Shown here piece after piece: positions 1 through 64,000 of a stretch of 64,000 nt of DNA. The stretch's first letter is position 1; every line of letters begins with the position of its first letter. The notes beneath the pieces were generated by a model. It saw nothing but the letters and a program-made list of their open reading frames with translations, had not been told where the DNA came from and searched no databases. A program made the position numbers and the translations under genes. Source of the DNA: Bacteroidota bacterium (lineage in GTDB: Bacteria > Bacteroidota > Bacteroidia > Chitinophagales > Saprospiraceae); the NCBI GenBank assembly GCA_024642665.1, contig JAHEAR010000014.1, forward strand, positions 1-64,000. The letters are read 5' to 3'.

Positions 1-208
1 CGGAACGGCTAGAGAGGAAGGGGCAACGTAATTCCTCCATTCCTCCATTCCTCCATTCCTCCATTCCTCCATGCTCCACGCTCCATGCCCCATGCCCCAT
101 GCCCCATGCTCCACGCTCCATGCTCCATGCTCCACGCTCCATGCCCCATGCCCTTCGCTCCACGCTCCATGCCCCATGCTCCATGCTCCATGCTCCACGC
201 CCTTCGCC
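1..208. repeat. Heptamer/octamer tandem-repeat tract
   Basis: An 8-base unit ATTCCTCC repeats about five times from roughly 34 to 70. After that, 7-base units (ATGCTCC, ACGCTCC, ATGCCCC) alternate almost without interruption to about 205, broken by CCTTCGC variants. The tract starts right after the stop codon of the oxidoreductase gene. Because 7 is not a multiple of 3, it stays open in several frames and yields repetitive reading frames that I do not accept as genes. Similar wording (CCCTTCGCCCCATG) recurs near 61.16 kb. Confidence 0.85.
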
Positions 209-1201
209 CTAAGCTCTCCGCCCCATCATCACCACCACATTTCCTTTTTTGTGCCCCAGATCAATATATCGGTGTGCTTCAGCCACATCTTGAAGTGGGT
301 AAACCTTATCTGTCACAGATTTTATATTACCGGAAGTGATGATTTCTGTTAATTCCTCCAGTAAGACTCTGAGTTCCTCTTTTGGCTTTAAGCCGGTGGC
401 CGCAAACTTTACTTTTTTCTTTCCAAACATGGAAGTCCAAAGCATTTGAAACAGTATCGGCATCTTTAACACCGGTGAAACAAACAATCCGTTTTCAGTG
501 AGTACTTTCTTGCTTTTTGAAAAAGAAAGCAAGCCTACTGTGTCATAGATAATGTCATATTTATCTTTCCTAAGCGTGTAATCTTCTTTGGTATAATCAA
601 TCACATGATCAGCACCCAGCGATTTTACTAATTCAATATTCTTAGTACTGCAAATGCCTGTAACCTCTGCGCCATAATATCTGGCCAATTGCACGGCTGC
701 CGTACCCAGTGATCCGGATGCCCCATTGATCAGGACTTTGTGCCCCGGCTTGATGGCAGCCACCTCCTTGAGAAAATTAATTGATGTAAGCGGGCCATCA
801 CAGGCTGACGCTGCTTCTTCAAATGTCATTATATCAGGCAAAGTAGTGATCAGTCCATCTTCCGGAAGGGCAATATATTCGGCATGGGTTCCAAAAATTT
901 CAACAGACTCTCCAAATACCCGTTGTCCGACCTTGAAACGCGTCACACTATTTCCGATAGCTTCCACGACACCGGCAAAGCCTGTTCCCGGAATAGGATG
1001 TTTTGGCTTTTTCAGACCGGTAAAGAATCGCCCGATATAAGGCTTTCCGGTGCGCATCATCGTACCTGCTCTGGTCACGGAAGCAGCATGTATTTTAATA
1101 AGAACCTCATTGGCATTAGCTGTAGGTTTAGGAACCTCCTGTAGCTTTAAAACTTCAGGGCCTCCGTATCCTGTGCTGATTATTGCATTCATCGATTGCA
1201 T
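209..1201 (-). CDS. MDR-family NAD(P)-dependent oxidoreductase (quinone oxidoreductase-like)
   Basis: This 330-residue protein has the two-domain plan of medium-chain dehydrogenases. An N-terminal GroES-like catalytic domain (about 1-130) precedes a Rossmann domain with the nucleotide-binding motif GASGSLG at 160-166, followed by the usual LGADHVIDY segment near 195-203. No structural-zinc cysteine cluster is visible, which favours the zinc-independent quinone reductase or enone reductase branch; the substrate cannot be assigned. The start ATG at 1201 precedes a second possible ATG three codons downstream. It lies 94 bases downstream of the AraC-type regulator on the same strand and may be its target. 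Family is clear, function is not. Confidence 0.85.
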   Translation of the reverse strand: MQSMNAIISTGYGGPEVLKLQEVPKPTANANEVLIKIHAASVTRAGTMMRTGKPYIGRFFTGLKKPKHPIPGTGFAGVVEAIGNSVTRFKVGQRVFGESVEIFGTHAEYIALPEDGLITTLPDIMTFEEAASACDGPLTSINFLKEVAAIKPGHKVLINGASGSLGTAAVQLARYYGAEVTGICSTKNIELVKSLGADHVIDYTKEDYTLRKDKYDIIYDTVGLLSFSKSKKVLTENGLFVSPVLKMPILFQMLWTSMFGKKKVKFAATGLKPKEELRVLLEELTEIITSGNIKSVTDKVYPLQDVAEAHRYIDLGHKKGNVVVMMGRRA

Positions 1202-1231
1202 ACGTAAAGTGTTTTGTGATTAATGATGAGG

Positions 1232-1239
1232 CAAAAGTA
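1232..1239 (-). promoter_or_regulatory. Candidate -7 element (TACTTTTG)
   Basis: On the minus strand the eight bases read TACTTTTG, matching the Bacteroidota -7 consensus TAnnTTTG, about 30 bases before the oxidoreductase start. I see no clear TTG at the expected -33 spacing, so this is only a partial match. Confidence 0.3.
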
Positions 1240-1295
1240 GAGGGTCGGTGCGGCTCCCGTGTTCGGGATTATAAATCCGAACTTATTTGGGCTTG

Positions 1296-3098
1296 CTATC
1301 TGTTCTTTTTGAGAAATTGTCCCGGTGTCACGCCTGTTTCCTTTTTAAAATAGGTGTTGAAGACCGTTTTAGAGTTGAATCCGCTTTCAAAAGCAAGGCC
1401 AACCAAGGACAGATGTTCATTTTTTGGATTAAGCGCAATTTCTTTGAAAGCTTTCACTCTGAAGTGATTGACATACTCATTAAAACTCTTACCTATAATC
1501 GTGTTGAGCAGCCAGGATAACTGATTAGGATGCATATCAATCTGCTCTGCCAAAGCGCGAAGGGTCAACCCTGCATCCAGATAAGGCCGTGCTTCTGAAA
1601 TATGTTTTAAAAGTCGATTGGAAAATGCATCAATCTCCTCCTCATTTAGTAAAGCCTTCTTTTCTAAGCGGGTTTTTTTAATTTCTGTTTTTGGGAAAAT
1701 AATTGTTTGATACTTGTCAAAACGCGAATCTTCCCTTAATGCAATAGCGAGTGGATCAGCATAGTGAAAAAGCAGAAACGAAGATTTATTTTCAATCGCC
1801 TTGCTGACCCATTCAAATGCTTTGTCAAAATCGCTGGTAACCGCATAGAACAAAAACAGAAAAGAGTCCGCGCGAAACCCCTCCGGACTTTTAGCGGTCT
1901 CCAGCAACAGGTTTAACGAGGAGGTTGTGTTTGCCTTATCTTTTTTTAAGGCATGCGCCAATGCCGTGACACCCATTTTATCTCCTTCCACCACAATCTC
2001 TTTTGGCAAATCATCAAAGTAATGCAGCACATCATCATACTGACCAAGTTTCAGCAGACAATAACACTTAATGGAATGTGCAGGCAGGTTTTTATGGTTT
2101 GCAGCCAGACATTGGTCCAATTGCAGGAGCGCGCTTTCATAGTCTTCGACCATGTAATTAAAATAGGCCTGAAAGAAAAGTGTTTCTTGTGATAGCGGGT
2201 TGATGCTGAGGGCTATGTCAAGATGTTGAAGTGCCTTTTTTCGCTTTCCGGCGATGATATACATAAAAGACATAAACTGATGTGCTTCTGCATAATTAGG
2301 ATTGAGCTCAATGGCTTTTGCAAATTGCCGAATAGCCTCTTTGTAATCACATGATGCAAAGAAAGAAAGGTTCGCCAGTTGATAATAGATACCTGCATGC
2401 TGATCGTCGAGCAAAATGGCTTTTTGAATAATTTCAGCCGACTTCCCCCAGGCTTCTTCATACGGCATAAAACCTGTGGTGGCCATAAAACCATAACTGT
2501 CTGCAAGGCCTGCATAAGATTCAACATGTTTGGGATCGAGTGTCAGGGCTTTTTCATAAAGCGATATGGCTACTTTGATATCTTCGGGATTCCACTTATT
2601 ATAATGGTACTTTGCCTTCAGGGAATAATCGTAAGCATCAAAACTTTGTGTTTGTTTATCCACCAGATGATCCTGAATCTCAAAGTGACCATAATACTCT
2701 CTGAGTTTATCAGCGATCAACAGACTGACTTCATCCTGTACTTCAAAGATATTATCCAGTTTTCTATCCCATGTTTCGGACCAGAAATGAAAATCTTCTT
2801 TTGCCTCAATTAACTGCGCCGTAATTCTAAGGGCATCGCCGGACAACCGCACACTGCCTTCCAGAATTGCCGACACGTTTAGCTGTTCAGCGATGTCCTG
2901 TATGGGAATAATTTTGTTTTTAAAAAAGAAAGAAGATGTTCGGGAGGTTACCTTCAGACTATTGATTTTGGCGAGTGCATTAATAATTTCTTCCGTAATG
3001 CCATCACTGAAGTACTCATTTTCTTCGCTGGTACTCATGTTGACAAAAGGGAGTACAGCGATAGTAGTGTCCTGCAGTTTTAGTTTACGCGATCGCAT
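1296..3098 (-). CDS. TolB/FlgO-like domain - TPR - AraC-type DNA-binding regulator
   Basis: This 600-residue protein appears to combine three modules. Residues about 10-110 resemble the FlgO/TolB-N domain found in cyclase-like regulators (AVLPFVNMS, FSDGITEEI). Residues about 150-430 are helical TPR-type repeats with YEKALTLDP and FAKAIELNP signatures. The last 118 residues are an AraC/XylS helix-turn-helix, including GFNSKTVFNTYFKKETG and the closing VTPGQF. There is no signal peptide or membrane segment, so it should act in the cytoplasm, with the TPR region receiving a protein or ligand signal. It precedes the MDR oxidoreductase on the same strand. Domain calls are strong; the inducer and targets are unknown. 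Confidence 0.85.
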   Translation of the reverse strand: MRSRKLKLQDTTIAVLPFVNMSTSEENEYFSDGITEEIINALAKINSLKVTSRTSSFFFKNKIIPIQDIAEQLNVSAILEGSVRLSGDALRITAQLIEAKEDFHFWSETWDRKLDNIFEVQDEVSLLIADKLREYYGHFEIQDHLVDKQTQSFDAYDYSLKAKYHYNKWNPEDIKVAISLYEKALTLDPKHVESYAGLADSYGFMATTGFMPYEEAWGKSAEIIQKAILLDDQHAGIYYQLANLSFFASCDYKEAIRQFAKAIELNPNYAEAHQFMSFMYIIAGKRKKALQHLDIALSINPLSQETLFFQAYFNYMVEDYESALLQLDQCLAANHKNLPAHSIKCYCLLKLGQYDDVLHYFDDLPKEIVVEGDKMGVTALAHALKKDKANTTSSLNLLLETAKSPEGFRADSFLFLFYAVTSDFDKAFEWVSKAIENKSSFLLFHYADPLAIALREDSRFDKYQTIIFPKTEIKKTRLEKKALLNEEEIDAFSNRLLKHISEARPYLDAGLTLRALAEQIDMHPNQLSWLLNTIIGKSFNEYVNHFRVKAFKEIALNPKNEHLSLVGLAFESGFNSKTVFNTYFKKETGVTPGQFLKKNR

Positions 3099-3189
3099 AT
3101 AACCTTTATGTTATAGAGCGACCAAAATACATATTTATATATTTATCACTTTGCAGTTGACTGGCGTCATCGTACGAAACATTAATGAC

Positions 3190-3486
3190 TCATGGGAATT
3201 CATAGCGCGCCAACCTGTTCTTCAGCTCGATCAATTCTCGTCGCAGCGCCCTTTCTTTTTCCAATAAATTAAACACGATATCAATGCCTTCCGGATTCAC
3301 ATTGAGTTCATGATGAAGACGAATCATTTTTTCAAGATCACTGATTTGATCGTGATGGATAAACCGCGTTCGTTCGATCCGTTCAATCTGAATCAGGCCG
3401 ATATGATGTAATGCCTCGATAAATGATATTTCAATTTCATAATGCGTGCAAAGAGTTTTGATGGCAATTAGGTTTTTAGTTTTCAT
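3190..3486 (-). CDS. Chaperone modulatory protein CbpM
   Basis: This 98-residue MerR-like protein matches CbpM, the partner that binds the J domain of CbpA and inhibits its co-chaperone and DNA-binding activity. The N-terminal half has the short helix-turn-helix-like part ([18 protein letters not shown] type), and the C-terminal helix is rich in Leu, Glu and Arg ([19 protein letters not shown]). Its start overlaps the cbpA stop in an ATGA arrangement (3483-3486), so the two are translationally coupled. The gene order cbpA-cbpM is the one known from Proteobacteria. There are no metal-binding residues. Confidence 0.85.
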
Positions 3487-4397
3487 CGCGCCTTGATTTT
3501 TTGTAATTCCTGGAATAGCTCTTTTTCCTTTGCTGATAAATGGGTAGGCATTTTGATATGAAAGGTAATGATCAGATCACCATACTGATCTGATTTTTTA
3601 TACACCGGAAAACCCTTGCCTTTCAGTTTTACTTTTGTTTCATTTTGTGTTTCCGGTTTTATTTTAAGTTTGACTTTACCGGTAAATGTCTGTACTGTGA
3701 TTTCTCCACCCAGAATGGCCGTGTACAAATCAAGATTGACATCAGTGTAAAGGTTGTTTTTATCTCGTTTAAAAGAGGTGTTATTGTTGAGGATAAATTT
3801 AATGTACAAATCACCATTAGGTCCACCATTCAATCCTTCACCTCCTTTACCCTTAATCTTGATGACTTGTTCGTTTTCCACGCCGGCAGGAATAGTCAGT
3901 CGGATTTTTTGGTTGTTGATCGTTAAGACTTGTTTTTGAGTTTCGTAAACATCTTTAAGGTCGAGATGTAATTCTGCATTAAAATCCTGTCCTTTAAATC
4001 GGGCACTTTGTCGTTGACCGGACGATCTGCCGCTACCGCCAAACATAGATTCGAAGAAATCTGAAAAGTCATGTTCAGAAAAATCACTACTACTAAAGCC
4101 TTCGCCTGAAAATCCCTGACGTCCGGATTGGTATTGCGACTGTTGTTGTCTTGCTTTTTCAAACTGTTCTCCCTGCTGCCAGTCCTTTCCATACTTGTCG
4201 TATTTCTTGCGGTTTTCAGGGTGACTCAGCACCTCATTGGCTTCATTGATTTCTTTGAATTTTCTTTCAGCCTCTTTATTATTCGGGTTTACATCAGGGT
4301 GATATTTTCGTGCCAGCTTACGATAGGCACTTTTAATTTCCTTTTCTGTGGCCGTTTTAGCAACCCCAAGAATTTTATAATAATCGATAAATTCCAT
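3483..4397 (-). CDS. DnaJ-class co-chaperone CbpA
   Basis: Class B J-domain protein of 304 residues that stimulates DnaK ATPase. The J domain covers residues 5-70, with the HPD motif at 33-35 (YHPDVNP). A Gly/Phe/Ser-rich linker follows (about 90-145) with [11 protein letters not shown]. The DnaJ C-terminal substrate-binding domains run from about 150 to the end. The four CxxCxGxG zinc-finger repeats of canonical DnaJ are absent, which separates it from DnaJ proper. It is coupled to cbpM downstream. The start at 4397 gives the standard J-domain beginning DYYKILGV. Confidence 0.92.
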
Positions 4398-7091
<2,694 letters not shown>

Positions 7092-7154
7092 TTTTGACAA
7101 ACTCCTTTGGAAAAAATTCATGAGATAGATTTAATTATTGGAGGAGTTATAAAC

Positions 7155-7188
7155 AAAAGGGTGATCCGTTTCGGATCACCCTTTTTTT
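7155..7188 (+). terminator. Rho-independent terminator after katG
   Basis: A perfect 10-base stem, GGGTGATCCG (7159-7168) with CGGATCACCC (7172-7181), encloses a 3-base loop. It is extended by AAAA before and followed by a run of seven T. It lies about 65 bases after the katG stop. Confidence 0.92.
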
Positions 7189-7427
7189 ATTTTTTTTGGT
7201 AGTTTGGTCCCGCTCAGCTGGATTGTGTGATTCAACACTTTGATTAGGGCTGAACCCCAACGCTAACAGGACGCCCTTTCAGGGCTTCTAGTAATGGAAA
7301 CAGAAACCAGAAAATACATTTTGTTTTTTGAAAATCATGGTTAGCTGACCGCGTCTATGCGTCTCTGCGCGATACAGCACGATGCATAGGGATGAACGCA
7401 GTCACTAATAAAAAGCCTTTTCAGAGC
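7189..7427. other. Gene-free stretch with interspersed palindrome
   Basis: Between the katG terminator and the convergent NYN gene there is no ORF worth calling. It holds a small hairpin, GCCCT-TTC-AGGGC at 7273-7285, of a type commonly scattered between genes in this phylum (recognition from general knowledge, not checked). It also holds one arm of an inverted repeat described separately. Confidence 0.5.
7351..7374 (-). repeat. Left copy of GCGCAGAG-type 24-base repeat
   Basis: Read on the minus strand, this begins TATCGCGCAGAG and continues with CGCATAGACGC. It matches the segment at 8337-8360 in inverted orientation at 21 of 24 positions. The two copies bracket the NYN-domain gene. Confidence 0.7.
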
Positions 7428-8174
7428 CTATTTGTTTTTCAAATAAATATGGTGAACATTTTTAGAGCCGGTCTCTCGTTGATCGATAGCAAACTTCCCG
7501 ATACTTTTGATGAGGGGGAAGAGCTTTTGAAAGCCGTAGTTTCTTGGATCAAAATCCGGTTTTTTCTTGAGCATGTAACTTCCCAGACTACCTAAAAAGG
7601 TCCAGCCGTCGTCGTCTGACAATTCATCCACACTATCGGCGATCAGTTTGACGAGGCGTTTGTCGATGTTGCTCAGCACCGGTTTTTTAGTCACTTTTTT
7701 GCTTGGCTGTTTTGTTTTGGTTTCTTCTTCAGGCTCTTCATCGGCATCCAGAATTTCAATGTAAACAAATTTATCGCAGGCTGTAATAAATGGTTTGGGT
7801 GTTTTCTTTTCGCCAAAACCTAGCACCAACATACCTGCCTCACGAAGCCTGACAGCCAATCGGGTAAAGTCACTATCGCTGGAGACGATACAAAAACCAT
7901 CTACTTTTCCGGAATATAAAATATCCATCGCATCAATGATCATGGCACTATCACTTGAATTTTTTCCGGACGTGTAACTATATTGCTGAATGGGCGTGAT
8001 CGCATTTTCTAAAAGAGGTTTTTTCCATCCTGACACCGTTGGTTTTGTCCAATCGGCATAGATCCGCTTGATGGTGGGTGTTCCATTTTTAGCAATTTCT
8101 TCCAACATGCCTTTCACGTTAGCATAGGGCACATTGTCAGCATCGATGAGCACGGCAAGTTTTAAATCTTTCAT
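7428..8174 (-). CDS. NYN-domain (LabA/DUF88-type) protein with OST-HTH/LOTUS-like C-terminus
   Basis: The protein has about 248 residues. Its N-terminal NYN domain is a PIN-like nuclease fold with the conserved acidic residues: LIDADN at about residue 9-14, GKNSSDSAMIIDAMD near 70-84, and VSSDSDFTRLA near 97-107. These acidic sites would bind a metal for RNA cleavage. After an acidic/lysine-rich linker, residues about 170-248 look like an OST-HTH/LOTUS domain (GWTFLGSLGSYMLKKKPDFDPRNYG, here shortened to its core), which binds RNA in relatives. A GTG six bases upstream (8180) is an alternative start; ATG at 8174 fits the family better. The gene is isolated, with no Shine-Dalgarno. Confidence 0.85.
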   Translation of the reverse strand: MKDLKLAVLIDADNVPYANVKGMLEEIAKNGTPTIKRIYADWTKPTVSGWKKPLLENAITPIQQYSYTSGKNSSDSAMIIDAMDILYSGKVDGFCIVSSDSDFTRLAVRLREAGMLVLGFGEKKTPKPFITACDKFVYIEILDADEEPEEETKTKQPSKKVTKKPVLSNIDKRLVKLIADSVDELSDDDGWTFLGSLGSYMLKKKPDFDPRNYGFQKLFPLIKSIGKFAIDQRETGSKNVHHIYLKNK

Positions 8175-8336
8175 AAGCACGCATTGTTAATTTCGGAAGA
8201 GGTTAAAGGTATGAGATTATCTGCTTACGTGGTTTATTGGAAATAACGAATAAAGGCATAATGTCAAAGATGCTTCGCAATTCATAATTTTTATTTTTCC
8301 TTCTGCCCTTCTGCCAAAACCATTCACTCAAATAGT

Positions 8337-8360
8337 TATCGCGCAGAGGCGCAGAGCCGC
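8337..8360 (+). repeat. Right copy of GCGCAGAG-type 24-base repeat
   Basis: Begins TATCGCGCAGAG and ends GCAGAGCCGC. It is the inverted partner of 7351-7374, with three mismatches, and lies about 160 bases upstream of the NYN start. Confidence 0.7.
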
Positions 8361-8380
8361 AGTTAAATTTTACCTCATTC

Positions 8381-8447
8381 CAATTTTATTAATTTTCATT
8401 CACCAATCACTACTCCATTCACTACTCACTACTCACCATTCCCCCGG
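8381..8447. repeat. Short-period CACTACT tract after the SMR stop
   Basis: CATTCACCAATCACTACTCC-type wording with CACTACT/TTCACTA near-heptamers runs up to the stop codon of the SMR gene. On the coding strand it reads as a G/T/A-rich tract (GAGTAGTGAGTAGTGAATGG). It is the same class as the tracts near 27.97, 61.05 and 63.6 kb. Confidence 0.7.
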
Positions 8448-8448
8448 C

Positions 8449-8772
8449 TCATGAAACCAACTTCAACCCCACAATTGAAGCAATGAGTGTGGTCAGAAAA
8501 AACATACGCCAGAAAGTAGCCGGCTCTTTAAAAACAAAAATCCCTACCAGCACAATTCCCGCAGCACCTAATCCGGTCCATACCGCATAGGCGGTACCCA
8601 CCGGCAATACTTTGGTGGCTTTGTAGAGCAGAAACACACTTAAAATAAGGCAGATGGCAAAACCGGCAAACCACCAGATCGCCGCATTTCCGGTAGCCGT
8701 CTTCAACTTGCCCAGACAGGTGGCAAAACCCACTTCAAAGAGACTTGCTATGATGAGAATGATCCAGTGCAT
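8449..8772 (-). CDS. Small multidrug resistance family transporter, Gdx/SugE-like
   Basis: Four-helix proton-coupled exporter of 107 residues, the standard SMR length, acting as a dual-topology dimer in the inner membrane. The essential glutamate is Glu13 in ASLFEVGFA. The segment LPVGTAYAVWTGLGAAG is closer to SugE/Gdx guanidinium exporters than to EmrE-type multidrug pumps; substrate assignment from this motif is inference. It is divergent from the yqeY gene, 123 bases away. I see no guanidine riboswitch in the short leader. Confidence 0.88.
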   Translation of the reverse strand: MHWIILIIASLFEVGFATCLGKLKTATGNAAIWWFAGFAICLILSVFLLYKATKVLPVGTAYAVWTGLGAAGIVLVGIFVFKEPATFWRMFFLTTLIASIVGLKLVS

Positions 8773-8895
8773 ACCGATAGTTTGTTACGACGGACAACTA
8801 AGATAAGCTTCCCTTGTTGTATCAAATGCACGGCTTATGAAAAGTTGGCCAAAATACTTGCGTAACTTTACCGTTTAATTGAAAATAATATACAC

Positions 8896-9348
8896 ATGTC
8901 ATTAGAATCAACCATCAACGAAGATCTCAAGACCGCTATGAAAGCAAAAGATGCAGTCGCTTTGCGAGGCATCCGAGCGATAAAATCTGCCGTAATGCTT
9001 TTCAATACCTCCGGTTCGGGGGCAACAATGAATAAAGAGGACGAAATCGCTATGCTGCAAAAACTGGTTAAGCAACGTCAGGACTCTCTCGATATTTTTG
9101 TTAAGCAAGGACGCGAAGATCTCGCTAGCGTAGAACGCGAAGAGATTGAAGTCATCATGCGTTATCTTCCTAAGCAACTCACCGAAGACGAACTCAAGGT
9201 TGAAGTGCAGGCGATCATCACGCGGTTAGGGGCGTCCTCTATGAAAGACATGGGTCAGGTGATGGGAGAAGCCTCAAAAGCTTTTGCAGGAAGTGCAGAC
9301 GGAAAAACAATTTCAGGAATTGTAAAAAATCTTCTTTCCGGTCAATAG
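8896..9348 (+). CDS. GatB/YqeY domain-containing protein
   Basis: The 150-residue protein matches the stand-alone YqeY family, which shares a helical tRNA-binding domain with the GatB tail of the amidotransferase. Typical features are the start SLESTINEDLKTAMKAKD, the central MLQKLVKQRQDSLDIF and the C-terminal GASSMKDMGQVMGEASKAF. The family is often linked to tRNA metabolism but has no firmly established reaction. It has the normal length and is cytoplasmic. The next gene starts 27 bases downstream on the same strand, so the two may be co-transcribed. Confidence 0.92.
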   Translation: MSLESTINEDLKTAMKAKDAVALRGIRAIKSAVMLFNTSGSGATMNKEDEIAMLQKLVKQRQDSLDIFVKQGREDLASVEREEIEVIMRYLPKQLTEDELKVEVQAIITRLGASSMKDMGQVMGEASKAFAGSADGKTISGIVKNLLSGQ

Positions 9349-9375
9349 GACGTTCTAATTTTATTTCTAATCGCG

Positions 9376-11271
9376 ATGATGCGCTTTGCAGTCTTTCTGT
9401 TGTTAATTGTTTTTGCGGTGACGGTATGCTCTGCACAGACCGAATATATTCCTCCCAAAGTTTCTTCTAAAAATGAGAAGACTTTAGACGACGCCATTCT
9501 CAGGGCAAAAGGTGGACAGTCCGAACAAGCGATTCAGGAAATCAAAGAGATTATTGATCGCAATCCGCAATGGACCAAACCACGGCAGGCGCTGAGTAAG
9601 ATCTATTACGAAACAGGAAAAAAGGAAGCTGCGATAGAACAACTCGAACTTTCAATAGCGATTGACACCATGTCACAGCTTCAGGAATTATTTACGTTGG
9701 GTCGTTTATACGAAGGTGCCAATCATCCTGTCCAGGCCATTAATTGTTATGAAGCCGTCATTAAAAAAGGAGGCGAAGATTTCGAACTTATGGCACGGGC
9801 CACAAAAAACAAACAGGCGCTGGAGGCCAAGAGTGATTTGTGGACGGATGGTGAGTCCATTGTCTTTCGACCTTTTGACTCGGACATCAATACACCAAAT
9901 CATGAATCACTTGGAAGGTGGACATTGGATGGTCAGCAAATGGTATTTACGCGGTTATTGAATGGGCAGGAAGATATATTTTTTGCCTCCTTCGATACCA
10001 CTGCAGGGCTATGGAAGATTACAGATTTTTCCTATAACTCACCCCAAAATGAAGGAGCACATGCTTTGTCGCCGGATGGCAATTATTTGATTTTTACGTC
10101 ATGCAATAAGTATGATAGCCAGGGGGGATGTGATCTCTATCTTTCTTTTAAGCAGGATGGACATTGGTCAAAACCTACCAATATGGGACCCGCTTTTAAT
10201 AATGCCGCATGGGATGGACAGCCATGCTTTGGATTGGATGGCTTGTCTTTATTTTTTTCGAGCAGCAGACCCGGAGGTTTTGGCGGCAGAGATATTTGGT
10301 ATGTCTATCAGTTGAGTGCAGGCCGTTGGTCACGGCCGGTTAATGCAGGTCCTGCGATCAATACTGCGGATGATGAAGAATCACCATTTGTGCATTTTGA
10401 TGGGCAGTCCATTTATTTTATGCGCAATGGTAAGGAAGGGCTTGGTGGCTATGATTTATACATGGCCCGAAAAGATATCAATGGCAACTGGAAAAAAGCA
10501 TTTAATCTCGGCTCACCGATCAACACGGGAGGAGATGAAGGAGCACTGACACTGCATCCGGATGGTCGCCGTGCCATCATCACGCGTATGACAGATGAGA
10601 ATAAGAATGATTTATTTGAGTTTGATCTTCCTGAGCAATATCGATCCAATCCACTGCAGGCTCTTCGTGCGACGATTACGGATCAGGTGACTCAAAAGCC
10701 CATCTATGCGCAACTCATAATTTTTGAAACGAATGGACAGGATACCATACGCAAGTCTCAGTGGGCAGATACAGAAGGAAAAATATCGGTCATGACGCAG
10801 CAAAACACACGCTATGGTCTTCTGGTCGAAGCAGAAGGTTATCTGTTGTATTCCGCCAGTCTGGCACCTGACACATCCGAAATTCGCTCCATAGCGATAC
10901 AGTTGACCCCGGTGACCGAAGCAGAAAACAAAGTAATCGTATTGCAGAATATTTTTTTTGAAAGTGGATCTTCAAAATTGCTCGCTTCATCGGATACCGA
11001 ACTTGGGAAACTTATTTGGAGCTTGCGTAAAAACACTAACCTGCATATTGAAATCAGTGGCCACACGGACAATGTGGGAGATGCTAAAGCCAATCAAAAG
11101 CTAAGTGAAGAAAGAGCTAAAGCAGTCTATGACTATCTTGTTTTTCGTGGTATTGAAAGCGAGCGATTGTCTTACGTCGGCTATGGAGAGACGCAACCCA
11201 TTGCAGATAATGCAACTGAAGCCGGGCGTCAGACCAACCGCCGTACGGCGTTTAAAGTAACATCAAACTAA
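9376..11271 (+). CDS. TPR - PD40 propeller - CarboxypepD_reg-like - OmpA protein (PorE-like)
   Basis: Exported 631-residue envelope protein. A signal peptide (about 1-20, ending CSAQ) is followed by TPR helices (about 30-150). Next comes a propeller of PD40/WD40-like blades (about 165-420, repeated LSPDGNYLIFTS and FSSSRPGGFGGRDIW patterns) and a carboxypeptidase-regulatory-like beta domain (about 430-510). The OmpA C-terminal domain (about 520-631) carries peptidoglycan-contact residues in GHTDNVGD and GRQTNRRTAF. This is the domain order of PorE, the protein that links the T9SS to peptidoglycan, and cargo genes lie nearby. Bacteroidota encode many paralogues with this plan, so orthology is not proven. 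ATG codons at 9376 and 9379 are both possible. Confidence 0.8.
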   Translation: MMRFAVFLLLIVFAVTVCSAQTEYIPPKVSSKNEKTLDDAILRAKGGQSEQAIQEIKEIIDRNPQWTKPRQALSKIYYETGKKEAAIEQLELSIAIDTMSQLQELFTLGRLYEGANHPVQAINCYEAVIKKGGEDFELMARATKNKQALEAKSDLWTDGESIVFRPFDSDINTPNHESLGRWTLDGQQMVFTRLLNGQEDIFFASFDTTAGLWKITDFSYNSPQNEGAHALSPDGNYLIFTSCNKYDSQGGCDLYLSFKQDGHWSKPTNMGPAFNNAAWDGQPCFGLDGLSLFFSSSRPGGFGGRDIWYVYQLSAGRWSRPVNAGPAINTADDEESPFVHFDGQSIYFMRNGKEGLGGYDLYMARKDINGNWKKAFNLGSPINTGGDEGALTLHPDGRRAIITRMTDENKNDLFEFDLPEQYRSNPLQALRATITDQVTQKPIYAQLIIFETNGQDTIRKSQWADTEGKISVMTQQNTRYGLLVEAEGYLLYSASLAPDTSEIRSIAIQLTPVTEAENKVIVLQNIFFESGSSKLLASSDTELGKLIWSLRKNTNLHIEISGHTDNVGDAKANQKLSEERAKAVYDYLVFRGIESERLSYVGYGETQPIADNATEAGRQTNRRTAFKVTSN

Positions 11272-11281
11272 GCATTTAAGA

Positions 11282-11599
11282 CTAATCATTTTTCTTCTTT
11301 TTCTTTGCATTTTTGATGCTATCCAGTTTGGCTTCATCCGGTGATTGATGATCCGGCGCCTCATGTTTTATAGTAGTGTCTTTCTTATATTTTTCATCCT
11401 TGCTGATGAGCGTATCTACTTTGCCAATAGATTTTACGATCGTGGTATCTCCATGCGTTATAATCGTGTCTATGGAAGAAGCCATGGTATCCGGTGCATC
11501 AGAGTCTGTAGACATTTCTTCAGAAGCTTTTTTTGATTGGCAACTTTGAAGTGTTATAGAAAAGAAGAGGATACTAATCAAGGATAATAAGTTTTTCAT
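11282..11599 (-). CDS. Small lipoprotein of unknown function
   Basis: A 105-residue protein with a lipoprotein signal: hydrophobic residues 4-17 and lipobox LQSC with Cys20. The mature part is low-complexity, rich in Asp, Ser, Thr and Lys, with repeated DTxI/DTTI strands (SIDTIITHGDTTIVKSIG) and a lysine-rich tail KKKKKND. I recognise no family. Its first 26 bases overlap the 3' end of the upstream T9SS cargo gene in another frame, which suggests translational coupling. The overlap is where the cargo gene encodes its sorting-domain tail. Confidence 0.65.
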   Translation of the reverse strand: MKNLLSLISILFFSITLQSCQSKKASEEMSTDSDAPDTMASSIDTIITHGDTTIVKSIGKVDTLISKDEKYKKDTTIKHEAPDHQSPDEAKLDSIKNAKKKKKND

Positions 11600-13460
11600 T
11601 TTTCAGTGTTTGTGAAGAAGTGGTGATAGAAATCAAATAGGATCCGGCAGCTAATGCACCTTGATTAAAAGTTAGTTGGTTTGTCCCAGGTGTTGGTACA
11701 TCCCGATAAAGTACTTTAACAATTTTTCCATTCATATCAAGTAGAGTGATGGTGGTCATCTCACCTTGCTCCGCTGTAAAATCAATTCGAATGATATCAA
11801 AGGTTGGATTAGGATAAACAGAAACATCCTTGATCTTTGGAAGTTCTTCATAGCCTACCGTAGCACCTCCGGACACTTCAGTGACCCAGGTCTTAAAGGT
11901 ATGGGGTGTATTTTGGCTATTGATATTGGCACCATAACATCCGGCCAGCCAAACTTTACCTGCAGGGCTGTTGTGCCGTCTGGCTATCCCTGTATAATCA
12001 CCCCAACGCTCCGAACTACTGCTTAAAAAATCCACATAGGTTTCACCTGCCTTGACTAAAACAGAAGGTGACCAGGTAAAGTCCTGATCACAATTGACAA
12101 CACGCACTTCCGGAAATGTTTCTGCGGAAGCGCGCAGAAAAGCTATCATGACTGAAGGATCATTCGGAGACGTTGAAAAGGAAGCTACAGCAGGATAGGA
12201 GTAATCAAAACTCCCCTGTAATCCAAATGTAGAATGCGTGTTGGTGGTGTTATTAATTTTGAGTCGATTATAATTAATACCATTCCATCCATCCCCAATA
12301 TCTGAATGGAACGTAAAGTGAATCAATCCGTTTAAATAAAAAGCACTTTGTATGCGACAGTCCCCGTTATCCAGTTCATCATTTGTTCCTTTCTGAAGTG
12401 CATCGGCTGCAGGTTCATAAGCATCTGTACTGACGGTATAGCTCAATAGTTCAGGGGTGCCATTCATATCATCTGTTAAATCCCATAATCTGATTTTACT
12501 ATCACCGAGTGATTCATTGCTGACGAAATAAACACCGGGGCCGTAATTGCCTTGTTGCCCATAAGAAGCCACTACCAATGAAAATGCTTTAAACGGGTCA
12601 GCACTTAATCCTGACCAAAACTGCCATGGTAGATTGTCGCCGGCATATCCGGCTGCTTTTGGTATTTGATAAATAATACTTTGGCTAAATGAATTTCCTT
12701 TAAATAAATTTCCGGTTATATAAATCTCATTATCTGAAACACCGAGGGAAGGATAATCAAACCAGCTGTTGTTGTTCAGTGGATTGCCGGTTAAGCTATA
12801 GACCCACCATCCGTCTTCAGGATTATTTGATTGTGAAAAGCATACCAACACTTTTGAAGTGTTTTCATTTGATCCATGCAATACGACCATGACAAAACGA
12901 TCTGAGCCGCTATCATAAATGACTTTTGGATCGTATATCGATGATACCAGCGAGTTGTCGTTGAAGAAATCAAACCATGCATCAAAATTGAGAAAGGTGC
13001 CGGAGGCTGTGTAGTATTCTATACCATCATTATTTGCTGTAACGATATAACCGCCATTGGATATCGCCATCGAATTATCAGCCGGTACACCATCAATGGA
13101 CCAGTTGGCTTCAAAGTTTGTTCCCAAAACGGGCACTACGGCTCTGGTCGCATTTTCAATTGCAGTCGAAGACTTGTACGAATCAATTTTCTGCTGCATT
13201 TTATTTTCCTTCATTTGGCGGAGTGCTGCTGATCCATGTTCTCGGCTAAACGTAGGTCGGACGGATACTGCCCATTTGTCACCCCGATGATCTTGATGAA
13301 CGATAGTCGTTAAGGAGGTTACCTGTGCTGCAGATTTTATGGGTGTAAAGTGCACATCAGGTAGGATACTTTCATCAGGTTTTATTTTTGTGTTTTGGGC
13401 GACTGAAAACTGAAGACCCAGTAAAACAAAAATAAAGGTGTAAAACGTTGTGCTTTTCAT
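11574..13460 (-). CDS. Secreted protein with T9SS type A sorting domain
   Basis: A 628-residue protein with a signal peptide (1-21, ending SVAQ). The body (about 100-520) is a large beta-rich domain without a fold I can name; it has repeated motifs on possible ligand loops (IYDPKVIYDSGSDRFVMVV, SWFDYPSLGVSDNEIYITG), suggestive of a propeller. The last 80 residues are a T9SS C-terminal sorting domain, with VYPNPTFDIIRIDF, then ITLLDMNGKIV and the terminal YLISITTSSQTLKNEKLIIL. It should be exported across the outer membrane and cleaved or anchored. No enzymatic motif was found. Confidence 0.85.
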   Translation of the reverse strand: MKSTTFYTFIFVLLGLQFSVAQNTKIKPDESILPDVHFTPIKSAAQVTSLTTIVHQDHRGDKWAVSVRPTFSREHGSAALRQMKENKMQQKIDSYKSSTAIENATRAVVPVLGTNFEANWSIDGVPADNSMAISNGGYIVTANNDGIEYYTASGTFLNFDAWFDFFNDNSLVSSIYDPKVIYDSGSDRFVMVVLHGSNENTSKVLVCFSQSNNPEDGWWVYSLTGNPLNNNSWFDYPSLGVSDNEIYITGNLFKGNSFSQSIIYQIPKAAGYAGDNLPWQFWSGLSADPFKAFSLVVASYGQQGNYGPGVYFVSNESLGDSKIRLWDLTDDMNGTPELLSYTVSTDAYEPAADALQKGTNDELDNGDCRIQSAFYLNGLIHFTFHSDIGDGWNGINYNRLKINNTTNTHSTFGLQGSFDYSYPAVASFSTSPNDPSVMIAFLRASAETFPEVRVVNCDQDFTWSPSVLVKAGETYVDFLSSSSERWGDYTGIARRHNSPAGKVWLAGCYGANINSQNTPHTFKTWVTEVSGGATVGYEELPKIKDVSVYPNPTFDIIRIDFTAEQGEMTTITLLDMNGKIVKVLYRDVPTPGTNQLTFNQGALAAGSYLISITTSSQTLKNEKLIILD

Positions 13461-13535
13461 GGATGGTTATTTATGCCGATACTAATTCGGTGTTATCCCT
13501 TGCAGGAAAATATTGGTGTAATAAGGTAAAGCAAT

Positions 13536-14090
13536 TTATTCATTTTCGGAAAGCAGATGATGGCGTGAAAGTACCCATTTCCAAATCTGTCCGTCTTCCG
13601 GATCATTAATTTGTTCTGTAAAGGTAAAGCCGTATTTTCGTAATACTTTCACGGAAGCATTTTCTACTGCCAGGGTGTGAGCAATTACTTCCTGAACTGC
13701 TTCATCTTTGAAGGCATTGCGAATCAATCCACCGGCAATTTCGGTAGCATAGCCTCGTCCCCGGTAGTCTTTTGCAATTTCATAGCCGATTTCAACAATG
13801 CCTTTTTTGGGTGCCCCTTTGTACCCGCAATTTCCAATCAGCTTATTTTCTGATACAAGAATCGGGAGCCAACTCCACCAGCGTGCATCACTTCCTTGTT
13901 TTTGAATCCGCTCTAATGCATATTTGAATGGCGCCTGCCCAAATTCAGTCCAATCTCCCGGGATAGAAATTTGAAGAAATTCCTTGAGTGCCTCATCGCC
14001 ATTTATAATATTTTGGAGAACAGGTACAGAAGCATTGATCAGCACAATTCGATTAGTAAAAAAGCAATGCTTTACTCGTTCGGTTTTCAT
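13536..14090 (-). CDS. GNAT-family N-acetyltransferase (RimJ/RimL type)
   Basis: A 184-residue acetyl-CoA-dependent acetyltransferase. It has the RimJ/RimL-like core, with EIGYEIAKDYRGRGYATE forming the acetyl-CoA pyrophosphate loop (Q/RxxGxG/A type, RGRGYA), followed by the helix IAGGLIRNAF and the late strand VENASVKVLRKYGF. The substrate (a protein N-terminus, amine or antibiotic) cannot be read from sequence. It is cytoplasmic and monocistronic, with the nearest genes on the same strand but 75 and 240 bases away. Confidence 0.85.
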   Translation of the reverse strand: MKTERVKHCFFTNRIVLINASVPVLQNIINGDEALKEFLQISIPGDWTEFGQAPFKYALERIQKQGSDARWWSWLPILVSENKLIGNCGYKGAPKKGIVEIGYEIAKDYRGRGYATEIAGGLIRNAFKDEAVQEVIAHTLAVENASVKVLRKYGFTFTEQINDPEDGQIWKWVLSRHHLLSENE

Positions 14091-14334
14091 CTGAACAACT
14101 TAGATTTAGATAGATAAATCATCAAGACTGTATTTAAGGATTCCCATCATAAGAGAAATTGGAATTCCTATATCCGAATTCAAATAATCAAAACCCTTTC
14201 CGTCCCCGGCATCAGGCAGAACTGCTTTGCATTCCTATCCTCATCAATCACAATGGAGTATCATGCAATGGTTACGGATATTTCTTTTATTTCACAAAGT
14301 CTAATCTGTTATCTAAAACAAGATTCTCCATTCC

Positions 14335-16305
14335 TTACGACCTCCCTCCTTCCTTCAGGTATTTATCAAACCAACCTATCAAGCGAAGATTAAAATCATA
14401 TCGAGCTGTTGCATTAGCATTGCCATGACCTTCACCCGTATATAGAACTAATTCAACTGGTGTATCAGTTCTGCTTTTGATGTGTCGATACAACTCCATG
14501 GATTGGGATGGGTGCACACGGGTATCATTTTTACCGGCTGCAATCAATAAAGGGGTCTTGCACTGATCAGCATAGTAGATAGGACTCTGCTTAAGGAAGT
14601 ATTCATAATCTTCATAGACCCACTTACGGGCATGCACAAGATATTCTTCGTTTGGGATATCGGTAGTTCCCCATTTGGAAACCACATCACTGATGCCTAC
14701 GAACATTACGCCTGCAGCAAATCGATCAGAATATCTGGTAGAGAGCCAACCCGTTGCATAACCTCCGTATGAACCACCGGTCACACCCACTTTTGATTTA
14801 TCCACAAGACCCATTTCTATAAGGTAGTCCACGCCATCAACGATGTCATCAAACTCTTCTTCCGCAGGTTGCCCCTGACTCGAAAGGGTAAACTCCAAAC
14901 CTCTGCCGGTGGAACCACGATAGTTTGGATAAAAAACGGCATATCCATTGGCAGCCCCGAGTTGACCTACATTGCTGTAGCTTGTCAGCCATCCATTATT
15001 ATAGTGTGATTCGGGTCCTCCATGCACGACAGTGATCAATGGATAGCGTTTACCTTTTTCTTCGTTGAGGGGTCTTATCAGGATGCCTTCTATCTCCAAT
15101 CCATCTTTAGCTTTATAGTGGATCACCTCTTGTTTGGCAAATGCGATTTCAGACAACCATGGATTGCTGTTGGTTAATCGGTTATTTGTTGACTTTCCTT
15201 GTAGATGAACAAATAATTCAGTCGGGTGATTATAGCTTTCTACGAGCCATAATTGATCTCCATTTTTATTGGTTTCGAAATGATCTATTGTAAATCCAAT
15301 TTCATTTTTTGCAAATCCGGGATTTGATTTTGCATTCGGTTTGATGTTACCCAATACTGATTCTGTACCCACACTGCCTAAAAAATCTATTTCATCTTTT
15401 TTTGTCCATTCGATTTGTTCAACCTTTCCTTTCCAGCCTTCATTGAGCATGGTTGGCTTACCCCCGTCAGCCGAAACGATAAACAACCGGCCATCCGTTG
15501 GATCATTTATATCAGCACCTGCAATAAAAGCAATTTGAGTTCCATCGGGACTCCAGACCACTTCACTTGATTTGCCCTGATGATCAACTATACCTGATAC
15601 TTTCATGCTTGCTGCATCGATGACGGTAATCGTTTTGGCCATATAAGAATCATCTACCAGTGGCGTGGGGGCAATAGCACAGACTATTTTTGAGCCATCG
15701 GGGCTCCAGACTATTTGGCTGAAATGACCATCTACTGGCACTTCCTGTACTTCCCCTGTATTTGGGTCAGCGATATATAACCGCTGAAAAGTTAAATTCT
15801 GTTCATACAGTTCCGGTTGATAGGGCAAATCACTTTTTTCTTCCACGGAAGGCTGGCCGGCGATGAAAGCAAGCTTGTTTCCATCCCGCGACCATTGATA
15901 TGATGAGATGGAAGTTTTGAATTGATACAAGAGAGTCGCTTCACCACCCTGCAGCCCGATCTCATACAATCCGGTGATTTTATCATTGTCAAGCCGGTTG
16001 AGAAAGGTAAGGGTCTGGTGGCCGGGTCTGAAATTCACTCCACGTACACTGCCACGCGTTACAAATGGAGTGGCTTGCCCGGTGGCAAGGTGCATCAGAT
16101 AGAGCTCAGCGTGAGCGGACTTGTTTTCCACCATGGGATCTGATTGTACACGAAGGGTATAGGCTATCGTCTGCCCATCCGGGGACCAGGTGGCTGAGGA
16201 AATTGATTTAATAGAGGCAACGTCCACAGGGGTCATGGTTCTGGTATGCTGTGCCTGAAGTGTCAGCGTAGCCAATAAAAACAGGAGTCCGGAAAGGAAT
16301 TTCAT
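14335..16305 (-). CDS. S9-family prolyl oligopeptidase-like serine peptidase
   Basis: Exported peptidase of 656 residues. A signal peptide (1-19, TLQAQ) is followed by a TolB/PD40-type propeller (about 25-370, with recurring WSPDGTQIAFIA and WSRDGNKLAFIA). The C-terminal alpha/beta hydrolase domain carries the catalytic triad: Ser512 in GGSYGGY, Asp594 in GKNDTRVHP and His627 in GEGHGN. This is the layout of acylaminoacyl peptidases and dipeptidyl peptidases of family S9C, which trim short peptides, here in the periplasm. Every catalytic residue is present and the length is normal. Confidence 0.93.
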   Translation of the reverse strand: MKFLSGLLFLLATLTLQAQHTRTMTPVDVASIKSISSATWSPDGQTIAYTLRVQSDPMVENKSAHAELYLMHLATGQATPFVTRGSVRGVNFRPGHQTLTFLNRLDNDKITGLYEIGLQGGEATLLYQFKTSISSYQWSRDGNKLAFIAGQPSVEEKSDLPYQPELYEQNLTFQRLYIADPNTGEVQEVPVDGHFSQIVWSPDGSKIVCAIAPTPLVDDSYMAKTITVIDAASMKVSGIVDHQGKSSEVVWSPDGTQIAFIAGADINDPTDGRLFIVSADGGKPTMLNEGWKGKVEQIEWTKKDEIDFLGSVGTESVLGNIKPNAKSNPGFAKNEIGFTIDHFETNKNGDQLWLVESYNHPTELFVHLQGKSTNNRLTNSNPWLSEIAFAKQEVIHYKAKDGLEIEGILIRPLNEEKGKRYPLITVVHGGPESHYNNGWLTSYSNVGQLGAANGYAVFYPNYRGSTGRGLEFTLSSQGQPAEEEFDDIVDGVDYLIEMGLVDKSKVGVTGGSYGGYATGWLSTRYSDRFAAGVMFVGISDVVSKWGTTDIPNEEYLVHARKWVYEDYEYFLKQSPIYYADQCKTPLLIAAGKNDTRVHPSQSMELYRHIKSRTDTPVELVLYTGEGHGNANATARYDFNLRLIGWFDKYLKEGGRS

Positions 16306-16425
16306 CAGAAAGGTTTTAAAATCTAAAAGGAGTTGGCAAATTTATTATTTAATTTATCGATTCAAAAGATATGGGTCTGAATAAGCAGGAATTGACAAAG
16401 GGTGGTCATCATCCCTTATTTTCTA

Positions 16426-16433
16426 TACATTTG
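16426..16433 (+). promoter_or_regulatory. Candidate -7 element for pntAB
   Basis: TACATTTG matches the Bacteroidota -7 consensus TAnnTTTG exactly, 34 bases before the pntAB start. No TTG lies at 17-23 bases upstream, so the -33 half is not supported. Confidence 0.4.
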
Positions 16434-16467
16434 TTCCGCTCAATGATGACAAAATCTGACATAAATT

Positions 16468-16791
16468 ATGATCTTATTATCTGAAGTTCAAGGTTTTCTA
16501 ACCTCACTCGACATTTGGGATATCTGTTTTATTCTTCTTTTAGCCGTATTTCTGGGCATAGAAGTCATCAGTAATGTTCCGGCCATCCTCCACACGCCAC
16601 TGATGAGTGGGGCGAATGCTATTCATGGCGTCGTGATCGTCGGGAGTATCATCGTCATGGGACATACCAGCCCGGACAACTACTTTGCCCTGACCCTTGG
16701 ATTTCTGGCCGTCGTCTTAGGTACCCTCAATGTGGTCGGCGGATTTGTGGTCACCCACCGAATGCTTCAGATGTTTAAGAAAAAGAAATAA
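16468..16791 (+). CDS. pntAB: NAD(P) transhydrogenase subunit alpha part 2 (PntAB)
   Basis: A 107-residue membrane subunit with three to four helices. It corresponds to the C-terminal membrane part of PntA in organisms where alpha is split in two. The family signature LGIEVISNVPAILHTPLMSG is clear, and IHGVVIVGSIIVMGH follows. Together with PntB it forms the proton channel that couples proton influx to hydride transfer from NADH to NADP+. It is followed 48 bases later by pntB. The NAD-binding subunit PntAA, usually the first gene of this operon, is not next to it: upstream is an opposite-strand peptidase gene. Confidence 0.93.
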   Translation: MILLSEVQGFLTSLDIWDICFILLLAVFLGIEVISNVPAILHTPLMSGANAIHGVVIVGSIIVMGHTSPDNYFALTLGFLAVVLGTLNVVGGFVVTHRMLQMFKKKK

Positions 16792-16839
16792 CCTCCTTCT
16801 CAAACCTTTTACCCTTCACCATTTACGCTACTTACTACA

Positions 16840-18243
16840 ATGGAATACAGCGCTATTTTAAAAATATGTTACCTCCTCGGCAGTCTCTCTTTTATTGTCG
16901 GATTGAAAATGCTATCCCGACCGGATACGGCGAAGAAAGGAAATCTATATGCCGGAATAGGTATGCTGATTGCAATTGCAGGAACCATTCTTTTTCATCA
17001 AAGCACAGATCACCATACCGGTGAAGTAACAAGCATAGGCAACCTGACGTATATTTTTGGTGCGATTTTGATTGGTACGGTTGTGGGGTATATCATTGCG
17101 ATGCGTGTAAAGATGACCGCCATGCCGCAGATGGTATCCTTATTTAATGGAATGGGTGGTGCTTGTGCTGCGCTGATCGGTTTGGTGGAGATGAATACGC
17201 ATCATCCTGAAGCATTTGGAGAACGTCTGATCATATTTCTTAGTTTGATGATTGGCACGGTATCTTTTGCCGGTAGTATGATTGCTTATGGAAAACTTGA
17301 AGGTAAGATCAAAGACATCGGCAGCAAGATCATGCAGGTATCGAACAATACGATTGTCTTTGCCATCTTCGGAGCGATTATTTTTCTATCCATGAGCGGA
17401 TCATGGAGTGATGGTTTGATCTGGTTGATTTTTGCCGCATCCTTATTATATGGTGTATTGTTTGTCATGCCTATTGGAGGAGCGGACATGCCCGTGGTTA
17501 TTTCTTTGCTCAACTCGTTTACCGGAATAGCTGCCGCTTTTGGTGGATTCCTTTATGATAATCAGGTGATGTTGACCGGTGGTATCCTGGTGGGAAGTGC
17601 CGGAACGATTTTGACCGTGCTGATGTGCAAGGCGATGAACAGAAGTCTTTGGAATGTGATCAGTGGCGCATTCAGTGCCAGTGGCCCATCCGGAAAGTCT
17701 ACAGAAGGAATGTCCATTAGTGAAATTAGTGTTACCGACACAGCGATTATGTGTGCTTATGCACAACGTGTGGTGATCGTTCCGGGATACGGACTTGCAG
17801 TAGCACAGGCACAACACACTTGCCATGAATTTGAAAAGGCGCTGGAAGCAAAAGGTGTAGAAGTAAACTTTGCGATTCATCCGGTGGCCGGTCGTATGCC
17901 GGGGCATATGAATGTTCTGCTGGCTGAGGCTGATGTACCATATGATAAATTAAAAGAGATGGAGGATATCAATCCTCAGCTTCCCAATACAGATGTACTG
18001 ATTGTGATCGGGGCTAATGATGTCGTCAATCCTGCCGCAGAAACTGATCCTTCTTCACCGATTTATGGTATGCCTATCATCAAGGCGAATACGGCAAAGA
18101 ATATCGTTGTCATGAAACGCTCGATGGCGAAGGGATATGCCGGTATTGAAAACGAACTTTTCTTTGACAAGAAAACCAAAATGCTATTCGGTGATGCTAA
18201 GGCTTCTTTGGAAAAATTAATTGCTGAACTCAAAGACGCATAG
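16840..18243 (+). CDS. pntB: NAD(P) transhydrogenase subunit beta (PntB)
   Basis: A 467-residue beta subunit of the proton-translocating transhydrogenase. About eight to nine membrane helices occupy residues 1-265. The soluble NADP(H)-binding dIII domain follows, with IVPGYGLAVAQAQH (the GYGxxxAxxQ nucleotide-binding loop near residue 312), IHPVAGRMPGHMNVLLAEA and the tail IGANDVVNPAAETDP. The length is standard and all landmarks are present. It produces NADPH at the expense of the proton gradient in concert with PntAB and a PntAA that must be encoded elsewhere. Confidence 0.96.
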   Translation: MEYSAILKICYLLGSLSFIVGLKMLSRPDTAKKGNLYAGIGMLIAIAGTILFHQSTDHHTGEVTSIGNLTYIFGAILIGTVVGYIIAMRVKMTAMPQMVSLFNGMGGACAALIGLVEMNTHHPEAFGERLIIFLSLMIGTVSFAGSMIAYGKLEGKIKDIGSKIMQVSNNTIVFAIFGAIIFLSMSGSWSDGLIWLIFAASLLYGVLFVMPIGGADMPVVISLLNSFTGIAAAFGGFLYDNQVMLTGGILVGSAGTILTVLMCKAMNRSLWNVISGAFSASGPSGKSTEGMSISEISVTDTAIMCAYAQRVVIVPGYGLAVAQAQHTCHEFEKALEAKGVEVNFAIHPVAGRMPGHMNVLLAEADVPYDKLKEMEDINPQLPNTDVLIVIGANDVVNPAAETDPSSPIYGMPIIKANTAKNIVVMKRSMAKGYAGIENELFFDKKTKMLFGDAKASLEKLIAELKDA

Positions 18244-18251
18244 GTTTTAAG

Positions 18252-18281
18252 AAACACCATTTTCTTTGGAAAACAGTGTTT
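18252..18281. terminator. Imperfect hairpin between pntB and the hydrolase gene
   Basis: AAACAC-CA-TTTTC and GAAAA-CA-GTGTTT pair around a TTTG loop with a 2x2 internal mismatch. It sits between two convergent genes and lacks a long T run, so it is a weak terminator candidate. Confidence 0.35.
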
Positions 18282-18299
18282 AGACTCGCTCTACGCTCT

Positions 18300-19823
18300 T
18301 TAGTCAATAATTCCGATTTCTTTAAGCCAGTTGATTTTATCACTGGTGTATCCTGTGCATATCTGGTACTCCGGTGTCATGATGGAGTGATTGCCTCGTT
18401 TGTAAAAAATAGTTTGTGTAAGACCTGCATCGGATAATTGCGGGATTAGATTGTCAAGACTTTTTTGTGCATTCACCCGCTGATCATTCTCGCCGTATTG
18501 CAGGAGTAGTGGACAAGTTATTTTTCCGGATTCCTGTACTACCCGGTCATTTTCGATATCCTCTTTGCGAGGTGAACCTGGCATGGCTGTGGTATTAGGC
18601 GGTAAAAACAATCTGGCATTTCGTGTTCTGTAAGTATTTGCTTTTTCAATCAATGCGGTATCAATTTTCCCCGCCATGATACCTGTGTAATAGTCATTCC
18701 AGATCTGACGAATATGCATATTATCTACTTCTTTCACGCCCATGTTGCGATGGTGCTGATCCATGGCGTATAATTGCCCTTCCCGAAAAGTCATAAAGGG
18801 CCCCGATGATGCAATGGTATAAGCAATGGTATCGGCCAGATCAATCGCCATCATCAAGGCTAGTCTTCCACCTTCACTGGGTCCGTGAACTCCTGTTTTC
18901 TGCGGGTCAACCGATGGATGATTTTGGAGATATCGAAATAACGTTTTGTATTGCTCATTTTTTTCTTCAAAGCTTTGCAGGTCAAAGTGCCCATTGCCTT
19001 TCGATTTACCATTGCCTGATTTGTCAAATACGAGACTCGCTACACCATGTGAAGCAAACAGACGAGCTTCGTAGATGTAGTTTTCCATTCCCACACTACC
19101 ACCACCTGGAAGCACCAGGCACGCAGGTACTTGTTCTTTGGAAGCAGGCAGGAATATTTGCGCAAATAATGTGTCTTCACCAATTGGAATCCAAAGATCT
19201 TCAATGGTGAAAGAAGGGACACGATGAAGATGATGTTCAATGTCTTGCCTACAGGAAATTGTCAACGCCTGGAATTGACTGTTCGCAAGATTTGAAAATT
19301 TTGATGCTTCTCCTGATACACTCCAGAAATTATTTTCTCCCAAAGGCTTTAGGGACATTGTTTCTTCCGAATAAGGAGACATCATGTGCAGATAGTCAAA
19401 GCGGGAATAGATTATCACTTTCCGGTGAAGATCATCTTCGAAGACTCCTTCATATTTTGCCAATTCGGTTTTTTCAACCGGAGAGGTCTGTTCGAAAAAT
19501 GTTATGGTTTGTTGTCCTGTTGGCAGGAAGAGAGTGCCGGTTAAGTTTCCATTTTCGAAGCGGGTGTTAAATCGCCAGAGTTCTGCGCCTCGTTTGATAG
19601 CCCAATCAGTTGTATTTATAAGTGTAAGCGGTATGCGATATGTTTTTGCTCCGTCGACATACGGAATGGAAAAGGTACAGGTGTCTGCCTGGCAAACCAG
19701 CTTTGCATATTGATAGATGTTACGATGAAGGATTTGCCCTATATAGGTTTGACCATTGGCAGTCCATGCGATCATGGCAGCGATGGTCAATAGGCCGAAT
19801 TTAGTACTCATCATAGGGTACAA
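18300..19823 (-). CDS. Exported alpha/beta hydrolase
   Basis: A 507-residue protein with a signal peptide (about 1-24, ending ANGQ) and a beta-rich N-terminal domain (about 25-195). The C-terminal alpha/beta hydrolase fold has an oxyanion region LPGGGSVGMENY and the nucleophile elbow GPSEGG with Ser316. Asp in YGENDQRVN and His in RGNHSIM near the end complete the triad. The nearest family is the dienelactone/prolyl-oligopeptidase-like group of esterases with an N-terminal extension; substrate unknown. ATG at 19811 is an equally plausible start. It is monocistronic on the minus strand. Confidence 0.82.
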   Translation of the reverse strand: MYPMMSTKFGLLTIAAMIAWTANGQTYIGQILHRNIYQYAKLVCQADTCTFSIPYVDGAKTYRIPLTLINTTDWAIKRGAELWRFNTRFENGNLTGTLFLPTGQQTITFFEQTSPVEKTELAKYEGVFEDDLHRKVIIYSRFDYLHMMSPYSEETMSLKPLGENNFWSVSGEASKFSNLANSQFQALTISCRQDIEHHLHRVPSFTIEDLWIPIGEDTLFAQIFLPASKEQVPACLVLPGGGSVGMENYIYEARLFASHGVASLVFDKSGNGKSKGNGHFDLQSFEEKNEQYKTLFRYLQNHPSVDPQKTGVHGPSEGGRLALMMAIDLADTIAYTIASSGPFMTFREGQLYAMDQHHRNMGVKEVDNMHIRQIWNDYYTGIMAGKIDTALIEKANTYRTRNARLFLPPNTTAMPGSPRKEDIENDRVVQESGKITCPLLLQYGENDQRVNAQKSLDNLIPQLSDAGLTQTIFYKRGNHSIMTPEYQICTGYTSDKINWLKEIGIID

Positions 19824-19962
19824 TTATTATTAGCAAAAGAAATCTATGAAGCCTGGCACAGGCCCCATAAGACAAATATAGCGTAATAAATAGTTTTATA
19901 ACTATAAAGTACGTTGTAATTTTGAGAACAGGTAAACAATGCTAAGACACAGGTTGACTTCC

Positions 19963-20694
19963 CTAATTTGTCATGCTTATCCGTTGCAATGCAGGTAAGT
20001 TGTTAAAAACAATCTGATGCTTTTCCAGTGTGATCCACTCAGCCTTGGAAAACTCAGATAATGTTCGAACAGCATTAGAAGTGTTCATAATGGCCATCCC
20101 TGCCAGATCACGTCGTTTTAAATCAATGGTGAGGGTATTATGGGTTTTGGCCACATCAAATAAATCATAGATATAAAGCAGTGTGTCAGCCATGCGTCCG
20201 CGCATATGTTTTCCGGCAAGGTTGGTCATACGTTGTATATGCTGACTAAACTCCTGACTGATCTGCGTAAGAATTCTGACGGCAAATGCATTGTTATGTT
20301 TCAGGATATCCTGAAAATCTTTTGTTGGCACATAACAGATGCGGCATTCTTCAAGGGCAATAGCAGAGTAGGTGTGATTTTGATGAGCACTAAAATCATA
20401 AAATCCTAAAAAATCCACTGGCTTATTCAGAGAAACGATTTGTTCGAATCCATTTTCGCTCATTCTCGAGTTCTTTACTTTTCCTCCGGCAAGAATATAT
20501 AAACCGGAAGGACGAACACCTTGCTTAAAGATGAATTCGTTTTTTGCGAAATGAAGAATCGTTTTGTTTTGATTGAGTATGGTCAAATCACTTTCTACCA
20601 GTTCGGAGCAAAGTGAAAGATTTCTAAACACGCAGGTGGAACAAAAAAGAACCTCATCGGCAAGTTCGGACGTATGCACACCACATCTATTCAT
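19963..20694 (-). CDS. Crp/Fnr-family regulator with FNR-like cysteines
   Basis: A 243-residue regulator with a cyclic-nucleotide-type effector domain (about 30-150) and a Crp-type helix-turn-helix at the C-terminus (DLKRRDLAGMAIMNTSNAVRTLSEF). The N-terminus carries Cys18-x2-Cys21-x7-Cys29, and a central Cys120 (or Cys117) aligns with the fourth ligand of E. coli FNR (Cys122). This suggests an oxygen-labile 4Fe-4S cluster, though FNR spaces its third cysteine by five residues, not seven. cAMP-binding residues of CRP are not obvious. The stop precedes a gene-free stretch; upstream is a haem peroxidase gene on the same strand. Confidence 0.85.
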   Translation of the reverse strand: MNRCGVHTSELADEVLFCSTCVFRNLSLCSELVESDLTILNQNKTILHFAKNEFIFKQGVRPSGLYILAGGKVKNSRMSENGFEQIVSLNKPVDFLGFYDFSAHQNHTYSAIALEECRICYVPTKDFQDILKHNNAFAVRILTQISQEFSQHIQRMTNLAGKHMRGRMADTLLYIYDLFDVAKTHNTLTIDLKRRDLAGMAIMNTSNAVRTLSEFSKAEWITLEKHQIVFNNLPALQRISMTN

Positions 20695-20708
20695 AACTGT
20701 TCACAGTT
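20695..20708. promoter_or_regulatory. Palindrome at the Crp/Fnr gene start
   Basis: AACTG-TTCA-CAGTT is a perfect 5-base inverted repeat abutting the regulator's ATG. A second inverted repeat, TTGA-GTCA-TCAA, lies at 20762-20773 and resembles an FNR box with a spacer two bases short. Both could be autoregulatory sites, unproven. Confidence 0.35.
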
Positions 20709-20876
20709 TAATTCCAGGGTGCAGCTTTTCCATATAAAAATGCACTCTTTTTGCATTACGGTTGAGTCATCAAATCACAATATCGTAAATAGAAGACAAT
20801 TTACTCCGAATTAGGTAGGAATATTTATCCTTTTCTATGGCAGCACCTTAGGATGGTTCGTGAAACGTGATGATGA

Positions 20877-20909
20877 TAAAAGGGTATCTGACTATCAGAT
20901 ACCCTTTTT
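20877..20909 (-). terminator. Bidirectional terminator after the haem peroxidase gene
   Basis: GGGTATCTGA (20882-20891) pairs perfectly with TCAGATACCC (20895-20904) around a 3-base loop, with A and T runs flanking both sides, so it can work in either direction. It lies about 55 bases after the peroxidase stop on the minus strand. Confidence 0.88.
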
Positions 20910-20962
20910 CAAACTATTTGAATTTAACTATAAGGAATAAAAAGATTTTATTGGCCCATAGG

Positions 20963-22894
20963 TTATGGAGCCAGTTTTATGATTTTGTGCGATGTAGCGC
21001 TTGTTCCACAACGTACCTGAATCGTATAGACGCCGGCGGTCATTGATTGATTCAGGTCGATAGTAAGAATAGCTTTATCTCCATCGATAGTGAATTCATT
21101 TGATTGAATATGTCTTCCATACATATCGAAAATGTCCAAATGACAGAAACGATTTTGCTGTGCAATGGACTCAAAGGCGATATGGATGTTTTCCGTTGCC
21201 GGGTTTGGATATAGCGTGAAATCTATTTGCTCAGGTGTAGCAGTCGCAATTGAAGTGATTATTTCGTGCGCGATGAAGACACTATCCTGCATCAGATGGA
21301 TACCCGTATTTCTTCGAATAATTTCTGAAAGGAGCGTGTTCTTAATCTCTTCGACCTGGTCAGGACTGAAATCCGCATCAACTTCGTAATAGAAACGATC
21401 GCCATCCCGAAGAGACATAAACTGCTGTTTGATAATGGTCATGGCTGTCTGACCAAATAAAGCAGCATCCATATGATTTTCTGCCAGCATCCCGACCCAA
21501 GGATCAAGCTGATCAATGCTGCCATACACATCTTTTAATTGTTGGTTCATTTGCTCATTAGCAGAAAGCTCATCAAAAGAGGACAATTGTTCCAGCCCAA
21601 AATAACTTCTGATCGTATTATAATCTGCTAAACCGCGATCTCTTCCTCTATTGATATTTAATGAAACCAGGTCTAGTCCTCCTTCGCCCGGTTCACCAAA
21701 TAGAAAATTTCTCAGCACATCCACTACCTGACAATCGAAATCCTGCTCGATCACCGTAGCCATACCAATCAGGTAGGGTTCTATACCCCCAACACTTTGA
21801 ATCGCAGCAGGATTGAAGAATGCATCTTTTAAACTGATATTGCCTTCCTCAACACAAGCTCCATCATCATTCATTCTGACCAGTGTATCTCCAATAGTAG
21901 TATGTCCATACCGGTAAGCAGCAGTGGAAAAAATATTCATGATACCCGGTTGAACGGAGGAATGGTACCCTTGATAATGATCAACCTCGATACCCAAAGC
22001 AGGAAGCCATTCCTGATATACGATCGCCTCAATGAGTGCCCCAACTATTTTACGCGCTCTTTGGTATAATTTTTCATCGCTCCACCCGGGATTTTCTGCC
22101 CGTAAATTGTCGCATAGTCGATTGTGTTCGCGGACAAATATGGTATGGATGGAAGTTAGAAATGAGTTTTCATTGGCACGGACATCTCCGGCTACAAAAT
22201 AGCGTTTAACGAATGGGAAAGGCATCGCCATAACAGGAGCATTTGGGTCGATTTGATCTGAAAATTCCCCACTCATGGTATTGAAAGGTAAAAGATTGCC
22301 TTGCGAAGTTCTCAACTTTCCATGTTGATAAGTCCTTAACCATGAAGCTCGCTGCACATCAGAGCCATAGACCGTGGACGCATCAATAAAGGCAGAAATG
22401 GCATTGATGTGAACTCTTGGATTGTCGGGGTCCGTTCCGGTACTTATGTCATACGCGGAACGATGCATTGGAATCACTACATCTCCACTACCAAAAGGAT
22501 CAAAGTAGGCATCCAGTACAGGGACCGCGATATCAAAACGTTCATCAGGATTGTCCGGAGAGAATGTGATGTCATGATCAATAAACTGACCCCAGGCCCA
22601 GGTGTATGCACTCAGGCCCAGGGGGTCATTGGCTTCACTATGCTGCGCAAAAATTTCATTACTGATGACTCTTGGATTTGGCCTTGCGGGTCCTGCAGGG
22701 GTAGAAATGCTATCTGCATAAGCAAGCGTTGTACGGATGATGACATTGGATCCTGCTGATCCCCACGTCGGATTTTCCAGATTGTTAAAAATGCCATTTA
22801 TAGTTCTGTTGTTTTGGGCGAATATGAATGACACACTGAGCAATGTAAGGATTGCGACTAAATTTATTTTTCGGATTTGTATATAAGAAGCCAT
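20963..22894 (-). CDS. Animal-type haem peroxidase with T9SS sorting domain
   Basis: A 643-residue secreted protein of the peroxidase-cyclooxygenase (peroxinectin-like) superfamily. A signal peptide ends near residue 27 (IFAQ). The distal histidine is His107 in WGQFIDHDIT, followed by a calcium-site region. The proximal histidine is in TAAYRYGHTTIG near residue 330, and LVSLNINRGRDRGLADYN contains the conserved arginine-rich helix. The last 80 residues (FTLYPNPATENIHI onward) are a T9SS type A sorting domain. It probably oxidises halides or aromatics outside the cell using hydrogen peroxide. No metazoan-like domain is missing. Confidence 0.92.
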   Translation of the reverse strand: MASYIQIRKINLVAILTLLSVSFIFAQNNRTINGIFNNLENPTWGSAGSNVIIRTTLAYADSISTPAGPARPNPRVISNEIFAQHSEANDPLGLSAYTWAWGQFIDHDITFSPDNPDERFDIAVPVLDAYFDPFGSGDVVIPMHRSAYDISTGTDPDNPRVHINAISAFIDASTVYGSDVQRASWLRTYQHGKLRTSQGNLLPFNTMSGEFSDQIDPNAPVMAMPFPFVKRYFVAGDVRANENSFLTSIHTIFVREHNRLCDNLRAENPGWSDEKLYQRARKIVGALIEAIVYQEWLPALGIEVDHYQGYHSSVQPGIMNIFSTAAYRYGHTTIGDTLVRMNDDGACVEEGNISLKDAFFNPAAIQSVGGIEPYLIGMATVIEQDFDCQVVDVLRNFLFGEPGEGGLDLVSLNINRGRDRGLADYNTIRSYFGLEQLSSFDELSANEQMNQQLKDVYGSIDQLDPWVGMLAENHMDAALFGQTAMTIIKQQFMSLRDGDRFYYEVDADFSPDQVEEIKNTLLSEIIRRNTGIHLMQDSVFIAHEIITSIATATPEQIDFTLYPNPATENIHIAFESIAQQNRFCHLDIFDMYGRHIQSNEFTIDGDKAILTIDLNQSMTAGVYTIQVRCGTSATSHKIIKLAP

Positions 22895-23236
22895 ATAATC
22901 AGGTTTTATAACTTTTTTTACGATAAAATAAAAAGAGACCCTTGGGTTTCTTTTGCAACGTGTAGTGTGAACTTTAATCTCAGGAGGGCCAATTGATTTA
23001 TTCCGTTTCCAGATCTTCCCGTTAAGTAATAAATCAGTTACAAATGAAGGAGAATAATAGCGATTATTTTATGCTTTATAACATCGTTAAAAGTTGTTGT
23101 AAAACATCTTTTACAAGATCCGTGAGATATTTTTTTGAAAATAGTATATCAGATAACTTCAACTAAATCCTCATCATAAGCTGCTGATATGATCAAAACC
23201 GCGTAAAAACTTAATTTACCATGCAATTCAAGTCCT
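22895..23236. other. Divergent intergenic region with operator-like palindrome
   Basis: This 342-base AT-rich region separates the haem peroxidase (minus) from the GNAT-MFS pair (plus). It contains a perfect inverted repeat, TTGTAAAA-CATC-TTTTACAA, at 23097-23116 that could be an operator or a hairpin. No ORF or clear RNA gene is visible. Confidence 0.55.
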
Positions 23237-23752
23237 ATGACAACTATCGTTCGTGCCCAAAAAGAAGAATATACCCTGTTGGCGGAAATCGGTGTTCCGT
23301 CCTTTCTGACAGCCCATAGGCACAGTGCAACACCGGAAGTGGTCGACGCTTATTTGAAGGAGAAGTACAGCACAGATGCTTTCAGGAAGGAATTGGCAGA
23401 TATTCGGAACATCTATCACATGATCTACTACGACAATACGCCGGTTGGTTATTCGAAGATTATCCTTGATGCGGCACATCCCGATATTGAAAAACCAAAT
23501 GTCACGAAACTCGAAAGGCTTTATGTCTTAAAGGAGTTTTTTGGGAAGCACCTGGGAGCGCAACTTGTTCAATTTAATATTGACCTGGCGAAAGCCAATG
23601 GGCAGGAAGGTATGTGGCTGCATGTATGGATTGAAAATGCCAGGGCTGTTGCTTTCTATAAAAAGATGGGGTTTCAAATTATTGGTGCATATAATTTTCT
23701 TCTCTCCGGAAATCATTATAATCCAAATCATCATATGTATCTCGAATTTTGA
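23237..23752 (+). CDS. GNAT-family N-acetyltransferase
   Basis: A 171-residue acetyltransferase with the standard GNAT core. The strand LERLYVLKEFFGKHLGAQL carries the pyrophosphate-binding loop (variant of Q/RxxGxG, FGKHLGAQL), and the C-terminal VWIENARAVAFYKKMGF is the hallmark beta5-alpha4 segment. The closest known group is the phosphinothricin/spermidine-type acetyltransferases; the substrate is unknown. It ends in a TTGA overlap with the following MFS gene, so the two are translationally coupled. An ATG at 23221 is out of frame. Confidence 0.88.
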   Translation: MTTIVRAQKEEYTLLAEIGVPSFLTAHRHSATPEVVDAYLKEKYSTDAFRKELADIRNIYHMIYYDNTPVGYSKIILDAAHPDIEKPNVTKLERLYVLKEFFGKHLGAQLVQFNIDLAKANGQEGMWLHVWIENARAVAFYKKMGFQIIGAYNFLLSGNHYNPNHHMYLEF

Positions 23753-25017
23753 AAGTTGATCCTAAATCTAAAGTCAAACTTGGTTTGAGAGAAAACTGGA
23801 AACAGTTTACTTTGCTGGTAGTGATCAATGCTTTTGTTGGTGGCATGGTGGGTCTGGAGCGAACAGTACTTCCGATTATGGCTGAAGAAGAATTTGCTGT
23901 TGCAGTCAAAACAGCTATTCTTTCCTTTATTATTGTTTTTGGTATAATTAAAGCAATAACCAATTATTATACCGGGGCATTGGCAAATAGGTTTGGTAGG
24001 AAGAAATTATTAATAGCGGGATGGATTTTTGGTATCCCGGTTCCTCTTCTTTTGATGTTTGCTCCATCCTGGGAATGGATTATTCTGGCAAATGTATTTC
24101 TAGGGATCAACCAGGGACTGGCCTGGAGTAGCACCGTGATGATGAAGATTGATCTTGTAGGAGAAAAACAAAGAGGATTTGCGATGGGGTTGAATGAATT
24201 TTCAGGCTACATAGCTTTGGCGGTTGTAGCTTTTTTGACGGGTTGGATCGCAAGCGAATTTGGGGTTCGCCCTTATCCTTTCTACCTGGGTATAGGCTTT
24301 GTAGCCATAGGATTATTTGGAAGTATTTATTTTATCAAAGACACGACAGCCTATGTGGTGGAAGAAATTAAGTCAAGTAAAATTGCAGTATCAAAAAATA
24401 TATTTTGGGATACTACCTGGAAAGATAATAATCTTGGGGCAGTGTCACAGGCTGGGTTAATTAACAATCTCAATGATGGCATGGTCTGGGGGGTTTTGCC
24501 ACTTCTCTTGTTATCAAAACAGTTTTCTATTCGTGAAATAGCCATCATTGTAGCTATATATCCTGCAGTATGGGGAATAGTTCAGCTTTTTACCGGAAAG
24601 ATGGCAGATCATTTATGTAAAAAAGATATGCTTTATGTTGGCATGTTGATTCAAGGGGTTACACTTTTAGTACTTCCTTTTGCTCACACCATGGTCCAAT
24701 TCATATTTTTAAGCCTATTGCTTGGTCTTGGCACGGCCATGGTGTATCCAACATTTCTGGCTACCATCGCAGAAAATACCAATCCGAAAGATAGGGCAGA
24801 AAGCATTGGCGTCTTCAGATTATGGAGAGATTTAGGGTATGCTATTGGCGCTATATTAACCGGCATAATTGCCGATCTGATCAATATCGAAACGGCAATA
24901 TTATTTATTGGGGTAGTGACTATGATCTCTGCTTTGATCATTCAGTTTAGAATGAAATGCCACCCAACATTAACGCGTAAAGTTTGGGAATGGATTACTT
25001 TCAGAAAAAGCCTGTAA
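23749..25017 (+). CDS. Major facilitator superfamily transporter
   Basis: A 422-residue transporter with about 12 hydrophobic segments. The MFS motif A appears between helices 2 and 3 as GALANRFGRKKLLIAG, with a degenerate copy in the second half (TGKMADHLCKKDML). The only start in reach is TTG at 23749, overlapping the GNAT stop; the next ATG would delete the first helix. No substrate motif is recognised. Coupling to an acetyltransferase hints at a modify-and-export pair, as seen with small-molecule resistance, but this is inference. Confidence 0.88.
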   Translation: MKVDPKSKVKLGLRENWKQFTLLVVINAFVGGMVGLERTVLPIMAEEEFAVAVKTAILSFIIVFGIIKAITNYYTGALANRFGRKKLLIAGWIFGIPVPLLLMFAPSWEWIILANVFLGINQGLAWSSTVMMKIDLVGEKQRGFAMGLNEFSGYIALAVVAFLTGWIASEFGVRPYPFYLGIGFVAIGLFGSIYFIKDTTAYVVEEIKSSKIAVSKNIFWDTTWKDNNLGAVSQAGLINNLNDGMVWGVLPLLLLSKQFSIREIAIIVAIYPAVWGIVQLFTGKMADHLCKKDMLYVGMLIQGVTLLVLPFAHTMVQFIFLSLLLGLGTAMVYPTFLATIAENTNPKDRAESIGVFRLWRDLGYAIGAILTGIIADLINIETAILFIGVVTMISALIIQFRMKCHPTLTRKVWEWITFRKSL

Positions 25018-25043
25018 GAAAAACTACTGATCGGTATAGTAGA

Positions 25044-26459
25044 TTATATTTTGATAAATACCAATTGCCATTCCTCTCCATCACAAAGCGTAATATGCAT
25101 GATATACATGCCTGCCGATAGCCTGCCTATGTCAAGTGTATTTGTACTTGAACCCTTTGTGATCAGGTTTCCCTGTAGGTTAAATAATCTAATAATGTTT
25201 ACTTTTTCATGAGGTAGATTAATGGATATATGATCAGTTGCGGGATTTGGAAACACCTTCATCTGGTGGTTCAAAACAGGCTGTATTGAAGTGATCGTTT
25301 GATACTCATAAGCCCCCGCATCAATTTTTCCATGATGAATCATTCTGTCCTCAAAACTCAACGGATGTTTATAGACTTTGTCGGGAACGAGTGAATAGCC
25401 ATTTGTCGAGGTCAGCACTTTACCCGAATCAATAGCAGGTGATAAGCTATTGATGTTGTAATCATAATTAGGTTCGTCTGTAAAATCCATATTTGCAATG
25501 ACCGGATCAATGATATTGCCGCCGGTGGCTGTTGCACTTCCTTTGATGGGCGTTCCGGTGCCGGTAAAAATATTGTTTTGCACTTCCGCTACTTCTGTGC
25601 CATCCTGGATATCTACAAAAATACATGATGCCACTCGTTTGTTGACCATGGTGTTGTTAACGACATACAACGTTGATGTAGAATTGCTCAGGCCCTCTTT
25701 TCCATAACCAATCAGTGTATTGTTTTCAGCATTGGGACCTTGCATCAGCAGATTTCCCATCATGATAGTAAAACCACCATTGGACAGATCAATCAGTCGA
25801 CTGGAATATCCGGTTGCTTCATCCATGATCCGATTGTAATAGATATAATTTTCATTGGCACGGGATTTCAGATTATGGCCAACTTTGGCATGGTGAGAAT
25901 AGTTATACCGAAACGTAAGGGAATTGACATGACCGATATACAGGTTATGGGAAAAGCCATCCCCAAAACCATTGTTGGCAAATTCTGAAAACTCAATCAG
26001 GATGTCACCGGCGAAAGGATTGCTGGTCAAAATGCCATTTTCGTTGTCATGAAAAAAGCAGTATCGCACGGTCATGCCTGTGCCATCCAGCCGGATGCCG
26101 GCACCATTGTGATCCGGTACTACAGCCCCTGAAAACTCTATATGGTCTACTGTAATATTATCTCCGGCAAATACCCAAATTCCTTTTCCCAGAATATATT
26201 TTCCATCGGCCACGAGATGAGGATTTCCGTTTACACCCCTGATGAGTAGGTTGTCCGCTTGCCATACGGCCAGAGCTGCTATACCGGTGTATGTTTCTCC
26301 GTCGATGTCAATTGTGTCTCCTTCTGAAATTACACCGGCCAGATAGAGGGCATTGGGGGTGCTGTATTGTTTTGTTGAACCGACAGAAAAAATCGTTGCA
26401 TGGGCGCCAAGCGCCATCCCTGTGCAACAGAGCATGATCAGAATCTTCGTTTTCACCAT
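25044..26459 (-). CDS. Secreted right-handed beta-helix protein with T9SS sorting domain
   Basis: A 471-residue protein with a signal peptide (about 1-22, GAHA). Residues about 60-350 form a right-handed parallel beta-helix, with coils such as GDNITVDHIEFSGA, VRYCFFHDNENG, FRYNYSHHAK and LYVVNNTMVNKR. Such folds serve as polysaccharide lyases, mannuronan epimerases or adhesins; I see no diagnostic catalytic residues. The C-terminal 75 residues (MKVFPNPATDHISI onward) are a T9SS sorting domain. The upstream esterase gene ends 8 bases before its start, so the two form an operon that may process the same surface or food polysaccharide. Confidence 0.87.
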   Translation of the reverse strand: MVKTKILIMLCCTGMALGAHATIFSVGSTKQYSTPNALYLAGVISEGDTIDIDGETYTGIAALAVWQADNLLIRGVNGNPHLVADGKYILGKGIWVFAGDNITVDHIEFSGAVVPDHNGAGIRLDGTGMTVRYCFFHDNENGILTSNPFAGDILIEFSEFANNGFGDGFSHNLYIGHVNSLTFRYNYSHHAKVGHNLKSRANENYIYYNRIMDEATGYSSRLIDLSNGGFTIMMGNLLMQGPNAENNTLIGYGKEGLSNSTSTLYVVNNTMVNKRVASCIFVDIQDGTEVAEVQNNIFTGTGTPIKGSATATGGNIIDPVIANMDFTDEPNYDYNINSLSPAIDSGKVLTSTNGYSLVPDKVYKHPLSFEDRMIHHGKIDAGAYEYQTITSIQPVLNHQMKVFPNPATDHISINLPHEKVNIIRLFNLQGNLITKGSSTNTLDIGRLSAGMYIMHITLCDGEEWQLVFIKI

Positions 26460-26467
26460 GGTCGCTT

Positions 26468-27682
26468 TTAATTATTCTTCAATGCTTCAAATTTTTCTCT
26501 GGAGAATTCATTTTCTTTAAGTGACAGGGCTTTTTCAAACGACAGCATAGCATTCTTTTTATCACCTATAGACACGTAATAATCGCCCAGCGAATCGTAC
26601 ACATTAAAACTATTGGGATAATTTTTGACATTCATTTTGAAAAAGTATTCAGCTTGTTTTGAGTTTTCATTTCGCATCGCCGCATAGCCAATACTGTTGA
26701 TGAGCATTTCGGATGGCACGATAGTGTAGCCCATTTTATTCGAAACCATAGCATAGTGTGTTTCAATTCTATGTGCAAGTTTCAAGGTTGTATCATTCAA
26801 TTCAAGCCCATTCATATCCAGCGCATAAAAACTAAAAATAAATCTAAGGGCATCATACTCGGTGATCAGGGGCACAGAACTGTGATCATCATTTTCATAA
26901 TATTTGGAATCGTAGGCTAATCCATTTTTCTTGTTTTTATTCAGGAGATCATTCAGGTCAAAGATCGAACGCATATGATTTGTATCCTCCGTGGTATCTT
27001 TTTTTAATTTATTTATCGTCATATCAGCAGGCATCGTATTGGCGATACCGAGATATAAGGATTTGCCTGAAAAATCTTTTTCCTTAAGGATGTGGCTTGC
27101 TTCATTTAGCAATTTCCTGTGATCCCACCACATACTCGGATCTATGGCGATATACGCGTTGAACAAATCGGTATGGTGGAGTAGGGTATACATCGCTGTC
27201 AGGCCACCTAAGGAATGACCGATGAGCATGCGATACGGTTGCGTGGGATAGTTGGCTTCTATATACGGCATTAGTTCTTTTTCCATATAGGAGATGAACT
27301 TTTCTCCACCGCCGGAATTTTGTGAGAGGGCTCCTTCATGGATAGCGGTAGGGGTCAGATCTCTTGTCCGATCAGTATTTTGAATGCCTACGACGATCAT
27401 TTCGGGGCATAGGGTATTACCATTAGTGGTGCTCAGCTGATTAATCATGCCGACGACGGAAAGGAAATGCCCCGGGCCGTCTAATAAGTATACCACCGGA
27501 TAGTTTTGTTTTGAGAAAATATTCTGGTCCCCTCCGTTGGGTACATATACCCAGACTTTGCGTTGCTCGCCCAGAATTTCTGATTGCAGGCTGTCAACAG
27601 TACCTATGACAATACTATTGCTTGTCTGGCATTGAGTGGAATAGAAGGTGAGGATAAAAGATACTATAAAGGTGTAACGCAT
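26468..27682 (-). CDS. Exported esterase (enterochelin-esterase-like) with C-terminal TPR
   Basis: A 404-residue protein with a signal peptide (1-18, STQC). An alpha/beta hydrolase domain of the putative esterase/Fes-IroE family contains YPVVYLLDGPGHF and the nucleophile elbow GHSLGG with Ser157. A conserved histidine lies in ENDDHSSVP near residue 262. The C-terminal 90 residues form two or three TPR-like helices (YDSLGDYYVSIGDKKNAML). It may hydrolyse siderophore or carbohydrate esters in the periplasm. It is the first gene of a two-gene operon with the beta-helix protein, 8 bases apart. Confidence 0.83.
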   Translation of the reverse strand: MRYTFIVSFILTFYSTQCQTSNSIVIGTVDSLQSEILGEQRKVWVYVPNGGDQNIFSKQNYPVVYLLDGPGHFLSVVGMINQLSTTNGNTLCPEMIVVGIQNTDRTRDLTPTAIHEGALSQNSGGGEKFISYMEKELMPYIEANYPTQPYRMLIGHSLGGLTAMYTLLHHTDLFNAYIAIDPSMWWDHRKLLNEASHILKEKDFSGKSLYLGIANTMPADMTINKLKKDTTEDTNHMRSIFDLNDLLNKNKKNGLAYDSKYYENDDHSSVPLITEYDALRFIFSFYALDMNGLELNDTTLKLAHRIETHYAMVSNKMGYTIVPSEMLINSIGYAAMRNENSKQAEYFFKMNVKNYPNSFNVYDSLGDYYVSIGDKKNAMLSFEKALSLKENEFSREKFEALKNN

Positions 27683-27990
27683 GAAATTGAATATTTAGGG
27701 TTTAACTAGTGCTGATAAGACTATTAAAGATTAACGTCTGAAAAGGTAAGTATGTATCTGTAAAATTCCCATAAAAAATAAACTAAAATTATTTGCTATC
27801 AAAGCGGGATACCTCAATCCTCCATTGGCAAACACTTCGAAAATAAGGAAAACGGGTTCAAAGTGTTTAGGTAATTATTTAAAGAAAATCAATATCATTT
27901 TCTCGCAATTCCGCTGATCGGGAGCAAAGAAAATTAAATGAACAACGAAAATTACTCACTCACTACTGACCACTCCCCTCTTACCATTCA
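27683..27990. other. Gene-free region with short-period tract
   Basis: This 308-base stretch lies between the 5' end of the esterase gene (leftward) and the 3' end of the RND gene (leftward). It should hold the esterase operon promoter. From about 27957 to 28010, across the RND stop, it contains an ACTCACTCACTACTGACC-type tract of 5-8 base units. No ORF, RNA gene or clear promoter was found in the rest. Confidence 0.55.
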
Positions 27991-30900
27991 CTACTCCCCA
28001 CTCCCCACCGCCGGTGGAATCAACATATACAACAACGGCGTCACAATGCGGCTTAATAGCGTTGAACTAATCAATCCACCAATCAATACTAATGCTAATG
28101 GTGATATCAGTGGTGAATTTTCAAGCACCAGTGGAATCATACCTCCGATTGCAGTCATCGAGGTGAGCAGGATAGGAAGAAATCTTGTTTCTGCACCGTT
28201 TAAGACGGCTTCCTTTAAGGCCATCCCTTTTTCACGCAACTGATTTGTATAGTCCACAAGCAGTATTGAGTTTTTGATTTCAATACCCATCAAAGCAATA
28301 ATACCAATGGTCGCTACGAAGGAAAGCGTCTCTCCACCGAGATATAGAATACCCAATGCACCAACAATGCCAAGAGGTACTACCGAAAGAACAATTAGGG
28401 TGCTTTTAAACGTCCTGAATTCTAAGACCAGCACGGCAAATAAACCAAAGACGGTAAACAGGATAATACTACCCATGCCTCCAAATGATTCTTCGCGTGT
28501 TTCTTTCTCTCCTGCGGCAACAAAATGATAGCCGGAAGGCAATTTAACATCAGTGAGTTTCTCTTCTATCTCGTCAAACATGGCAATGGTGTTATATCCG
28601 GTTTGTACAAAACTTGTGACATTCGTATAGCGCTCTTTATTGTAGTGTCTGATGACATTCGGTGATTCACCCGGAACAATTTCAGCGATCTGTGAGAGCG
28701 GTATCAGTGCCCCTGAAAGTGAGGACACATACATTTTATTGAATACATCAAGGGCATGATCTTCATCAAAATCCTGAACTGTCATCTGAATCTGATACTC
28801 GTCTCCATTGGCCTTTCTAATTGTTTGATTGGGAAGACCTGCTATGCTTAAGCGAACCGTTCTTGCTATTTCAGATGGAAGTATGCCCAATGCACCAGCC
28901 TTCTCTTTGTCGATGACAATATTTAAGTCTGTTTTAGGTAGACTCAAATCATTGCCTACATACATAGTTCCCGGAGTATTCTTAATGACATCCTCCAGCA
29001 CGGTACTATACTTGGTCAGTGTGTCCAGATGATTTCCAACCAACCTGAATTCAATAGGGGCAGGTACGGGCGGTCCTTGCTGGAATTGTTTTACCTCCAC
29101 TTTGGCGCCAGGAATTTTATTATATCGAATGCGCAGTGAATCAGTCATTGCCACAATTTCAGGTACATGAAAATCCGGATTGGTTTGAACAAATAATTCA
29201 GCATAGTGCGGTGTGAAATCCTGTTGGAAAACATTGTAATAAACCCGTGGATTTCCTTTGCCAATATTCGTACTCACACTTTCGACATCTTCCAATTGCA
29301 ACAAATCCTGCTCTACAATTCGGGCGATGCGATTTGTTTCTTTTAAGCTCGTGCCGGGAGGCGTTTTGATCTGCACATTGAACATGGGTTTTTCGGAAAC
29401 AGGAAACAAACTAAAACCAATCAAAGGAACCAACCCCAGGCTACTGATAAAAATAGCAGCCGTAATACTAAGTGCAGCAATCGGATGTCCCAATGCCCAA
29501 TTGAGTATCCTTTGGTAAGGCGCGTTGATATATTTTTTAAATCCCCGGAAGAAAATATTGCCTTCAGACTTTGTATGATTCTTTAATAATATACTCGCAA
29601 GGAAAGGAATGATTGTCAGCGATACCAGCAGTGATGCGATGACCGTCAACAAGACAGCCATAGGCAATGGTCGGATAAACTCTCCCGATCCTTCCGGCAG
29701 AAAAACCAAAGGCAGAAAGGCTAATAAAAGCGTCACTGTACAACCCACTACAGCAACAGCAATTTGTTTTGTTGCTTTAATCGCTGCATCTACCCGATTA
29801 TATCCCATCCGCATAAAGCGTTCGATATTCTCTACGATGACAATCGAATCATCCACCAGCAAACCAAGAGCAATCACTAATCCAACAATACTTAATTGAT
29901 TGAGTGTATAACCGGTATAATTGAGAAAAGCCAAACCTATTGCCAGGGAAAGCGGAATACTTATCATAACAATCAATGCAGCGCGAATGCCCAGTGGAAG
30001 GAGCGTTAGCAAAACCAATGAAACTGCTATCGCAAAATCAATCCCTAAACCATAGAGTCTGCGGCGCACATTTTTTTCCTGATCAAAACTTGTTTCCATT
30101 TTGATGTGTGGTGGCAAAGTTGCTTCAAACTCATCCAGCGATTTTTGTATGGCAATCCTGTTCTGGACGATATTTTTCCTGTCCTTCAATGCAGTGACAA
30201 CCCATAGGGCAGGCATCCCATTGAATCGTGCGATATGTGTGTCTTCAGCTTTCCCCAATCGGATCAACGCAATATCTTTTAAATGCACCACATTTCCTTC
30301 TGGGGTAGTTTTGATGACAATACTTCGGATATCATCCAGTGTACTGAGTTCACTATTGGTTTTAATATTGAATCGCCTTTTGCCAAGGTCCACACTCCCA
30401 CCCGGAATATTGACATTGTTGGCCTGAATCATATTGATCACCTGATTGAGACCTATGCCATAAGCAGCCATTCGATCCAACTGTAAAGCAATATCAATTT
30501 CTTCTGTTGGCTCTGCCTGAATTTCTACCCATTTGATATCCCGATTTCTTTCAATTAATTTTTCGAGTTCTTCTGCTTTGTCTTGTAATTCCTGCGGAGT
30601 AGCGGTGGAGGATACCAAAGCAGTTTGCAAAATCGCGACATCCGAAGAAGCTGCTCGAATGACATCGAGCACTACTATTCCGGCGGGGAGACTTGATCTG
30701 ATTTTATTGACTTCGCGAATGACGTCGTTGTTTTTTCCGTCAACATCAACACCGTAGTTAAATTCAAGATTGATCAGCATCAATCCATCATTACAATTCG
30801 TGACCATTTTTTTGATATCATCCAGTTTGTACAGCACATCTTCAATAGGTTCGGCGACCAACTGTTCCATATCAGCAGGGCTCGTCCCGGGATATACAGC

Positions 30901-31044
30901 GAGGATAATAAAAATGGGTGCACCAAACGGAGGATCCTCTCCTCTGGGCATATTGATCAGCGCATTGACGCCCATGATCAGGGCCAGCACGAACAGAATA
31001 ATCGTGAACTGATAATTCTTGACAGAAAATGAGGTCAGTGACAT
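27991..31044 (-). CDS. RND efflux transporter (AcrB/MexB family inner-membrane pump)
   Basis: A 1017-residue proton-driven pump with the standard RND topology: helix 1, a large periplasmic loop, helices 2-7, a second loop and helices 8-12. The proton-relay aspartates are in GLLVDDSIVIVENIERF near residue 400. Other family segments are ALIVMISIPLSLAIGLAF and the C-terminal GIEIKNSILLVDYTNQLRE. It is the third structural gene of an operon with TolC, MFP and TetR genes on the minus strand, giving a complete tripartite exporter. Substrate is unknown; the CusA heavy-metal methionine cluster is not evident, so a drug or lipid pump is likelier. Confidence 0.95.
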   Translation of the reverse strand: MSLTSFSVKNYQFTIILFVLALIMGVNALINMPRGEDPPFGAPIFIILAVYPGTSPADMEQLVAEPIEDVLYKLDDIKKMVTNCNDGLMLINLEFNYGVDVDGKNNDVIREVNKIRSSLPAGIVVLDVIRAASSDVAILQTALVSSTATPQELQDKAEELEKLIERNRDIKWVEIQAEPTEEIDIALQLDRMAAYGIGLNQVINMIQANNVNIPGGSVDLGKRRFNIKTNSELSTLDDIRSIVIKTTPEGNVVHLKDIALIRLGKAEDTHIARFNGMPALWVVTALKDRKNIVQNRIAIQKSLDEFEATLPPHIKMETSFDQEKNVRRRLYGLGIDFAIAVSLVLLTLLPLGIRAALIVMISIPLSLAIGLAFLNYTGYTLNQLSIVGLVIALGLLVDDSIVIVENIERFMRMGYNRVDAAIKATKQIAVAVVGCTVTLLLAFLPLVFLPEGSGEFIRPLPMAVLLTVIASLLVSLTIIPFLASILLKNHTKSEGNIFFRGFKKYINAPYQRILNWALGHPIAALSITAAIFISSLGLVPLIGFSLFPVSEKPMFNVQIKTPPGTSLKETNRIARIVEQDLLQLEDVESVSTNIGKGNPRVYYNVFQQDFTPHYAELFVQTNPDFHVPEIVAMTDSLRIRYNKIPGAKVEVKQFQQGPPVPAPIEFRLVGNHLDTLTKYSTVLEDVIKNTPGTMYVGNDLSLPKTDLNIVIDKEKAGALGILPSEIARTVRLSIAGLPNQTIRKANGDEYQIQMTVQDFDEDHALDVFNKMYVSSLSGALIPLSQIAEIVPGESPNVIRHYNKERYTNVTSFVQTGYNTIAMFDEIEEKLTDVKLPSGYHFVAAGEKETREESFGGMGSIILFTVFGLFAVLVLEFRTFKSTLIVLSVVPLGIVGALGILYLGGETLSFVATIGIIALMGIEIKNSILLVDYTNQLREKGMALKEAVLNGAETRFLPILLTSMTAIGGMIPLVLENSPLISPLALVLIGGLISSTLLSRIVTPLLYMLIPPAVGSGE

Positions 31045-31110
31045 GGTATTTGGATTGATGTGATAATGGGTATGGCTTAGTATGTGATGTTGTTAGTAAT
31101 AGATGTAGTA

Positions 31111-32166
31111 TTACTGATCGACGAGAATTTTATCTCCATCCTCGAGAAAGCCACTTCCGGCAGTGATCACTTCACTGACGCCTTCCAGTCCTGATTTGAT
31201 GGCAATGCGTTCTCCCTGGAAATCCTGAATGAGCACTCTCCTTTTTTCTGCCATACCATTGTTTGGAATATATACGATTCCTGATTTTCCATCAGAGGAG
31301 ACTAAGGCTTCGATAGGGATAATGGTATACGCACTTTTGACAGATGGATTGATCTCAATATCAACCAACATGCCAGCGGCTAATCGTTTATCTTTTGTGG
31401 GAATGCTTAACTCAACATCAAGTGTCCCGCTCATTGGGTTAGCTACATCGGACAATCGAGTGACTTCACTTTGAATGATCAATCCGGGATAAGCATCCAT
31501 GGTGATCGTGGCTTTTTCTCCTTTTTTAATTTTCCCCCAATTCTTATCGGTCAGGCCTGCAATCACTTTCCAGTCAGATTGACTGACGCCCATGATATAA
31601 AACACCGGCGTTCCTGGTCCGGTGATTTCACCTTCCTCCATCAATTCCTTAATGACTTTTCCATCAATGGGTGATCTGATTTCTGAGTAAGCGACATTAA
31701 ACGCTGCAATTTGTAAGGACTTCTTTGCGATTTCAACAGCTGTTCCAGCATTTTGAAATTGCTCCAGGGTGGCAATGCTATCCCGGTATAAATTTTCAAC
31801 GCGCTTTAAATCACGCAAGGCTTTTTCAACAGCAATTTCTGCCTGAGTCGCCTGTGCCTCAATTTCTGTCATATTAAGTTGCGCAAGGAGTTGCCCCTTT
31901 TTCACGACATCCCCTTCATTCACATATACGTGAGCGATCACGCCACCGGTTTTAAAGGAAGGCTTGGCTTCTGTATCCGATTTTATCATGCCTGTGACGT
32001 GGATGACTTCATCCAGTGTAGAGGATGTGATCGGTACTGTTTGCACATGAAAAACATTTAATACTTTTTCTGTGTGTAGGGATGCCGGTTCTTTTGTCTC
32101 TTTGTCTGAGCAAGCCATAAGAGTAACAAGCGAGATGACGATTAAGCGTCCGAGTGACTTTTTCAT
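31111..32166 (-). CDS. RND efflux periplasmic adaptor (membrane fusion protein)
   Basis: A lipoprotein adaptor of 351 residues that links the pump to the outer-membrane channel. The start MKKSLGRL at 32166 gives a lipobox LMAC (Cys20); the longer in-frame extension upstream would run into the tolC gene and is rejected. The biotinyl-lipoyl hairpin has GGVIAHVYVNEGDVVKKGQ, followed by a coiled coil (about 95-150) and the beta-barrel/MP domain. It lies 20 bases downstream of tolC and 66 bases upstream of the pump gene, consistent with one transcript. Confidence 0.93.
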   Translation of the reverse strand: MKKSLGRLIVISLVTLMACSDKETKEPASLHTEKVLNVFHVQTVPITSSTLDEVIHVTGMIKSDTEAKPSFKTGGVIAHVYVNEGDVVKKGQLLAQLNMTEIEAQATQAEIAVEKALRDLKRVENLYRDSIATLEQFQNAGTAVEIAKKSLQIAAFNVAYSEIRSPIDGKVIKELMEEGEITGPGTPVFYIMGVSQSDWKVIAGLTDKNWGKIKKGEKATITMDAYPGLIIQSEVTRLSDVANPMSGTLDVELSIPTKDKRLAAGMLVDIEINPSVKSAYTIIPIEALVSSDGKSGIVYIPNNGMAEKRRVLIQDFQGERIAIKSGLEGVSEVITAGSGFLEDGDKILVDQ

Positions 32167-32186
32167 GTGCGTATGATTTTCTGTGA

Positions 32187-33515
32187 TTAATGGATTGGGG
32201 TGGAAGCGATCATTCGTTCGATATTGACATGACGAATCCATGATCTGTATTTGGCCAGATTTTGTTCCAGATCTGTTCTGGTGACTTCTGTTCTTGCATC
32301 CAGTAATTCAATGTAATTGGACAAGCCTTCTTTATATCTTCTGACCGTCTCATCATAGTATCGTTGATTGGTGGTCAGTAAGTCTGTAAAGCTTTGGTAG
32401 ATTTGAATCTCTGCACGCAGGTCTTCTATTTCTGCATTCACCTGTACATCAAAAGCATTTTTGGTATACGTGTATTGGGCTTCTGTGGCTTCCAGCTGGG
32501 CTTTCCATTCCTCTTGTTTCAAATGACTCTGTTTATTATCCCATAGAGGAATTTCTAATTGTATGCCTCCGAGAACGTAACCGCCCCATTCAGCATTGAA
32601 GGCTTGTGACCCAAGGTCTACCGATAACCCTACTGTGGGAGAGTGTTGTTTCTCTTCAAGTTGCAAAGCAAGTGTTTGAATTTTTTTACTTGTTTGTATT
32701 TGCAGAAGTTCCTCTCGTCGCGATAGATCGCTTATCACAGGAATGGGAGGCACTCCTTTTATAGTATCAGCAATTATTTCTGTCTCTGAGGGAAGGTTCA
32801 ATAGAAAATTGAAATGGGAAGCTGCATTGTTTTCGTCGGCGACTGATTTTTGTCGTAAAGCCTGAAGTTTTTCGATATCAGACTGAATACGCATGACGGC
32901 CGAAGGAATGGCCTGCCCGTTTTTGACCAGGCCTTCTGTAATGCGTTTATTCTCTTTGAGCAAAACCAAACCCTGATCAATGATCCTAATGGCTTCTCTG
33001 GATCCCAGCCACTGGAGGTAGGCAGTCTTTACATCTCTCGTTAAATCTCTTATCGTTTCATCCGTTTGCAATTCCGATAAGGTGACTTCCTCTTGCTTGA
33101 TGAGCTTGTTGTATTTGATTTGTGGTTGAATAATAGGTTGGGTGATATGGAAGCGAGCATCGTAAAAATTATTTGGCAGAAAATTAAATTCCTGGTTTTC
33201 TATATTTTGAAAATTTTGTGTGCCTGTCAGATCATTGAGTGCATTGTATGCCGGATTCAGCAGATCACCTAGAGGAAGTCCAATCGTTCTACCACCTGTG
33301 GCCAGGGTATACGTAGTTATAAAATCTACCTGAGGACCACCCAACTTGGCAGCATGTTGTAAGGCGAAATCTTGTTTTCGTTCAATCGCTTTACGTTGAA
33401 CAATAGTCAGATTTTGTTCAATGGCAGTTTGCACATATTGATCAAGAATAGCTTGTCCATGGATCAAAAGCGGTGTGCAGAACAATACTGTGATAAGTAG
33501 AATTATCTGTTTCAT
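32187..33515 (-). CDS. TolC-family outer-membrane efflux channel
   Basis: A 442-residue outer-membrane factor with a signal peptide (1-20, LIHGQ). The paired long helices of the TolC fold appear as a first repeat around 20-200 and a second around 230-430, with the typical TEVTRTDLEQNLAKYR end. The length is normal. It should trimerise into the exit duct of the tripartite system. The TetR regulator gene ends 26 bases before its start. Confidence 0.93.
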   Translation of the reverse strand: MKQIILLITVLFCTPLLIHGQAILDQYVQTAIEQNLTIVQRKAIERKQDFALQHAAKLGGPQVDFITTYTLATGGRTIGLPLGDLLNPAYNALNDLTGTQNFQNIENQEFNFLPNNFYDARFHITQPIIQPQIKYNKLIKQEEVTLSELQTDETIRDLTRDVKTAYLQWLGSREAIRIIDQGLVLLKENKRITEGLVKNGQAIPSAVMRIQSDIEKLQALRQKSVADENNAASHFNFLLNLPSETEIIADTIKGVPPIPVISDLSRREELLQIQTSKKIQTLALQLEEKQHSPTVGLSVDLGSQAFNAEWGGYVLGGIQLEIPLWDNKQSHLKQEEWKAQLEATEAQYTYTKNAFDVQVNAEIEDLRAEIQIYQSFTDLLTTNQRYYDETVRRYKEGLSNYIELLDARTEVTRTDLEQNLAKYRSWIRHVNIERMIASTPIH

Positions 33516-33541
33516 GTGGTGTGATTTCCGGGAAATGAATT

Positions 33542-34168
33542 TTAGGAAAGACTTTTTTCGACCATGCTTAGGAATACTTCATAGCTGCGAAAGACCAGCG
33601 CTTCTCGGTCTTCTACCATATAAGTGTTAAGACGTTCTTTGTTGTACAGCGAGACTAGTCCATGTACCTGGCTCCAGAGAAGCAGGGACAGATCATCTAC
33701 ATTGATGTCTTTTCTGAAATAGCCGGCATCCATGCATTCAATGATATTTTCTTTCAGCATGTTGATGGCGGTAGCGCCATCTTGCCAGAATTCTTCTTTG
33801 ACCGCCAGCGCATCCATAGTGCAGGAAAGGATAAACATGAGTTCGTAATCTGCGGCATTGTCGAGCCCGTATCGGATATAGCTTCTTCCGGTGGCCTTCA
33901 GGCGCTCAAGGGGGTCGGGGATGTTTTTGACGGAGAGAAAAAGGGCTTCAATCTTGCATTCAAAGGCTTTATCGTGGAGGGAAAGCAGCAGATCATTCTT
34001 GTCCTTAAAGTGATTATAGATCACGCCGGGGCTATATTCAATTTTACTGGCGATCTTTCGGATGCTGGTATTTTCATACCCTTCATTAAGGAATATTTCC
34101 CTTGCGGCATTGAGAATCAGCTCTTTAAGTTCTTCTTTTTCCCTTTCTTTCCTTTCGTTGATACCCAT
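33542..34168 (-). CDS. TetR/AcrR-family transcriptional regulator
   Basis: A 208-residue repressor. The N-terminal helix-turn-helix reads ILNAAREIFLNEGYENTSIRKIASKIEYSPGVIYNHF (core only: TSIRKIASKIEYSPGVIY), the classical TetR signature. The rest is the ligand-binding and dimerisation core, with no known effector motif. Start at 34168 (MGINERKE) is preferred to an upstream in-frame start at 34213, which lies inside the operator-like palindrome. It is the first gene of the four-gene efflux operon and probably represses it. Confidence 0.93.
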   Translation of the reverse strand: MGINERKEREKEELKELILNAAREIFLNEGYENTSIRKIASKIEYSPGVIYNHFKDKNDLLLSLHDKAFECKIEALFLSVKNIPDPLERLKATGRSYIRYGLDNAADYELMFILSCTMDALAVKEEFWQDGATAINMLKENIIECMDAGYFRKDINVDDLSLLLWSQVHGLVSLYNKERLNTYMVEDREALVFRSYEVFLSMVEKSLS

Positions 34169-34205
34169 GATGGACACTATTTTATGAAATAACAGCGCAA
34201 ACATA

Positions 34206-34220
34206 ATGAACACTGTTCAT
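34206..34220. promoter_or_regulatory. TetR operator-like palindrome
   Basis: ATGAACACTGTTCAT is a perfect 15-base palindrome 38 bases upstream of the regulator start. A further GTTCAT half-site lies at 34233-34238, 18 bases away. The position and symmetry suit an autoregulatory TetR site. Confidence 0.65.
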
Positions 34221-34272
34221 ATATTAAATACCGTTCATAATTTTTATCATAAAAACCTTTAAAAAGTCTTTA

Positions 34273-34306
34273 TTGGCAGGCAATAGATGCAGACCGTTTA
34301 GCTTTG
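34273..34306 (+). promoter_or_regulatory. Promoter for galE
   Basis: TTG (34273-34275) and TAGCTTTG (34299-34306, TAnnTTTG consensus) are separated by 23 bases, within the 17-23 range reported for Flavobacterium-type promoters. The GTG start of galE is 68 bases further on. Confidence 0.5.
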
Positions 34307-34374
34307 TAGTTTAGGATCATCTCTTTCTAATCGGGTAAAAAGCACAGGGTCCGCCCGTCAAAAGTCAAAATGCA

Positions 34375-35406
34375 GTGAGTAAACCAAGAATCTTAGTTAC
34401 CGGCGGATGCGGTTTTATCGGAAGTCACACGATTGTTGACCTGCTGCAATGCGGATACGAAGTATTATCCCTGGACAATGGGATAAACGCATCACTTGAG
34501 GTAACAGAGGGTATTGAGGCGATCACCGGACAACCGATTAAAAACATTAATGTTGATCTGAGTGATACAAAAGCTACACTGGATGCCTTAAAGGATCAAG
34601 GACATTTTGATGGGATTATTCATTTTGCAGCACTGAAAAGTGTTGAAGAATCTGTTTTTCAACCCTTGAAATATTACCGCAACAATGTAGGTGGAACGAT
34701 TACCACGATGGCCATCATGGAGGCATTGGATATTCCTCATTTGATATTTTCTTCTTCGTGCACGGTATATGGAAAACCGGACAAATTACCGGTGACAGAA
34801 GATACGCCCATTCGTCCGGCAGAAAATCCATACGGGGCTACTAAACAAGTAGGTGAAATACTATATGATCAGTTTTTCAATACACAGCCAAAGCGAACAG
34901 GTATTTCGTTGAGATATTTTAATCCGGCAGGAGCACATCCCTCCGCCCTCATCGGAGAAGCTTCCATCAACAAAGCAACGAATCTGGTACCGGTGATTAC
35001 GGAAACAGCGTTTGGTCTGCGGGATCAGCTTTCCGTTTTTGGCAATGATTTTCCTACACGCGATGGAAGTTGTATTCGGGACTATATTCACGTAATGGAT
35101 TTAGCTAAAGCACATACACTGGCGATGGACTATTTGATGCACCAAAAAAATCAAACGGCCTACGACGTTTTCAATTTAGGTATTGGTGAGGGCGTTACCG
35201 TATTGGAAGCCATTGCAGCCTTTGAAGAAGCAACCGGGGTTAAGGTTAATTATACAATCGCTCCTCGTCGCGCCGGCGATGTCGATGCGATCTATGCCAA
35301 TAACAAAAAGATTACGCAGCAACTGGGGTGGAGCCCTGCGGAAGATATTCAATCTATCATGCGGTCCGCTTGGGCATGGGAAAAGGTGAGAAGAAAAAAA
35401 CAATAA
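34375..35406 (+). CDS. galE: UDP-glucose 4-epimerase GalE
   Basis: A 343-residue short-chain dehydrogenase-type epimerase that interconverts UDP-glucose and UDP-galactose in the cytoplasm. The NAD-binding motif is VTGGCGFIGSHT near the N-terminus. The catalytic SSSCTVYG serine and the YGATK Tyr-x3-Lys pair are present, as is the substrate-loop stretch RYFNPAGAHPS. The start is GTG at 34375; the nearer ATG is out of frame and closes at once. It starts its own unit, divergent from the efflux operon. Normal length. Confidence 0.95.
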   Translation: MSKPRILVTGGCGFIGSHTIVDLLQCGYEVLSLDNGINASLEVTEGIEAITGQPIKNINVDLSDTKATLDALKDQGHFDGIIHFAALKSVEESVFQPLKYYRNNVGGTITTMAIMEALDIPHLIFSSSCTVYGKPDKLPVTEDTPIRPAENPYGATKQVGEILYDQFFNTQPKRTGISLRYFNPAGAHPSALIGEASINKATNLVPVITETAFGLRDQLSVFGNDFPTRDGSCIRDYIHVMDLAKAHTLAMDYLMHQKNQTAYDVFNLGIGEGVTVLEAIAAFEEATGVKVNYTIAPRRAGDVDAIYANNKKITQQLGWSPAEDIQSIMRSAWAWEKVRRKKQ

Positions 35407-35430
35407 TGACTCAACCAACTAAAAGCACTG

Positions 35431-35826
35431 GTGCCAATGAAGACATTTAATATCATTCTTGCGGTTGTATTTCTTTTATTCGCAGCTGTCCAATTCAATG
35501 ATGAGCCCGACGATATCCTATTCTGGGTTTTGATGTATAGCGGTGTAGGTATTATTTCATTGTTTGGTGCGTTTAAAAAATATCATGTGTTGACTATCGT
35601 GCTTGGTCTGGCGGTAGTCGTCTTTGAGCTTTTTAGAAAATTTCCAACGTTTGCGAAATGGATCGGTGATGGTATGCCAAGTATCGTTGAAAAGATGCAA
35701 GCCTCAACACCTCATGTCGAGATGGTGCGCGAGTATCTGGGATTATGTATTTGCTTTGCAGCACTTGTTTTTCACTATATCCAGTTTTATAAACTTCGTC
35801 AGAAAGAAGTGCCGTTTGAAGAGTGA
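35431..35826 (+). CDS. TMEM220-like small membrane protein
   Basis: A 131-residue protein with four predicted helices (about 5-23, 30-47, 55-72 and 104-122). It starts with FNIILAVVFLLFAAVQFND, typical of the transmembrane-220 family found in Bacteroidota and animals. No function is known for the family. It lies 24 bases after galE on the same strand and may be co-transcribed. The start could be one of two ATG codons, at 35431 or 35437. Confidence 0.65.
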   Translation: MPMKTFNIILAVVFLLFAAVQFNDEPDDILFWVLMYSGVGIISLFGAFKKYHVLTIVLGLAVVVFELFRKFPTFAKWIGDGMPSIVEKMQASTPHVEMVREYLGLCICFAALVFHYIQFYKLRQKEVPFEE

Positions 35827-35968
35827 TTGCACTACGCATTTCATTTATTGATTTTCATTTTTTTAAAAAACGGATGGCAAGCATCTAACAGCACTGCCTT
35901 TGTTTGTTGATGTGTTATTTCTTTCACAGCTATTGATTGTTAAAGGACATTCCTCTAATTTTCTACCG

Positions 35969-36496
35969 ATGAAACCCCCTCCTGCGCATCCGAATAATTT
36001 TCACCATTATACACCTAAGTATAAATTCCGTGCAAGAGCGCTCCGTCGGTCTATGACGAAAGCGGAGAAGAAACTATGGCAGATGATCTGGCGAAAAAGT
36101 ATACATGGCTTTTTGTTTAACAGGCAACGACCGGTATTACATTATATCGCTGATTTTATGTGCATGCGATTGAAGTTGATTATTGAGGTAGACGGAGGCT
36201 ATCATGATAATCCGGATCAAATGGTGCGAGATGCAAAGCGTGACAGTGATTTGAAAGAAATTGGATTTACAATTTTGCGTTTTAAAAATTGGGAAGTATT
36301 GCATGATCCCAATGGAGTGTATAATGATATTAAGAGCTGGGTGGAGAAGAATATGAAGGAGAGCAATGACACAGATAGTTCATTCCCCCTGTTCCTTCAA
36401 AGGGGGAGTAATGATCGCCCTGTAATCAATGGTATAATCACTCCCCCTTTGAGGGGGAAGGGGAGATGTCAGCAGGAACCGGCTTTAAAGCATTAG
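35969..36496 (+). CDS. DUF559 / Vsr-like endonuclease-domain protein
   Basis: A 175-residue protein. The PD-(D/E)xK-type fold of DUF559 is recognisable from RALRRSMTKAEKKLWQMI, YIADFMCMRLKLIIEVDGG (catalytic Asp and Glu region) and LKEIGFTILRFKNWEVL. The family is believed to be endonuclease-like and its role is unsettled. ATG at 35969 is preferred; the upstream extension is not conserved-looking. The C-terminal 40 residues are encoded by a pair of G-rich inverted hairpins and look like read-through into a repeat element rather than a fold (SFPLFLQRGS, TPPLRGKGR). Confidence 0.8.
   Translation: MKPPPAHPNNFHHYTPKYKFRARALRRSMTKAEKKLWQMIWRKSIHGFLFNRQRPVLHYIADFMCMRLKLIIEVDGGYHDNPDQMVRDAKRDSDLKEIGFTILRFKNWEVLHDPNGVYNDIKSWVEKNMKESNDTDSSFPLFLQRGSNDRPVINGIITPPLRGKGRCQQEPALKH
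36381..36469. repeat. Pair of inverted hairpin elements in the DUF559 3' end
   Basis: CAAAGGGGGAGT (36398-36409) and ACTCCCCCTTTG (36440-36451) are exact reverse complements 30 bases apart. Each copy is itself a hairpin: CCCCCT at 36385-36390 with AGGGGG at 36401-36406, and CCCCCT-TTG-AGGGGG at 36443-36457. The layout is like a REPIN, two inverted REPs with a short spacer, read through by the end of the gene. Confidence 0.8.
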
Positions 36497-36544
36497 TTCG
36501 TGGGGATACCAGATAGGATCAAAGGACTCAAAGCAAAATCTCTC

Positions 36545-36574
36545 CAATTGGTAAAATTATATCTATACCAATTG
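36545..36574. terminator. Hairpin at the convergent DUF559/glycosyltransferase end
   Basis: CAATTGGTA (36545-36553) pairs perfectly with TACCAATTG (36566-36574) around a 12-base loop. It overlaps the stop codon of the membrane protein gene. T runs are weak on both sides, so terminator function is tentative. Confidence 0.4.
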
Positions 36575-37918
36575 TTTCAACAACCCCAGATAAAGATCCC
36601 AATTCCACCGCCAGTCAGGCCCATCCCATGGCCCTCCAATCGAAGTATATAAAAACGAAAAACGCACACTCCCCATGATCAGTAAAACAACCAAAACAAA
36701 AAAGGAGGTCCTGAATACCGGGGCCCATCTTTCCAATACGCGTTGGTAAAAACCCGCCAGTGGAAAGGCGAGTAAAGCATAAAACTCTACATAACACCGA
36801 TGGCCAAAAGCACCACCAAACCACCAGGCCCACCAACTGGCAAAAATGTATGTGGCGAGCACGAAAAGTATTAGTACCGCAGGAGCTTGAAAGGCTTTCT
36901 TTTTCAGCGTGATAAAGATGCCGATCACCATCAACAAAACTAACGGAGAATATAAAAACAAACCGTTTTGCACATCAAATAATACGGCAGCAATCTTAGG
37001 TTGGTTCCAGTATGGAAATCCCTCATTGGTATAGGAGTAGTAAAACCAATGCCCCGTCATTTCCTTCCAGTAAAGTAACTGAGGAATTAATGCAACGATC
37101 ATTCCTGCTACGATAAGCAACAGACTTTTGAAATTTGATAAAAGAAAGTTTATTCTTTTTGTTACCTCTTTCCAAGTATAGACATCATATACAAGAAGTA
37201 ATAAGCCAATAATCATATTAGTCGGTCGGATTAATATAATCCAACCTAACAGACCACCCATCAGCAGGCTGTTGGCTGCACCTGGCTTGCGTAAATAGTT
37301 TGGAAGGCGATAGATAAAAAAGCTGAAAAGAAAAAAACTAAAGACATGGGATACACTCATCTCTTTGGTAGCATAATGAAATAGATTTGTACCCAGGTAA
37401 ACAGAACAAACCACCAAAAATGTAGTCAGTGGAGAAACAATTTTTAAAAGCGACTTGCGTAAATAAAACAATCCGAGAAAGGCAAAGAAAAGTCCACATA
37501 AGGCAATAGCTCTGCAATAGACAGGATTAAAATAATCCATCGGATCAAATCCTGATGGCTTGCTGAGTACATAACCAATAAGGAAAAAGGGAAGCTCAAA
37601 GAAAGTAATGCCACAGGTGTATTTATCCACATACTCTCCTAGCTCATTGTAGTACGGCCAGACACTGCCCGGAGGAACATGATGCACATCCTTAATAATG
37701 AAAACAGCCGGTAAGTATTGATAATATCCTTCTGCATCTGACCAAAGGACAGTCCTTGGATTCTCATTTATTCTTGACATCATCACCGGAATGCTGAGCA
37801 AAAATAACATCAGGACGTAATGGTTTTTTAACAACATTACCAGTCTCCAGCTTGCCAGTCGACTGGCTTGCCAAAGGAGATAAGTAGCATATTTGAAAAA
37901 AGTTCCCTGATGAAACAT
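36563..37918 (-). CDS. Polytopic membrane protein, glycosyltransferase-39/mannosyltransferase-like
   Basis: A 451-residue protein with about ten hydrophobic helices. An early periplasmic loop carries acidic residues in SDAEGYYQYLPAVF, the position and style of the catalytic Asp-Asp/Glu loop of GT-C enzymes that use polyprenyl-phosphate sugars. No PF-level motif can be given with certainty. A start at MLLKNHYV (37837) would remove 27 residues and is also plausible. It stands alone on the minus strand between convergent and divergent neighbours. Function is inferred from topology only. Confidence 0.6.
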   Translation of the reverse strand: MFHQGTFFKYATYLLWQASRLASWRLVMLLKNHYVLMLFLLSIPVMMSRINENPRTVLWSDAEGYYQYLPAVFIIKDVHHVPPGSVWPYYNELGEYVDKYTCGITFFELPFFLIGYVLSKPSGFDPMDYFNPVYCRAIALCGLFFAFLGLFYLRKSLLKIVSPLTTFLVVCSVYLGTNLFHYATKEMSVSHVFSFFLFSFFIYRLPNYLRKPGAANSLLMGGLLGWIILIRPTNMIIGLLLLVYDVYTWKEVTKRINFLLSNFKSLLLIVAGMIVALIPQLLYWKEMTGHWFYYSYTNEGFPYWNQPKIAAVLFDVQNGLFLYSPLVLLMVIGIFITLKKKAFQAPAVLILFVLATYIFASWWAWWFGGAFGHRCYVEFYALLAFPLAGFYQRVLERWAPVFRTSFFVLVVLLIMGSVRFSFLYTSIGGPWDGPDWRWNWDLYLGLLKQLV

Positions 37919-38171
37919 AAAAGTACCACTTTGTATTCAAGTATCTTTTCAATCAGAGGCGATAAGTTTTGATTCTACTTTATTTGTCCATTGGTATATT
38001 GAATATATTTGACCAACCAAGACGTAGATTTTGGTTAAAGAATATATTGTTTTTAGTCGTATGCTTTAGACTAATTTTTGTAGCCGTTTATTAAATATAT
38101 TCCTTATCGAAATTATTTTTTTGGAAATGAAAGTGAATGTCGTCTGCTGTACTTTTTGGCGGCAGTTTATA

Positions 38172-38558
38172 TTATACTTGTGGAGCAGCATGAAGTGCCA
38201 CTCGATTTCCTTCAGTGTCAGTAAAGACAGCCATATATCCATATTCCGGAGAGATTTGAGTTTTCGGTACTACCACCTTTCCGCCTGCCTCTACTACCCT
38301 GTCCAGAATAAGCTGTACATCCGGATTGGCGTTCAGGTAGATCATCGGTCCATGGGTGGAGGACGGTATATAGAAGTCCCGTGCCAAGACAACAGCCCCT
38401 CCAATTCCTGTCGCCGGATCATCTATCGGAAATAATCTCATCTTAATATTTGGCGTATCCAAAGGAAATAATGAAATGTTAAAAATCGATTCATAGAATT
38501 TTGTGGCCCTTTCTAAATCAATGGAAGGAATTTCAAACCAGGAGACAGCATTTTTCAT
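38172..38558 (-). CDS. Glyoxalase/VOC-family protein
   Basis: A 128-residue vicinal-oxygen-chelate protein. It opens with WFEIPSIDLERATKFYESIF, the standard first beta-alpha unit, and closes with GYMAVFTDTEGNRVALHA, including the metal-binding glutamate position replaced by other residues. It could be a dioxygenase, a resistance protein or a glyoxalase-like enzyme, and the substrate is unknown. The size is typical for a two-module VOC protein that dimerises. It is monocistronic and divergent from the metalloprotease gene. Confidence 0.85.
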   Translation of the reverse strand: MKNAVSWFEIPSIDLERATKFYESIFNISLFPLDTPNIKMRLFPIDDPATGIGGAVVLARDFYIPSSTHGPMIYLNANPDVQLILDRVVEAGGKVVVPKTQISPEYGYMAVFTDTEGNRVALHAAPQV

Positions 38559-38728
38559 CGAATTTGGATTTATGTGGGTAAACGTCAGTCAGAAAGAGAT
38601 AGAAAAAAGTATAATGATAGATTTCTTCTCATTTTCATTCACTATGAATATAATGCCACATCACGAATAGTAGGCGACAAGGCAGTAAACTTTCATTCAA
38701 TTTAAACCAGTAAATCCATTAAAATCCA

Positions 38729-38736
38729 TACTTTTG
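38729..38736 (+). promoter_or_regulatory. Candidate -7 element of the metalloprotease gene
   Basis: TACTTTTG matches TAnnTTTG about 94 bases before the start codon. No convincing TTG is found at the -33 spacing. Confidence 0.3.
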
Positions 38737-38829
38737 GGCAACTCACCTCAAATACCCTATTAACACCCGGGAATGAACTAAACCCTTTTCTTTTTCAGGA
38801 AGGTATTGTTTTTGTTCAAAAAGTAACAC

Positions 38830-41800
38830 ATGAGAAAATCATTATTGGTATTGTCCGGCATTTGCCTTATCCTTTCTATGGGGAATGCTCAAAAACCCGT
38901 CGCCCAAAAAACTATGCAGTTGTTTGAAGGTCGACAAGCAGCATCCTACAGTTTGTTTACAAAAGCCAGGAATGCAGATAAAGACTTCGATGCATATGTC
39001 GATCATGCCTTTAGTTTGAACCTGCAGCCGGAGCAGCTTACATCAATTAGAAATACAAATGCCGGCATGATCATCCTTCAATTGCCCAGTCCGATAGATG
39101 TTCAGCTGGATTTGTATAACGTAAATATCTATAGTAAGGAAGCAAGGATTTCTACATCCAAAGGCGATACATTTCATCCCAATCCAAATCATCAGTTTTA
39201 TCGAGGGATGATCCATGGCGATCCAAATTCACTGGCGATCGTCAGTGTGTTTGAAGATCGAATTCAGATTCTTTTTTCTGATGAAAATGGTAATCATCGC
39301 ATACAACAAACCTCCGGTGATCAGTATGTCTTTTTTGCTGATAAGGATATCCTGATACCAAAACAACTCGAGTGTTATACAGATGAGATTGAACAAGGTC
39401 ACCTCTCGGATGATCATCACAGGTCATCCAATCGATCCATGACCGGAAACTGTGTCGAAATCTATCTCGAAGTGGATTACGAATCATATCTGGATAATGG
39501 ATCCAGTATACCGAACACCGAAATATGGGTAGCAGAACTTTGGAATGAAGTGATCACCCTGTATGAAAATGAAGACATTCCTGTAGCAGTCTCTGATGTG
39601 TTAATTTATACGGAACCAGACCCGTTTGTGAATCTTAATTCTACCAGTGCAGTTCTGAATGCCTTTAGAGCGCACATTGATACCCTTGATTATAATGGAA
39701 GGCTGGCTCATTTTTTAAGCACCAGATCGCTTGGTGGAGGTATTGCCTATGTCAATGTGCTTTGCTCTACTTCGTTTCAGGTAGCCGTCAGCGCAAGTTT
39801 GAGTACAAACATTGTTCCTTTCCCAACGTACTCCTGGAGTGTGGAAGTCGTCACACATGAAATGGGGCACAATATGGGTTCTTCCCATACGCACAAATGC
39901 GTGTGGAATGGAAATAGTACGCAAATAGATGATTGCGGAAATTGGTGGGCTTTCAATAATAACAACACCCCGGAAGGAAGTGCTTGTTTTGATTCGAACA
40001 ATCCAATTCTTCCGGAGGAAGGAACGATTATGAGTTATTGTCATCTGATCAGTGGTATAGGGATAAATTTTAATCTTGGATTTGGCCCACAACCCGGTGA
40101 TCTGATTCGCGACAAGTATAATACTGCGCCGTGTAATACAGGTACTTGTTCACCTCCCCTGTGTACCATGCTGACAGATCCTTTAGATAATGATACAGAC
40201 GTAGATATCAATCAAATTCTCTACTGGGAAAGCGCAGATGGTGCAGCCGGATATCGATTGACAATTGGTACCTCTCCCACGAATGCGAGTATACTGAACA
40301 ATGAAGATGTCGGACTCGTAACCTCCTATGACCTGGTGAATCCATTTCCCTTTGGAACAATTATTTATGTAAAGATCGTGCCTTATAATGTGCAAGGCGA
40401 TGCAGAAGGATGTGCCAATGAATCTTTTACGACGGAAGATAATGTAGCCCCTTCCTGTACACAATTGACAAATCCAATTGATGGAGAAATGGATGTAGAT
40501 GCTAATGTGATTATCACATGGGATCATTCAGCAGGTAATCAAACCGGATATAAGTTATCCATCGGTACTACGCCTAATGGAACTGATATTCTGAATCAGC
40601 TGAATGTTGGCAATAACAATCAATATGATCATCCTGAAGCTTATCCATTAGGAACCACATTGTATGTCACCATTACTCCATATTGGACTGAAGGAGATAT
40701 AGAGGGATGTCCATCAGAAAGTTTTACAACGTTGGCACCGGGGGATGGTGATTTTTGTATCACGGCCAATCCACTGGCTTGTGGTGATGTGATAGAAGGA
40801 AGTACCGCAGATGCCATGGAAGATACGGGTTTGCCTTTTTGTGTGGCGGCCATAGAAGCACCGGGTATGTGGTATACATTTGTCGGGGATGGACAAAACA
40901 CAATCATTGCCACCTGCATGGACAATAGTTATGATACACAACTGAACGCCTATGAGGGGAGCTGTGATGGTCTTATATGCGTCACCGGCAATGATGATTT
41001 TTGCTACCGCAGCAGTTTGATTTCTTTTCCAACATCTGTTGGAACTACCTATAATGTTCTTGTGCAGGGTTGGGGTGGCGAGCAGGGAAACTATGTCATC
41101 AATCGAACGTGTTATGATGGCCCATTTTATTGCGTGTCGTCAGGGAGAGATGCTTTTACAGAATGGATCAGCAGCGTCTCTTTTGCTGATGAAGTGAATG
41201 ACTCCGGGTCTTCTTCCTATAGTGATTATATGGATACACCTATAGAAGTGTCAAGAGGCGCTACCTATCCAATTGAGGTTACTCCGGGATTTGCGCAGGG
41301 TACGCGGAGTGAATATTATCGGGTTTGGATTGACTTCAATCATGATGGCGATTTTTCAGATAGTGGCGAGCAGGTGTTATCCTCCGGACCTACAACGTCA
41401 AGTGTTTCAGGAAACATTTCAATTCCGCTCACGGCACAAAAAGGAGAAACCCGAATGCGCGTTTCAATGAACCACAACAATCTACCTTCATCATGTGGTA
41501 CTTTCAATTATGGGGAAGTGGAAGATTATACCATAGATATAAAATGTAATCTGGTAACGAGTGATTTGGATAATGGTGGAAATGGTACGTTGAGAAAAGT
41601 TTCAACGTGTGTAGCGGATGGAGAAGAAGTTTTATTCGATGCATCATTAAATAACCATACGATTGCTCTTTCTTCCGGTCAAATATTGGTGGATGGAAAT
41701 TGGAAATGGATGGCGACAGAGGGAAGTAATATAGTCATACAAGCGGACGGAATAAATCGAGTGTTGAAAATACCGGAAGGCACTTCCATTGAAATTCAGT

Positions 41801-41967
41801 TTTTGAAATTTATTGGTGGATCAGCAGATAATGGCAGCGCTATTGACAATCTGGGTGCGCTTATATTGCGCGATTGTGATCTCTTTCGTGCAGATGGGTC
41901 AAGCTCAAATGTCCTTCGTAATACAGGTACAGTAGAGATCTTTGGGAATTGTGATATTCGGAATTAA
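38830..41967 (+). CDS. Secreted metzincin metalloprotease with fibronectin-like and GEVED domains
   Basis: A 1045-residue exported protease. A signal peptide ends near residue 20 (NAQ). A propeptide-like region (about 25-195) precedes the reprolysin-like catalytic domain, with HExxHxxGxxH at 343-353 (HEMGHNMGSSH) and a methionine-turn candidate in IMSYCH. Two fibronectin-III-like repeats follow (about 445-535 and 540-635, LTDPLDNDTDV and LTNPIDGEMDV), then a jelly-roll-like segment and a GEVED domain (about 780-910, YGEVEDYTI). The final 120 residues look beta-helical. I see no T9SS sorting motif at the C-terminus, which is unusual beside the other secreted proteins here. Confidence 0.87.
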   Translation: MRKSLLVLSGICLILSMGNAQKPVAQKTMQLFEGRQAASYSLFTKARNADKDFDAYVDHAFSLNLQPEQLTSIRNTNAGMIILQLPSPIDVQLDLYNVNIYSKEARISTSKGDTFHPNPNHQFYRGMIHGDPNSLAIVSVFEDRIQILFSDENGNHRIQQTSGDQYVFFADKDILIPKQLECYTDEIEQGHLSDDHHRSSNRSMTGNCVEIYLEVDYESYLDNGSSIPNTEIWVAELWNEVITLYENEDIPVAVSDVLIYTEPDPFVNLNSTSAVLNAFRAHIDTLDYNGRLAHFLSTRSLGGGIAYVNVLCSTSFQVAVSASLSTNIVPFPTYSWSVEVVTHEMGHNMGSSHTHKCVWNGNSTQIDDCGNWWAFNNNNTPEGSACFDSNNPILPEEGTIMSYCHLISGIGINFNLGFGPQPGDLIRDKYNTAPCNTGTCSPPLCTMLTDPLDNDTDVDINQILYWESADGAAGYRLTIGTSPTNASILNNEDVGLVTSYDLVNPFPFGTIIYVKIVPYNVQGDAEGCANESFTTEDNVAPSCTQLTNPIDGEMDVDANVIITWDHSAGNQTGYKLSIGTTPNGTDILNQLNVGNNNQYDHPEAYPLGTTLYVTITPYWTEGDIEGCPSESFTTLAPGDGDFCITANPLACGDVIEGSTADAMEDTGLPFCVAAIEAPGMWYTFVGDGQNTIIATCMDNSYDTQLNAYEGSCDGLICVTGNDDFCYRSSLISFPTSVGTTYNVLVQGWGGEQGNYVINRTCYDGPFYCVSSGRDAFTEWISSVSFADEVNDSGSSSYSDYMDTPIEVSRGATYPIEVTPGFAQGTRSEYYRVWIDFNHDGDFSDSGEQVLSSGPTTSSVSGNISIPLTAQKGETRMRVSMNHNNLPSSCGTFNYGEVEDYTIDIKCNLVTSDLDNGGNGTLRKVSTCVADGEEVLFDASLNNHTIALSSGQILVDGNWKWMATEGSNIVIQADGINRVLKIPEGTSIEIQFLKFIGGSADNGSAIDNLGALILRDCDLFRADGSSSNVLRNTGTVEIFGNCDIRN

Positions 41968-41970
41968 AGG

Positions 41971-42906
41971 TTATTCCAGGACCTTGACAATAAAAAAACC
42001 ATCGTCTCCCTGTGGCTGATATTTTGGCATAAGCATTAAACCGCCCACAGGGGCCGGAACTGGACCATATTGATTTTCACCCAGCACATCTCCTTTTTTG
42101 ATGGGTTGGAAGTTCGTAAAACCGGGATGCATCGTAAACACTTCATCCGGCTTGATTTTGTAGTGATGGATGAGCTCTGTTACTTTCGGTAGTCCTTTTG
42201 ACATATTGATGAGGATTCCATCATGTCGATGATCTACATCCTTACTATCCACAGACCCGATAGAACGCATGCAGTTGACGATAGCAGCGGCTGTCCGATG
42301 TACGCTCTCAGGATCATTGTGCTGCCCTGCCTCAAAGACTATGCAATACCTTCCTTTATCAGGCTTGTTAAAATAATAAAGTGTGGTTCCTTCGACATCT
42401 TTTTCAAAGCCGAGTATCACCGGGGCATGCAGTCCTTTGGCTAAAAGACTACTCATGGGATCTGTGGCGGCTATTGTAAATATCCCTCCATCCGCGGTTG
42501 TCGTATGTAAATCCAGAATAAGTGTTTCAGAGGGATTGTAATCCAATATTTCTGCTTCAACAGCCTTCACCAATTCAATACTTTCATGATCCTCTGAAGA
42601 CCAATCTTCACTGGCGATGGACTTGATCCGATCCTGCTCCTGTTGCAGAAGCATGCGATTCAAATCTCGCTGAATAAACCGTTGTTTTAATTTTATGGCC
42701 GGAAGATTTCCGCGAATGCCTACAAACCTGCCTTTATAACTGAATTTGGGATTGTGATCACCTTCAATCGATAACAGTCGAAATATTTCATCAATCGCCA
42801 TCAATCCGGCAGGCTCATTTCCGTGTATCCCTGCAAGACATATCAAAAGAGGACCTGCTTCATCCCCTTCATACCGGCCTATGATTCTGTTCTCCATGGT
42901 CGGCAA
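41971..42906 (-). CDS. Succinylglutamate desuccinylase/aspartoacylase-family zinc enzyme
   Basis: A 311-residue M14-like hydrolase. The zinc ligands are visible as GIHGNEPAG (His and Glu) and LDLHTTT (His). The remaining family pattern includes FEAGQHNDPES with the catalytic glutamate and a C-terminal beta domain (MHPGFTNFQPIKKGDVL). It cleaves an amide bond in an N-acyl amino acid or peptide; the exact substrate is not defined. It has no signal peptide. It converges on the metalloprotease gene with a 3-base gap. Confidence 0.87.
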   Translation of the reverse strand: MPTMENRIIGRYEGDEAGPLLICLAGIHGNEPAGLMAIDEIFRLLSIEGDHNPKFSYKGRFVGIRGNLPAIKLKQRFIQRDLNRMLLQQEQDRIKSIASEDWSSEDHESIELVKAVEAEILDYNPSETLILDLHTTTADGGIFTIAATDPMSSLLAKGLHAPVILGFEKDVEGTTLYYFNKPDKGRYCIVFEAGQHNDPESVHRTAAAIVNCMRSIGSVDSKDVDHRHDGILINMSKGLPKVTELIHHYKIKPDEVFTMHPGFTNFQPIKKGDVLGENQYGPVPAPVGGLMLMPKYQPQGDDGFFIVKVLE

Positions 42907-43006
42907 TGATACTAAAGAGATTTGATTTCTGATTGTTATATTGCAGAAAGCTCTGCAATTGTATGGTTTTCAGGAGCTTGGAAGCATGGCTCGTTTTGAT
43001 AAACAC

Positions 43007-43030
43007 AATCCGTCCCGTGAGGGACGGCAT
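43007..43030. repeat. GGGACGG interspersed hairpin
   Basis: CCGTCCC-GTGA-GGGACGG (43010-43027) is a perfect 7-base hairpin in the leader region of the HMA gene, with AAT/ATT flanks. The wording is common in Bacteroidota intergenic DNA (general knowledge, unchecked). Confidence 0.55.
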
Positions 43031-43077
43031 TATTTGTACATTAGACCCATCCTTAAGTATCGATAAAATAGTAAATC

Positions 43078-43434
43078 ATGAAAACAACATTTTATTTTGT
43101 AGCGATGGTGCTTGTTTTTTTAGTTTTTGCAATTCCATCTTCTGAAGCACAGGATATTCCGAATCCTGTCGTCGACACTGTACACATTTATGGAAACTGT
43201 GGTATGTGCAAATCCACGATTGAGAAAAGCGCTTTCGTTAAAGGAGAGGCTATGGCGGATTGGGATAGAAATACAGATATGGCAGTCATTACGTTTGATA
43301 GCACAAAAACCACTATCGAAAAGATCTTAAAACGAATAGCAGACGCAGGATACGATAATGAATTGTACAGAGCTCCGGACAAGGTCTATAATAAACTCCA
43401 TGGGTGTTGCCAGTACGAACGAAAGCCTCAATAA
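43078..43434 (+). CDS. Periplasmic heavy-metal-associated (HMA) domain protein
   Basis: A 118-residue protein with a signal peptide (about 1-23, SEAQ). A ferredoxin-like HMA fold carries the metal-binding loop GNCGMCKSTIE (CxxC), as in copper chaperones and CopZ/MerP proteins. Strand AVITFDSTKTTIEKILKRI completes the domain. A C-terminal cysteine pair is in LHGCCQYE. It probably binds copper or mercury in the periplasm. The neighbouring genes give no further clue. Confidence 0.87.
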   Translation: MKTTFYFVAMVLVFLVFAIPSSEAQDIPNPVVDTVHIYGNCGMCKSTIEKSAFVKGEAMADWDRNTDMAVITFDSTKTTIEKILKRIADAGYDNELYRAPDKVYNKLHGCCQYERKPQ

Positions 43435-43545
43435 AAAGAACATCAACCTTCCTTCATCCAAAATCACTCCGGTCAGGTTCTGTTTGACAATATCAATCCA
43501 ATGACAGGGTCTATCTGGAAACAAAATAATGTACATCATTAATGT

Positions 43546-43575
43546 AAAAAAAAGCCCCGATACCGGGGCTTTTTT
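43546..43575. terminator. Bidirectional terminator between HMA and PKD genes
   Basis: AGCCCCG (43553-43559) pairs with CGGGGCT (43564-43570) around ATAC, with seven A before and six T after. It sits between convergent genes, so it can serve both. Confidence 0.9.
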
Positions 43576-43624
43576 AACTCAAAAACGCAATCTCAATTAG
43601 TAATTCAAAACTTAAAAGTTTTAT

Positions 43625-46285
43625 CTATCTGGAAATGGATATACGCATGGTGTTAATGGATTCTCCTGTGGTCATCGTGAGAATATATAATCCCGGAGGA
43701 ATGAATCCAACGGCGAGTATCTCCTGCTGAGCACCGGTGATTTGACCATTGATTGTTTTAGTAACCATTCTGTGGCCGGTCAGATCATAGATTTCAAATC
43801 GTACTGTACTTTCCTTTTTGATTTCATAGTTGATAAATAGATTTTCGGAGACCGGATTTGTATATGAATGGATGATGAAATCCTCATTGATGGCAGCGGC
43901 AATATTATCTTTATGTTTTGAATCTCCCGGTACCGCATCCTGATGTAAATCTTCCCAACCTAATTGGTAGACAAAAGTCAGGCAGAACTCATCATTACAA
44001 TCTGTTGAATCATCCACCATCGTTAAGCAGATTGTATAAATTCCCGGTTCAGCATAATCATGTATCGGATTTTCTTCCGTAGAAGTTTCACCATCGCCAA
44101 AATGCCATAACCAGGTAGTACTATCCGTGGCGCCTGTAGAGGTATTATTAAAGTGCACAAGGTCATTGTCATCAACTTCAAAATTGAAACCGGCTTCACA
44201 TCCTTCAGGACCGGTGATCGTCACTTCATGACATATTTCACTCACACAACCGGTGTTGTCTTCTATGCGCAGACACACGACATATACCCCCGGCGCATCA
44301 TATTCATGCGTTGGGTTTTGTCCATCCCCGGAATGACCATCACCAAACGTCCAGAGGTATGAAATGATATCGTGGTTACTGGTAGAATGATTGATAAAAT
44401 GGATATTGTACGTACCCTCAATCTGTACCCATTCAAATGCAGCATGGCAACCGGGTTCGATTTCATGGACGGTCACCTCATGGCATATTTCACTCACACA
44501 ACCGGTGTTGTCTTCTATGCGCAGACACACGACATATACCCCCGGCGCATCATATTCATGCGTTGGATTATGTCCGTCCCCTGAGTGGCCATCGCCAAAC
44601 GTCCACAGGTAAGAAATAATATCGTGGTCACTGGTCGAGTGATTGATAAAGTGGATATTGTAGGTTCCCTCAATCTGTACCCACTCAAACTGAGCATGAC
44701 AACCGGCCTCGATCTCATGGACAGTTACTTCATGACACACCTCGCTGACGCAGCCGGTGTTGTCTTCAATGCGCAAACATACCACGTAATTACCGGCATG
44801 CTCATATGCATGTGTCGGGTTTGCATCATCACTTGAATGACCGTCGCCAAACGTCCAATGGTATGAAATGATCTCGTTTTCACTGGTGGATTGATTAATG
44901 AAATGGATGCTAAATGTGCTATCAATCTGCTCCCATTCAAATTGCGCATGACAAGCGGACTCAATCTCATGGACGGTCACTTCATGGCATATTTCACTCA
45001 CACAACCAGTATTGTCTTCTATGCGCAGACAAACGAGATAGACCCCTGGTGCATCATATTCATGTGTTGGGTTTTGGCCATCTCCGGAATGGCCATCGCC
45101 AAACGTCCAGAAATAAGAGATGATGTCGTGATTACTGGTAGAATGATTGATAAAATGTATATTGTAAGTACCTTCAATCTGCACCCATTCGAATTGAGCA
45201 TGACATTCAGACTGAACGGCTTCCACGATGACTTCATGACAAACATCACTTACGCAACCAACGGCGTTTGTAATGATCAGGCAGACCACATAGACCCCTG
45301 GTTCATCATATTCGTGGGTTGGGTTTTGTCCATCCCCTGAGTGGCCATCGCCAAAGTTCCATTGGTAAGAAATGATATCGTGGTCACTTGTAGAGGTATT
45401 GGTAAAATGAATATTCAGCGTGCCAGCAATCTGGTTCCACTCGAACTGAGCATGACACTCGGATGAAATTTCTTCCACAACGACTTCATGGCAGACATCG
45501 CTCACACAACCGACAGCGTTTGTAATGATCAGACAGACCACATATACACCTGGTTCATCGTATTCGTGAGTTGGATTTTGACCATCCCCTGAGTGGCCAT
45601 CGCCAAAGTTCCATTGGTAAGAAATGATATCGTGGTCACTCGTGGAGGTATTGGTAAAATGAATATTCAGTGTGCCTTCAATTTGGTTCCACTCAAATTG
45701 AGCATGACACTCGGATGAAATTTCTTCCACAACGACTTCATGGCAGACATCGCTCACACAACCGACAGCGTTTGTAATGATCAGACAGACCACATATACA
45801 CCTGGTTCATCGTATTCGTGAGTTGGATTTTGACCATCCCCGGAATGCCCATCGCCAAAGTTCCATTGATAAGAAGTGATATCGTGGTCACTCGTCGAGG
45901 TATTGGTAAAATGAATATTCAGTGTGCCTTCAATCTGATTCCATTCAAACTGAGCATTACATTCAGAGGAAACTGCTTCAACCACCACCTCATGGCAAAC
46001 ATCACTCACGCAACCGACGGCGTTTGTAATGATCAGACAAACCAGATATACACCTGGTTCATCATATTCGTGGGTTGGGTTTTGTCCATCCCCGGAATGC
46101 CCATCGCCAAAGTTCCATTGGTAGGAAGTAATGTCCTGGTCACTGGTAGAGGTATTGGTAAAATGGACATTAAGCGTTCCATCGATTTGATTCCATTCAA
46201 AGCCGGCATGGCACGCTGAGTGGGCTGACGGATTAAATGCGATAAGCGCAAGAAAGGGCAAAAGACTACGAAGGAAGTTTTTCAT
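43625..46285 (-). CDS. Nine-repeat PKD-domain surface protein with T9SS sorting domain
   Basis: An 886-residue secreted protein. A signal peptide (1-23, AHSA) is followed by nine tandem PKD domains, each about 84 residues (252 bases) and beginning CHAQFEWxQI. Each contains the PKD core WxFGDGHSGDGQNPTHEYD and two cysteines. Repeats 1-4 form one near-identical subgroup (NTSTSDHDI, TNAVGC), repeats 5-8 a second (INHSTSNHD, EDNTGC); repeat 9 is divergent. A linker and an 80-residue T9SS C-terminal domain (SYTNPVSENLFI) end the protein. Such arrays are spacers or adhesins outside the cell. The repeat DNA may be prone to recombination. Confidence 0.92.
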   Translation of the reverse strand: MKNFLRSLLPFLALIAFNPSAHSACHAGFEWNQIDGTLNVHFTNTSTSDQDITSYQWNFGDGHSGDGQNPTHEYDEPGVYLVCLIITNAVGCVSDVCHEVVVEAVSSECNAQFEWNQIEGTLNIHFTNTSTSDHDITSYQWNFGDGHSGDGQNPTHEYDEPGVYVVCLIITNAVGCVSDVCHEVVVEEISSECHAQFEWNQIEGTLNIHFTNTSTSDHDIISYQWNFGDGHSGDGQNPTHEYDEPGVYVVCLIITNAVGCVSDVCHEVVVEEISSECHAQFEWNQIAGTLNIHFTNTSTSDHDIISYQWNFGDGHSGDGQNPTHEYDEPGVYVVCLIITNAVGCVSDVCHEVIVEAVQSECHAQFEWVQIEGTYNIHFINHSTSNHDIISYFWTFGDGHSGDGQNPTHEYDAPGVYLVCLRIEDNTGCVSEICHEVTVHEIESACHAQFEWEQIDSTFSIHFINQSTSENEIISYHWTFGDGHSSDDANPTHAYEHAGNYVVCLRIEDNTGCVSEVCHEVTVHEIEAGCHAQFEWVQIEGTYNIHFINHSTSDHDIISYLWTFGDGHSGDGHNPTHEYDAPGVYVVCLRIEDNTGCVSEICHEVTVHEIEPGCHAAFEWVQIEGTYNIHFINHSTSNHDIISYLWTFGDGHSGDGQNPTHEYDAPGVYVVCLRIEDNTGCVSEICHEVTITGPEGCEAGFNFEVDDNDLVHFNNTSTGATDSTTWLWHFGDGETSTEENPIHDYAEPGIYTICLTMVDDSTDCNDEFCLTFVYQLGWEDLHQDAVPGDSKHKDNIAAAINEDFIIHSYTNPVSENLFINYEIKKESTVRFEIYDLTGHRMVTKTINGQITGAQQEILAVGFIPPGLYILTMTTGESINTMRISISR
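44210..46213 (-). repeat. 252-base tandem repeats within the PKD gene
   Basis: About eight consecutive 252-base units encode the first eight PKD domains. Identity is very high between some neighbours, for example the units that begin near 45457 and 45709. Confidence 0.9.
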
Positions 46286-46471
46286 TTAGCTTTGGATTTA
46301 GAGATCTCGTTTGGGGAGGCAACGTTATAAATATTAGATACGCGAGTAAGCGGAACGCTGCTTTCAGCACAGAAAGCTATGACATTTTGGAATCCTGTAA
46401 TGAACAACCCTCCCGAATCAGTATATGTTTTTTTTGTGCGTATTTAATTAGCTCATTGCCAATGAGTTTTA

Positions 46472-47257
46472 CTATATTTTTTCTGAATTGTATTTCCGAT
46501 AGCGAATCTTTTCACCCAGTATCCAGAACCCTTTTCTCCTCCTGACATGGTAAAACCCTTTGACGTATTTTTCGAGATGGAGGATGGCTTCATTTGGATC
46601 ATCAGTGAGTTTGACATAATTCAGATCCTCAGGGGAAATAGTACCTTCCTTAATCATCAGATCCAGATAATCCATCAGGGGGGTATAGTATTCCGTACCC
46701 ATTAGGACCACCGGAAAGTGGTGGATCATACCGGTCTGAACCAGGGTTAGTGTTTCAAACATTTCATCCATGGTGCCCCATCCTCCCGGTAGTACAACAA
46801 AGGCATAGGAGTATTTTAGGAGCATAAATTTCCGAACGAAAAAATAGTCCAGCGTAACTACTTCGTGCAAAAAAGGATTTGGATCCTGTTCGAAAGGAAG
46901 GTTGATATTGCACCCTACGCTCATTCCTCCACTTTCATAAGCACCTCTGTTGGCCGCCTCCATAATCCCAGGTCCACCGCCGGTCATGACCGTAAAACCG
47001 GTTTTGGCAATCGCTCTTCCTATTTCTTCGCCTAATTTATAGTACCGGTGTTCCGGTTTGAAACGAGCAGAACCAAATACGGTGACACAAGGCCCGACAA
47101 AATGGAGTTTTCGGAAAGCCTTGATGAACTGCCGAAATACTTTGAAGCCGAAAATGAGTTCACTGCCTCTTGATTTAGGACCCTCCAGATAACTAAATCG
47201 ATTGAGCAGTATTTTCTCTTTTCCTGTTTCCGTTGTTGATGCTATTGTCTCGTTCAT
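46472..47257 (-). CDS. LOG-family protein (TIGR00730, Rossmann fold)
   Basis: A 261-residue protein with both LOG signatures, MTGGGPGIMEAANRGA and PGGWGTMDEMFE. Plant and bacterial members release cytokinin bases or cleave nucleoside monophosphates (phosphoribohydrolase); a nucleotide-monophosphate activity is the best guess. The N-terminal 50 residues are an extension and the C-terminus is basic. It is cytoplasmic and divergent from the GH73 gene, with 221 bases between them. Confidence 0.9.
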   Translation of the reverse strand: MNETIASTTETGKEKILLNRFSYLEGPKSRGSELIFGFKVFRQFIKAFRKLHFVGPCVTVFGSARFKPEHRYYKLGEEIGRAIAKTGFTVMTGGGPGIMEAANRGAYESGGMSVGCNINLPFEQDPNPFLHEVVTLDYFFVRKFMLLKYSYAFVVLPGGWGTMDEMFETLTLVQTGMIHHFPVVLMGTEYYTPLMDYLDLMIKEGTISPEDLNYVKLTDDPNEAILHLEKYVKGFYHVRRRKGFWILGEKIRYRKYNSEKI

Positions 47258-47478
47258 AAGTCTGGCTAAAGTGGAAAGATAAAACCCATTTATCGATTGG
47301 GATATTTACAGGCGTATTTTTTGGGTGCGTATGGGATCATGACAGGCATGTGGTAACCTTCCATGGAGGCAATGGTGAGCCCTACACATTATTTTTTTTG
47401 TTAAAGTGTTTTTTTGACCTGTTTGGCACAGATTTTGGCTTTTGAAAGTAGTTTTTCACATAGAGGCTCCTTTATCAT

Positions 47479-48072
47479 ATGCTTGTATTTAAAAGTGCAC
47501 TGTTATTCATTATGCTCATCCATCTGAATCCGGATGAATCAAAGAAACCATACGTGCAGTCCTATATTGAACAGTATAAGTTCATCGCCATTGACGAAAT
47601 GGATCGTTCAGGTATTCCGGCCAGCATCATTTTAGCACAGGGAATCATTGAGTCGAATGCAGGTGTTTCTAATCTGGCGATCAAGTCAAACAATCATTTT
47701 GGTATTAAGTGCAAGAGCTACTGGACCGGTAGTGCGTATTATCATCCCGATGATGATCGCGATGCAAATGGCAAGCTCATTCCGTCTTGTTTCCGAATGT
47801 ATGATTCAGTACAAGCGTCATATGCTGATCACAGTGATTTTTTAATGAATACACTCCACTATCAGCCCCTATTCGTTTACGATAAGACAGAATATGAACA
47901 ATGGGCAAAAGGACTGCAGTTATGTGGTTATGCCTCTGATCCTGCGTATGCTGATAAACTCATCCGGACGATCAAACTTTACAACCTGCACGAGTTCGAT
48001 TATTATGCCGTGCAGTATATAGAAGTTTCAAAACTAAAGCCATCCGAAGGGTTGGTAGCATCCCCTGAATAA
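47479..48072 (+). CDS. GH73 glucosaminidase-domain peptidoglycan hydrolase
   Basis: A 197-residue protein with a short hydrophobic N-terminus (possible signal). The mannosyl-glycoprotein endo-beta-N-acetylglucosaminidase fold of GH73 is evident from SGIPASIILAQGIIESNAG (the catalytic glutamate) and NNHFGIKC, then FRMYDSVQASYADHSDFL and YASDPAYADKLIRTI. It cleaves peptidoglycan glycan strands, as in cell separation. No LysM or SH3 binding domain is present. The length is the catalytic domain only. Confidence 0.93.
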   Translation: MLVFKSALLFIMLIHLNPDESKKPYVQSYIEQYKFIAIDEMDRSGIPASIILAQGIIESNAGVSNLAIKSNNHFGIKCKSYWTGSAYYHPDDDRDANGKLIPSCFRMYDSVQASYADHSDFLMNTLHYQPLFVYDKTEYEQWAKGLQLCGYASDPAYADKLIRTIKLYNLHEFDYYAVQYIEVSKLKPSEGLVASPE

Positions 48073-48158
48073 ATTTTTTCAAGGGGCTTAAAAGATGTTC
48101 ACTTTCAGTGGCCAAAGCCACCCATTACTCGGAAACCAATTCTCACGTAATTCAGCTA

Positions 48159-49220
48159 TTACTTTTCACCGGGCTGTTGGGATGGCTTTGGCGTATTTTT
48201 TAGGGGGTTGGCCGTATCCTGCTCATGCATTTTCCTCGCTTTATAAATATCGATGGCTGCAAAAAGCGCTGCTCTGAAAGAAGCAGGGTCAGCTTCGTTC
48301 TTGCCGGCGATATCGAAGGCTGTGCCGTGATCCGGCGACGTACGAACGAAGGGTAAGCCTGCTGTATAATTAACCCCATTGTTAAAATTGAGAAGCTTAA
48401 AAGGGATCAGTCCCTGATCGTGATACATGGCCAGAATAGCATCATATTTATTGAAATTCATAGATCCGAAAAATCCGTCTGCCGGATAAGGACCCATGAC
48501 TACATTGCCGGCTTTCTTGCATTCCAGAATGGCCGGACGAATAATTTCTTCTTCTTCATTTCCGATTGTTCCATTTTCTCCGGCATGTGGATTGAGTCCT
48601 AAAACGGCTATCATAGGCCGGCCAATACCAAAATCAATTTGCAGAGATTTGGTCAGTGTATTCAACTTCCTTTTTATACTTTCTACGGAAAGCATCGAAG
48701 GAACATCCTTCAATGGAATGTGCACTGTGTTAAGTGCCATTCTTCGGTGATCTGCAATCATCATCATCAATCCTTCCTTGACGCCAAATTCATGCGCCAG
48801 GTATTCGGTATGTCCGGGATATTGAAATCCCGCCAGCTTCATGGCATTTTTACTGATTGGCGCGGTCACCAGTGCATCAATATGGCCATCCTTCAAATCT
48901 CTGACCGCCTGATCAAGGGCGATATGAGCAATTTTACCGGCCTCTTCTGTTTCTTTTCCTAATTCTATATTGATATTTTCCTGCCAGATATTTACCACAT
49001 TAATCCGCTGGTGATAGATTTTGTCTGCCGAAGCAGTGGTGTTAAAGGAAAAATCAGCCGGGTTAACGATGTTTTTATGGTAACTCATCACCTTGCTTGA
49101 ACCATAGATGACCGGCGTGCATAATTGCACGATCGATGGATGTGCCAGCGTCTTTATGATGACTTCTGGTCCTATCCCGTTAATATCTCCAATAGTAATC
49201 CCTAATCGAATCGTGCCCAT
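48159..49220 (-). CDS. pdxA: 4-hydroxythreonine-4-phosphate dehydrogenase PdxA
   Basis: A 353-residue NAD-dependent enzyme of pyridoxal 5'-phosphate biosynthesis. It oxidises 4-phosphohydroxy-L-threonine. Landmarks include GITIGDINGIGPEVIIK, VTAPISKNAMKLAGF, the metal-binding PGHTEYLA, YHDQGLIPFK and SPDHGTAFDIAGK. The last 20 residues (KMHEQDTANPLK onward) are a hydrophilic extension not needed for the fold. Cytoplasmic and monocistronic; converges on the GH73 gene. Confidence 0.95.
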   Translation of the reverse strand: MGTIRLGITIGDINGIGPEVIIKTLAHPSIVQLCTPVIYGSSKVMSYHKNIVNPADFSFNTTASADKIYHQRINVVNIWQENINIELGKETEEAGKIAHIALDQAVRDLKDGHIDALVTAPISKNAMKLAGFQYPGHTEYLAHEFGVKEGLMMMIADHRRMALNTVHIPLKDVPSMLSVESIKRKLNTLTKSLQIDFGIGRPMIAVLGLNPHAGENGTIGNEEEEIIRPAILECKKAGNVVMGPYPADGFFGSMNFNKYDAILAMYHDQGLIPFKLLNFNNGVNYTAGLPFVRTSPDHGTAFDIAGKNEADPASFRAALFAAIDIYKARKMHEQDTANPLKNTPKPSQQPGEK

Positions 49221-49457
49221 ATGATGTTGCTAAGTGGTTGAGTGAATAGGGGCAAAGATACACTTCGACGGGGGAGTGCGAAGTCCTTTATGCACTTAGT
49301 ACCCATCTGGAGAAGCAATTACATCTCTAATTTAATGAATATGACCACAATCATTAGTATTAATGACCCCTCTCATGAAAGCAATTGGGCAGACGGTTAT
49401 AATTTTAGATGTTCAAGAATTAGGTGTCAATACTATTTCAAAGCAGACAAATTGAAT

Positions 49458-49844
49458 ATGAGAAATAAGCTAATTATACAGTCAGTCATTCTAGTGGGGA
49501 TGGTTTTTATAAGTGTTATTTCCTGCACCTATGAAGAGGTGCTTCCTTACCAACCGGATCCGGGAGTTGATGTGCTTTTTGGTGCAGATATCATACCCAT
49601 TTTTGAAGGCAATTGTACTGCCTCCGGATGCCATAACGGTTCCGGACCCGCTCCGGATTTGAGATCTTCAGTGGCCTATGATGCCCTTTGGATGGGCGGA
49701 TATATCAATACAGAAACACCCGAACAAAGCAACCTTTACTTGTGGATGACGGATGCTTTTGGACCGATGCCTCCACAGGGTGGAAATGCTACAAACAATG
49801 CAAATGTGCTCCAGTGGATTAAACAAGGAGCACTCAATAATTAA
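49458..49844 (+). CDS. Cytochrome-like lipoprotein with a C-x4-CH site
   Basis: A 128-residue lipoprotein. The start at 49458 (MRNKLII) gives a signal with lipobox VISC; an upstream in-frame extension adds 72 unpromising residues. The mature part has FEGNCTASGCHNGSG, a C-x4-C-H motif with one histidine, close to a haem-c site but with two extra residues. It ends in a cytochrome-like MPPQGGN...NVLQWIKQGAL segment, which is seen in cytochrome c-type lipoproteins. It leads the electron-transfer cluster and is followed 24 bases later by a DUF5777 barrel gene. Whether it binds haem is uncertain. Confidence 0.7.
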   Translation: MRNKLIIQSVILVGMVFISVISCTYEEVLPYQPDPGVDVLFGADIIPIFEGNCTASGCHNGSGPAPDLRSSVAYDALWMGGYINTETPEQSNLYLWMTDAFGPMPPQGGNATNNANVLQWIKQGALNN

Positions 49845-49868
49845 GCGTTTAAGAAAAACCGAACTTCA

Positions 49869-50813
49869 ATGTCACTATCAGGATATAAATTTATTATCGT
49901 ATGCTGCTTAAGCATACTCCAATGGACAGGAATTCAGGCTCAGGAGGTGGAGCAACCCGTGGAAAGCAAGCCGGTGAAAAACACTTTTTCAAGTATCTGG
50001 ATTATCGACAATCAAACCGTCATGGTACCTTATAAGGGTACTTTTGAATTCGATATCCAGCATCGCTTTGGTTTGGTCTATAATGGATTTGAGGATTTAT
50101 GGGGCTTGTATGCGCCATCCAATATACGGTTGGGGTTTTCCTATGTCCCCGTGGATAAGCTCATGGTAGGGTTTGGGTTAACAAAGAACAACTTAACCTG
50201 GGATTTTAATGCGAAATATGCCATTTTGAAGCAAATGTCTTCCGGTGGAAGCCCGGTCAGTCTTACCTATTATGGCAATACGGCCATTGATACCAGAGAT
50301 AAAAGCTATTTCGCCAATGCGAATGATCTGGCCTTTACAGACCGGATGTCCTTTTTCCATCAGCTTATGGTTGCGAGAAAAATATCTGATAAACTTTCGC
50401 TTCAATTGGCCGGAAGTTTATCCCATTTCAATGCTGTGTATCCAACCGAAAATCCTTCCGATGGCAGTCTTCAGGAATTAGAAAACGACAATTTTTCAAT
50501 TGCGCTTTCTGCCCGATATAAGATATCCAATGCGATGAACATATTAGTGAACTATGATCAACCGCTCACTACGCGCCCTTCCTCTGATCCGGAAAAGCCT
50601 GATACCAAAGATCCTAAACCAAATCTTTCATTAGGTATAGAAATTAATTCCAGCGCGCACCAGTTTCAAATATTTGTTGGAAACTATAACAGCCTTATCC
50701 CACAGATCAACAATGCCTACAATACAAATTGGGGTTTTGGAGACAAAAAATTTTCCCTCTGGGATCCGGAATGGTTGATTGGATTTAATATTACCCGATT
50801 GTGGAGTTATTGA
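49869..50813 (+). CDS. DUF5777-family outer-membrane beta-barrel protein (copy 1)
   Basis: A 314-residue protein with a signal peptide (about 1-23, IQAQ) and the DUF5777 pattern of alternating beta strands: SIWIIDNQTVMVPYKGTFEF, NIRLGFSYVPVDKLMVGFG, ILKQMSSGGSPVSLTYYGN. The C-terminus ends in the aromatic LIGFNITRLWSY, typical of an outer-membrane barrel recognised by BAM. No function is established for the family. A paralogue closes the same cluster at 57478-58407, so a structural role in the cluster is likely (inference). Confidence 0.82.
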   Translation: MSLSGYKFIIVCCLSILQWTGIQAQEVEQPVESKPVKNTFSSIWIIDNQTVMVPYKGTFEFDIQHRFGLVYNGFEDLWGLYAPSNIRLGFSYVPVDKLMVGFGLTKNNLTWDFNAKYAILKQMSSGGSPVSLTYYGNTAIDTRDKSYFANANDLAFTDRMSFFHQLMVARKISDKLSLQLAGSLSHFNAVYPTENPSDGSLQELENDNFSIALSARYKISNAMNILVNYDQPLTTRPSSDPEKPDTKDPKPNLSLGIEINSSAHQFQIFVGNYNSLIPQINNAYNTNWGFGDKKFSLWDPEWLIGFNITRLWSY

Positions 50814-50848
50814 GAGAGGATTTTCACACCTAATAATTTAGATTAAAA

Positions 50849-51100
50849 ATGAATCAGGAGGAAAAGGAGAAAAATTCGAGACGAAGGTTTCTAGCCTTGG
50901 GCATGTTCGGTGATGTTGGTTTGGAAAAACTGCACGCCAAGACAACACCAGGAAGTGATGAAACCATCCCGATGTTAACCGCCGATGGAAAGTTGGTAGA
51001 AATTAATAAAGCCTTATTGGACAACGTAAAACGAGAGAAGGCCACAAATCACGATATTTTAAACTGGTCTGAACCACTTAAACATTCAAAGCTACCCTGA
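50849..51100 (+). CDS. Short Tat-motif protein preceding the iron-sulfur subunit
   Basis: An 83-residue protein. The N-terminus has a twin-arginine-like SRRRFLALG but the following hydrophobic core is weak (MFGDVGLEKL), so export is doubtful. The segment TIPMLTADGKLVEINKALLD resembles the ELVTVDSSAL region of the next protein's N-terminus. I recognise no family. The stop and the next ATG share a base (TGATG), which couples it to the Fe-S gene. It may be a small subunit or a Tat-type assembly partner. Confidence 0.6.
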   Translation: MNQEEKEKNSRRRFLALGMFGDVGLEKLHAKTTPGSDETIPMLTADGKLVEINKALLDNVKREKATNHDILNWSEPLKHSKLP

Positions 51101-52029
51101 TGGAAAAACATATAATTGAACCGACAAATCCAAGAAGGGATTTTCTTAAAACAGCAGCGATCGGTGTCGCCATAGCCTCTTGCGGCAGTGCGCTATGCAG
51201 TTGTAATAAAAGCAACAGCAATAGCGAAGATCAGGTGGTATTGCTATCTCCGGAAGGTGAACTTGTGACGGTTGACTCGTCAGCGTTGAAAGCCGCGAAT
51301 AAATCTCATTGTGTTTCAGGTGAGGCATCACGCAAAGGTATTCCGGGAAAGAAATTTGTAATGGTCGTGGATCTTGCCAGGTGCAAAAATGCTCAGAAAT
51401 GTCAGGAATCCTGTGATAAGAATCATCACACACAATATCCGAAAGAATATCTGAAGGTTTTGAAAATGCAGGATAATCCATCAGCTTCTCCATACTGGCA
51501 ACCCACCATGTGTTTTCATTGCGATGAACCGCCATGTGTTAAAGTGTGCCCTGTGGATGCCACGTTCAAAAGAGATGACGGATTGGTATTGATTGACAAT
51601 GATCGATGTATAGGATGTCGGTTTTGCATGGCAGCATGTCCTTATTCACAGCGCGTTTTCAACTGGGGCGAACCTGAAAAAATAGAATCTGAAATTACCT
51701 GCAAATCCCCGGAAAAGAGTGGTGTGAATACTACAATGGGAACAGTTGAAAAATGTGATTTCTGTCCGGACATGGTGAGAGAAGGTCAGATGCCCCACTG
51801 CGTAAGTGCATGCCCCAATGGGGTGTTTTACTTTGGGGATGAAAATGAAGATGCGGTCTCTAACGGAGAAGATACAGTCCGGTTGAGTAAACTATTGGCA
51901 GACAGAGCCGGCTATCGGGCGATGGAGGATTTGGGCACCAAGCCCCGGTTGTACTATTTGCCTCCTGTAAATCGACTGTTTCCATTTGAAGATGCAGCAG
52001 AAACTGAAGAAGATCATTCTGCAAACTAA
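51100..52029 (+). CDS. Tat-exported 4Fe-4S ferredoxin-type subunit (DmsB/NrfC/DsrO-like)
   Basis: A 309-residue electron-transfer protein. A Tat signal (RRDFLKTAAIGVAIA) precedes a linker and a four-cluster ferredoxin fold. Cysteine groups are CKNAQKCQESC (three cysteines, one fewer than canonical), CFHCDEPPCVKVCP, CIGCRFCMAACP and CDFCPDMVREGQMPHCVSACP. In known complexes this subunit passes electrons between a quinol-oxidising NrfD protein and a partner. The NrfD gene follows directly. It should act on the periplasmic side. No molybdopterin catalytic subunit gene is in the cluster. Confidence 0.93.
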   Translation: MEKHIIEPTNPRRDFLKTAAIGVAIASCGSALCSCNKSNSNSEDQVVLLSPEGELVTVDSSALKAANKSHCVSGEASRKGIPGKKFVMVVDLARCKNAQKCQESCDKNHHTQYPKEYLKVLKMQDNPSASPYWQPTMCFHCDEPPCVKVCPVDATFKRDDGLVLIDNDRCIGCRFCMAACPYSQRVFNWGEPEKIESEITCKSPEKSGVNTTMGTVEKCDFCPDMVREGQMPHCVSACPNGVFYFGDENEDAVSNGEDTVRLSKLLADRAGYRAMEDLGTKPRLYYLPPVNRLFPFEDAAETEEDHSAN

Positions 52030-52057
52030 ATCTATCTCACGAGACAAATTGTAAATA

Positions 52058-53416
52058 ATGGATATCAACAAAGTGCAATCGAATGAGCAAATAGAGAAAG
52101 ATTTGATGCCTAGGGCTTTTGGTCCGTATGGTAAACTATGGGTAGTGTTTTTGCTCTTCATTGGTGGTATTGGTCTTTACTATTATGTGCAGCAATTACG
52201 CCATGGATTGGTGGTCACCGGCCTGCGAGATTATACAACATGGGGTATTTACATTGCCAATTTTGTTTTTTTCGTCGCAATCAGTTTGGTCGGATCACTC
52301 ATGAGTGCAGTGCTTAAACTAACGAATGTGAAATGGCGTACACCGTTGACCAGAATATCCGAAATGATTGCGGTCGCGGCCATCATGTTTGCTGGCTTAA
52401 TTATTATAGTGGACATGGGTCGACCGGACAGATTTCTGAATGTCATTTTCCATGCAAGAATTCAATCCCCCATCACTTGGGATGTGATCGTCATTACGAC
52501 CTACTTGTTTATAAGCATGCTCTTATTGTATTTGCCCTTATTGCCAGATCTTGCCATCATGCGGGACAGGTTCAAGACCATTCCAAAATGGCAACAAAAG
52601 ATGTATGCTTTTATGGCCAACAACTGGAAAGGAACATCGGAGCAACACAAGATTTTGAATAAATCAGTTATGCTCTTGTCCGTTATGATTATTCCTGTGG
52701 CTTTTGGCATTCACACGGTCACTTCATGGCTTTTTGCCACAACCCTGAGACCGGGTTGGGACAGCACCAATTTTGGGCCTTATTTTATTTCAGGTGCCTT
52801 CATGGTTGGAGCAGGTGCTGTAATTGCCACCATGTTTGTGTTTAGAAAATTTTATGGACTTCATAAATATATTACACTGGATCATTTTGATAAAATGGGC
52901 AGGTTGCTGGTGCTATTGTCATTGGTCTATTTGTATTTTAATGTCAACGAATACTTTGTTCCGGCGTACAAAATGAAAGGTTCGGAAAGCGCCCATCTGA
53001 AGGAGTTGTTTACGGGAGCGTATGCTCCGTTATTCTGGTCTGTTCAGATTGGCGGAATGCTTATTCCAATCATTGTCCTGCTATTTAAAAAAGGAAGAAC
53101 ACCGTTAATCATGTTTGTCATTTCCATAATGGTTATCGTCGGCGCATGGTTTAAGCGATTTCTGATTGTCATTCCAACATTGCATCATCCTTATTTTCCA
53201 ATGGATCAGGCACCTGAAGCGTGGAGTCATTATACACCAACATTTGCTGAATGGTGTATTACCGGAGGATCTCTGGCCGGTGCACTTTTGATTGTTACGT
53301 TTCTGGTAAGATATTTTCCTATCATACCGGTTGAAGAAACCATTGAAGAACAGAAGGGTGGTACTAATGAATTAAATATTGAACGCGGGTATCAACCACA
53401 AATCGAAAAAATATGA
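52058..53416 (+). CDS. NrfD/PsrC/ActC-type membrane quinol-interacting subunit
   Basis: A 452-residue protein with about nine to ten hydrophobic helices. Conserved segments include RISEMIAVAAIMFAGLIIIVDMGRPDR, shortened here to VDMGRPDRFLNV, and NEYFVPAYKMKGSES, both near the quinone pocket in NrfD relatives. The length and pattern fit the ActC branch. It probably oxidises menaquinol and hands electrons to the preceding Fe-S subunit. Stop and next start overlap in ATGA at 53413-53416, so the following gene is coupled. Confidence 0.92.
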   Translation: MDINKVQSNEQIEKDLMPRAFGPYGKLWVVFLLFIGGIGLYYYVQQLRHGLVVTGLRDYTTWGIYIANFVFFVAISLVGSLMSAVLKLTNVKWRTPLTRISEMIAVAAIMFAGLIIIVDMGRPDRFLNVIFHARIQSPITWDVIVITTYLFISMLLLYLPLLPDLAIMRDRFKTIPKWQQKMYAFMANNWKGTSEQHKILNKSVMLLSVMIIPVAFGIHTVTSWLFATTLRPGWDSTNFGPYFISGAFMVGAGAVIATMFVFRKFYGLHKYITLDHFDKMGRLLVLLSLVYLYFNVNEYFVPAYKMKGSESAHLKELFTGAYAPLFWSVQIGGMLIPIIVLLFKKGRTPLIMFVISIMVIVGAWFKRFLIVIPTLHHPYFPMDQAPEAWSHYTPTFAEWCITGGSLAGALLIVTFLVRYFPIIPVEETIEEQKGGTNELNIERGYQPQIEKI

Positions 53417-54336
53417 GGACCCAATTGAGTAGAAAAATGTTATTCTCCCTTCTCATAAGGAGTATGTATTTGTTAGTTCTGGTGCTTTGTTTTTTCAACC
53501 AGGGATTTGCCCAAGCGGAAGGAGAAGATCAGAGTCCTGAGGCCAATGAAAAACTTAGTCTCCGAATGAGTTTTGACGTATATAAAATTAATGATGATTA
53601 TAAACTGGTTGCTAAAGCAAGAGTAAAAATCAATAACCGATATCAATTTATCAGTGATGTGAATGTTGATTTTTACACCGGAGAATCAGATGCCCAAATC
53701 CATTTAGGCAAAGGCGTAACCAATGAAAAAGGAGAAGCCTCTTTGATCGTTAAATCAAATCAAATCAGTGCGCAAACAACACCTTATGCCTTTTCCGTGC
53801 TGGCACAGAATAATTCGAAATATGATGACGAAGAGAAAAGTGTGATGGTCAATTCTGGTCAGTTAAAAATGGATTTGATGGAAGAGGATAGTGTCAAAAC
53901 TGTTAAACTTTTTGTTGGCGCTCTCGATTCAACCGGTCAAGTGGTGCCTATGGAAGACGCCAGCTGTCAGTTGTATGTAAAAAGACTATTTGGAAAACTT
54001 CCGGTCGGGGATGCTGAATCCACGGATGAAGAAGGACAGGTAACTTTTGAGTTTCCTGGGGACATTCCGGGAGATGAGAAAGGAAACATTACAATCATTG
54101 CAAGCATTGCCGAAAATGAGGTCATAGGAAATATAGAGACCAATCAGATTATGGCATGGGGTCAACCTATTACAGAGGAATATTTTTTTAGCAAGAGGGA
54201 ATTATGGTCGGCAAGGGCTAACTCCCCTATTTCGCTAATCATTATTGTTAATGCGGTATTAATAGGGGTTTGGGGTGTCATCTTTTATATATTTTTAGAA
54301 ATCAATAGAATTCATAAAATTGGGAAAATAAGTTAA
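53413..54336 (+). CDS. Single-pass Ig-like protein in the NrfD operon
   Basis: A 307-residue protein with a signal peptide (about 1-34, GFAQ). Two beta-sandwich (Ig- or cna-B-like) domains fill the periplasmic part: about 45-150 with VDFYTGESD and GEASLIVKSN, and about 155-255 with QVTFEFPGDIPGDE. A C-terminal helix (about 277-300, ISLIIIVNAVLIGVWGVIF) anchors it to the membrane. No cofactor site is visible. Translational coupling to NrfD (ATGA) suggests that it is a subunit or scaffold of the complex. I know no described family for it. Confidence 0.7.
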   Translation: MRTQLSRKMLFSLLIRSMYLLVLVLCFFNQGFAQAEGEDQSPEANEKLSLRMSFDVYKINDDYKLVAKARVKINNRYQFISDVNVDFYTGESDAQIHLGKGVTNEKGEASLIVKSNQISAQTTPYAFSVLAQNNSKYDDEEKSVMVNSGQLKMDLMEEDSVKTVKLFVGALDSTGQVVPMEDASCQLYVKRLFGKLPVGDAESTDEEGQVTFEFPGDIPGDEKGNITIIASIAENEVIGNIETNQIMAWGQPITEEYFFSKRELWSARANSPISLIIIVNAVLIGVWGVIFYIFLEINRIHKIGKIS

Positions 54337-54441
54337 GTATTTTGCAGTGTTTTAATAGGGAAGCGCCATATACTCTCCGCTGAATTTTGAGAAGAGGAGT
54401 TGAATCAGGAGTAAATATTTTTTAACTTTAACACAAAAAAA

Positions 54442-54843
54442 ATGAAACAAATCGTTTATTATTTTGCAGGTCTGTTAATTGTTGCCGCCGTAGGTATGGC
54501 TTTTATGGCAAAGCCTGTTGCTAATGATCCATGGCCGGTACCGGATAAGTATAAAGCCATGAAAAATCCTGTAACATTTGACAAAAGCGCTGCGGCAGCA
54601 CTTTATTCCACCCATTGTAAATCATGTCATGGGAAAGAAGGTTTGGGAGATGGAACCAAGGCCGCCCAGCTGGATACGGATTGTGGTGATTTTAGTTCTC
54701 CGGAATTCCAAAAGCAAAGTGATGGATCGATCTTTTATAAGACGATGGAAGGAAGAGATGATATGCCCAGCTTTAAGAAGAAAATTCCCGATGAAGACGA
54801 TATCTGGCAGTTGGTGCATTATCTGCGCACACTGAAAGGATAA
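54442..54843 (+). CDS. Monohaem c-type cytochrome
   Basis: A 133-residue protein with an N-terminal signal anchor (about 5-24). The haem-binding motif is CKSCH near residue 58, and the axial methionine is likely in GRDDMPSF. The C-terminal helix is DIWQLVHYLRTL. It fits a class I cytochrome c that shuttles electrons in the periplasm. It is the last gene before a terminator and lies 105 bases after the Ig-like protein gene, possibly with its own weak promoter (TTG-N20-TAACTTTA). Confidence 0.92.
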   Translation: MKQIVYYFAGLLIVAAVGMAFMAKPVANDPWPVPDKYKAMKNPVTFDKSAAAALYSTHCKSCHGKEGLGDGTKAAQLDTDCGDFSSPEFQKQSDGSIFYKTMEGRDDMPSFKKKIPDEDDIWQLVHYLRTLKG

Positions 54844-54858
54844 AAAGTAAATGATAAT

Positions 54859-54888
54859 GGGGCTATCCGCCTGGATAGTCCCGTTTTT
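54859..54888 (+). terminator. Terminator after the cytochrome gene
   Basis: GGGGCTATCC (54859-54868) pairs with GGATAGTCCC (54873-54882) around GCCT, with one G-T pair, followed by G and five T. It divides the cluster into two transcripts. Confidence 0.88.
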
Positions 54889-55010
54889 CTACAACGGTAG
54901 CCTGTTGGTTTTTATCGTTTAGAAATAGCCGTATGTGCTGTTCAAGCCATCTTCATCTCACCGTCTAATTATTCCAGTCTATCAAACAGTTCCAAAGTAA
55001 CCCACTATTT

Positions 55011-56228
55011 GTGCGGGTTTTTCTAGTAATGGGTATTGCCTCTTTATTGTTTGGCATGTACCAGTATTATTTTGCCGGCATAAAAGGGTTAATCAAACTT
55101 GAGATCGGGAAATCTAATAACCTGATCCTACGTGTCGGGGAAGCGGGAGAGATTTCCCAACAAAAGGATCAAATGGGTCTGACCATCACGCTTGATTCTG
55201 TAGTGATCAGACAGTATACTCCAACCTATGAAATCACTTTGTGGAAACTAAACAAGGCAGATACCACCCTTTCAGCTAAATCCCACGGGTCCGGATATAC
55301 TTTCATTGAACGCTTCTCTAGTGAACCCATGGAAATCAGACAAATTGAAAAGACTGATTTCTATTTTAGACTCAAAGCATTCTATCCCAATTTTGAATTT
55401 GCCTATCAGTATCCTGAAGATAGGGATACAATAGCAGCCCATGATCCCGGCATTACGATAGAACTTACCACTAACGAAGGAAACCCAATAGTGACACTTC
55501 AATCGGAACCCCCGTCCAAACGCCATTTAAAAGATATTGTTGGGCTGGGAGCAGCACTTTCATTTTATCAAGCCATATCGTTAGATAGCATCAAGGCAAT
55601 AAGTGTCAGAGGTAACCCCGGGGAGGACAGAATTATTTTAACCGGGTCTGATCGAAAGATGTATCATCTGCTGGATGGTTTGATAGAGGAAAAGCCATTT
55701 GAGGAGAATATATTTTATCCTATGCCGGGTCACGATAGTGTTGGCTTTAAGGTTCTATTCTGTTTTCCTGATATCGCTTACCTAAAGGCAGTGCCCTCGA
55801 CCAAAGGTGATGAGCCGCTAAATCCGGTGGCCAATATTGAAATCTGGAAAGCCGGACAGGGTGCTGTTGATGCATTTATTTACCCGGAAACCAATGTGCG
55901 TAAAGGGGGTGATTTTGGCATTCCAGGTTCTGATTACAAGCTCGGCTTACGCATCAATCCTGAGCAGCGAGTCCACTATAGTGATTGTCATATTTCAATT
56001 CGGGATGCAAGCAGCAAGATAGTTGAATCCCTCACATTTCATTCCGGAGAGCGTAAATCTTATCAGAATTTGCGTTTTCAACCGGTGGATTGCAATGATC
56101 AATATCCAAAACATCTTACCCTTGAAGTCACAAAAAGGAACAGCTTTCTGCCTGTTTTTTTTGGTTTTTTATTTCTCGGAATAGCACTCTTTCTTTTATT
56201 TATAGGTAAAAGCCACAAAGGGGTCTGA
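55011..56228 (+). CDS. ResB-like cytochrome c biogenesis protein
   Basis: A 405-residue membrane protein with a helix near the N-terminus (about 4-22), a large beta-rich periplasmic part and a C-terminal helix (about 378-400, LPVFFGFLFLGIALFLLF). The periplasmic part has ResB-like strands, FYPNFEFAYQY and GNPIVTLQSEPP. ResB/Ccs1 proteins carry haem for attachment to apocytochromes together with ResC/CcsA. Only one helix precedes the periplasmic domain, fewer than in typical ResB, so the call is moderate. The start is GTG at 55011; ATG at 55029 is possible. Confidence 0.6.
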   Translation: MRVFLVMGIASLLFGMYQYYFAGIKGLIKLEIGKSNNLILRVGEAGEISQQKDQMGLTITLDSVVIRQYTPTYEITLWKLNKADTTLSAKSHGSGYTFIERFSSEPMEIRQIEKTDFYFRLKAFYPNFEFAYQYPEDRDTIAAHDPGITIELTTNEGNPIVTLQSEPPSKRHLKDIVGLGAALSFYQAISLDSIKAISVRGNPGEDRIILTGSDRKMYHLLDGLIEEKPFEENIFYPMPGHDSVGFKVLFCFPDIAYLKAVPSTKGDEPLNPVANIEIWKAGQGAVDAFIYPETNVRKGGDFGIPGSDYKLGLRINPEQRVHYSDCHISIRDASSKIVESLTFHSGERKSYQNLRFQPVDCNDQYPKHLTLEVTKRNSFLPVFFGFLFLGIALFLLFIGKSHKGV

Positions 56229-56371
56229 AAGGAGTGTTGTTTGCCTATCGCTCTTATTTTCAGCCTATGAGTAAGATCAATTTGCGGACTGATGATCATC
56301 ATCTGTGTTTTGGCCTATTATCTTAAAATTTGAGACGCAATCGATTTTGTAAAAGCAATAAACCAATTTAT

Positions 56372-57424
56372 ATGAAAAATTATTTGTTTTTGATCTTCGC
56401 TTTTTCTTTGGCTATCATGATGGGATTGACCTCTTGTGAAGGAAAAGACGGGTCAATTGGGCCTGAAGGACCGGCTGGTCCTACAGGGCAGACTGGAGAA
56501 GGTACCCAAAACTGCGTTTTGTGTCATGGAAGTTCACAGTTAATAGCCGCCAAGCAGTTTCAATGGGAACATTCTGTACACGCTACAGGAGGTCACTATG
56601 AGCGAAACCAGACTTCTTGTGCAGGTTGCCATACAAGTCAAGGTTTCCTTGAAAGAATAGAAACAATGTCAGATCAGGGCGTAACAGCAGCCGATATTGA
56701 GGATCCCTTACCACAAAACTGCTATACTTGCCACCAGATTCACAGAACTTATACAGCAGCTGACTGGGCTTTTACGCAGGAAGATCCTGTAACCCTTTGG
56801 GAAGGTGGACAGACCGTCGATTTAGGAAAGGCCAATCTTTGTATCAGTTGCCACCAATCCAGAGTTGTTTCTCCTGCATTGCCGGATCCAAGTACCGGTG
56901 GTTTGGTCAATATTCAAACCACTCGTTACGGACCACACCATGGCCCTCAGGGAGTAATGTTGCCGGGTTTGAATGGATATGAAGTAGCCGGCCCGCAACC
57001 CTATGAAAATTCTGCGCATACCTTGCTTCTCGCCAATAACACTAGCAAAGCATGTATAGTTTGTCACATGGGAACTGCTCAGGCGACTGAATCCGGTGGA
57101 CATACATTCCGCGTGATTAGTGAGGGTGGAGATATCAATACAGATGCTTGTGTAGCCTGCCACCCGGTAGCTGCCGATGTAGAAGCACTTGTTGAAGACC
57201 GTCAGGCGCAGATTGAAGAAAAAATTGCTGAGCTGGAACAGTTACTTGCTGATCGTGGACTGTATGATATAGCTAAAGGACAAAATAGTAAAGGAGATTA
57301 TACGGGACATGAAGCTGGTGCTTTATACAACCTGAAGTTTGTGGAAGAAGATAAGAGTCGTGGGGTACACAACTTTAAGTATGCTTATGCTTTGTTGACT
57401 AATTCCATAGCGGCACTACAATAG
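56372..57424 (+). CDS. Hexahaem c-type cytochrome lipoprotein with collagen-like spacer
   Basis: A 350-residue lipoprotein. The start at 56372 (MKNYLFLIF) gives lipobox LTSC; an upstream TTG is rejected. A short Gly-x-y collagen-like segment (about 24-43) follows the lipidated cysteine. Six CxxCH haem sites are present: CVLCH, CAGCH, CYTCH, CISCH, CIVCH and CVACH. The C-terminal helix (about 280-310) is Glu/Leu-rich (IEEKIAELEQLL). It probably sits in the outer membrane or periplasm and conducts electrons. It precedes a DUF5777 barrel gene by 53 bases. Confidence 0.92.
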   Translation: MKNYLFLIFAFSLAIMMGLTSCEGKDGSIGPEGPAGPTGQTGEGTQNCVLCHGSSQLIAAKQFQWEHSVHATGGHYERNQTSCAGCHTSQGFLERIETMSDQGVTAADIEDPLPQNCYTCHQIHRTYTAADWAFTQEDPVTLWEGGQTVDLGKANLCISCHQSRVVSPALPDPSTGGLVNIQTTRYGPHHGPQGVMLPGLNGYEVAGPQPYENSAHTLLLANNTSKACIVCHMGTAQATESGGHTFRVISEGGDINTDACVACHPVAADVEALVEDRQAQIEEKIAELEQLLADRGLYDIAKGQNSKGDYTGHEAGALYNLKFVEEDKSRGVHNFKYAYALLTNSIAALQ

Positions 57425-57477
57425 AGGGGTCACTGCATTTCAATGAATATTGTATTTAAGCAATAAAGTTTTTTCAA

Positions 57478-58407
57478 ATGATCTCCAATAGTAATGATCG
57501 AATAAGGCTGAGTCTCGCAGGACTAAAATACTTTTTAACTTTTGCTTTTATTTTCATCAGCATGGTTAGTGTCGTTGCGCAGGAAGCAATGGTTGAAGAG
57601 GAGGTGGTTGTTGAGAAGAAACCGGTAAAGAAAACCTTTGAAAGTATCTGGCTGATCGATGCACAAACAGTGATGGTGCCCTACAAAGGTACCTTCGAGG
57701 TTGATTTTCAACACCGGTTTGGCACCTGGAACAATGGATACAAAGATTTCTACGGAGTCTTCGCATCATCCAATATTCGTTTAGGATTTGATTATGTACC
57801 GGTGGAGAATCTGGAGGTTGGATTTGGCCTTACGAAGTTCAACAACCTTTGGGATTTTTATGGTAAATATGCTATACTTAAACAAATGCAAAACGGTGGC
57901 TCTCCGGTGAGTTTGAGTTATTATATTAATGCTGCAGTGGATACACGCCGGGAAGAGGATACAAAATTTACAGAGGGAACAGATCGTTGGTCATTCTTTC
58001 ACCAAATCATGGCCGCCAGAAAAATCACAGACAAGCTCTCCGTACAAATCTCCGGAAATATGTCCTGGTTTAATTATGCAGATGTGTATGATAGTAATGG
58101 GGAATTTTTAGGAGAAGACCAGAAAGCACATTTTTCCGGAACTTTTCTGGCGCGCTATAAACTATCCAATACGATCGGTCTCACTGTTGAATATGATCAA
58201 CCTTTTACTTCCAGTTCATCGCTACGTAAGCCGGAACCAAATTTAAGTGTAGGATTGGAATTGGTTACCAGTTCACATGCATTCCAACTTTTTGTTGGAA
58301 ACTATCAGGCACTCGTACCTCAATACAATCATACTTATAACACCAACAACTTCTTTGACAATGAGATCCTGATTGGGTTTAATATCACCCGACTCTGGAA
58401 TTTTTAA
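57478..58407 (+). CDS. DUF5777-family outer-membrane beta-barrel protein (copy 2)
   Basis: A 309-residue paralogue of the protein at 49869-50813. It has the same core (SIWLIDAQTVMVPYKGTF, SNIRLGFDYVPVENLEVGFG, YAILKQMQNGGSPVSLSYY) and the same barrel end, LIGFNITRLWNF. A signal peptide ends near residue 35 (VVAQ). The inner loops differ in length from copy 1, so the copies are not recent duplicates. Each copy directly follows a cytochrome-like lipoprotein gene. Confidence 0.85.
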   Translation: MISNSNDRIRLSLAGLKYFLTFAFIFISMVSVVAQEAMVEEEVVVEKKPVKKTFESIWLIDAQTVMVPYKGTFEVDFQHRFGTWNNGYKDFYGVFASSNIRLGFDYVPVENLEVGFGLTKFNNLWDFYGKYAILKQMQNGGSPVSLSYYINAAVDTRREEDTKFTEGTDRWSFFHQIMAARKITDKLSVQISGNMSWFNYADVYDSNGEFLGEDQKAHFSGTFLARYKLSNTIGLTVEYDQPFTSSSSLRKPEPNLSVGLELVTSSHAFQLFVGNYQALVPQYNHTYNTNNFFDNEILIGFNITRLWNF

Positions 58408-58431
58408 TCATCCATTTATAATAGCGTTGCT

Positions 58432-58466
58432 AAAAGAGCATGGTCTGAATAAGATCATGCTCTTTT
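58432..58466. terminator. Bidirectional terminator between DUF5777 and rodA
   Basis: A 15-base arm at 58432-58446 pairs with 58452-58466 with one G-T pair around a 5-base loop, with AAAA/TTTT flanks. It lies between convergent genes. Confidence 0.9.
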
Positions 58467-58474
58467 ATTCAATG

Positions 58475-59863
58475 CTACATTACTCTTCTGGACCTTACCC
58501 AACTGGAATCCATACTAATCAATATGCCAATCAGCATACTGAAGCCCAGTAAAGAGGAGCCTCCTGAACTAATAAATGGAAGCGGGATGCCGATCACAGG
58601 CATCAGTCCCATCGTCATGCCGATATTCACAAGAAAGTGGGTAAATAAAACCCCTACTACCCCATAGGCATAGTGGCGGATAAAAGGTACTCTGGCTCGC
58701 TCACCGATATTGATCATTCGAAGCATCAGAATAAGAAATAACATAATCACAGCCATGGAACCAATGAAGCCATGTTCTTCACCAATAATACTATAAATAA
58801 AATCAGTACTCTGTTCCGGGACGTAATTGAGCTTTGTCATGGTACCTTGCAAATATCCTTTTCCGGTTAGTCCACCAGATCCAATCGCAGTTTTGGATTG
58901 AAGAATATTATATAGGGAACCACGTGGATCACAATCTTCCGGATTGAGCCATACATTGATCCTGTCCTGCTGATGTGGCTCGAGGACATTGGTAAAAATA
59001 TATGAACTCGTATAAGCAAATCCAAACAGGATTGAAATGCCAAAAGATAATAGAACTACTTGTCGTATTTGTTTAATAAGGAAGCTTTCTATCGCTGCAT
59101 AAAGCATAAAAGCAACTGAAATACCAATGACCAATTCCAATTGATTTAAGATGGCTAAAATGATCGAAAAGGTGATGGCCATCAGACTAACAAGCACATG
59201 CGATTGCTTGCGTTTTATACTGGCTAATAAAAAAATACCACCCGCCATTAACAAAAGAGGGAGTACTACAAATACATCAAATTTCAGCGTGAGTACAAAT
59301 AACAAACCCAGAATAAAAATCAATATAGGAATCCAGATGGCGAGCCCTTCTCTGAGTAATACCAGAAATATAGAAAGAAAAACAAGCGCAGAACCTGCAT
59401 CTCCCTGAGCAAGAATTAAAACCGCAGGAAGCAAAATAATACCGGAGGCTACCATCAGATCTCGCGTATCTGTGAGCCGGGTTCGATGATGACTCATGAA
59501 GGAGGCCAGCGCCATGATGGTTCCGACCTTAGCCAACTCGGAAGGTTGAAAAGTAAATCCACCCAACTGGAACCAACTCGTCGATCCTTTGATGGTTGTA
59601 CCGATCAGCAGTACCAATACCAGAAGAAAAAGACTAATCGCATAAAAAGGATAGGCAAATCCACTCCAGAACTTCCAGTCAATTAAGTGTGAACCAGTTA
59701 GAATAACTAACGAAATAATGACAAAAATACTTTGCTTGCCCGCCTGCGTGGCTAAAAAAGGTTTTTCGGCTTCCGGCTGATACCCTGATGCATAAATCAT
59801 CAGCAGGCCGATAATAATCAGGCTGATGACAATAGCAAAACTAATCCAATCAAATTTTTTCAT
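58475..59863 (-). CDS. rodA: Rod-shape-determining peptidoglycan glycosyltransferase RodA
   Basis: A 462-residue SEDS-family polymerase with about ten membrane helices. Conserved stretches are GGFTFQPSELAKVGTIMALA, VPEQSTDFIYSIIGEEHGF and the final PVIGIPLPFISSGGSSLL. It polymerises lipid II glycan strands for side-wall growth with a class B PBP. It is the last gene of a run with deoC and a SPOR protein, the gaps being 7 and 9 bases. Confidence 0.94.
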   Translation of the reverse strand: MKKFDWISFAIVISLIIIGLLMIYASGYQPEAEKPFLATQAGKQSIFVIISLVILTGSHLIDWKFWSGFAYPFYAISLFLLVLVLLIGTTIKGSTSWFQLGGFTFQPSELAKVGTIMALASFMSHHRTRLTDTRDLMVASGIILLPAVLILAQGDAGSALVFLSIFLVLLREGLAIWIPILIFILGLLFVLTLKFDVFVVLPLLLMAGGIFLLASIKRKQSHVLVSLMAITFSIILAILNQLELVIGISVAFMLYAAIESFLIKQIRQVVLLSFGISILFGFAYTSSYIFTNVLEPHQQDRINVWLNPEDCDPRGSLYNILQSKTAIGSGGLTGKGYLQGTMTKLNYVPEQSTDFIYSIIGEEHGFIGSMAVIMLFLILMLRMINIGERARVPFIRHYAYGVVGVLFTHFLVNIGMTMGLMPVIGIPLPFISSGGSSLLGFSMLIGILISMDSSWVRSRRVM

Positions 59864-59872
59864 TTCGTTGAC

Positions 59873-60298
59873 CTACTGATCAAATTGCAACAACTCTTCC
59901 ATAGTTAAGTTGTCCGTAACAGGAATCGCTTGTGGAAAATCCTTTTGCATTTTGTATAAAAAAGCCTGAGCCTTTTGCATGGTCATGAAAGCACCTGCCT
60001 TAAGGTGATAGTAGGGGTAGTTATGGACAAAAAGAATGGGATACTCCGGATACATTCGTTCGAACTTTTTACGAATTTCTTCTGCCTGCCTTCGATCTGT
60101 ACTCGCCATTATTTGTATACGATAGCCACGAAGTTCCTGGTGGGTTTCATTATAACTTGTCCATCTGTCCATCAGCGAAGTGATCTGACTTTCCTGGACC
60201 AGCTGGGCATTGGCCAGTGTGGCAGCAAAAATGAACATCATCGCAGTTACTGTTTTCACATGCGGTCCTGACCGCCAAAAAGAGATAGTTATTTTCAT
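59873..60298 (-). CDS. Exported SPOR-domain-like protein
   Basis: A 141-residue protein with a signal peptide (about 1-31, LANAQ) and a C-terminal SPOR-like domain: YRIQIMASTDRRQAEEIRKKF, HLKAGAFMTMQKAQAFLYKM. SPOR domains bind glycan strands without stem peptides at the septum. It lies 9 bases upstream of rodA and 7 bases after deoC, so it is probably expressed with the elongation enzyme. The domain call rests on the pattern of strands and helices. Confidence 0.78.
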   Translation of the reverse strand: MKITISFWRSGPHVKTVTAMMFIFAATLANAQLVQESQITSLMDRWTSYNETHQELRGYRIQIMASTDRRQAEEIRKKFERMYPEYPILFVHNYPYYHLKAGAFMTMQKAQAFLYKMQKDFPQAIPVTDNLTMEELLQFDQ

Positions 60299-60305
60299 AA
60301 ATGAC

Positions 60306-60971
60306 TTATTCGAAAGACTGCATGGTTCCTTTAACGATACTTACACTCTTACTGCATCCCAGTCTGTCTGCACCGGCTCGAATCATTTTCATAGCTTCAT
60401 TATAATCGTTGATTCCACCGGAAGCTTTTATCCGTATACCCGGTTCAAGATGTCGTCGGAGGAGTTTGATGGTCTCTTCTCTGACCGGATCACCAAAGAA
60501 ACCGGTTGATGTTTTAACGTAGGAAAGCTTTAGCTCATTGCTGATTTCACAAATGTGCATAATTTCAGATTCAGTCAGCAATTGTGCTTCGATGATACAT
60601 TTTAGGGTGACGGAACATTGAAGGGCATTATCCCGGAGGGCTGTTAATTCGGATTTTGTGATGGACCAATGCCCGGTTTTTATTGCGGAAAGATTAATCA
60701 CGACATCCACTTCATCTGCTCCCAGCGCTGCGGATCTTTGCAGGGAGGCCAGTTTGGCTTCCACATGATCATACCCTATAGGGAAGCCTGCAACGGTGCA
60801 TAATAGAAAAGATCTTTCTTCTGCATGTTCGCGGGCATATTGTAAATACATCGGTGGTATGCAAATCGCCTTAAAACCATAGGTCATGGATTCATTAATC
60901 AGTCGGTCAATCACCTGTTCTGTGCAATCAGGCCGGAGATAACTGTGATCTATATATTGTGCTAGCTGCAT
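60306..60971 (-). CDS. deoC: Deoxyribose-phosphate aldolase DeoC
   Basis: A 221-residue class I aldolase that splits 2-deoxyribose 5-phosphate into glyceraldehyde 3-phosphate and acetaldehyde. The Schiff-base lysine is in LSYVKTSTGFF, and the phosphate-binding region IRIKASGGIND is intact, as is the catalytic EVDVVINLSAIKTG. Size matches bacterial DeoC. It starts an apparent operon with the SPOR protein and rodA; the functional link is not obvious. Confidence 0.94.
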   Translation of the reverse strand: MQLAQYIDHSYLRPDCTEQVIDRLINESMTYGFKAICIPPMYLQYAREHAEERSFLLCTVAGFPIGYDHVEAKLASLQRSAALGADEVDVVINLSAIKTGHWSITKSELTALRDNALQCSVTLKCIIEAQLLTESEIMHICEISNELKLSYVKTSTGFFGDPVREETIKLLRRHLEPGIRIKASGGINDYNEAMKMIRAGADRLGCSKSVSIVKGTMQSFE

Positions 60972-61004
60972 ATCACTTCGAAGATACTATTTGCTTTATT
61001 TATT

Positions 61005-61199
61005 GAGTGATTGAGTGATTGAGTGATTGAGTGATTGGTGATGAGTGATTGGTGATGGGTGATTGAGTGATGAGTGATTGGTGATGGGTGATTGAGTGAT
61101 GAGTGATTTGGTGACGTTTTGGTCATAAAAGTATTTTCTTCGGCCCTCAGCCCTCAGCCCTTCGCCCCATGCCCTTCGCCCCATGCCCTTACCTTACCG
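61005..61199. repeat. Short-period repeat tract downstream of dapD
   Basis: From 61005 to 61110 the sequence consists of GAGTGATT, GGTGAT, GGGTGATT and GAGTGAT units. A 29-base higher-order unit is repeated exactly at 61051-61079 and 61080-61108. From 61139 to 61195, CCCTCAGCCCTTCGCCCCATG-type units (a shortened description) run up to the dapD stop. Confidence 0.85.
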
Positions 61200-62018
61200 T
61201 TAGACGGAAACCTGATGTTCTCGTAGAGCGGAGTTCAGAGAAACTTTCTTGTCCGTAGATTCTTTTCGCTGTCCGATGATCAATGCGCAGGGAACATTGA
61301 ATTTCCCTGCGGGAAATGTTTTTTCATAGGTTCCCGGGATGACAACGGATCGCGAAGGTACTCGTCCTTTATACGTGATGGGTTCCGGACCTGTGACATC
61401 AATGATATGCGTGGATTGGGTTAATACAACATTAGCTCCAAGGACTGCCTCCTGCTCTACGATGACTCCTTCTACGACGATGCATCGGGATCCGATGAAG
61501 CAATCATCTTCAATAATATTTGGGCTTGCCTGCGGTGGCTCCAGCACACCTCCTATTCCGACACCACCACTGAGATGAACATTCCTGCCTATCTGAGCAC
61601 AGGAACCAACAGTTGCCCAGGTATCCACCATTGTACCCGAGCCAACATACGCACCTATATTGATGTAAGAGGGCATTAAAATCGCTCCCGATTCAATAAA
61701 AGTGCCGGTTCGCACTAACGCATGAGGCACTACGCGAACTCCTTGTTCTGCAAATCCTTTTTTTAAGGGGATTTTATCATGAAACTCAAAAGGTCCAACT
61801 TCGATCGTTTCCATCGACTGGATCGGAAAATACAAGGTGATAGCCTTTTTAACCCAGTCGTTGACGGTCCATGCGCCCGGTCCGGTAGGATAAGCGACTC
61901 TGATTTCGCCTTTATTCAGCAGGTCAATGCAAGCTAAGATAGCCTCTCTGACCTTCGGCTCATTTAATTGGGTCCGATCCTCCCAGGCGGATTCTATTAC
62001 CGATTTAAGGTTTTCCAT
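61200..62018 (-). CDS. dapD: 2,3,4,5-tetrahydropyridine-2,6-dicarboxylate N-succinyltransferase DapD
   Basis: A 272-residue hexapeptide-repeat acyltransferase of lysine/diaminopimelate synthesis, using succinyl-CoA. The left-handed beta-helix begins with VRTGTFIESGAILMPSYIN and continues with VGSCAQIGRNVHLSGGVGIGG, shortened here to CAQIGRNVHLSGG. The N-terminal helical domain (about 1-100) is complete. It forms a trimer in the cytoplasm. Monocistronic, divergent from the SPOR membrane protein gene. Confidence 0.95.
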   Translation of the reverse strand: MENLKSVIESAWEDRTQLNEPKVREAILACIDLLNKGEIRVAYPTGPGAWTVNDWVKKAITLYFPIQSMETIEVGPFEFHDKIPLKKGFAEQGVRVVPHALVRTGTFIESGAILMPSYINIGAYVGSGTMVDTWATVGSCAQIGRNVHLSGGVGIGGVLEPPQASPNIIEDDCFIGSRCIVVEGVIVEQEAVLGANVVLTQSTHIIDVTGPEPITYKGRVPSRSVVIPGTYEKTFPAGKFNVPCALIIGQRKESTDKKVSLNSALREHQVSV

Positions 62019-62225
62019 ATATCGTGTTTAATCAGCTGTAAAGATGGGATTTGTATGGCAGAATAGGAAAGTCAGAGGTGGTAGAGGCTTGAAATACCCC
62101 ATTTTCAGGCTGGAGGAGACTTAACGGACCTGAATTTTCACCTTCTCCCATTTCTTTTCCAGTAACATAAAACGCCCATAATTAAATCGCCTAAAAACAA
62201 AATATTATACATTATGAATATATAT

Positions 62226-62267
62226 TATATTTGCAAGTGCGTTTGATTATTAACTGAAACTTGCAAA
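62226..62267 (+). promoter_or_regulatory. -7 element plus inverted repeat before the SPOR-SRAP pair
   Basis: TATATTTG (62226-62233) fits TAnnTTTG. It overlaps one arm of a perfect 9-base inverted repeat, TTTGCAAGT (62230-62238) and ACTTGCAAA (62259-62267), ending four bases before the start codon. This could be an operator or a leader hairpin controlling translation. Confidence 0.5.
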
Positions 62268-62271
62268 TGCT

Positions 62272-62913
62272 ATGAATCGAATAATAACAATACTGGTCAC
62301 CATATTTATTTTGCTCCTCCTGTACATCTGGATAAGTCATGTGTGGGGTAGTGACAAAACCAAACATCCTCGTCAGATTGTTGACACCAAAGAGACCCAA
62401 ATAGCTGATGATCTGTTATCGGATGGTGATACGCTTGGCATGTCTGCAGAAAATATGGATGAAACGGGTGAAGGTGATATGGCCGTTTCAGAAGATCAAA
62501 AACAAGAAACTGTAGAGGAGGTGAAAACTCCTAAGGTGGAAGAGAAAAAGATCGAGGAACCGAAGAAAGTTGAACCCAAGCCAGCCGTCAAGAAGTCTGA
62601 GCCACCGGTTACAAAGAGTAAACCAGTCACGACGCCCGCTAAACCACCGGTCAAAACAGAAACTACTACGGCTGCCACGGGAGAACAGCATCTGGTGATT
62701 GCCGGAAATTTTACGCAAAAGGCCAATGCTGAACAACGTGTGAAAGAATTGAAAAAGGCCGGATTTCCGGATACGGAGATTGTCAACTTTGACTTATCGG
62801 AATACTTTACAGTTTGTGTTGGTCGATTTTCAGATGTTAATGAAGCCAGGAAACTTGTCAAAAAGCTAAAGGATTATCATAAGATTGATGCATATGTGAG
62901 AATAGGAGGCTAA
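62272..62913 (+). CDS. Single-pass SPOR-domain membrane protein
   Basis: A 213-residue protein: helix at about 4-24 (IITILVTIFILLLLYIWI), a long Glu/Lys/Pro/Thr-rich linker (about 60-135, VEEKKIEEPKKVEPKPA), and a C-terminal SPOR domain (about 138-213) with HLVIAGNFTQKANAEQRV and YFTVCVGRFSDVNEARKLV. It is anchored in the inner membrane and should bind septal peptidoglycan. Its TAATG junction with the SRAP gene implies coupled translation, which is a curious pairing of cell division and DNA repair functions. Confidence 0.88.
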   Translation: MNRIITILVTIFILLLLYIWISHVWGSDKTKHPRQIVDTKETQIADDLLSDGDTLGMSAENMDETGEGDMAVSEDQKQETVEEVKTPKVEEKKIEEPKKVEPKPAVKKSEPPVTKSKPVTTPAKPPVKTETTTAATGEQHLVIAGNFTQKANAEQRVKELKKAGFPDTEIVNFDLSEYFTVCVGRFSDVNEARKLVKKLKDYHKIDAYVRIGG

Positions 62914-63587
62914 TGTGCGGACGGTCATCGCTAACAAAAACCGAAAAAGAACTAGAGAAACGGTTTAAGGCCACCTTCTATAGTGAGGACCTTGAGCGAT
63001 ACAATCCATTACCCAATTTCAACGTAGCCCCTACTCACATGCATCCGGTCATCACTCAGGATGATCCTTCAGCCCTTCAGCTGTATCGATGGGGCTTGAT
63101 ACCGTCATGGGCCAAAGACATGAAGTTTGGTGCAAGACTGATCAATGCCCGTATCGAGGGAATTGAAGAAAAGCCTTCTTTTCGTCAGGCCTTTGCAAAA
63201 CGCCGCTGCATTGTTCCTTTTGACGGGTATTACGAATGGCAAAACACACCAGAGGGAAAAATTCCCTACCGTATTCAGCTAAAGAACACAGAAATCTTCA
63301 CGATCGCCGGATTGTATGAACACTGGAAAAATCCCGAAGGAAAGTTGATCCACAGCTTTACACTTATCACAAAGGAGGCCAACCCGATCATTCGTCATCT
63401 GCATGATCGTCAGCCGTTTATTTTATTGCCCGAGCAGGAAAAATTATGGCTGGACAATCATATCCCATCGAAAGACCTGATCCATGAACTGGATGAGGTG
63501 CCGGGAGCGTATTTCTCCTGGTATCGCGTTTCTACGAGGGTAAACAAGGTCACAGAGAATGATGCAGGATTGATTGAGGCAGTTTAA
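62913..63587 (+). CDS. SRAP/HMCES-family abasic-site shielding protein (YedK-like)
   Basis: A 224-residue SOS-response-associated peptidase-fold protein. The catalytic Cys2 is exposed after Met removal (MCGR). The rest of the active site is present: Asn in LINARIEG, Glu in FDGYYEWQN and His in IIRHLHDRQPFIL. It forms a thiazolidine crosslink with abasic sites in single-stranded DNA and so protects them. The start overlaps the preceding stop (TAATG), fixing the initiator codon. Length is normal for bacterial members. Confidence 0.95.
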   Translation: MCGRSSLTKTEKELEKRFKATFYSEDLERYNPLPNFNVAPTHMHPVITQDDPSALQLYRWGLIPSWAKDMKFGARLINARIEGIEEKPSFRQAFAKRRCIVPFDGYYEWQNTPEGKIPYRIQLKNTEIFTIAGLYEHWKNPEGKLIHSFTLITKEANPIIRHLHDRQPFILLPEQEKLWLDNHIPSKDLIHELDEVPGAYFSWYRVSTRVNKVTENDAGLIEAV

Positions 63588-63740
63588 GATTTAGTGATGG
63601 GTGATGGGTGTTCCGCTATTGCGGAAGGTGATTTGGTGATTTGGTGATGGGGTGAGTGGTTCGCGTATCGCGTGTCGCGTGTCGAATAGTCTCAGGTCCC
63701 ATATCCCAGGTCCAAACATCCCAGGTCTACAAACCCCGTC
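63588..63740. repeat. Short-period tract after the SRAP stop
   Basis: GTGATGGGTGATGGGTG and GGTGATTTGGTGATTTGG units are followed by CGCGTATCGCGTGTCGCGTG and by CCCAGGTC-type units. It is the same class as the other post-stop tracts. Confidence 0.75.
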
Positions 63741-63818
63741 TCAAGCTTCATCATTCTTTTTTTGGGCTGCTATTCCATTTGATGCCCTCCCTCAGAAATT
63801 CACAATATCTTTGCCTCC

Positions 63819-64000
63819 ATGATGATTGACAGGCTGCGAGCGATTAAAAACAAGCATCAGGACCTTGAGGTTCGGTTATCCGACCCGGAAGTGACTGGTG
63901 ATATTAAACTGTTTTCCAAGCTTCACAAAGAATATAAAGATCTCACCGAATTAGTGCAGGTCATTGATCAGTATGAACTGATCTTATCCAATATTGACTC
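63819..64000 (+). CDS. prfA: Peptide chain release factor 1 (N-terminal part)
   Basis: The window ends 60 codons into this gene. The fragment MIDRLRAIKNKHQDLEVRLS, followed by LFSKLHKEYKDLTELV, matches the N-terminal coiled-coil domain of RF1, which decodes UAA and UAG. ATG codons at 63819 and 63822 are both possible starts. The GGQ and PxT domains lie outside the window, so the RF1/RF2 choice rests on the N-terminus. Confidence 0.8.
   Translation, partial: MMIDRLRAIKNKHQDLEVRLSDPEVTGDIKLFSKLHKEYKDLTELVQVIDQYELILSNID

Follow-up and report, generated by a model that had tools for sequence, protein, structure and literature searches.

Introduction

Some Fe-S and membrane protein modules are described as operating without a molybdenum subunit. 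SirCD of Shewanella is reported to be a two-part Fe-S/NrfD quinol dehydrogenase of this kind, a pair able to feed quinol electrons into periplasmic pathways, and Cbc4 (CbcSTU) of Geobacter is reported to consist of a c-type cytochrome, an Fe-S protein and a membrane protein, again with no molybdenum subunit. NhcABCD is described as lacking a molybdopterin fold, and a review of NrfD proteins calls its nine-haem cytochrome the catalytic subunit. In Qrc, the QrcCD pair is reported to reduce menaquinone with electrons from a periplasmic cytochrome. Going by these descriptions, the statement in a first-pass annotation of the locus treated here, that known NrfD complexes pair the module with a catalytic or molybdopterin-fold subunit, was too sweeping.

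Here we analyze a gene cluster in a 64,000-nucleotide stretch of a Saprospiraceae contig (JAHEAR010000014.1, positions 1 to 64,000; "the window"). We favor, at a probability of roughly 0.55, the reading that its Fe-S protein F and NrfD-family protein N form a quinol dehydrogenase that feeds an outer-membrane haem and barrel module without a catalytic subunit.

Results

Ten genes and a terminator-like hairpin

An ORF check of the window confirmed all ten of the consecutive plus-strand frames that had been reported between 49458 and 58407. Pfam recognized two DUF5777 proteins, the Fe-S and NrfD subunits and the cytochromes among them, and the frames of L, t and R have no match in Pfam or NCBIfam. 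The features are as follows.

L, 49458–49844, plus strand: lipoprotein, class-I-cytochrome-like, with a single haem motif (CX4CH) and a Met-Pro conserved near the C-terminal end
B1, 49869–50813, plus strand: DUF5777 outer-membrane barrel
t, 50849–51100, plus strand: short protein that carries the Tat-like motif RRRFLALG and lacks any cofactor motif
F, 51100–52029, plus strand: Tat-exported Fe-S subunit with 15 cluster Cys, motif I lacking its second Cys
N, 52058–53416, plus strand: NrfD-family membrane subunit with a quinone site, ActC-like
I, 53413–54336, plus strand: Ig-like protein with N-terminal and C-terminal hydrophobic stretches
c, 54442–54843, plus strand: monohaem cytochrome c (CKSCH, distal Met-Pro; Cytochrome_CBB3, 40.9 bits)
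Hairpin, 54856–54888, plus strand: terminator-like, with a T run, just 3' of c (MFE -21 kcal/mol, z -5.85)
R, 55011–56228, plus strand: ResB-like frame, N-terminally truncated
M, 56372–57424, plus strand: hexahaem lipoprotein whose lipid Cys is followed by a collagen-like Gly-X-X stretch
B2, 57478–58407, plus strand: second DUF5777 barrel, modelled with 12 strands

None of 200 shuffled sequences folded as stably as the hairpin, and because such a strong hairpin with its T run follows directly after c, the ten genes probably do not form a single transcript. The hairpin is absent from a general pattern-based terminator scan, which returned 11 sites in total against 9.3 expected, and an Rfam search of positions 46000 to 60500 gave no matches. 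The same genome carries a separate alternative complex III (ACIII) operon on another contig (C57), which includes ActD (172 bits).

The core of the cluster recurs in Bacteroidota

The set L, B, (t), F, N, I and c recurs across many Bacteroidota, including the cultured Niastella vici, Solitalea agri and Limnovirga soli. F, N, I and c occur together in all 39 well-flanked loci, L in 38 and homologues of t in 28; F comes before N in each of 81 cases and I follows N in 80 of 82. Chance clustering is ruled out because this synteny is kept. The annotated hexahaem gene and second barrel are present in the window, but both proved optional in relatives, M being labelled in none of the 39 well-flanked loci.

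Unlabelled frames of at least 90 aa that lay no more than eight genes from a core gene were clustered across 80 loci. This gave 23 families present in four or more loci, and one representative of each was scanned. No molybdoenzyme appears among these 23 families, two of which have no Pfam match, which argues against a catalytic subunit lost to the cluster edge; nor do the core genes include an obvious terminal enzyme. The contig that carries the window's cluster (C38) has no molybdopterin match. Molybdopterin-family matches exist in 19 of 22 cluster-bearing genomes (none in G125, G518 and G293), so that F-N may have a partner encoded at another locus, and they fall within 15 kb of the cluster in one of the 22, short contigs limiting the reach in several. 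In that genome, G233, there are two matches, both of one 615-aa frame, about 12 kb from the cluster, and the remaining matches in the 22 genomes are either on different contigs or at a distance above 0.6 Mb. The first-pass annotation had reported no catalytic molybdoenzyme beside the module and had named loss of synteny in relatives, or a molybdoenzyme gene consistently adjacent to the cluster, as findings that would count against it; since synteny is kept and no molybdoenzyme neighbour recurs, it stands on both points.

N and F as a probable quinone module with an altered distal cluster

N matches the NrfD profile PF03916 at 118.9 bits (cut-off 25.8) and thus belongs to the NrfD/PsrC family. 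Its nearest solved relatives are the ActC chains of ACIII (6btm_C, E 1.1e-57), and in a tree that left out ActF and held a reduced number of window-type rows, N forms its own clade apart from ActC. The quinone site of ActC is described as comprising His139, Ser164 and Asp169, and also Asp253. The first three align with D119, S137 and D142 of N, and the gate Arg395 with R367; these residues are kept in 81, 84, 84 and 83 rows, respectively, of an 84-row alignment, and N therefore has the TMH2 acid or His, the site Ser and Asp and the gate Arg of an NrfD/PsrC quinone site. The counterpart of Asp253, which is specific to ActC, is Leu225. A plasmid tblastn search with N returned 35 records, all below 60% identity, with 27–34% among the 15 listed.

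F is a protein of 309 aa with Fe-S domains only (Pfam 4Fe-4S dicluster), and its relatives in the PDB are 6cz7_B, 2vpw_B and ActB chains. Its 15 Cys are invariant in all 80 rows of the alignment, and the second Cys of motif I is absent from every one of them. The motif I cluster might be a [3Fe-4S] cluster, a [4Fe-4S] cluster with a different ligand, for which the invariant His109 is a candidate, or missing altogether. Motif III reads CIGCRFC, a Cys pattern that all 80 rows share, where the genome's own ActB has CVGTRYC. Tyr182, which belongs to the CPY of motif III, is likewise kept throughout (80/80), and we tentatively equate it, by motif and not by alignment, with QrcC Tyr113, a residue reported to be needed for Qrc function. 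The best NCBIfam models are DsrO for F (179.4 bits, cut-off 200) and DsrP for N (141.8 bits, cut-off 350), both scoring below their cut-offs.

The direction of electron flow is not fixed by sequence, since in Qrc a related module serves to reduce menaquinone. If the flow were reversed, DUF5777 would admit a donor, the haem lipoproteins would collect its electrons, and c and F-N would reduce quinone in the manner of QrcCD, or electrons would pass partly direct to oxygen via oxidases. Donor electrons could also reach oxygen because all 18 genomes tested, of the 22 that bear the cluster, carry haem-copper oxidase subunit I; this count, however, has no matched cluster-free genomes beside it, and the cluster holds no recognizable donor-oxidizing enzyme, and we consider reverse flow doubtful.

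Small haem proteins and accessory genes

Among L homologues shorter than 170 aa, 54 of 56 have the CX4CH motif, and an alignment of the window protein with the 56 homologues (57 rows) has Met104 in 53 rows and Pro105 in 54; in four more distant genomes (L167–L170), CX2CH takes the place of CX4CH. C59, C62, H63, M108 and P109 of c are kept in 69 of 69 rows. I scores 26.4 bits against Big_1, below the cut-off of 34.9, and from its hydropathy (hydrophobic stretches at 8–32 and 268–300) it is probably periplasmic with one C-terminal anchor. The window copy of t shows no hydrophobic stretch at the threshold used. Similar motifs occur in the window pair, DGKLVEI in t and EGELVTV in F; the pattern matched just 6 of 49 t rows and 19 of 79 F rows, which does not support a general t-F docking motif.

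The ResB-like assignment of R holds as regards similarity, the frame aligning (55029 to 56219) with residues 164–567 of a 573-aa ResB, but residues 1–163, with the N-terminal helices, are missing. Queries with the CcsA-like proteins of relatives L050 and L052 found no CcsA partner in the window, and the locus thus has no full ResB and CcsA pair; CcsA-type genes exist elsewhere in this genome. The pair is intact in relative L065 (ResB 134.5, CcsA 135.4 bits). A short ResB form, of 417 aa, is also seen in relative L044, but with a predicted N-terminal helix. R is probably what remains of a cytochrome c maturation pair; its truncation disfavors a working ResB maturation factor, and a functional short ResB variant is possible.

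M has six CXXCH motifs and a Pfam match to Cytochrome_C7, and its G27, G30, G33, G36, G39 and G42 are the same in all 8 rows aligned. It scores 23 bits with the NrfA model PRK11125, whose cut-off is 595, which sets the cluster apart from NrfABCD. A sequence search of the PDB gave no match at E up to 0.1, and the AlphaFold2 model of M has a mean pLDDT of 45.6. It is possible that M is a hidden catalytic enzyme.

DUF5777 is modelled as a 12-strand barrel

Both barrel proteins belong to DUF5777 (PF19089; 248 bits for B1 and 239.5 bits for B2, cut-off 23.1), a family present in 157 of 392 sampled Bacteroidota genomes. No paper in the open-access PMC literature searched mentions DUF5777. The AlphaFold2 model of B2 (mean pLDDT 88.9) has 12 long strands and superposes on KdgM (4pr7_A) with Z 18.8 and an rmsd of 2.1 over 167 residues, so DUF5777 models as a KdgM/NanC-type 12-strand barrel. 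The fold is like that of KdgM/NanC and the COG4313 12-strand channels, with an identity of only about 8–15%.

Porin-cytochrome conduits (MtrCAB/Pcc) consist of a large barrel, of over 20 strands, that encloses a multihaem cytochrome. Were DUF5777 to act in this way, the barrel would enclose a wire of haems, with M or L reducing external solids, a reading to which the multihaem lipoprotein M with its collagen-like stretch lends some color, as does relative L124, where genes four to six positions from F-N encode an OmpA-type protein with 5 haems, a protein of 653 aa with no Pfam match and a cytochrome that has 13 haems and an MtrC/MtrF-like domain. With 12 strands in its model, however, DUF5777 is not the large barrel of Mtr/Pcc and would be too narrow for an Mtr-type cytochrome wire; L and c are monohaem, M is labelled in none of the well-flanked loci, and the L124 arrangement occurs in 1 of 80 loci. 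Extracellular electron transfer in this sense is therefore very unlikely. The proposal that quinol oxidation delivers electrons to the outer membrane or an external acceptor thus keeps its first part, as the quinol-dehydrogenase reading of F-N is the one we favor, while transit through the outer membrane finds no support in a KdgM/NanC-type barrel.

The largest neighbour families of the cluster are an EB_dh lipoprotein (32 loci), a YceI-type lipoprotein (29) and a CRP-type regulator (10). In those 29 of the 80 loci the YceI-type family (33 members, one of them scanned by Pfam) is no more than five genes away from core genes, and a YceI gene also lies within three genes of DUF5777 in 12 of 12 loci examined outside the cluster, these having been hand-picked from the matches in the 157 DUF5777 genomes. 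Such neighbours would suit a role in envelope protection, in which quinol electrons re-reduce lipocalin-bound quinone or quench lipid radicals at the outer membrane, as a Bacteroidota counterpart of Burkholderia LcoA/BcnA; BcnA, a YceI lipocalin, is described as acting together with a cytochrome b561 partner to decrease lipid peroxidation. The haem-copper oxidases of the 18 genomes tested also fit this role. On the other hand, no YceI gene adjoins the window's own cluster, and YceI is common generally (6 of 14 control genomes). We judge envelope protection to be more doubtful than reverse flow.

Discussion

A proposed route for electrons

In the quinol-dehydrogenase reading, F and N would act as a membrane module of the NrfC/NrfD kind with no catalytic subunit. 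Quinol, probably menaquinol, would be oxidized at the N site beside the complete proximal Fe-S cluster, and the Fe-S chain would carry the electrons to an exit at the altered distal cluster of F. There c would accept them, presumably docked by I, and pass them to haem lipoproteins predicted to lie at the outer membrane, namely L, plus M or the EB_dh lipoprotein where present. These may cooperate with the DUF5777 barrel, which would pass a small molecule in or out; we infer that this substrate is the acceptor or the donor.

More speculatively, the remodelled distal exit cluster and a catalytic-subunit-free NrfCD could power an outer-membrane redox station of CX4CH haem lipoproteins and 12-strand barrels, such that aerobes supply electrons to the outer membrane itself (e.g. 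to lipocalin-bound quinone or oxidized lipids) and not to an anaerobic terminal acceptor. We regard this extended version as unlikely.

We found no description of the cluster in the open-access PMC literature searched, judged mainly by titles and the beginnings of abstracts, which is not proof that it is unpublished. If the quinol-dehydrogenase reading is correct, many Bacteroidota have a second quinol outlet beside ACIII, directed towards the outer membrane, DUF5777 gains a role, and the cluster offers a natural test of how an NrfCD module acts without a catalytic subunit.

Comparison with known systems

The likeness to ACIII lies in N, which is nearest ActC and onto which the quinone-site and gate residues of ActC map. 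None of three other ACIII features is found in the cluster: ActB, including the genome's own, combines molybdopterin-fold and Fe-S domains, whereas F has no molybdopterin fold; motif III of ACIII (proximal cluster) lacks the second Cys, whereas F instead lacks the second Cys of motif I; and ACIII has ActD and a second NrfD protein (ActF) beside ActC, whereas contig C38 has one NrfD match and no such frames adjoining. The DsrO and DsrP models, although the best for F and N, score below their curated cut-offs, which separates the cluster from DsrMKJOP. The CISM molybdoenzyme complexes (Psr, Dms, Ttr and Arr) encode a Mo-bisPGD subunit together with the Fe-S and NrfD proteins, unlike the cluster in the window. 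QrcABCD and NhcABCD are described as joining an NrfCD-type quinone module to a multihaem cytochrome; in the present cluster the multihaem protein can be missing, and the partners would be at the outer membrane. The accounts of SirCD and Cbc4 that we consulted mention no Ig-like subunit, CX4CH lipoprotein or DUF5777 partner, and we liken them to the cluster by gene content and not by orthology. Judged by anatomy only, they share with it a molybdenum-free pairing of an Fe-S protein and a membrane protein with a cytochrome partner.

Gene content of the cluster

The first-pass annotation had described ten plus-strand genes at 49458-58407, and all ten frames were found in place. Pfam or NCBIfam matches back the two DUF5777 barrels (B), the 4Fe-4S dicluster protein (F), NrfD (N), and the monohaem (c) and multihaem (M) cytochromes; neither database returned a match for the CX4CH lipoprotein (L), the short Tat-motif protein (t) or the ResB-like frame (R). 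Because a hairpin sits 3' of c, the arrangement suggests a transcription unit L-B-t-F-N-I-c, in which I is the Ig-like protein, with R and M-B lying behind. We also note two repetitive minus-strand frames in the window:

43625-46285, minus strand: 886-aa protein built of roughly nine PKD-like repeats that resemble one another (FGDGHSGDGQNPTHEYD; number estimated by eye); opposite these repeats the other strand has long open frames too
60996-61184, minus strand: short frame lying between two genes and made up of simple SLNHSITQSLN-like repeats; probably repetitive intergenic DNA

Conservation and distribution

Scanning genome contigs with a profile as guide gave at least 578 confirmed stretches, which may include more distant NrfD types, and the best 80 of these were kept as loci. 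By record title, 78 of these best 80 belong to a Bacteroidota taxon, one to an uncultured bacterium and one to Comamonas; this last contig (L129) carries a Bacteroidota-type cluster and is probably mis-binned; in the tree its row lies amid those of Bacteroidota. Genes in relatives were labelled by phmmer with the window's proteins as queries. Among the 39 of the best 80 loci that are well flanked (at least six genes before N and at least four after), every one has F, N, I and c, and 38/39 have L; t was labelled by phmmer in 28 and M in none. F immediately precedes N in 81/81 cases, I follows N in 80/82 and L neighbours 60 of 69 DUF5777 genes; the position of c varies, some loci having it behind I and others having it between B and t or F.

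Among 150 genomes from the family to which the window's genome belongs, 7 have N matches at 58-69% identity and a second N group appears at 34-42% identity (E 4e-79 or better) in 9, the two together accounting for 12/150 genomes. Nearly all remaining N matches, at about 30-34% and E >1e-60, are of the alternative complex III (ACIII) kind, as is the best match in the sole congener sampled. The profile of I matched 12 of 392 genomes of the phylum, ten strongly (E <1e-40), among them the window's genome, and two weakly (G371 and G259); eight of the nine other strong genomes were examined, and all eight have F-N-I, or N-I at a contig end (G524). Given these counts for N and I, the gene set is widespread but patchy in its distribution.

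In a tree of N (19 window-type, 12 second-group and 18 ActC rows), the three form separate groups with support of 99/98, 99/98 and 100/100, respectively, and a long branch sets ActC apart. Since one locus (L065) holds both N subfamilies in tandem, the window-type and second groups are paralogues that share their partner genes.

The quinone module

The solved structures closest to N are ActC chains (6btm_C, E 1.1e-57), and residues published for the ActC quinone site and gate were transferred to N through a profile alignment. D119, at the position of ActC His139, is kept in 81/84 rows, R367 (ActC Arg395) in 83/84, and S137 and D142 each in 84/84; the position of ActC Asp253 is Leu225 in N.

F has 15 cysteines, invariant in 80/80 rows, together with His109 and Tyr182. 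Its motif III is complete (CIGCRFC), and its motif I reads CX5CX3C, the second Cys being missing in 80/80 rows and likewise in 9/9 second-group F proteins checked; that Cys is present in PsrB (2vpw_B) and in 6cz7_B, which we take to be ArrB. The ActB of the window's genome is the opposite of F, with motif I complete and CVGTRYC as motif III.

The initial reading saw no catalytic or molybdopterin-fold subunit in the cluster, and no molybdoenzyme recurs beside it: with one representative of each scanned, none of 23 recurring neighbour families is of this kind. A molybdopterin-family match occurs in 19 of 22 cluster-bearing genomes; one such match, a 615-aa frame in G233, is about 12 kb from the cluster, and the remainder are on other contigs or >0.6 Mb away, the reach of this search being limited by the short contigs on which several clusters sit. 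The other three genomes, two of them about 99-100% complete, gave no molybdopterin-family match. In this Fe-S family the motif I cluster is far from the quinone and normally faces the catalytic subunit, and its alteration in F, together with the lack of such a subunit, suggests that electrons may leave F by a new exit.

The outer-membrane side

CX4CH is retained in 54/56 L homologues, and a Met and a Pro are conserved near the C-terminus, because of which L looks like a class I cytochrome with a widened haem motif; at four more distant loci (L167-L170) L has CX2CH. Many L proteins carry acidic residues or Lys-Asp directly after the lipid Cys, a start that presumably recalls the Bacteroidota surface-export signal.

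The structure model of DUF5777 is a confident barrel of 12 strands (mean pLDDT 88.9). A conduit, in which this barrel would enclose a multihaem wire, is disfavoured, because a wire such as the one inside MtrB is too much for a barrel of the predicted 12 strands. The model lies nearest to KdgM (Z 18.8, rmsd 2.1 over 167 residues), with FapF, autotransporter, COG4313 and NanC barrels as other near folds; the COG4313 channel is thought to pass hydrophobic molecules.

At 12 loci outside the NrfD cluster, hand-picked among DUF5777 matches, a YceI gene is at most three genes away in 12/12 and a monohaem lipoprotein gives a clear match in 10/12. The third DUF5777 of the window's genome has neighbours of the same kind:

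L053:6542-9699 (contig C22 of the window's genome): PSCyt1/CBB3 lipoprotein, haem-motif lipoprotein, tRNA_anti-like protein, YceI, DUF5777

Sets like this one recur throughout the phylum. Because DUF5777 sets recur outside it, the NrfD cluster seems to have been joined to a haem-lipoprotein/barrel module that also occurs alone. We infer the outer-membrane placement of cluster parts, and likewise the direction of electron flow and the acceptor.

Optional components

Among the best 80 of at least 578 loci, an EB_dh lipoprotein, presumably of haem-b type, lies immediately 5' of the core in 32 (for example, L104:5613-6962), with no recurring molybdoenzyme family beside it among the neighbour families, and 29 have a YceI lipoprotein no more than five genes away; further EB_dh members were confirmed at L164 and L167. 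M is present in the window, at L065 and at second-group loci such as L044, L046, L050, L051 and L052, and more distantly at L167 and L170, and all 8 rows keep unchanged the Gly-X-X stretch that follows its lipid Cys. R lacks ResB residues 1-163, and no CcsA partner accompanies it, CcsA-type genes being found elsewhere in the window's genome; ResB and CcsA are both present at L065 (Pfam) and at L050 and L052 (by likeness). One Bacteroidota contig holds an apparent porin-cytochrome set four to six genes from its NrfD cluster:

L124:7602-13358: 5-haem OmpA-type protein, 653-aa protein with no Pfam match, 13-haem cytochrome with an MtrC/MtrF-like domain

Relation to known systems

Haem-copper oxidase subunit I and YceI were both found in 18/18 cluster-bearing genomes tested (of 22), counts that cover carriers alone; from the oxidase, carriers are probably able to respire oxygen. 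The window's genome has an ACIII operon with ActD (172 bits), ActB (molybdopterin and Fe-S domains), NrfD, haem proteins and an ActF-like frame that had no Pfam match. The operon stands beside an oxidase gene. Given that ACIII is encoded as well, the cluster adds a further outlet for quinol or quinone.

The available portion of a review of NrfD proteins lists no complex of this composition, SirCD and Cbc4 are described in another paper, and a search of open-access PMC articles for DUF5777 found no paper. The cluster differs from both ACIII and Dsr in the defining features tested for each, and for this reason we file it as neither, placing it instead among the Mo-free quinol dehydrogenases of NrfCD type, as a variant previously undescribed in the literature searched.
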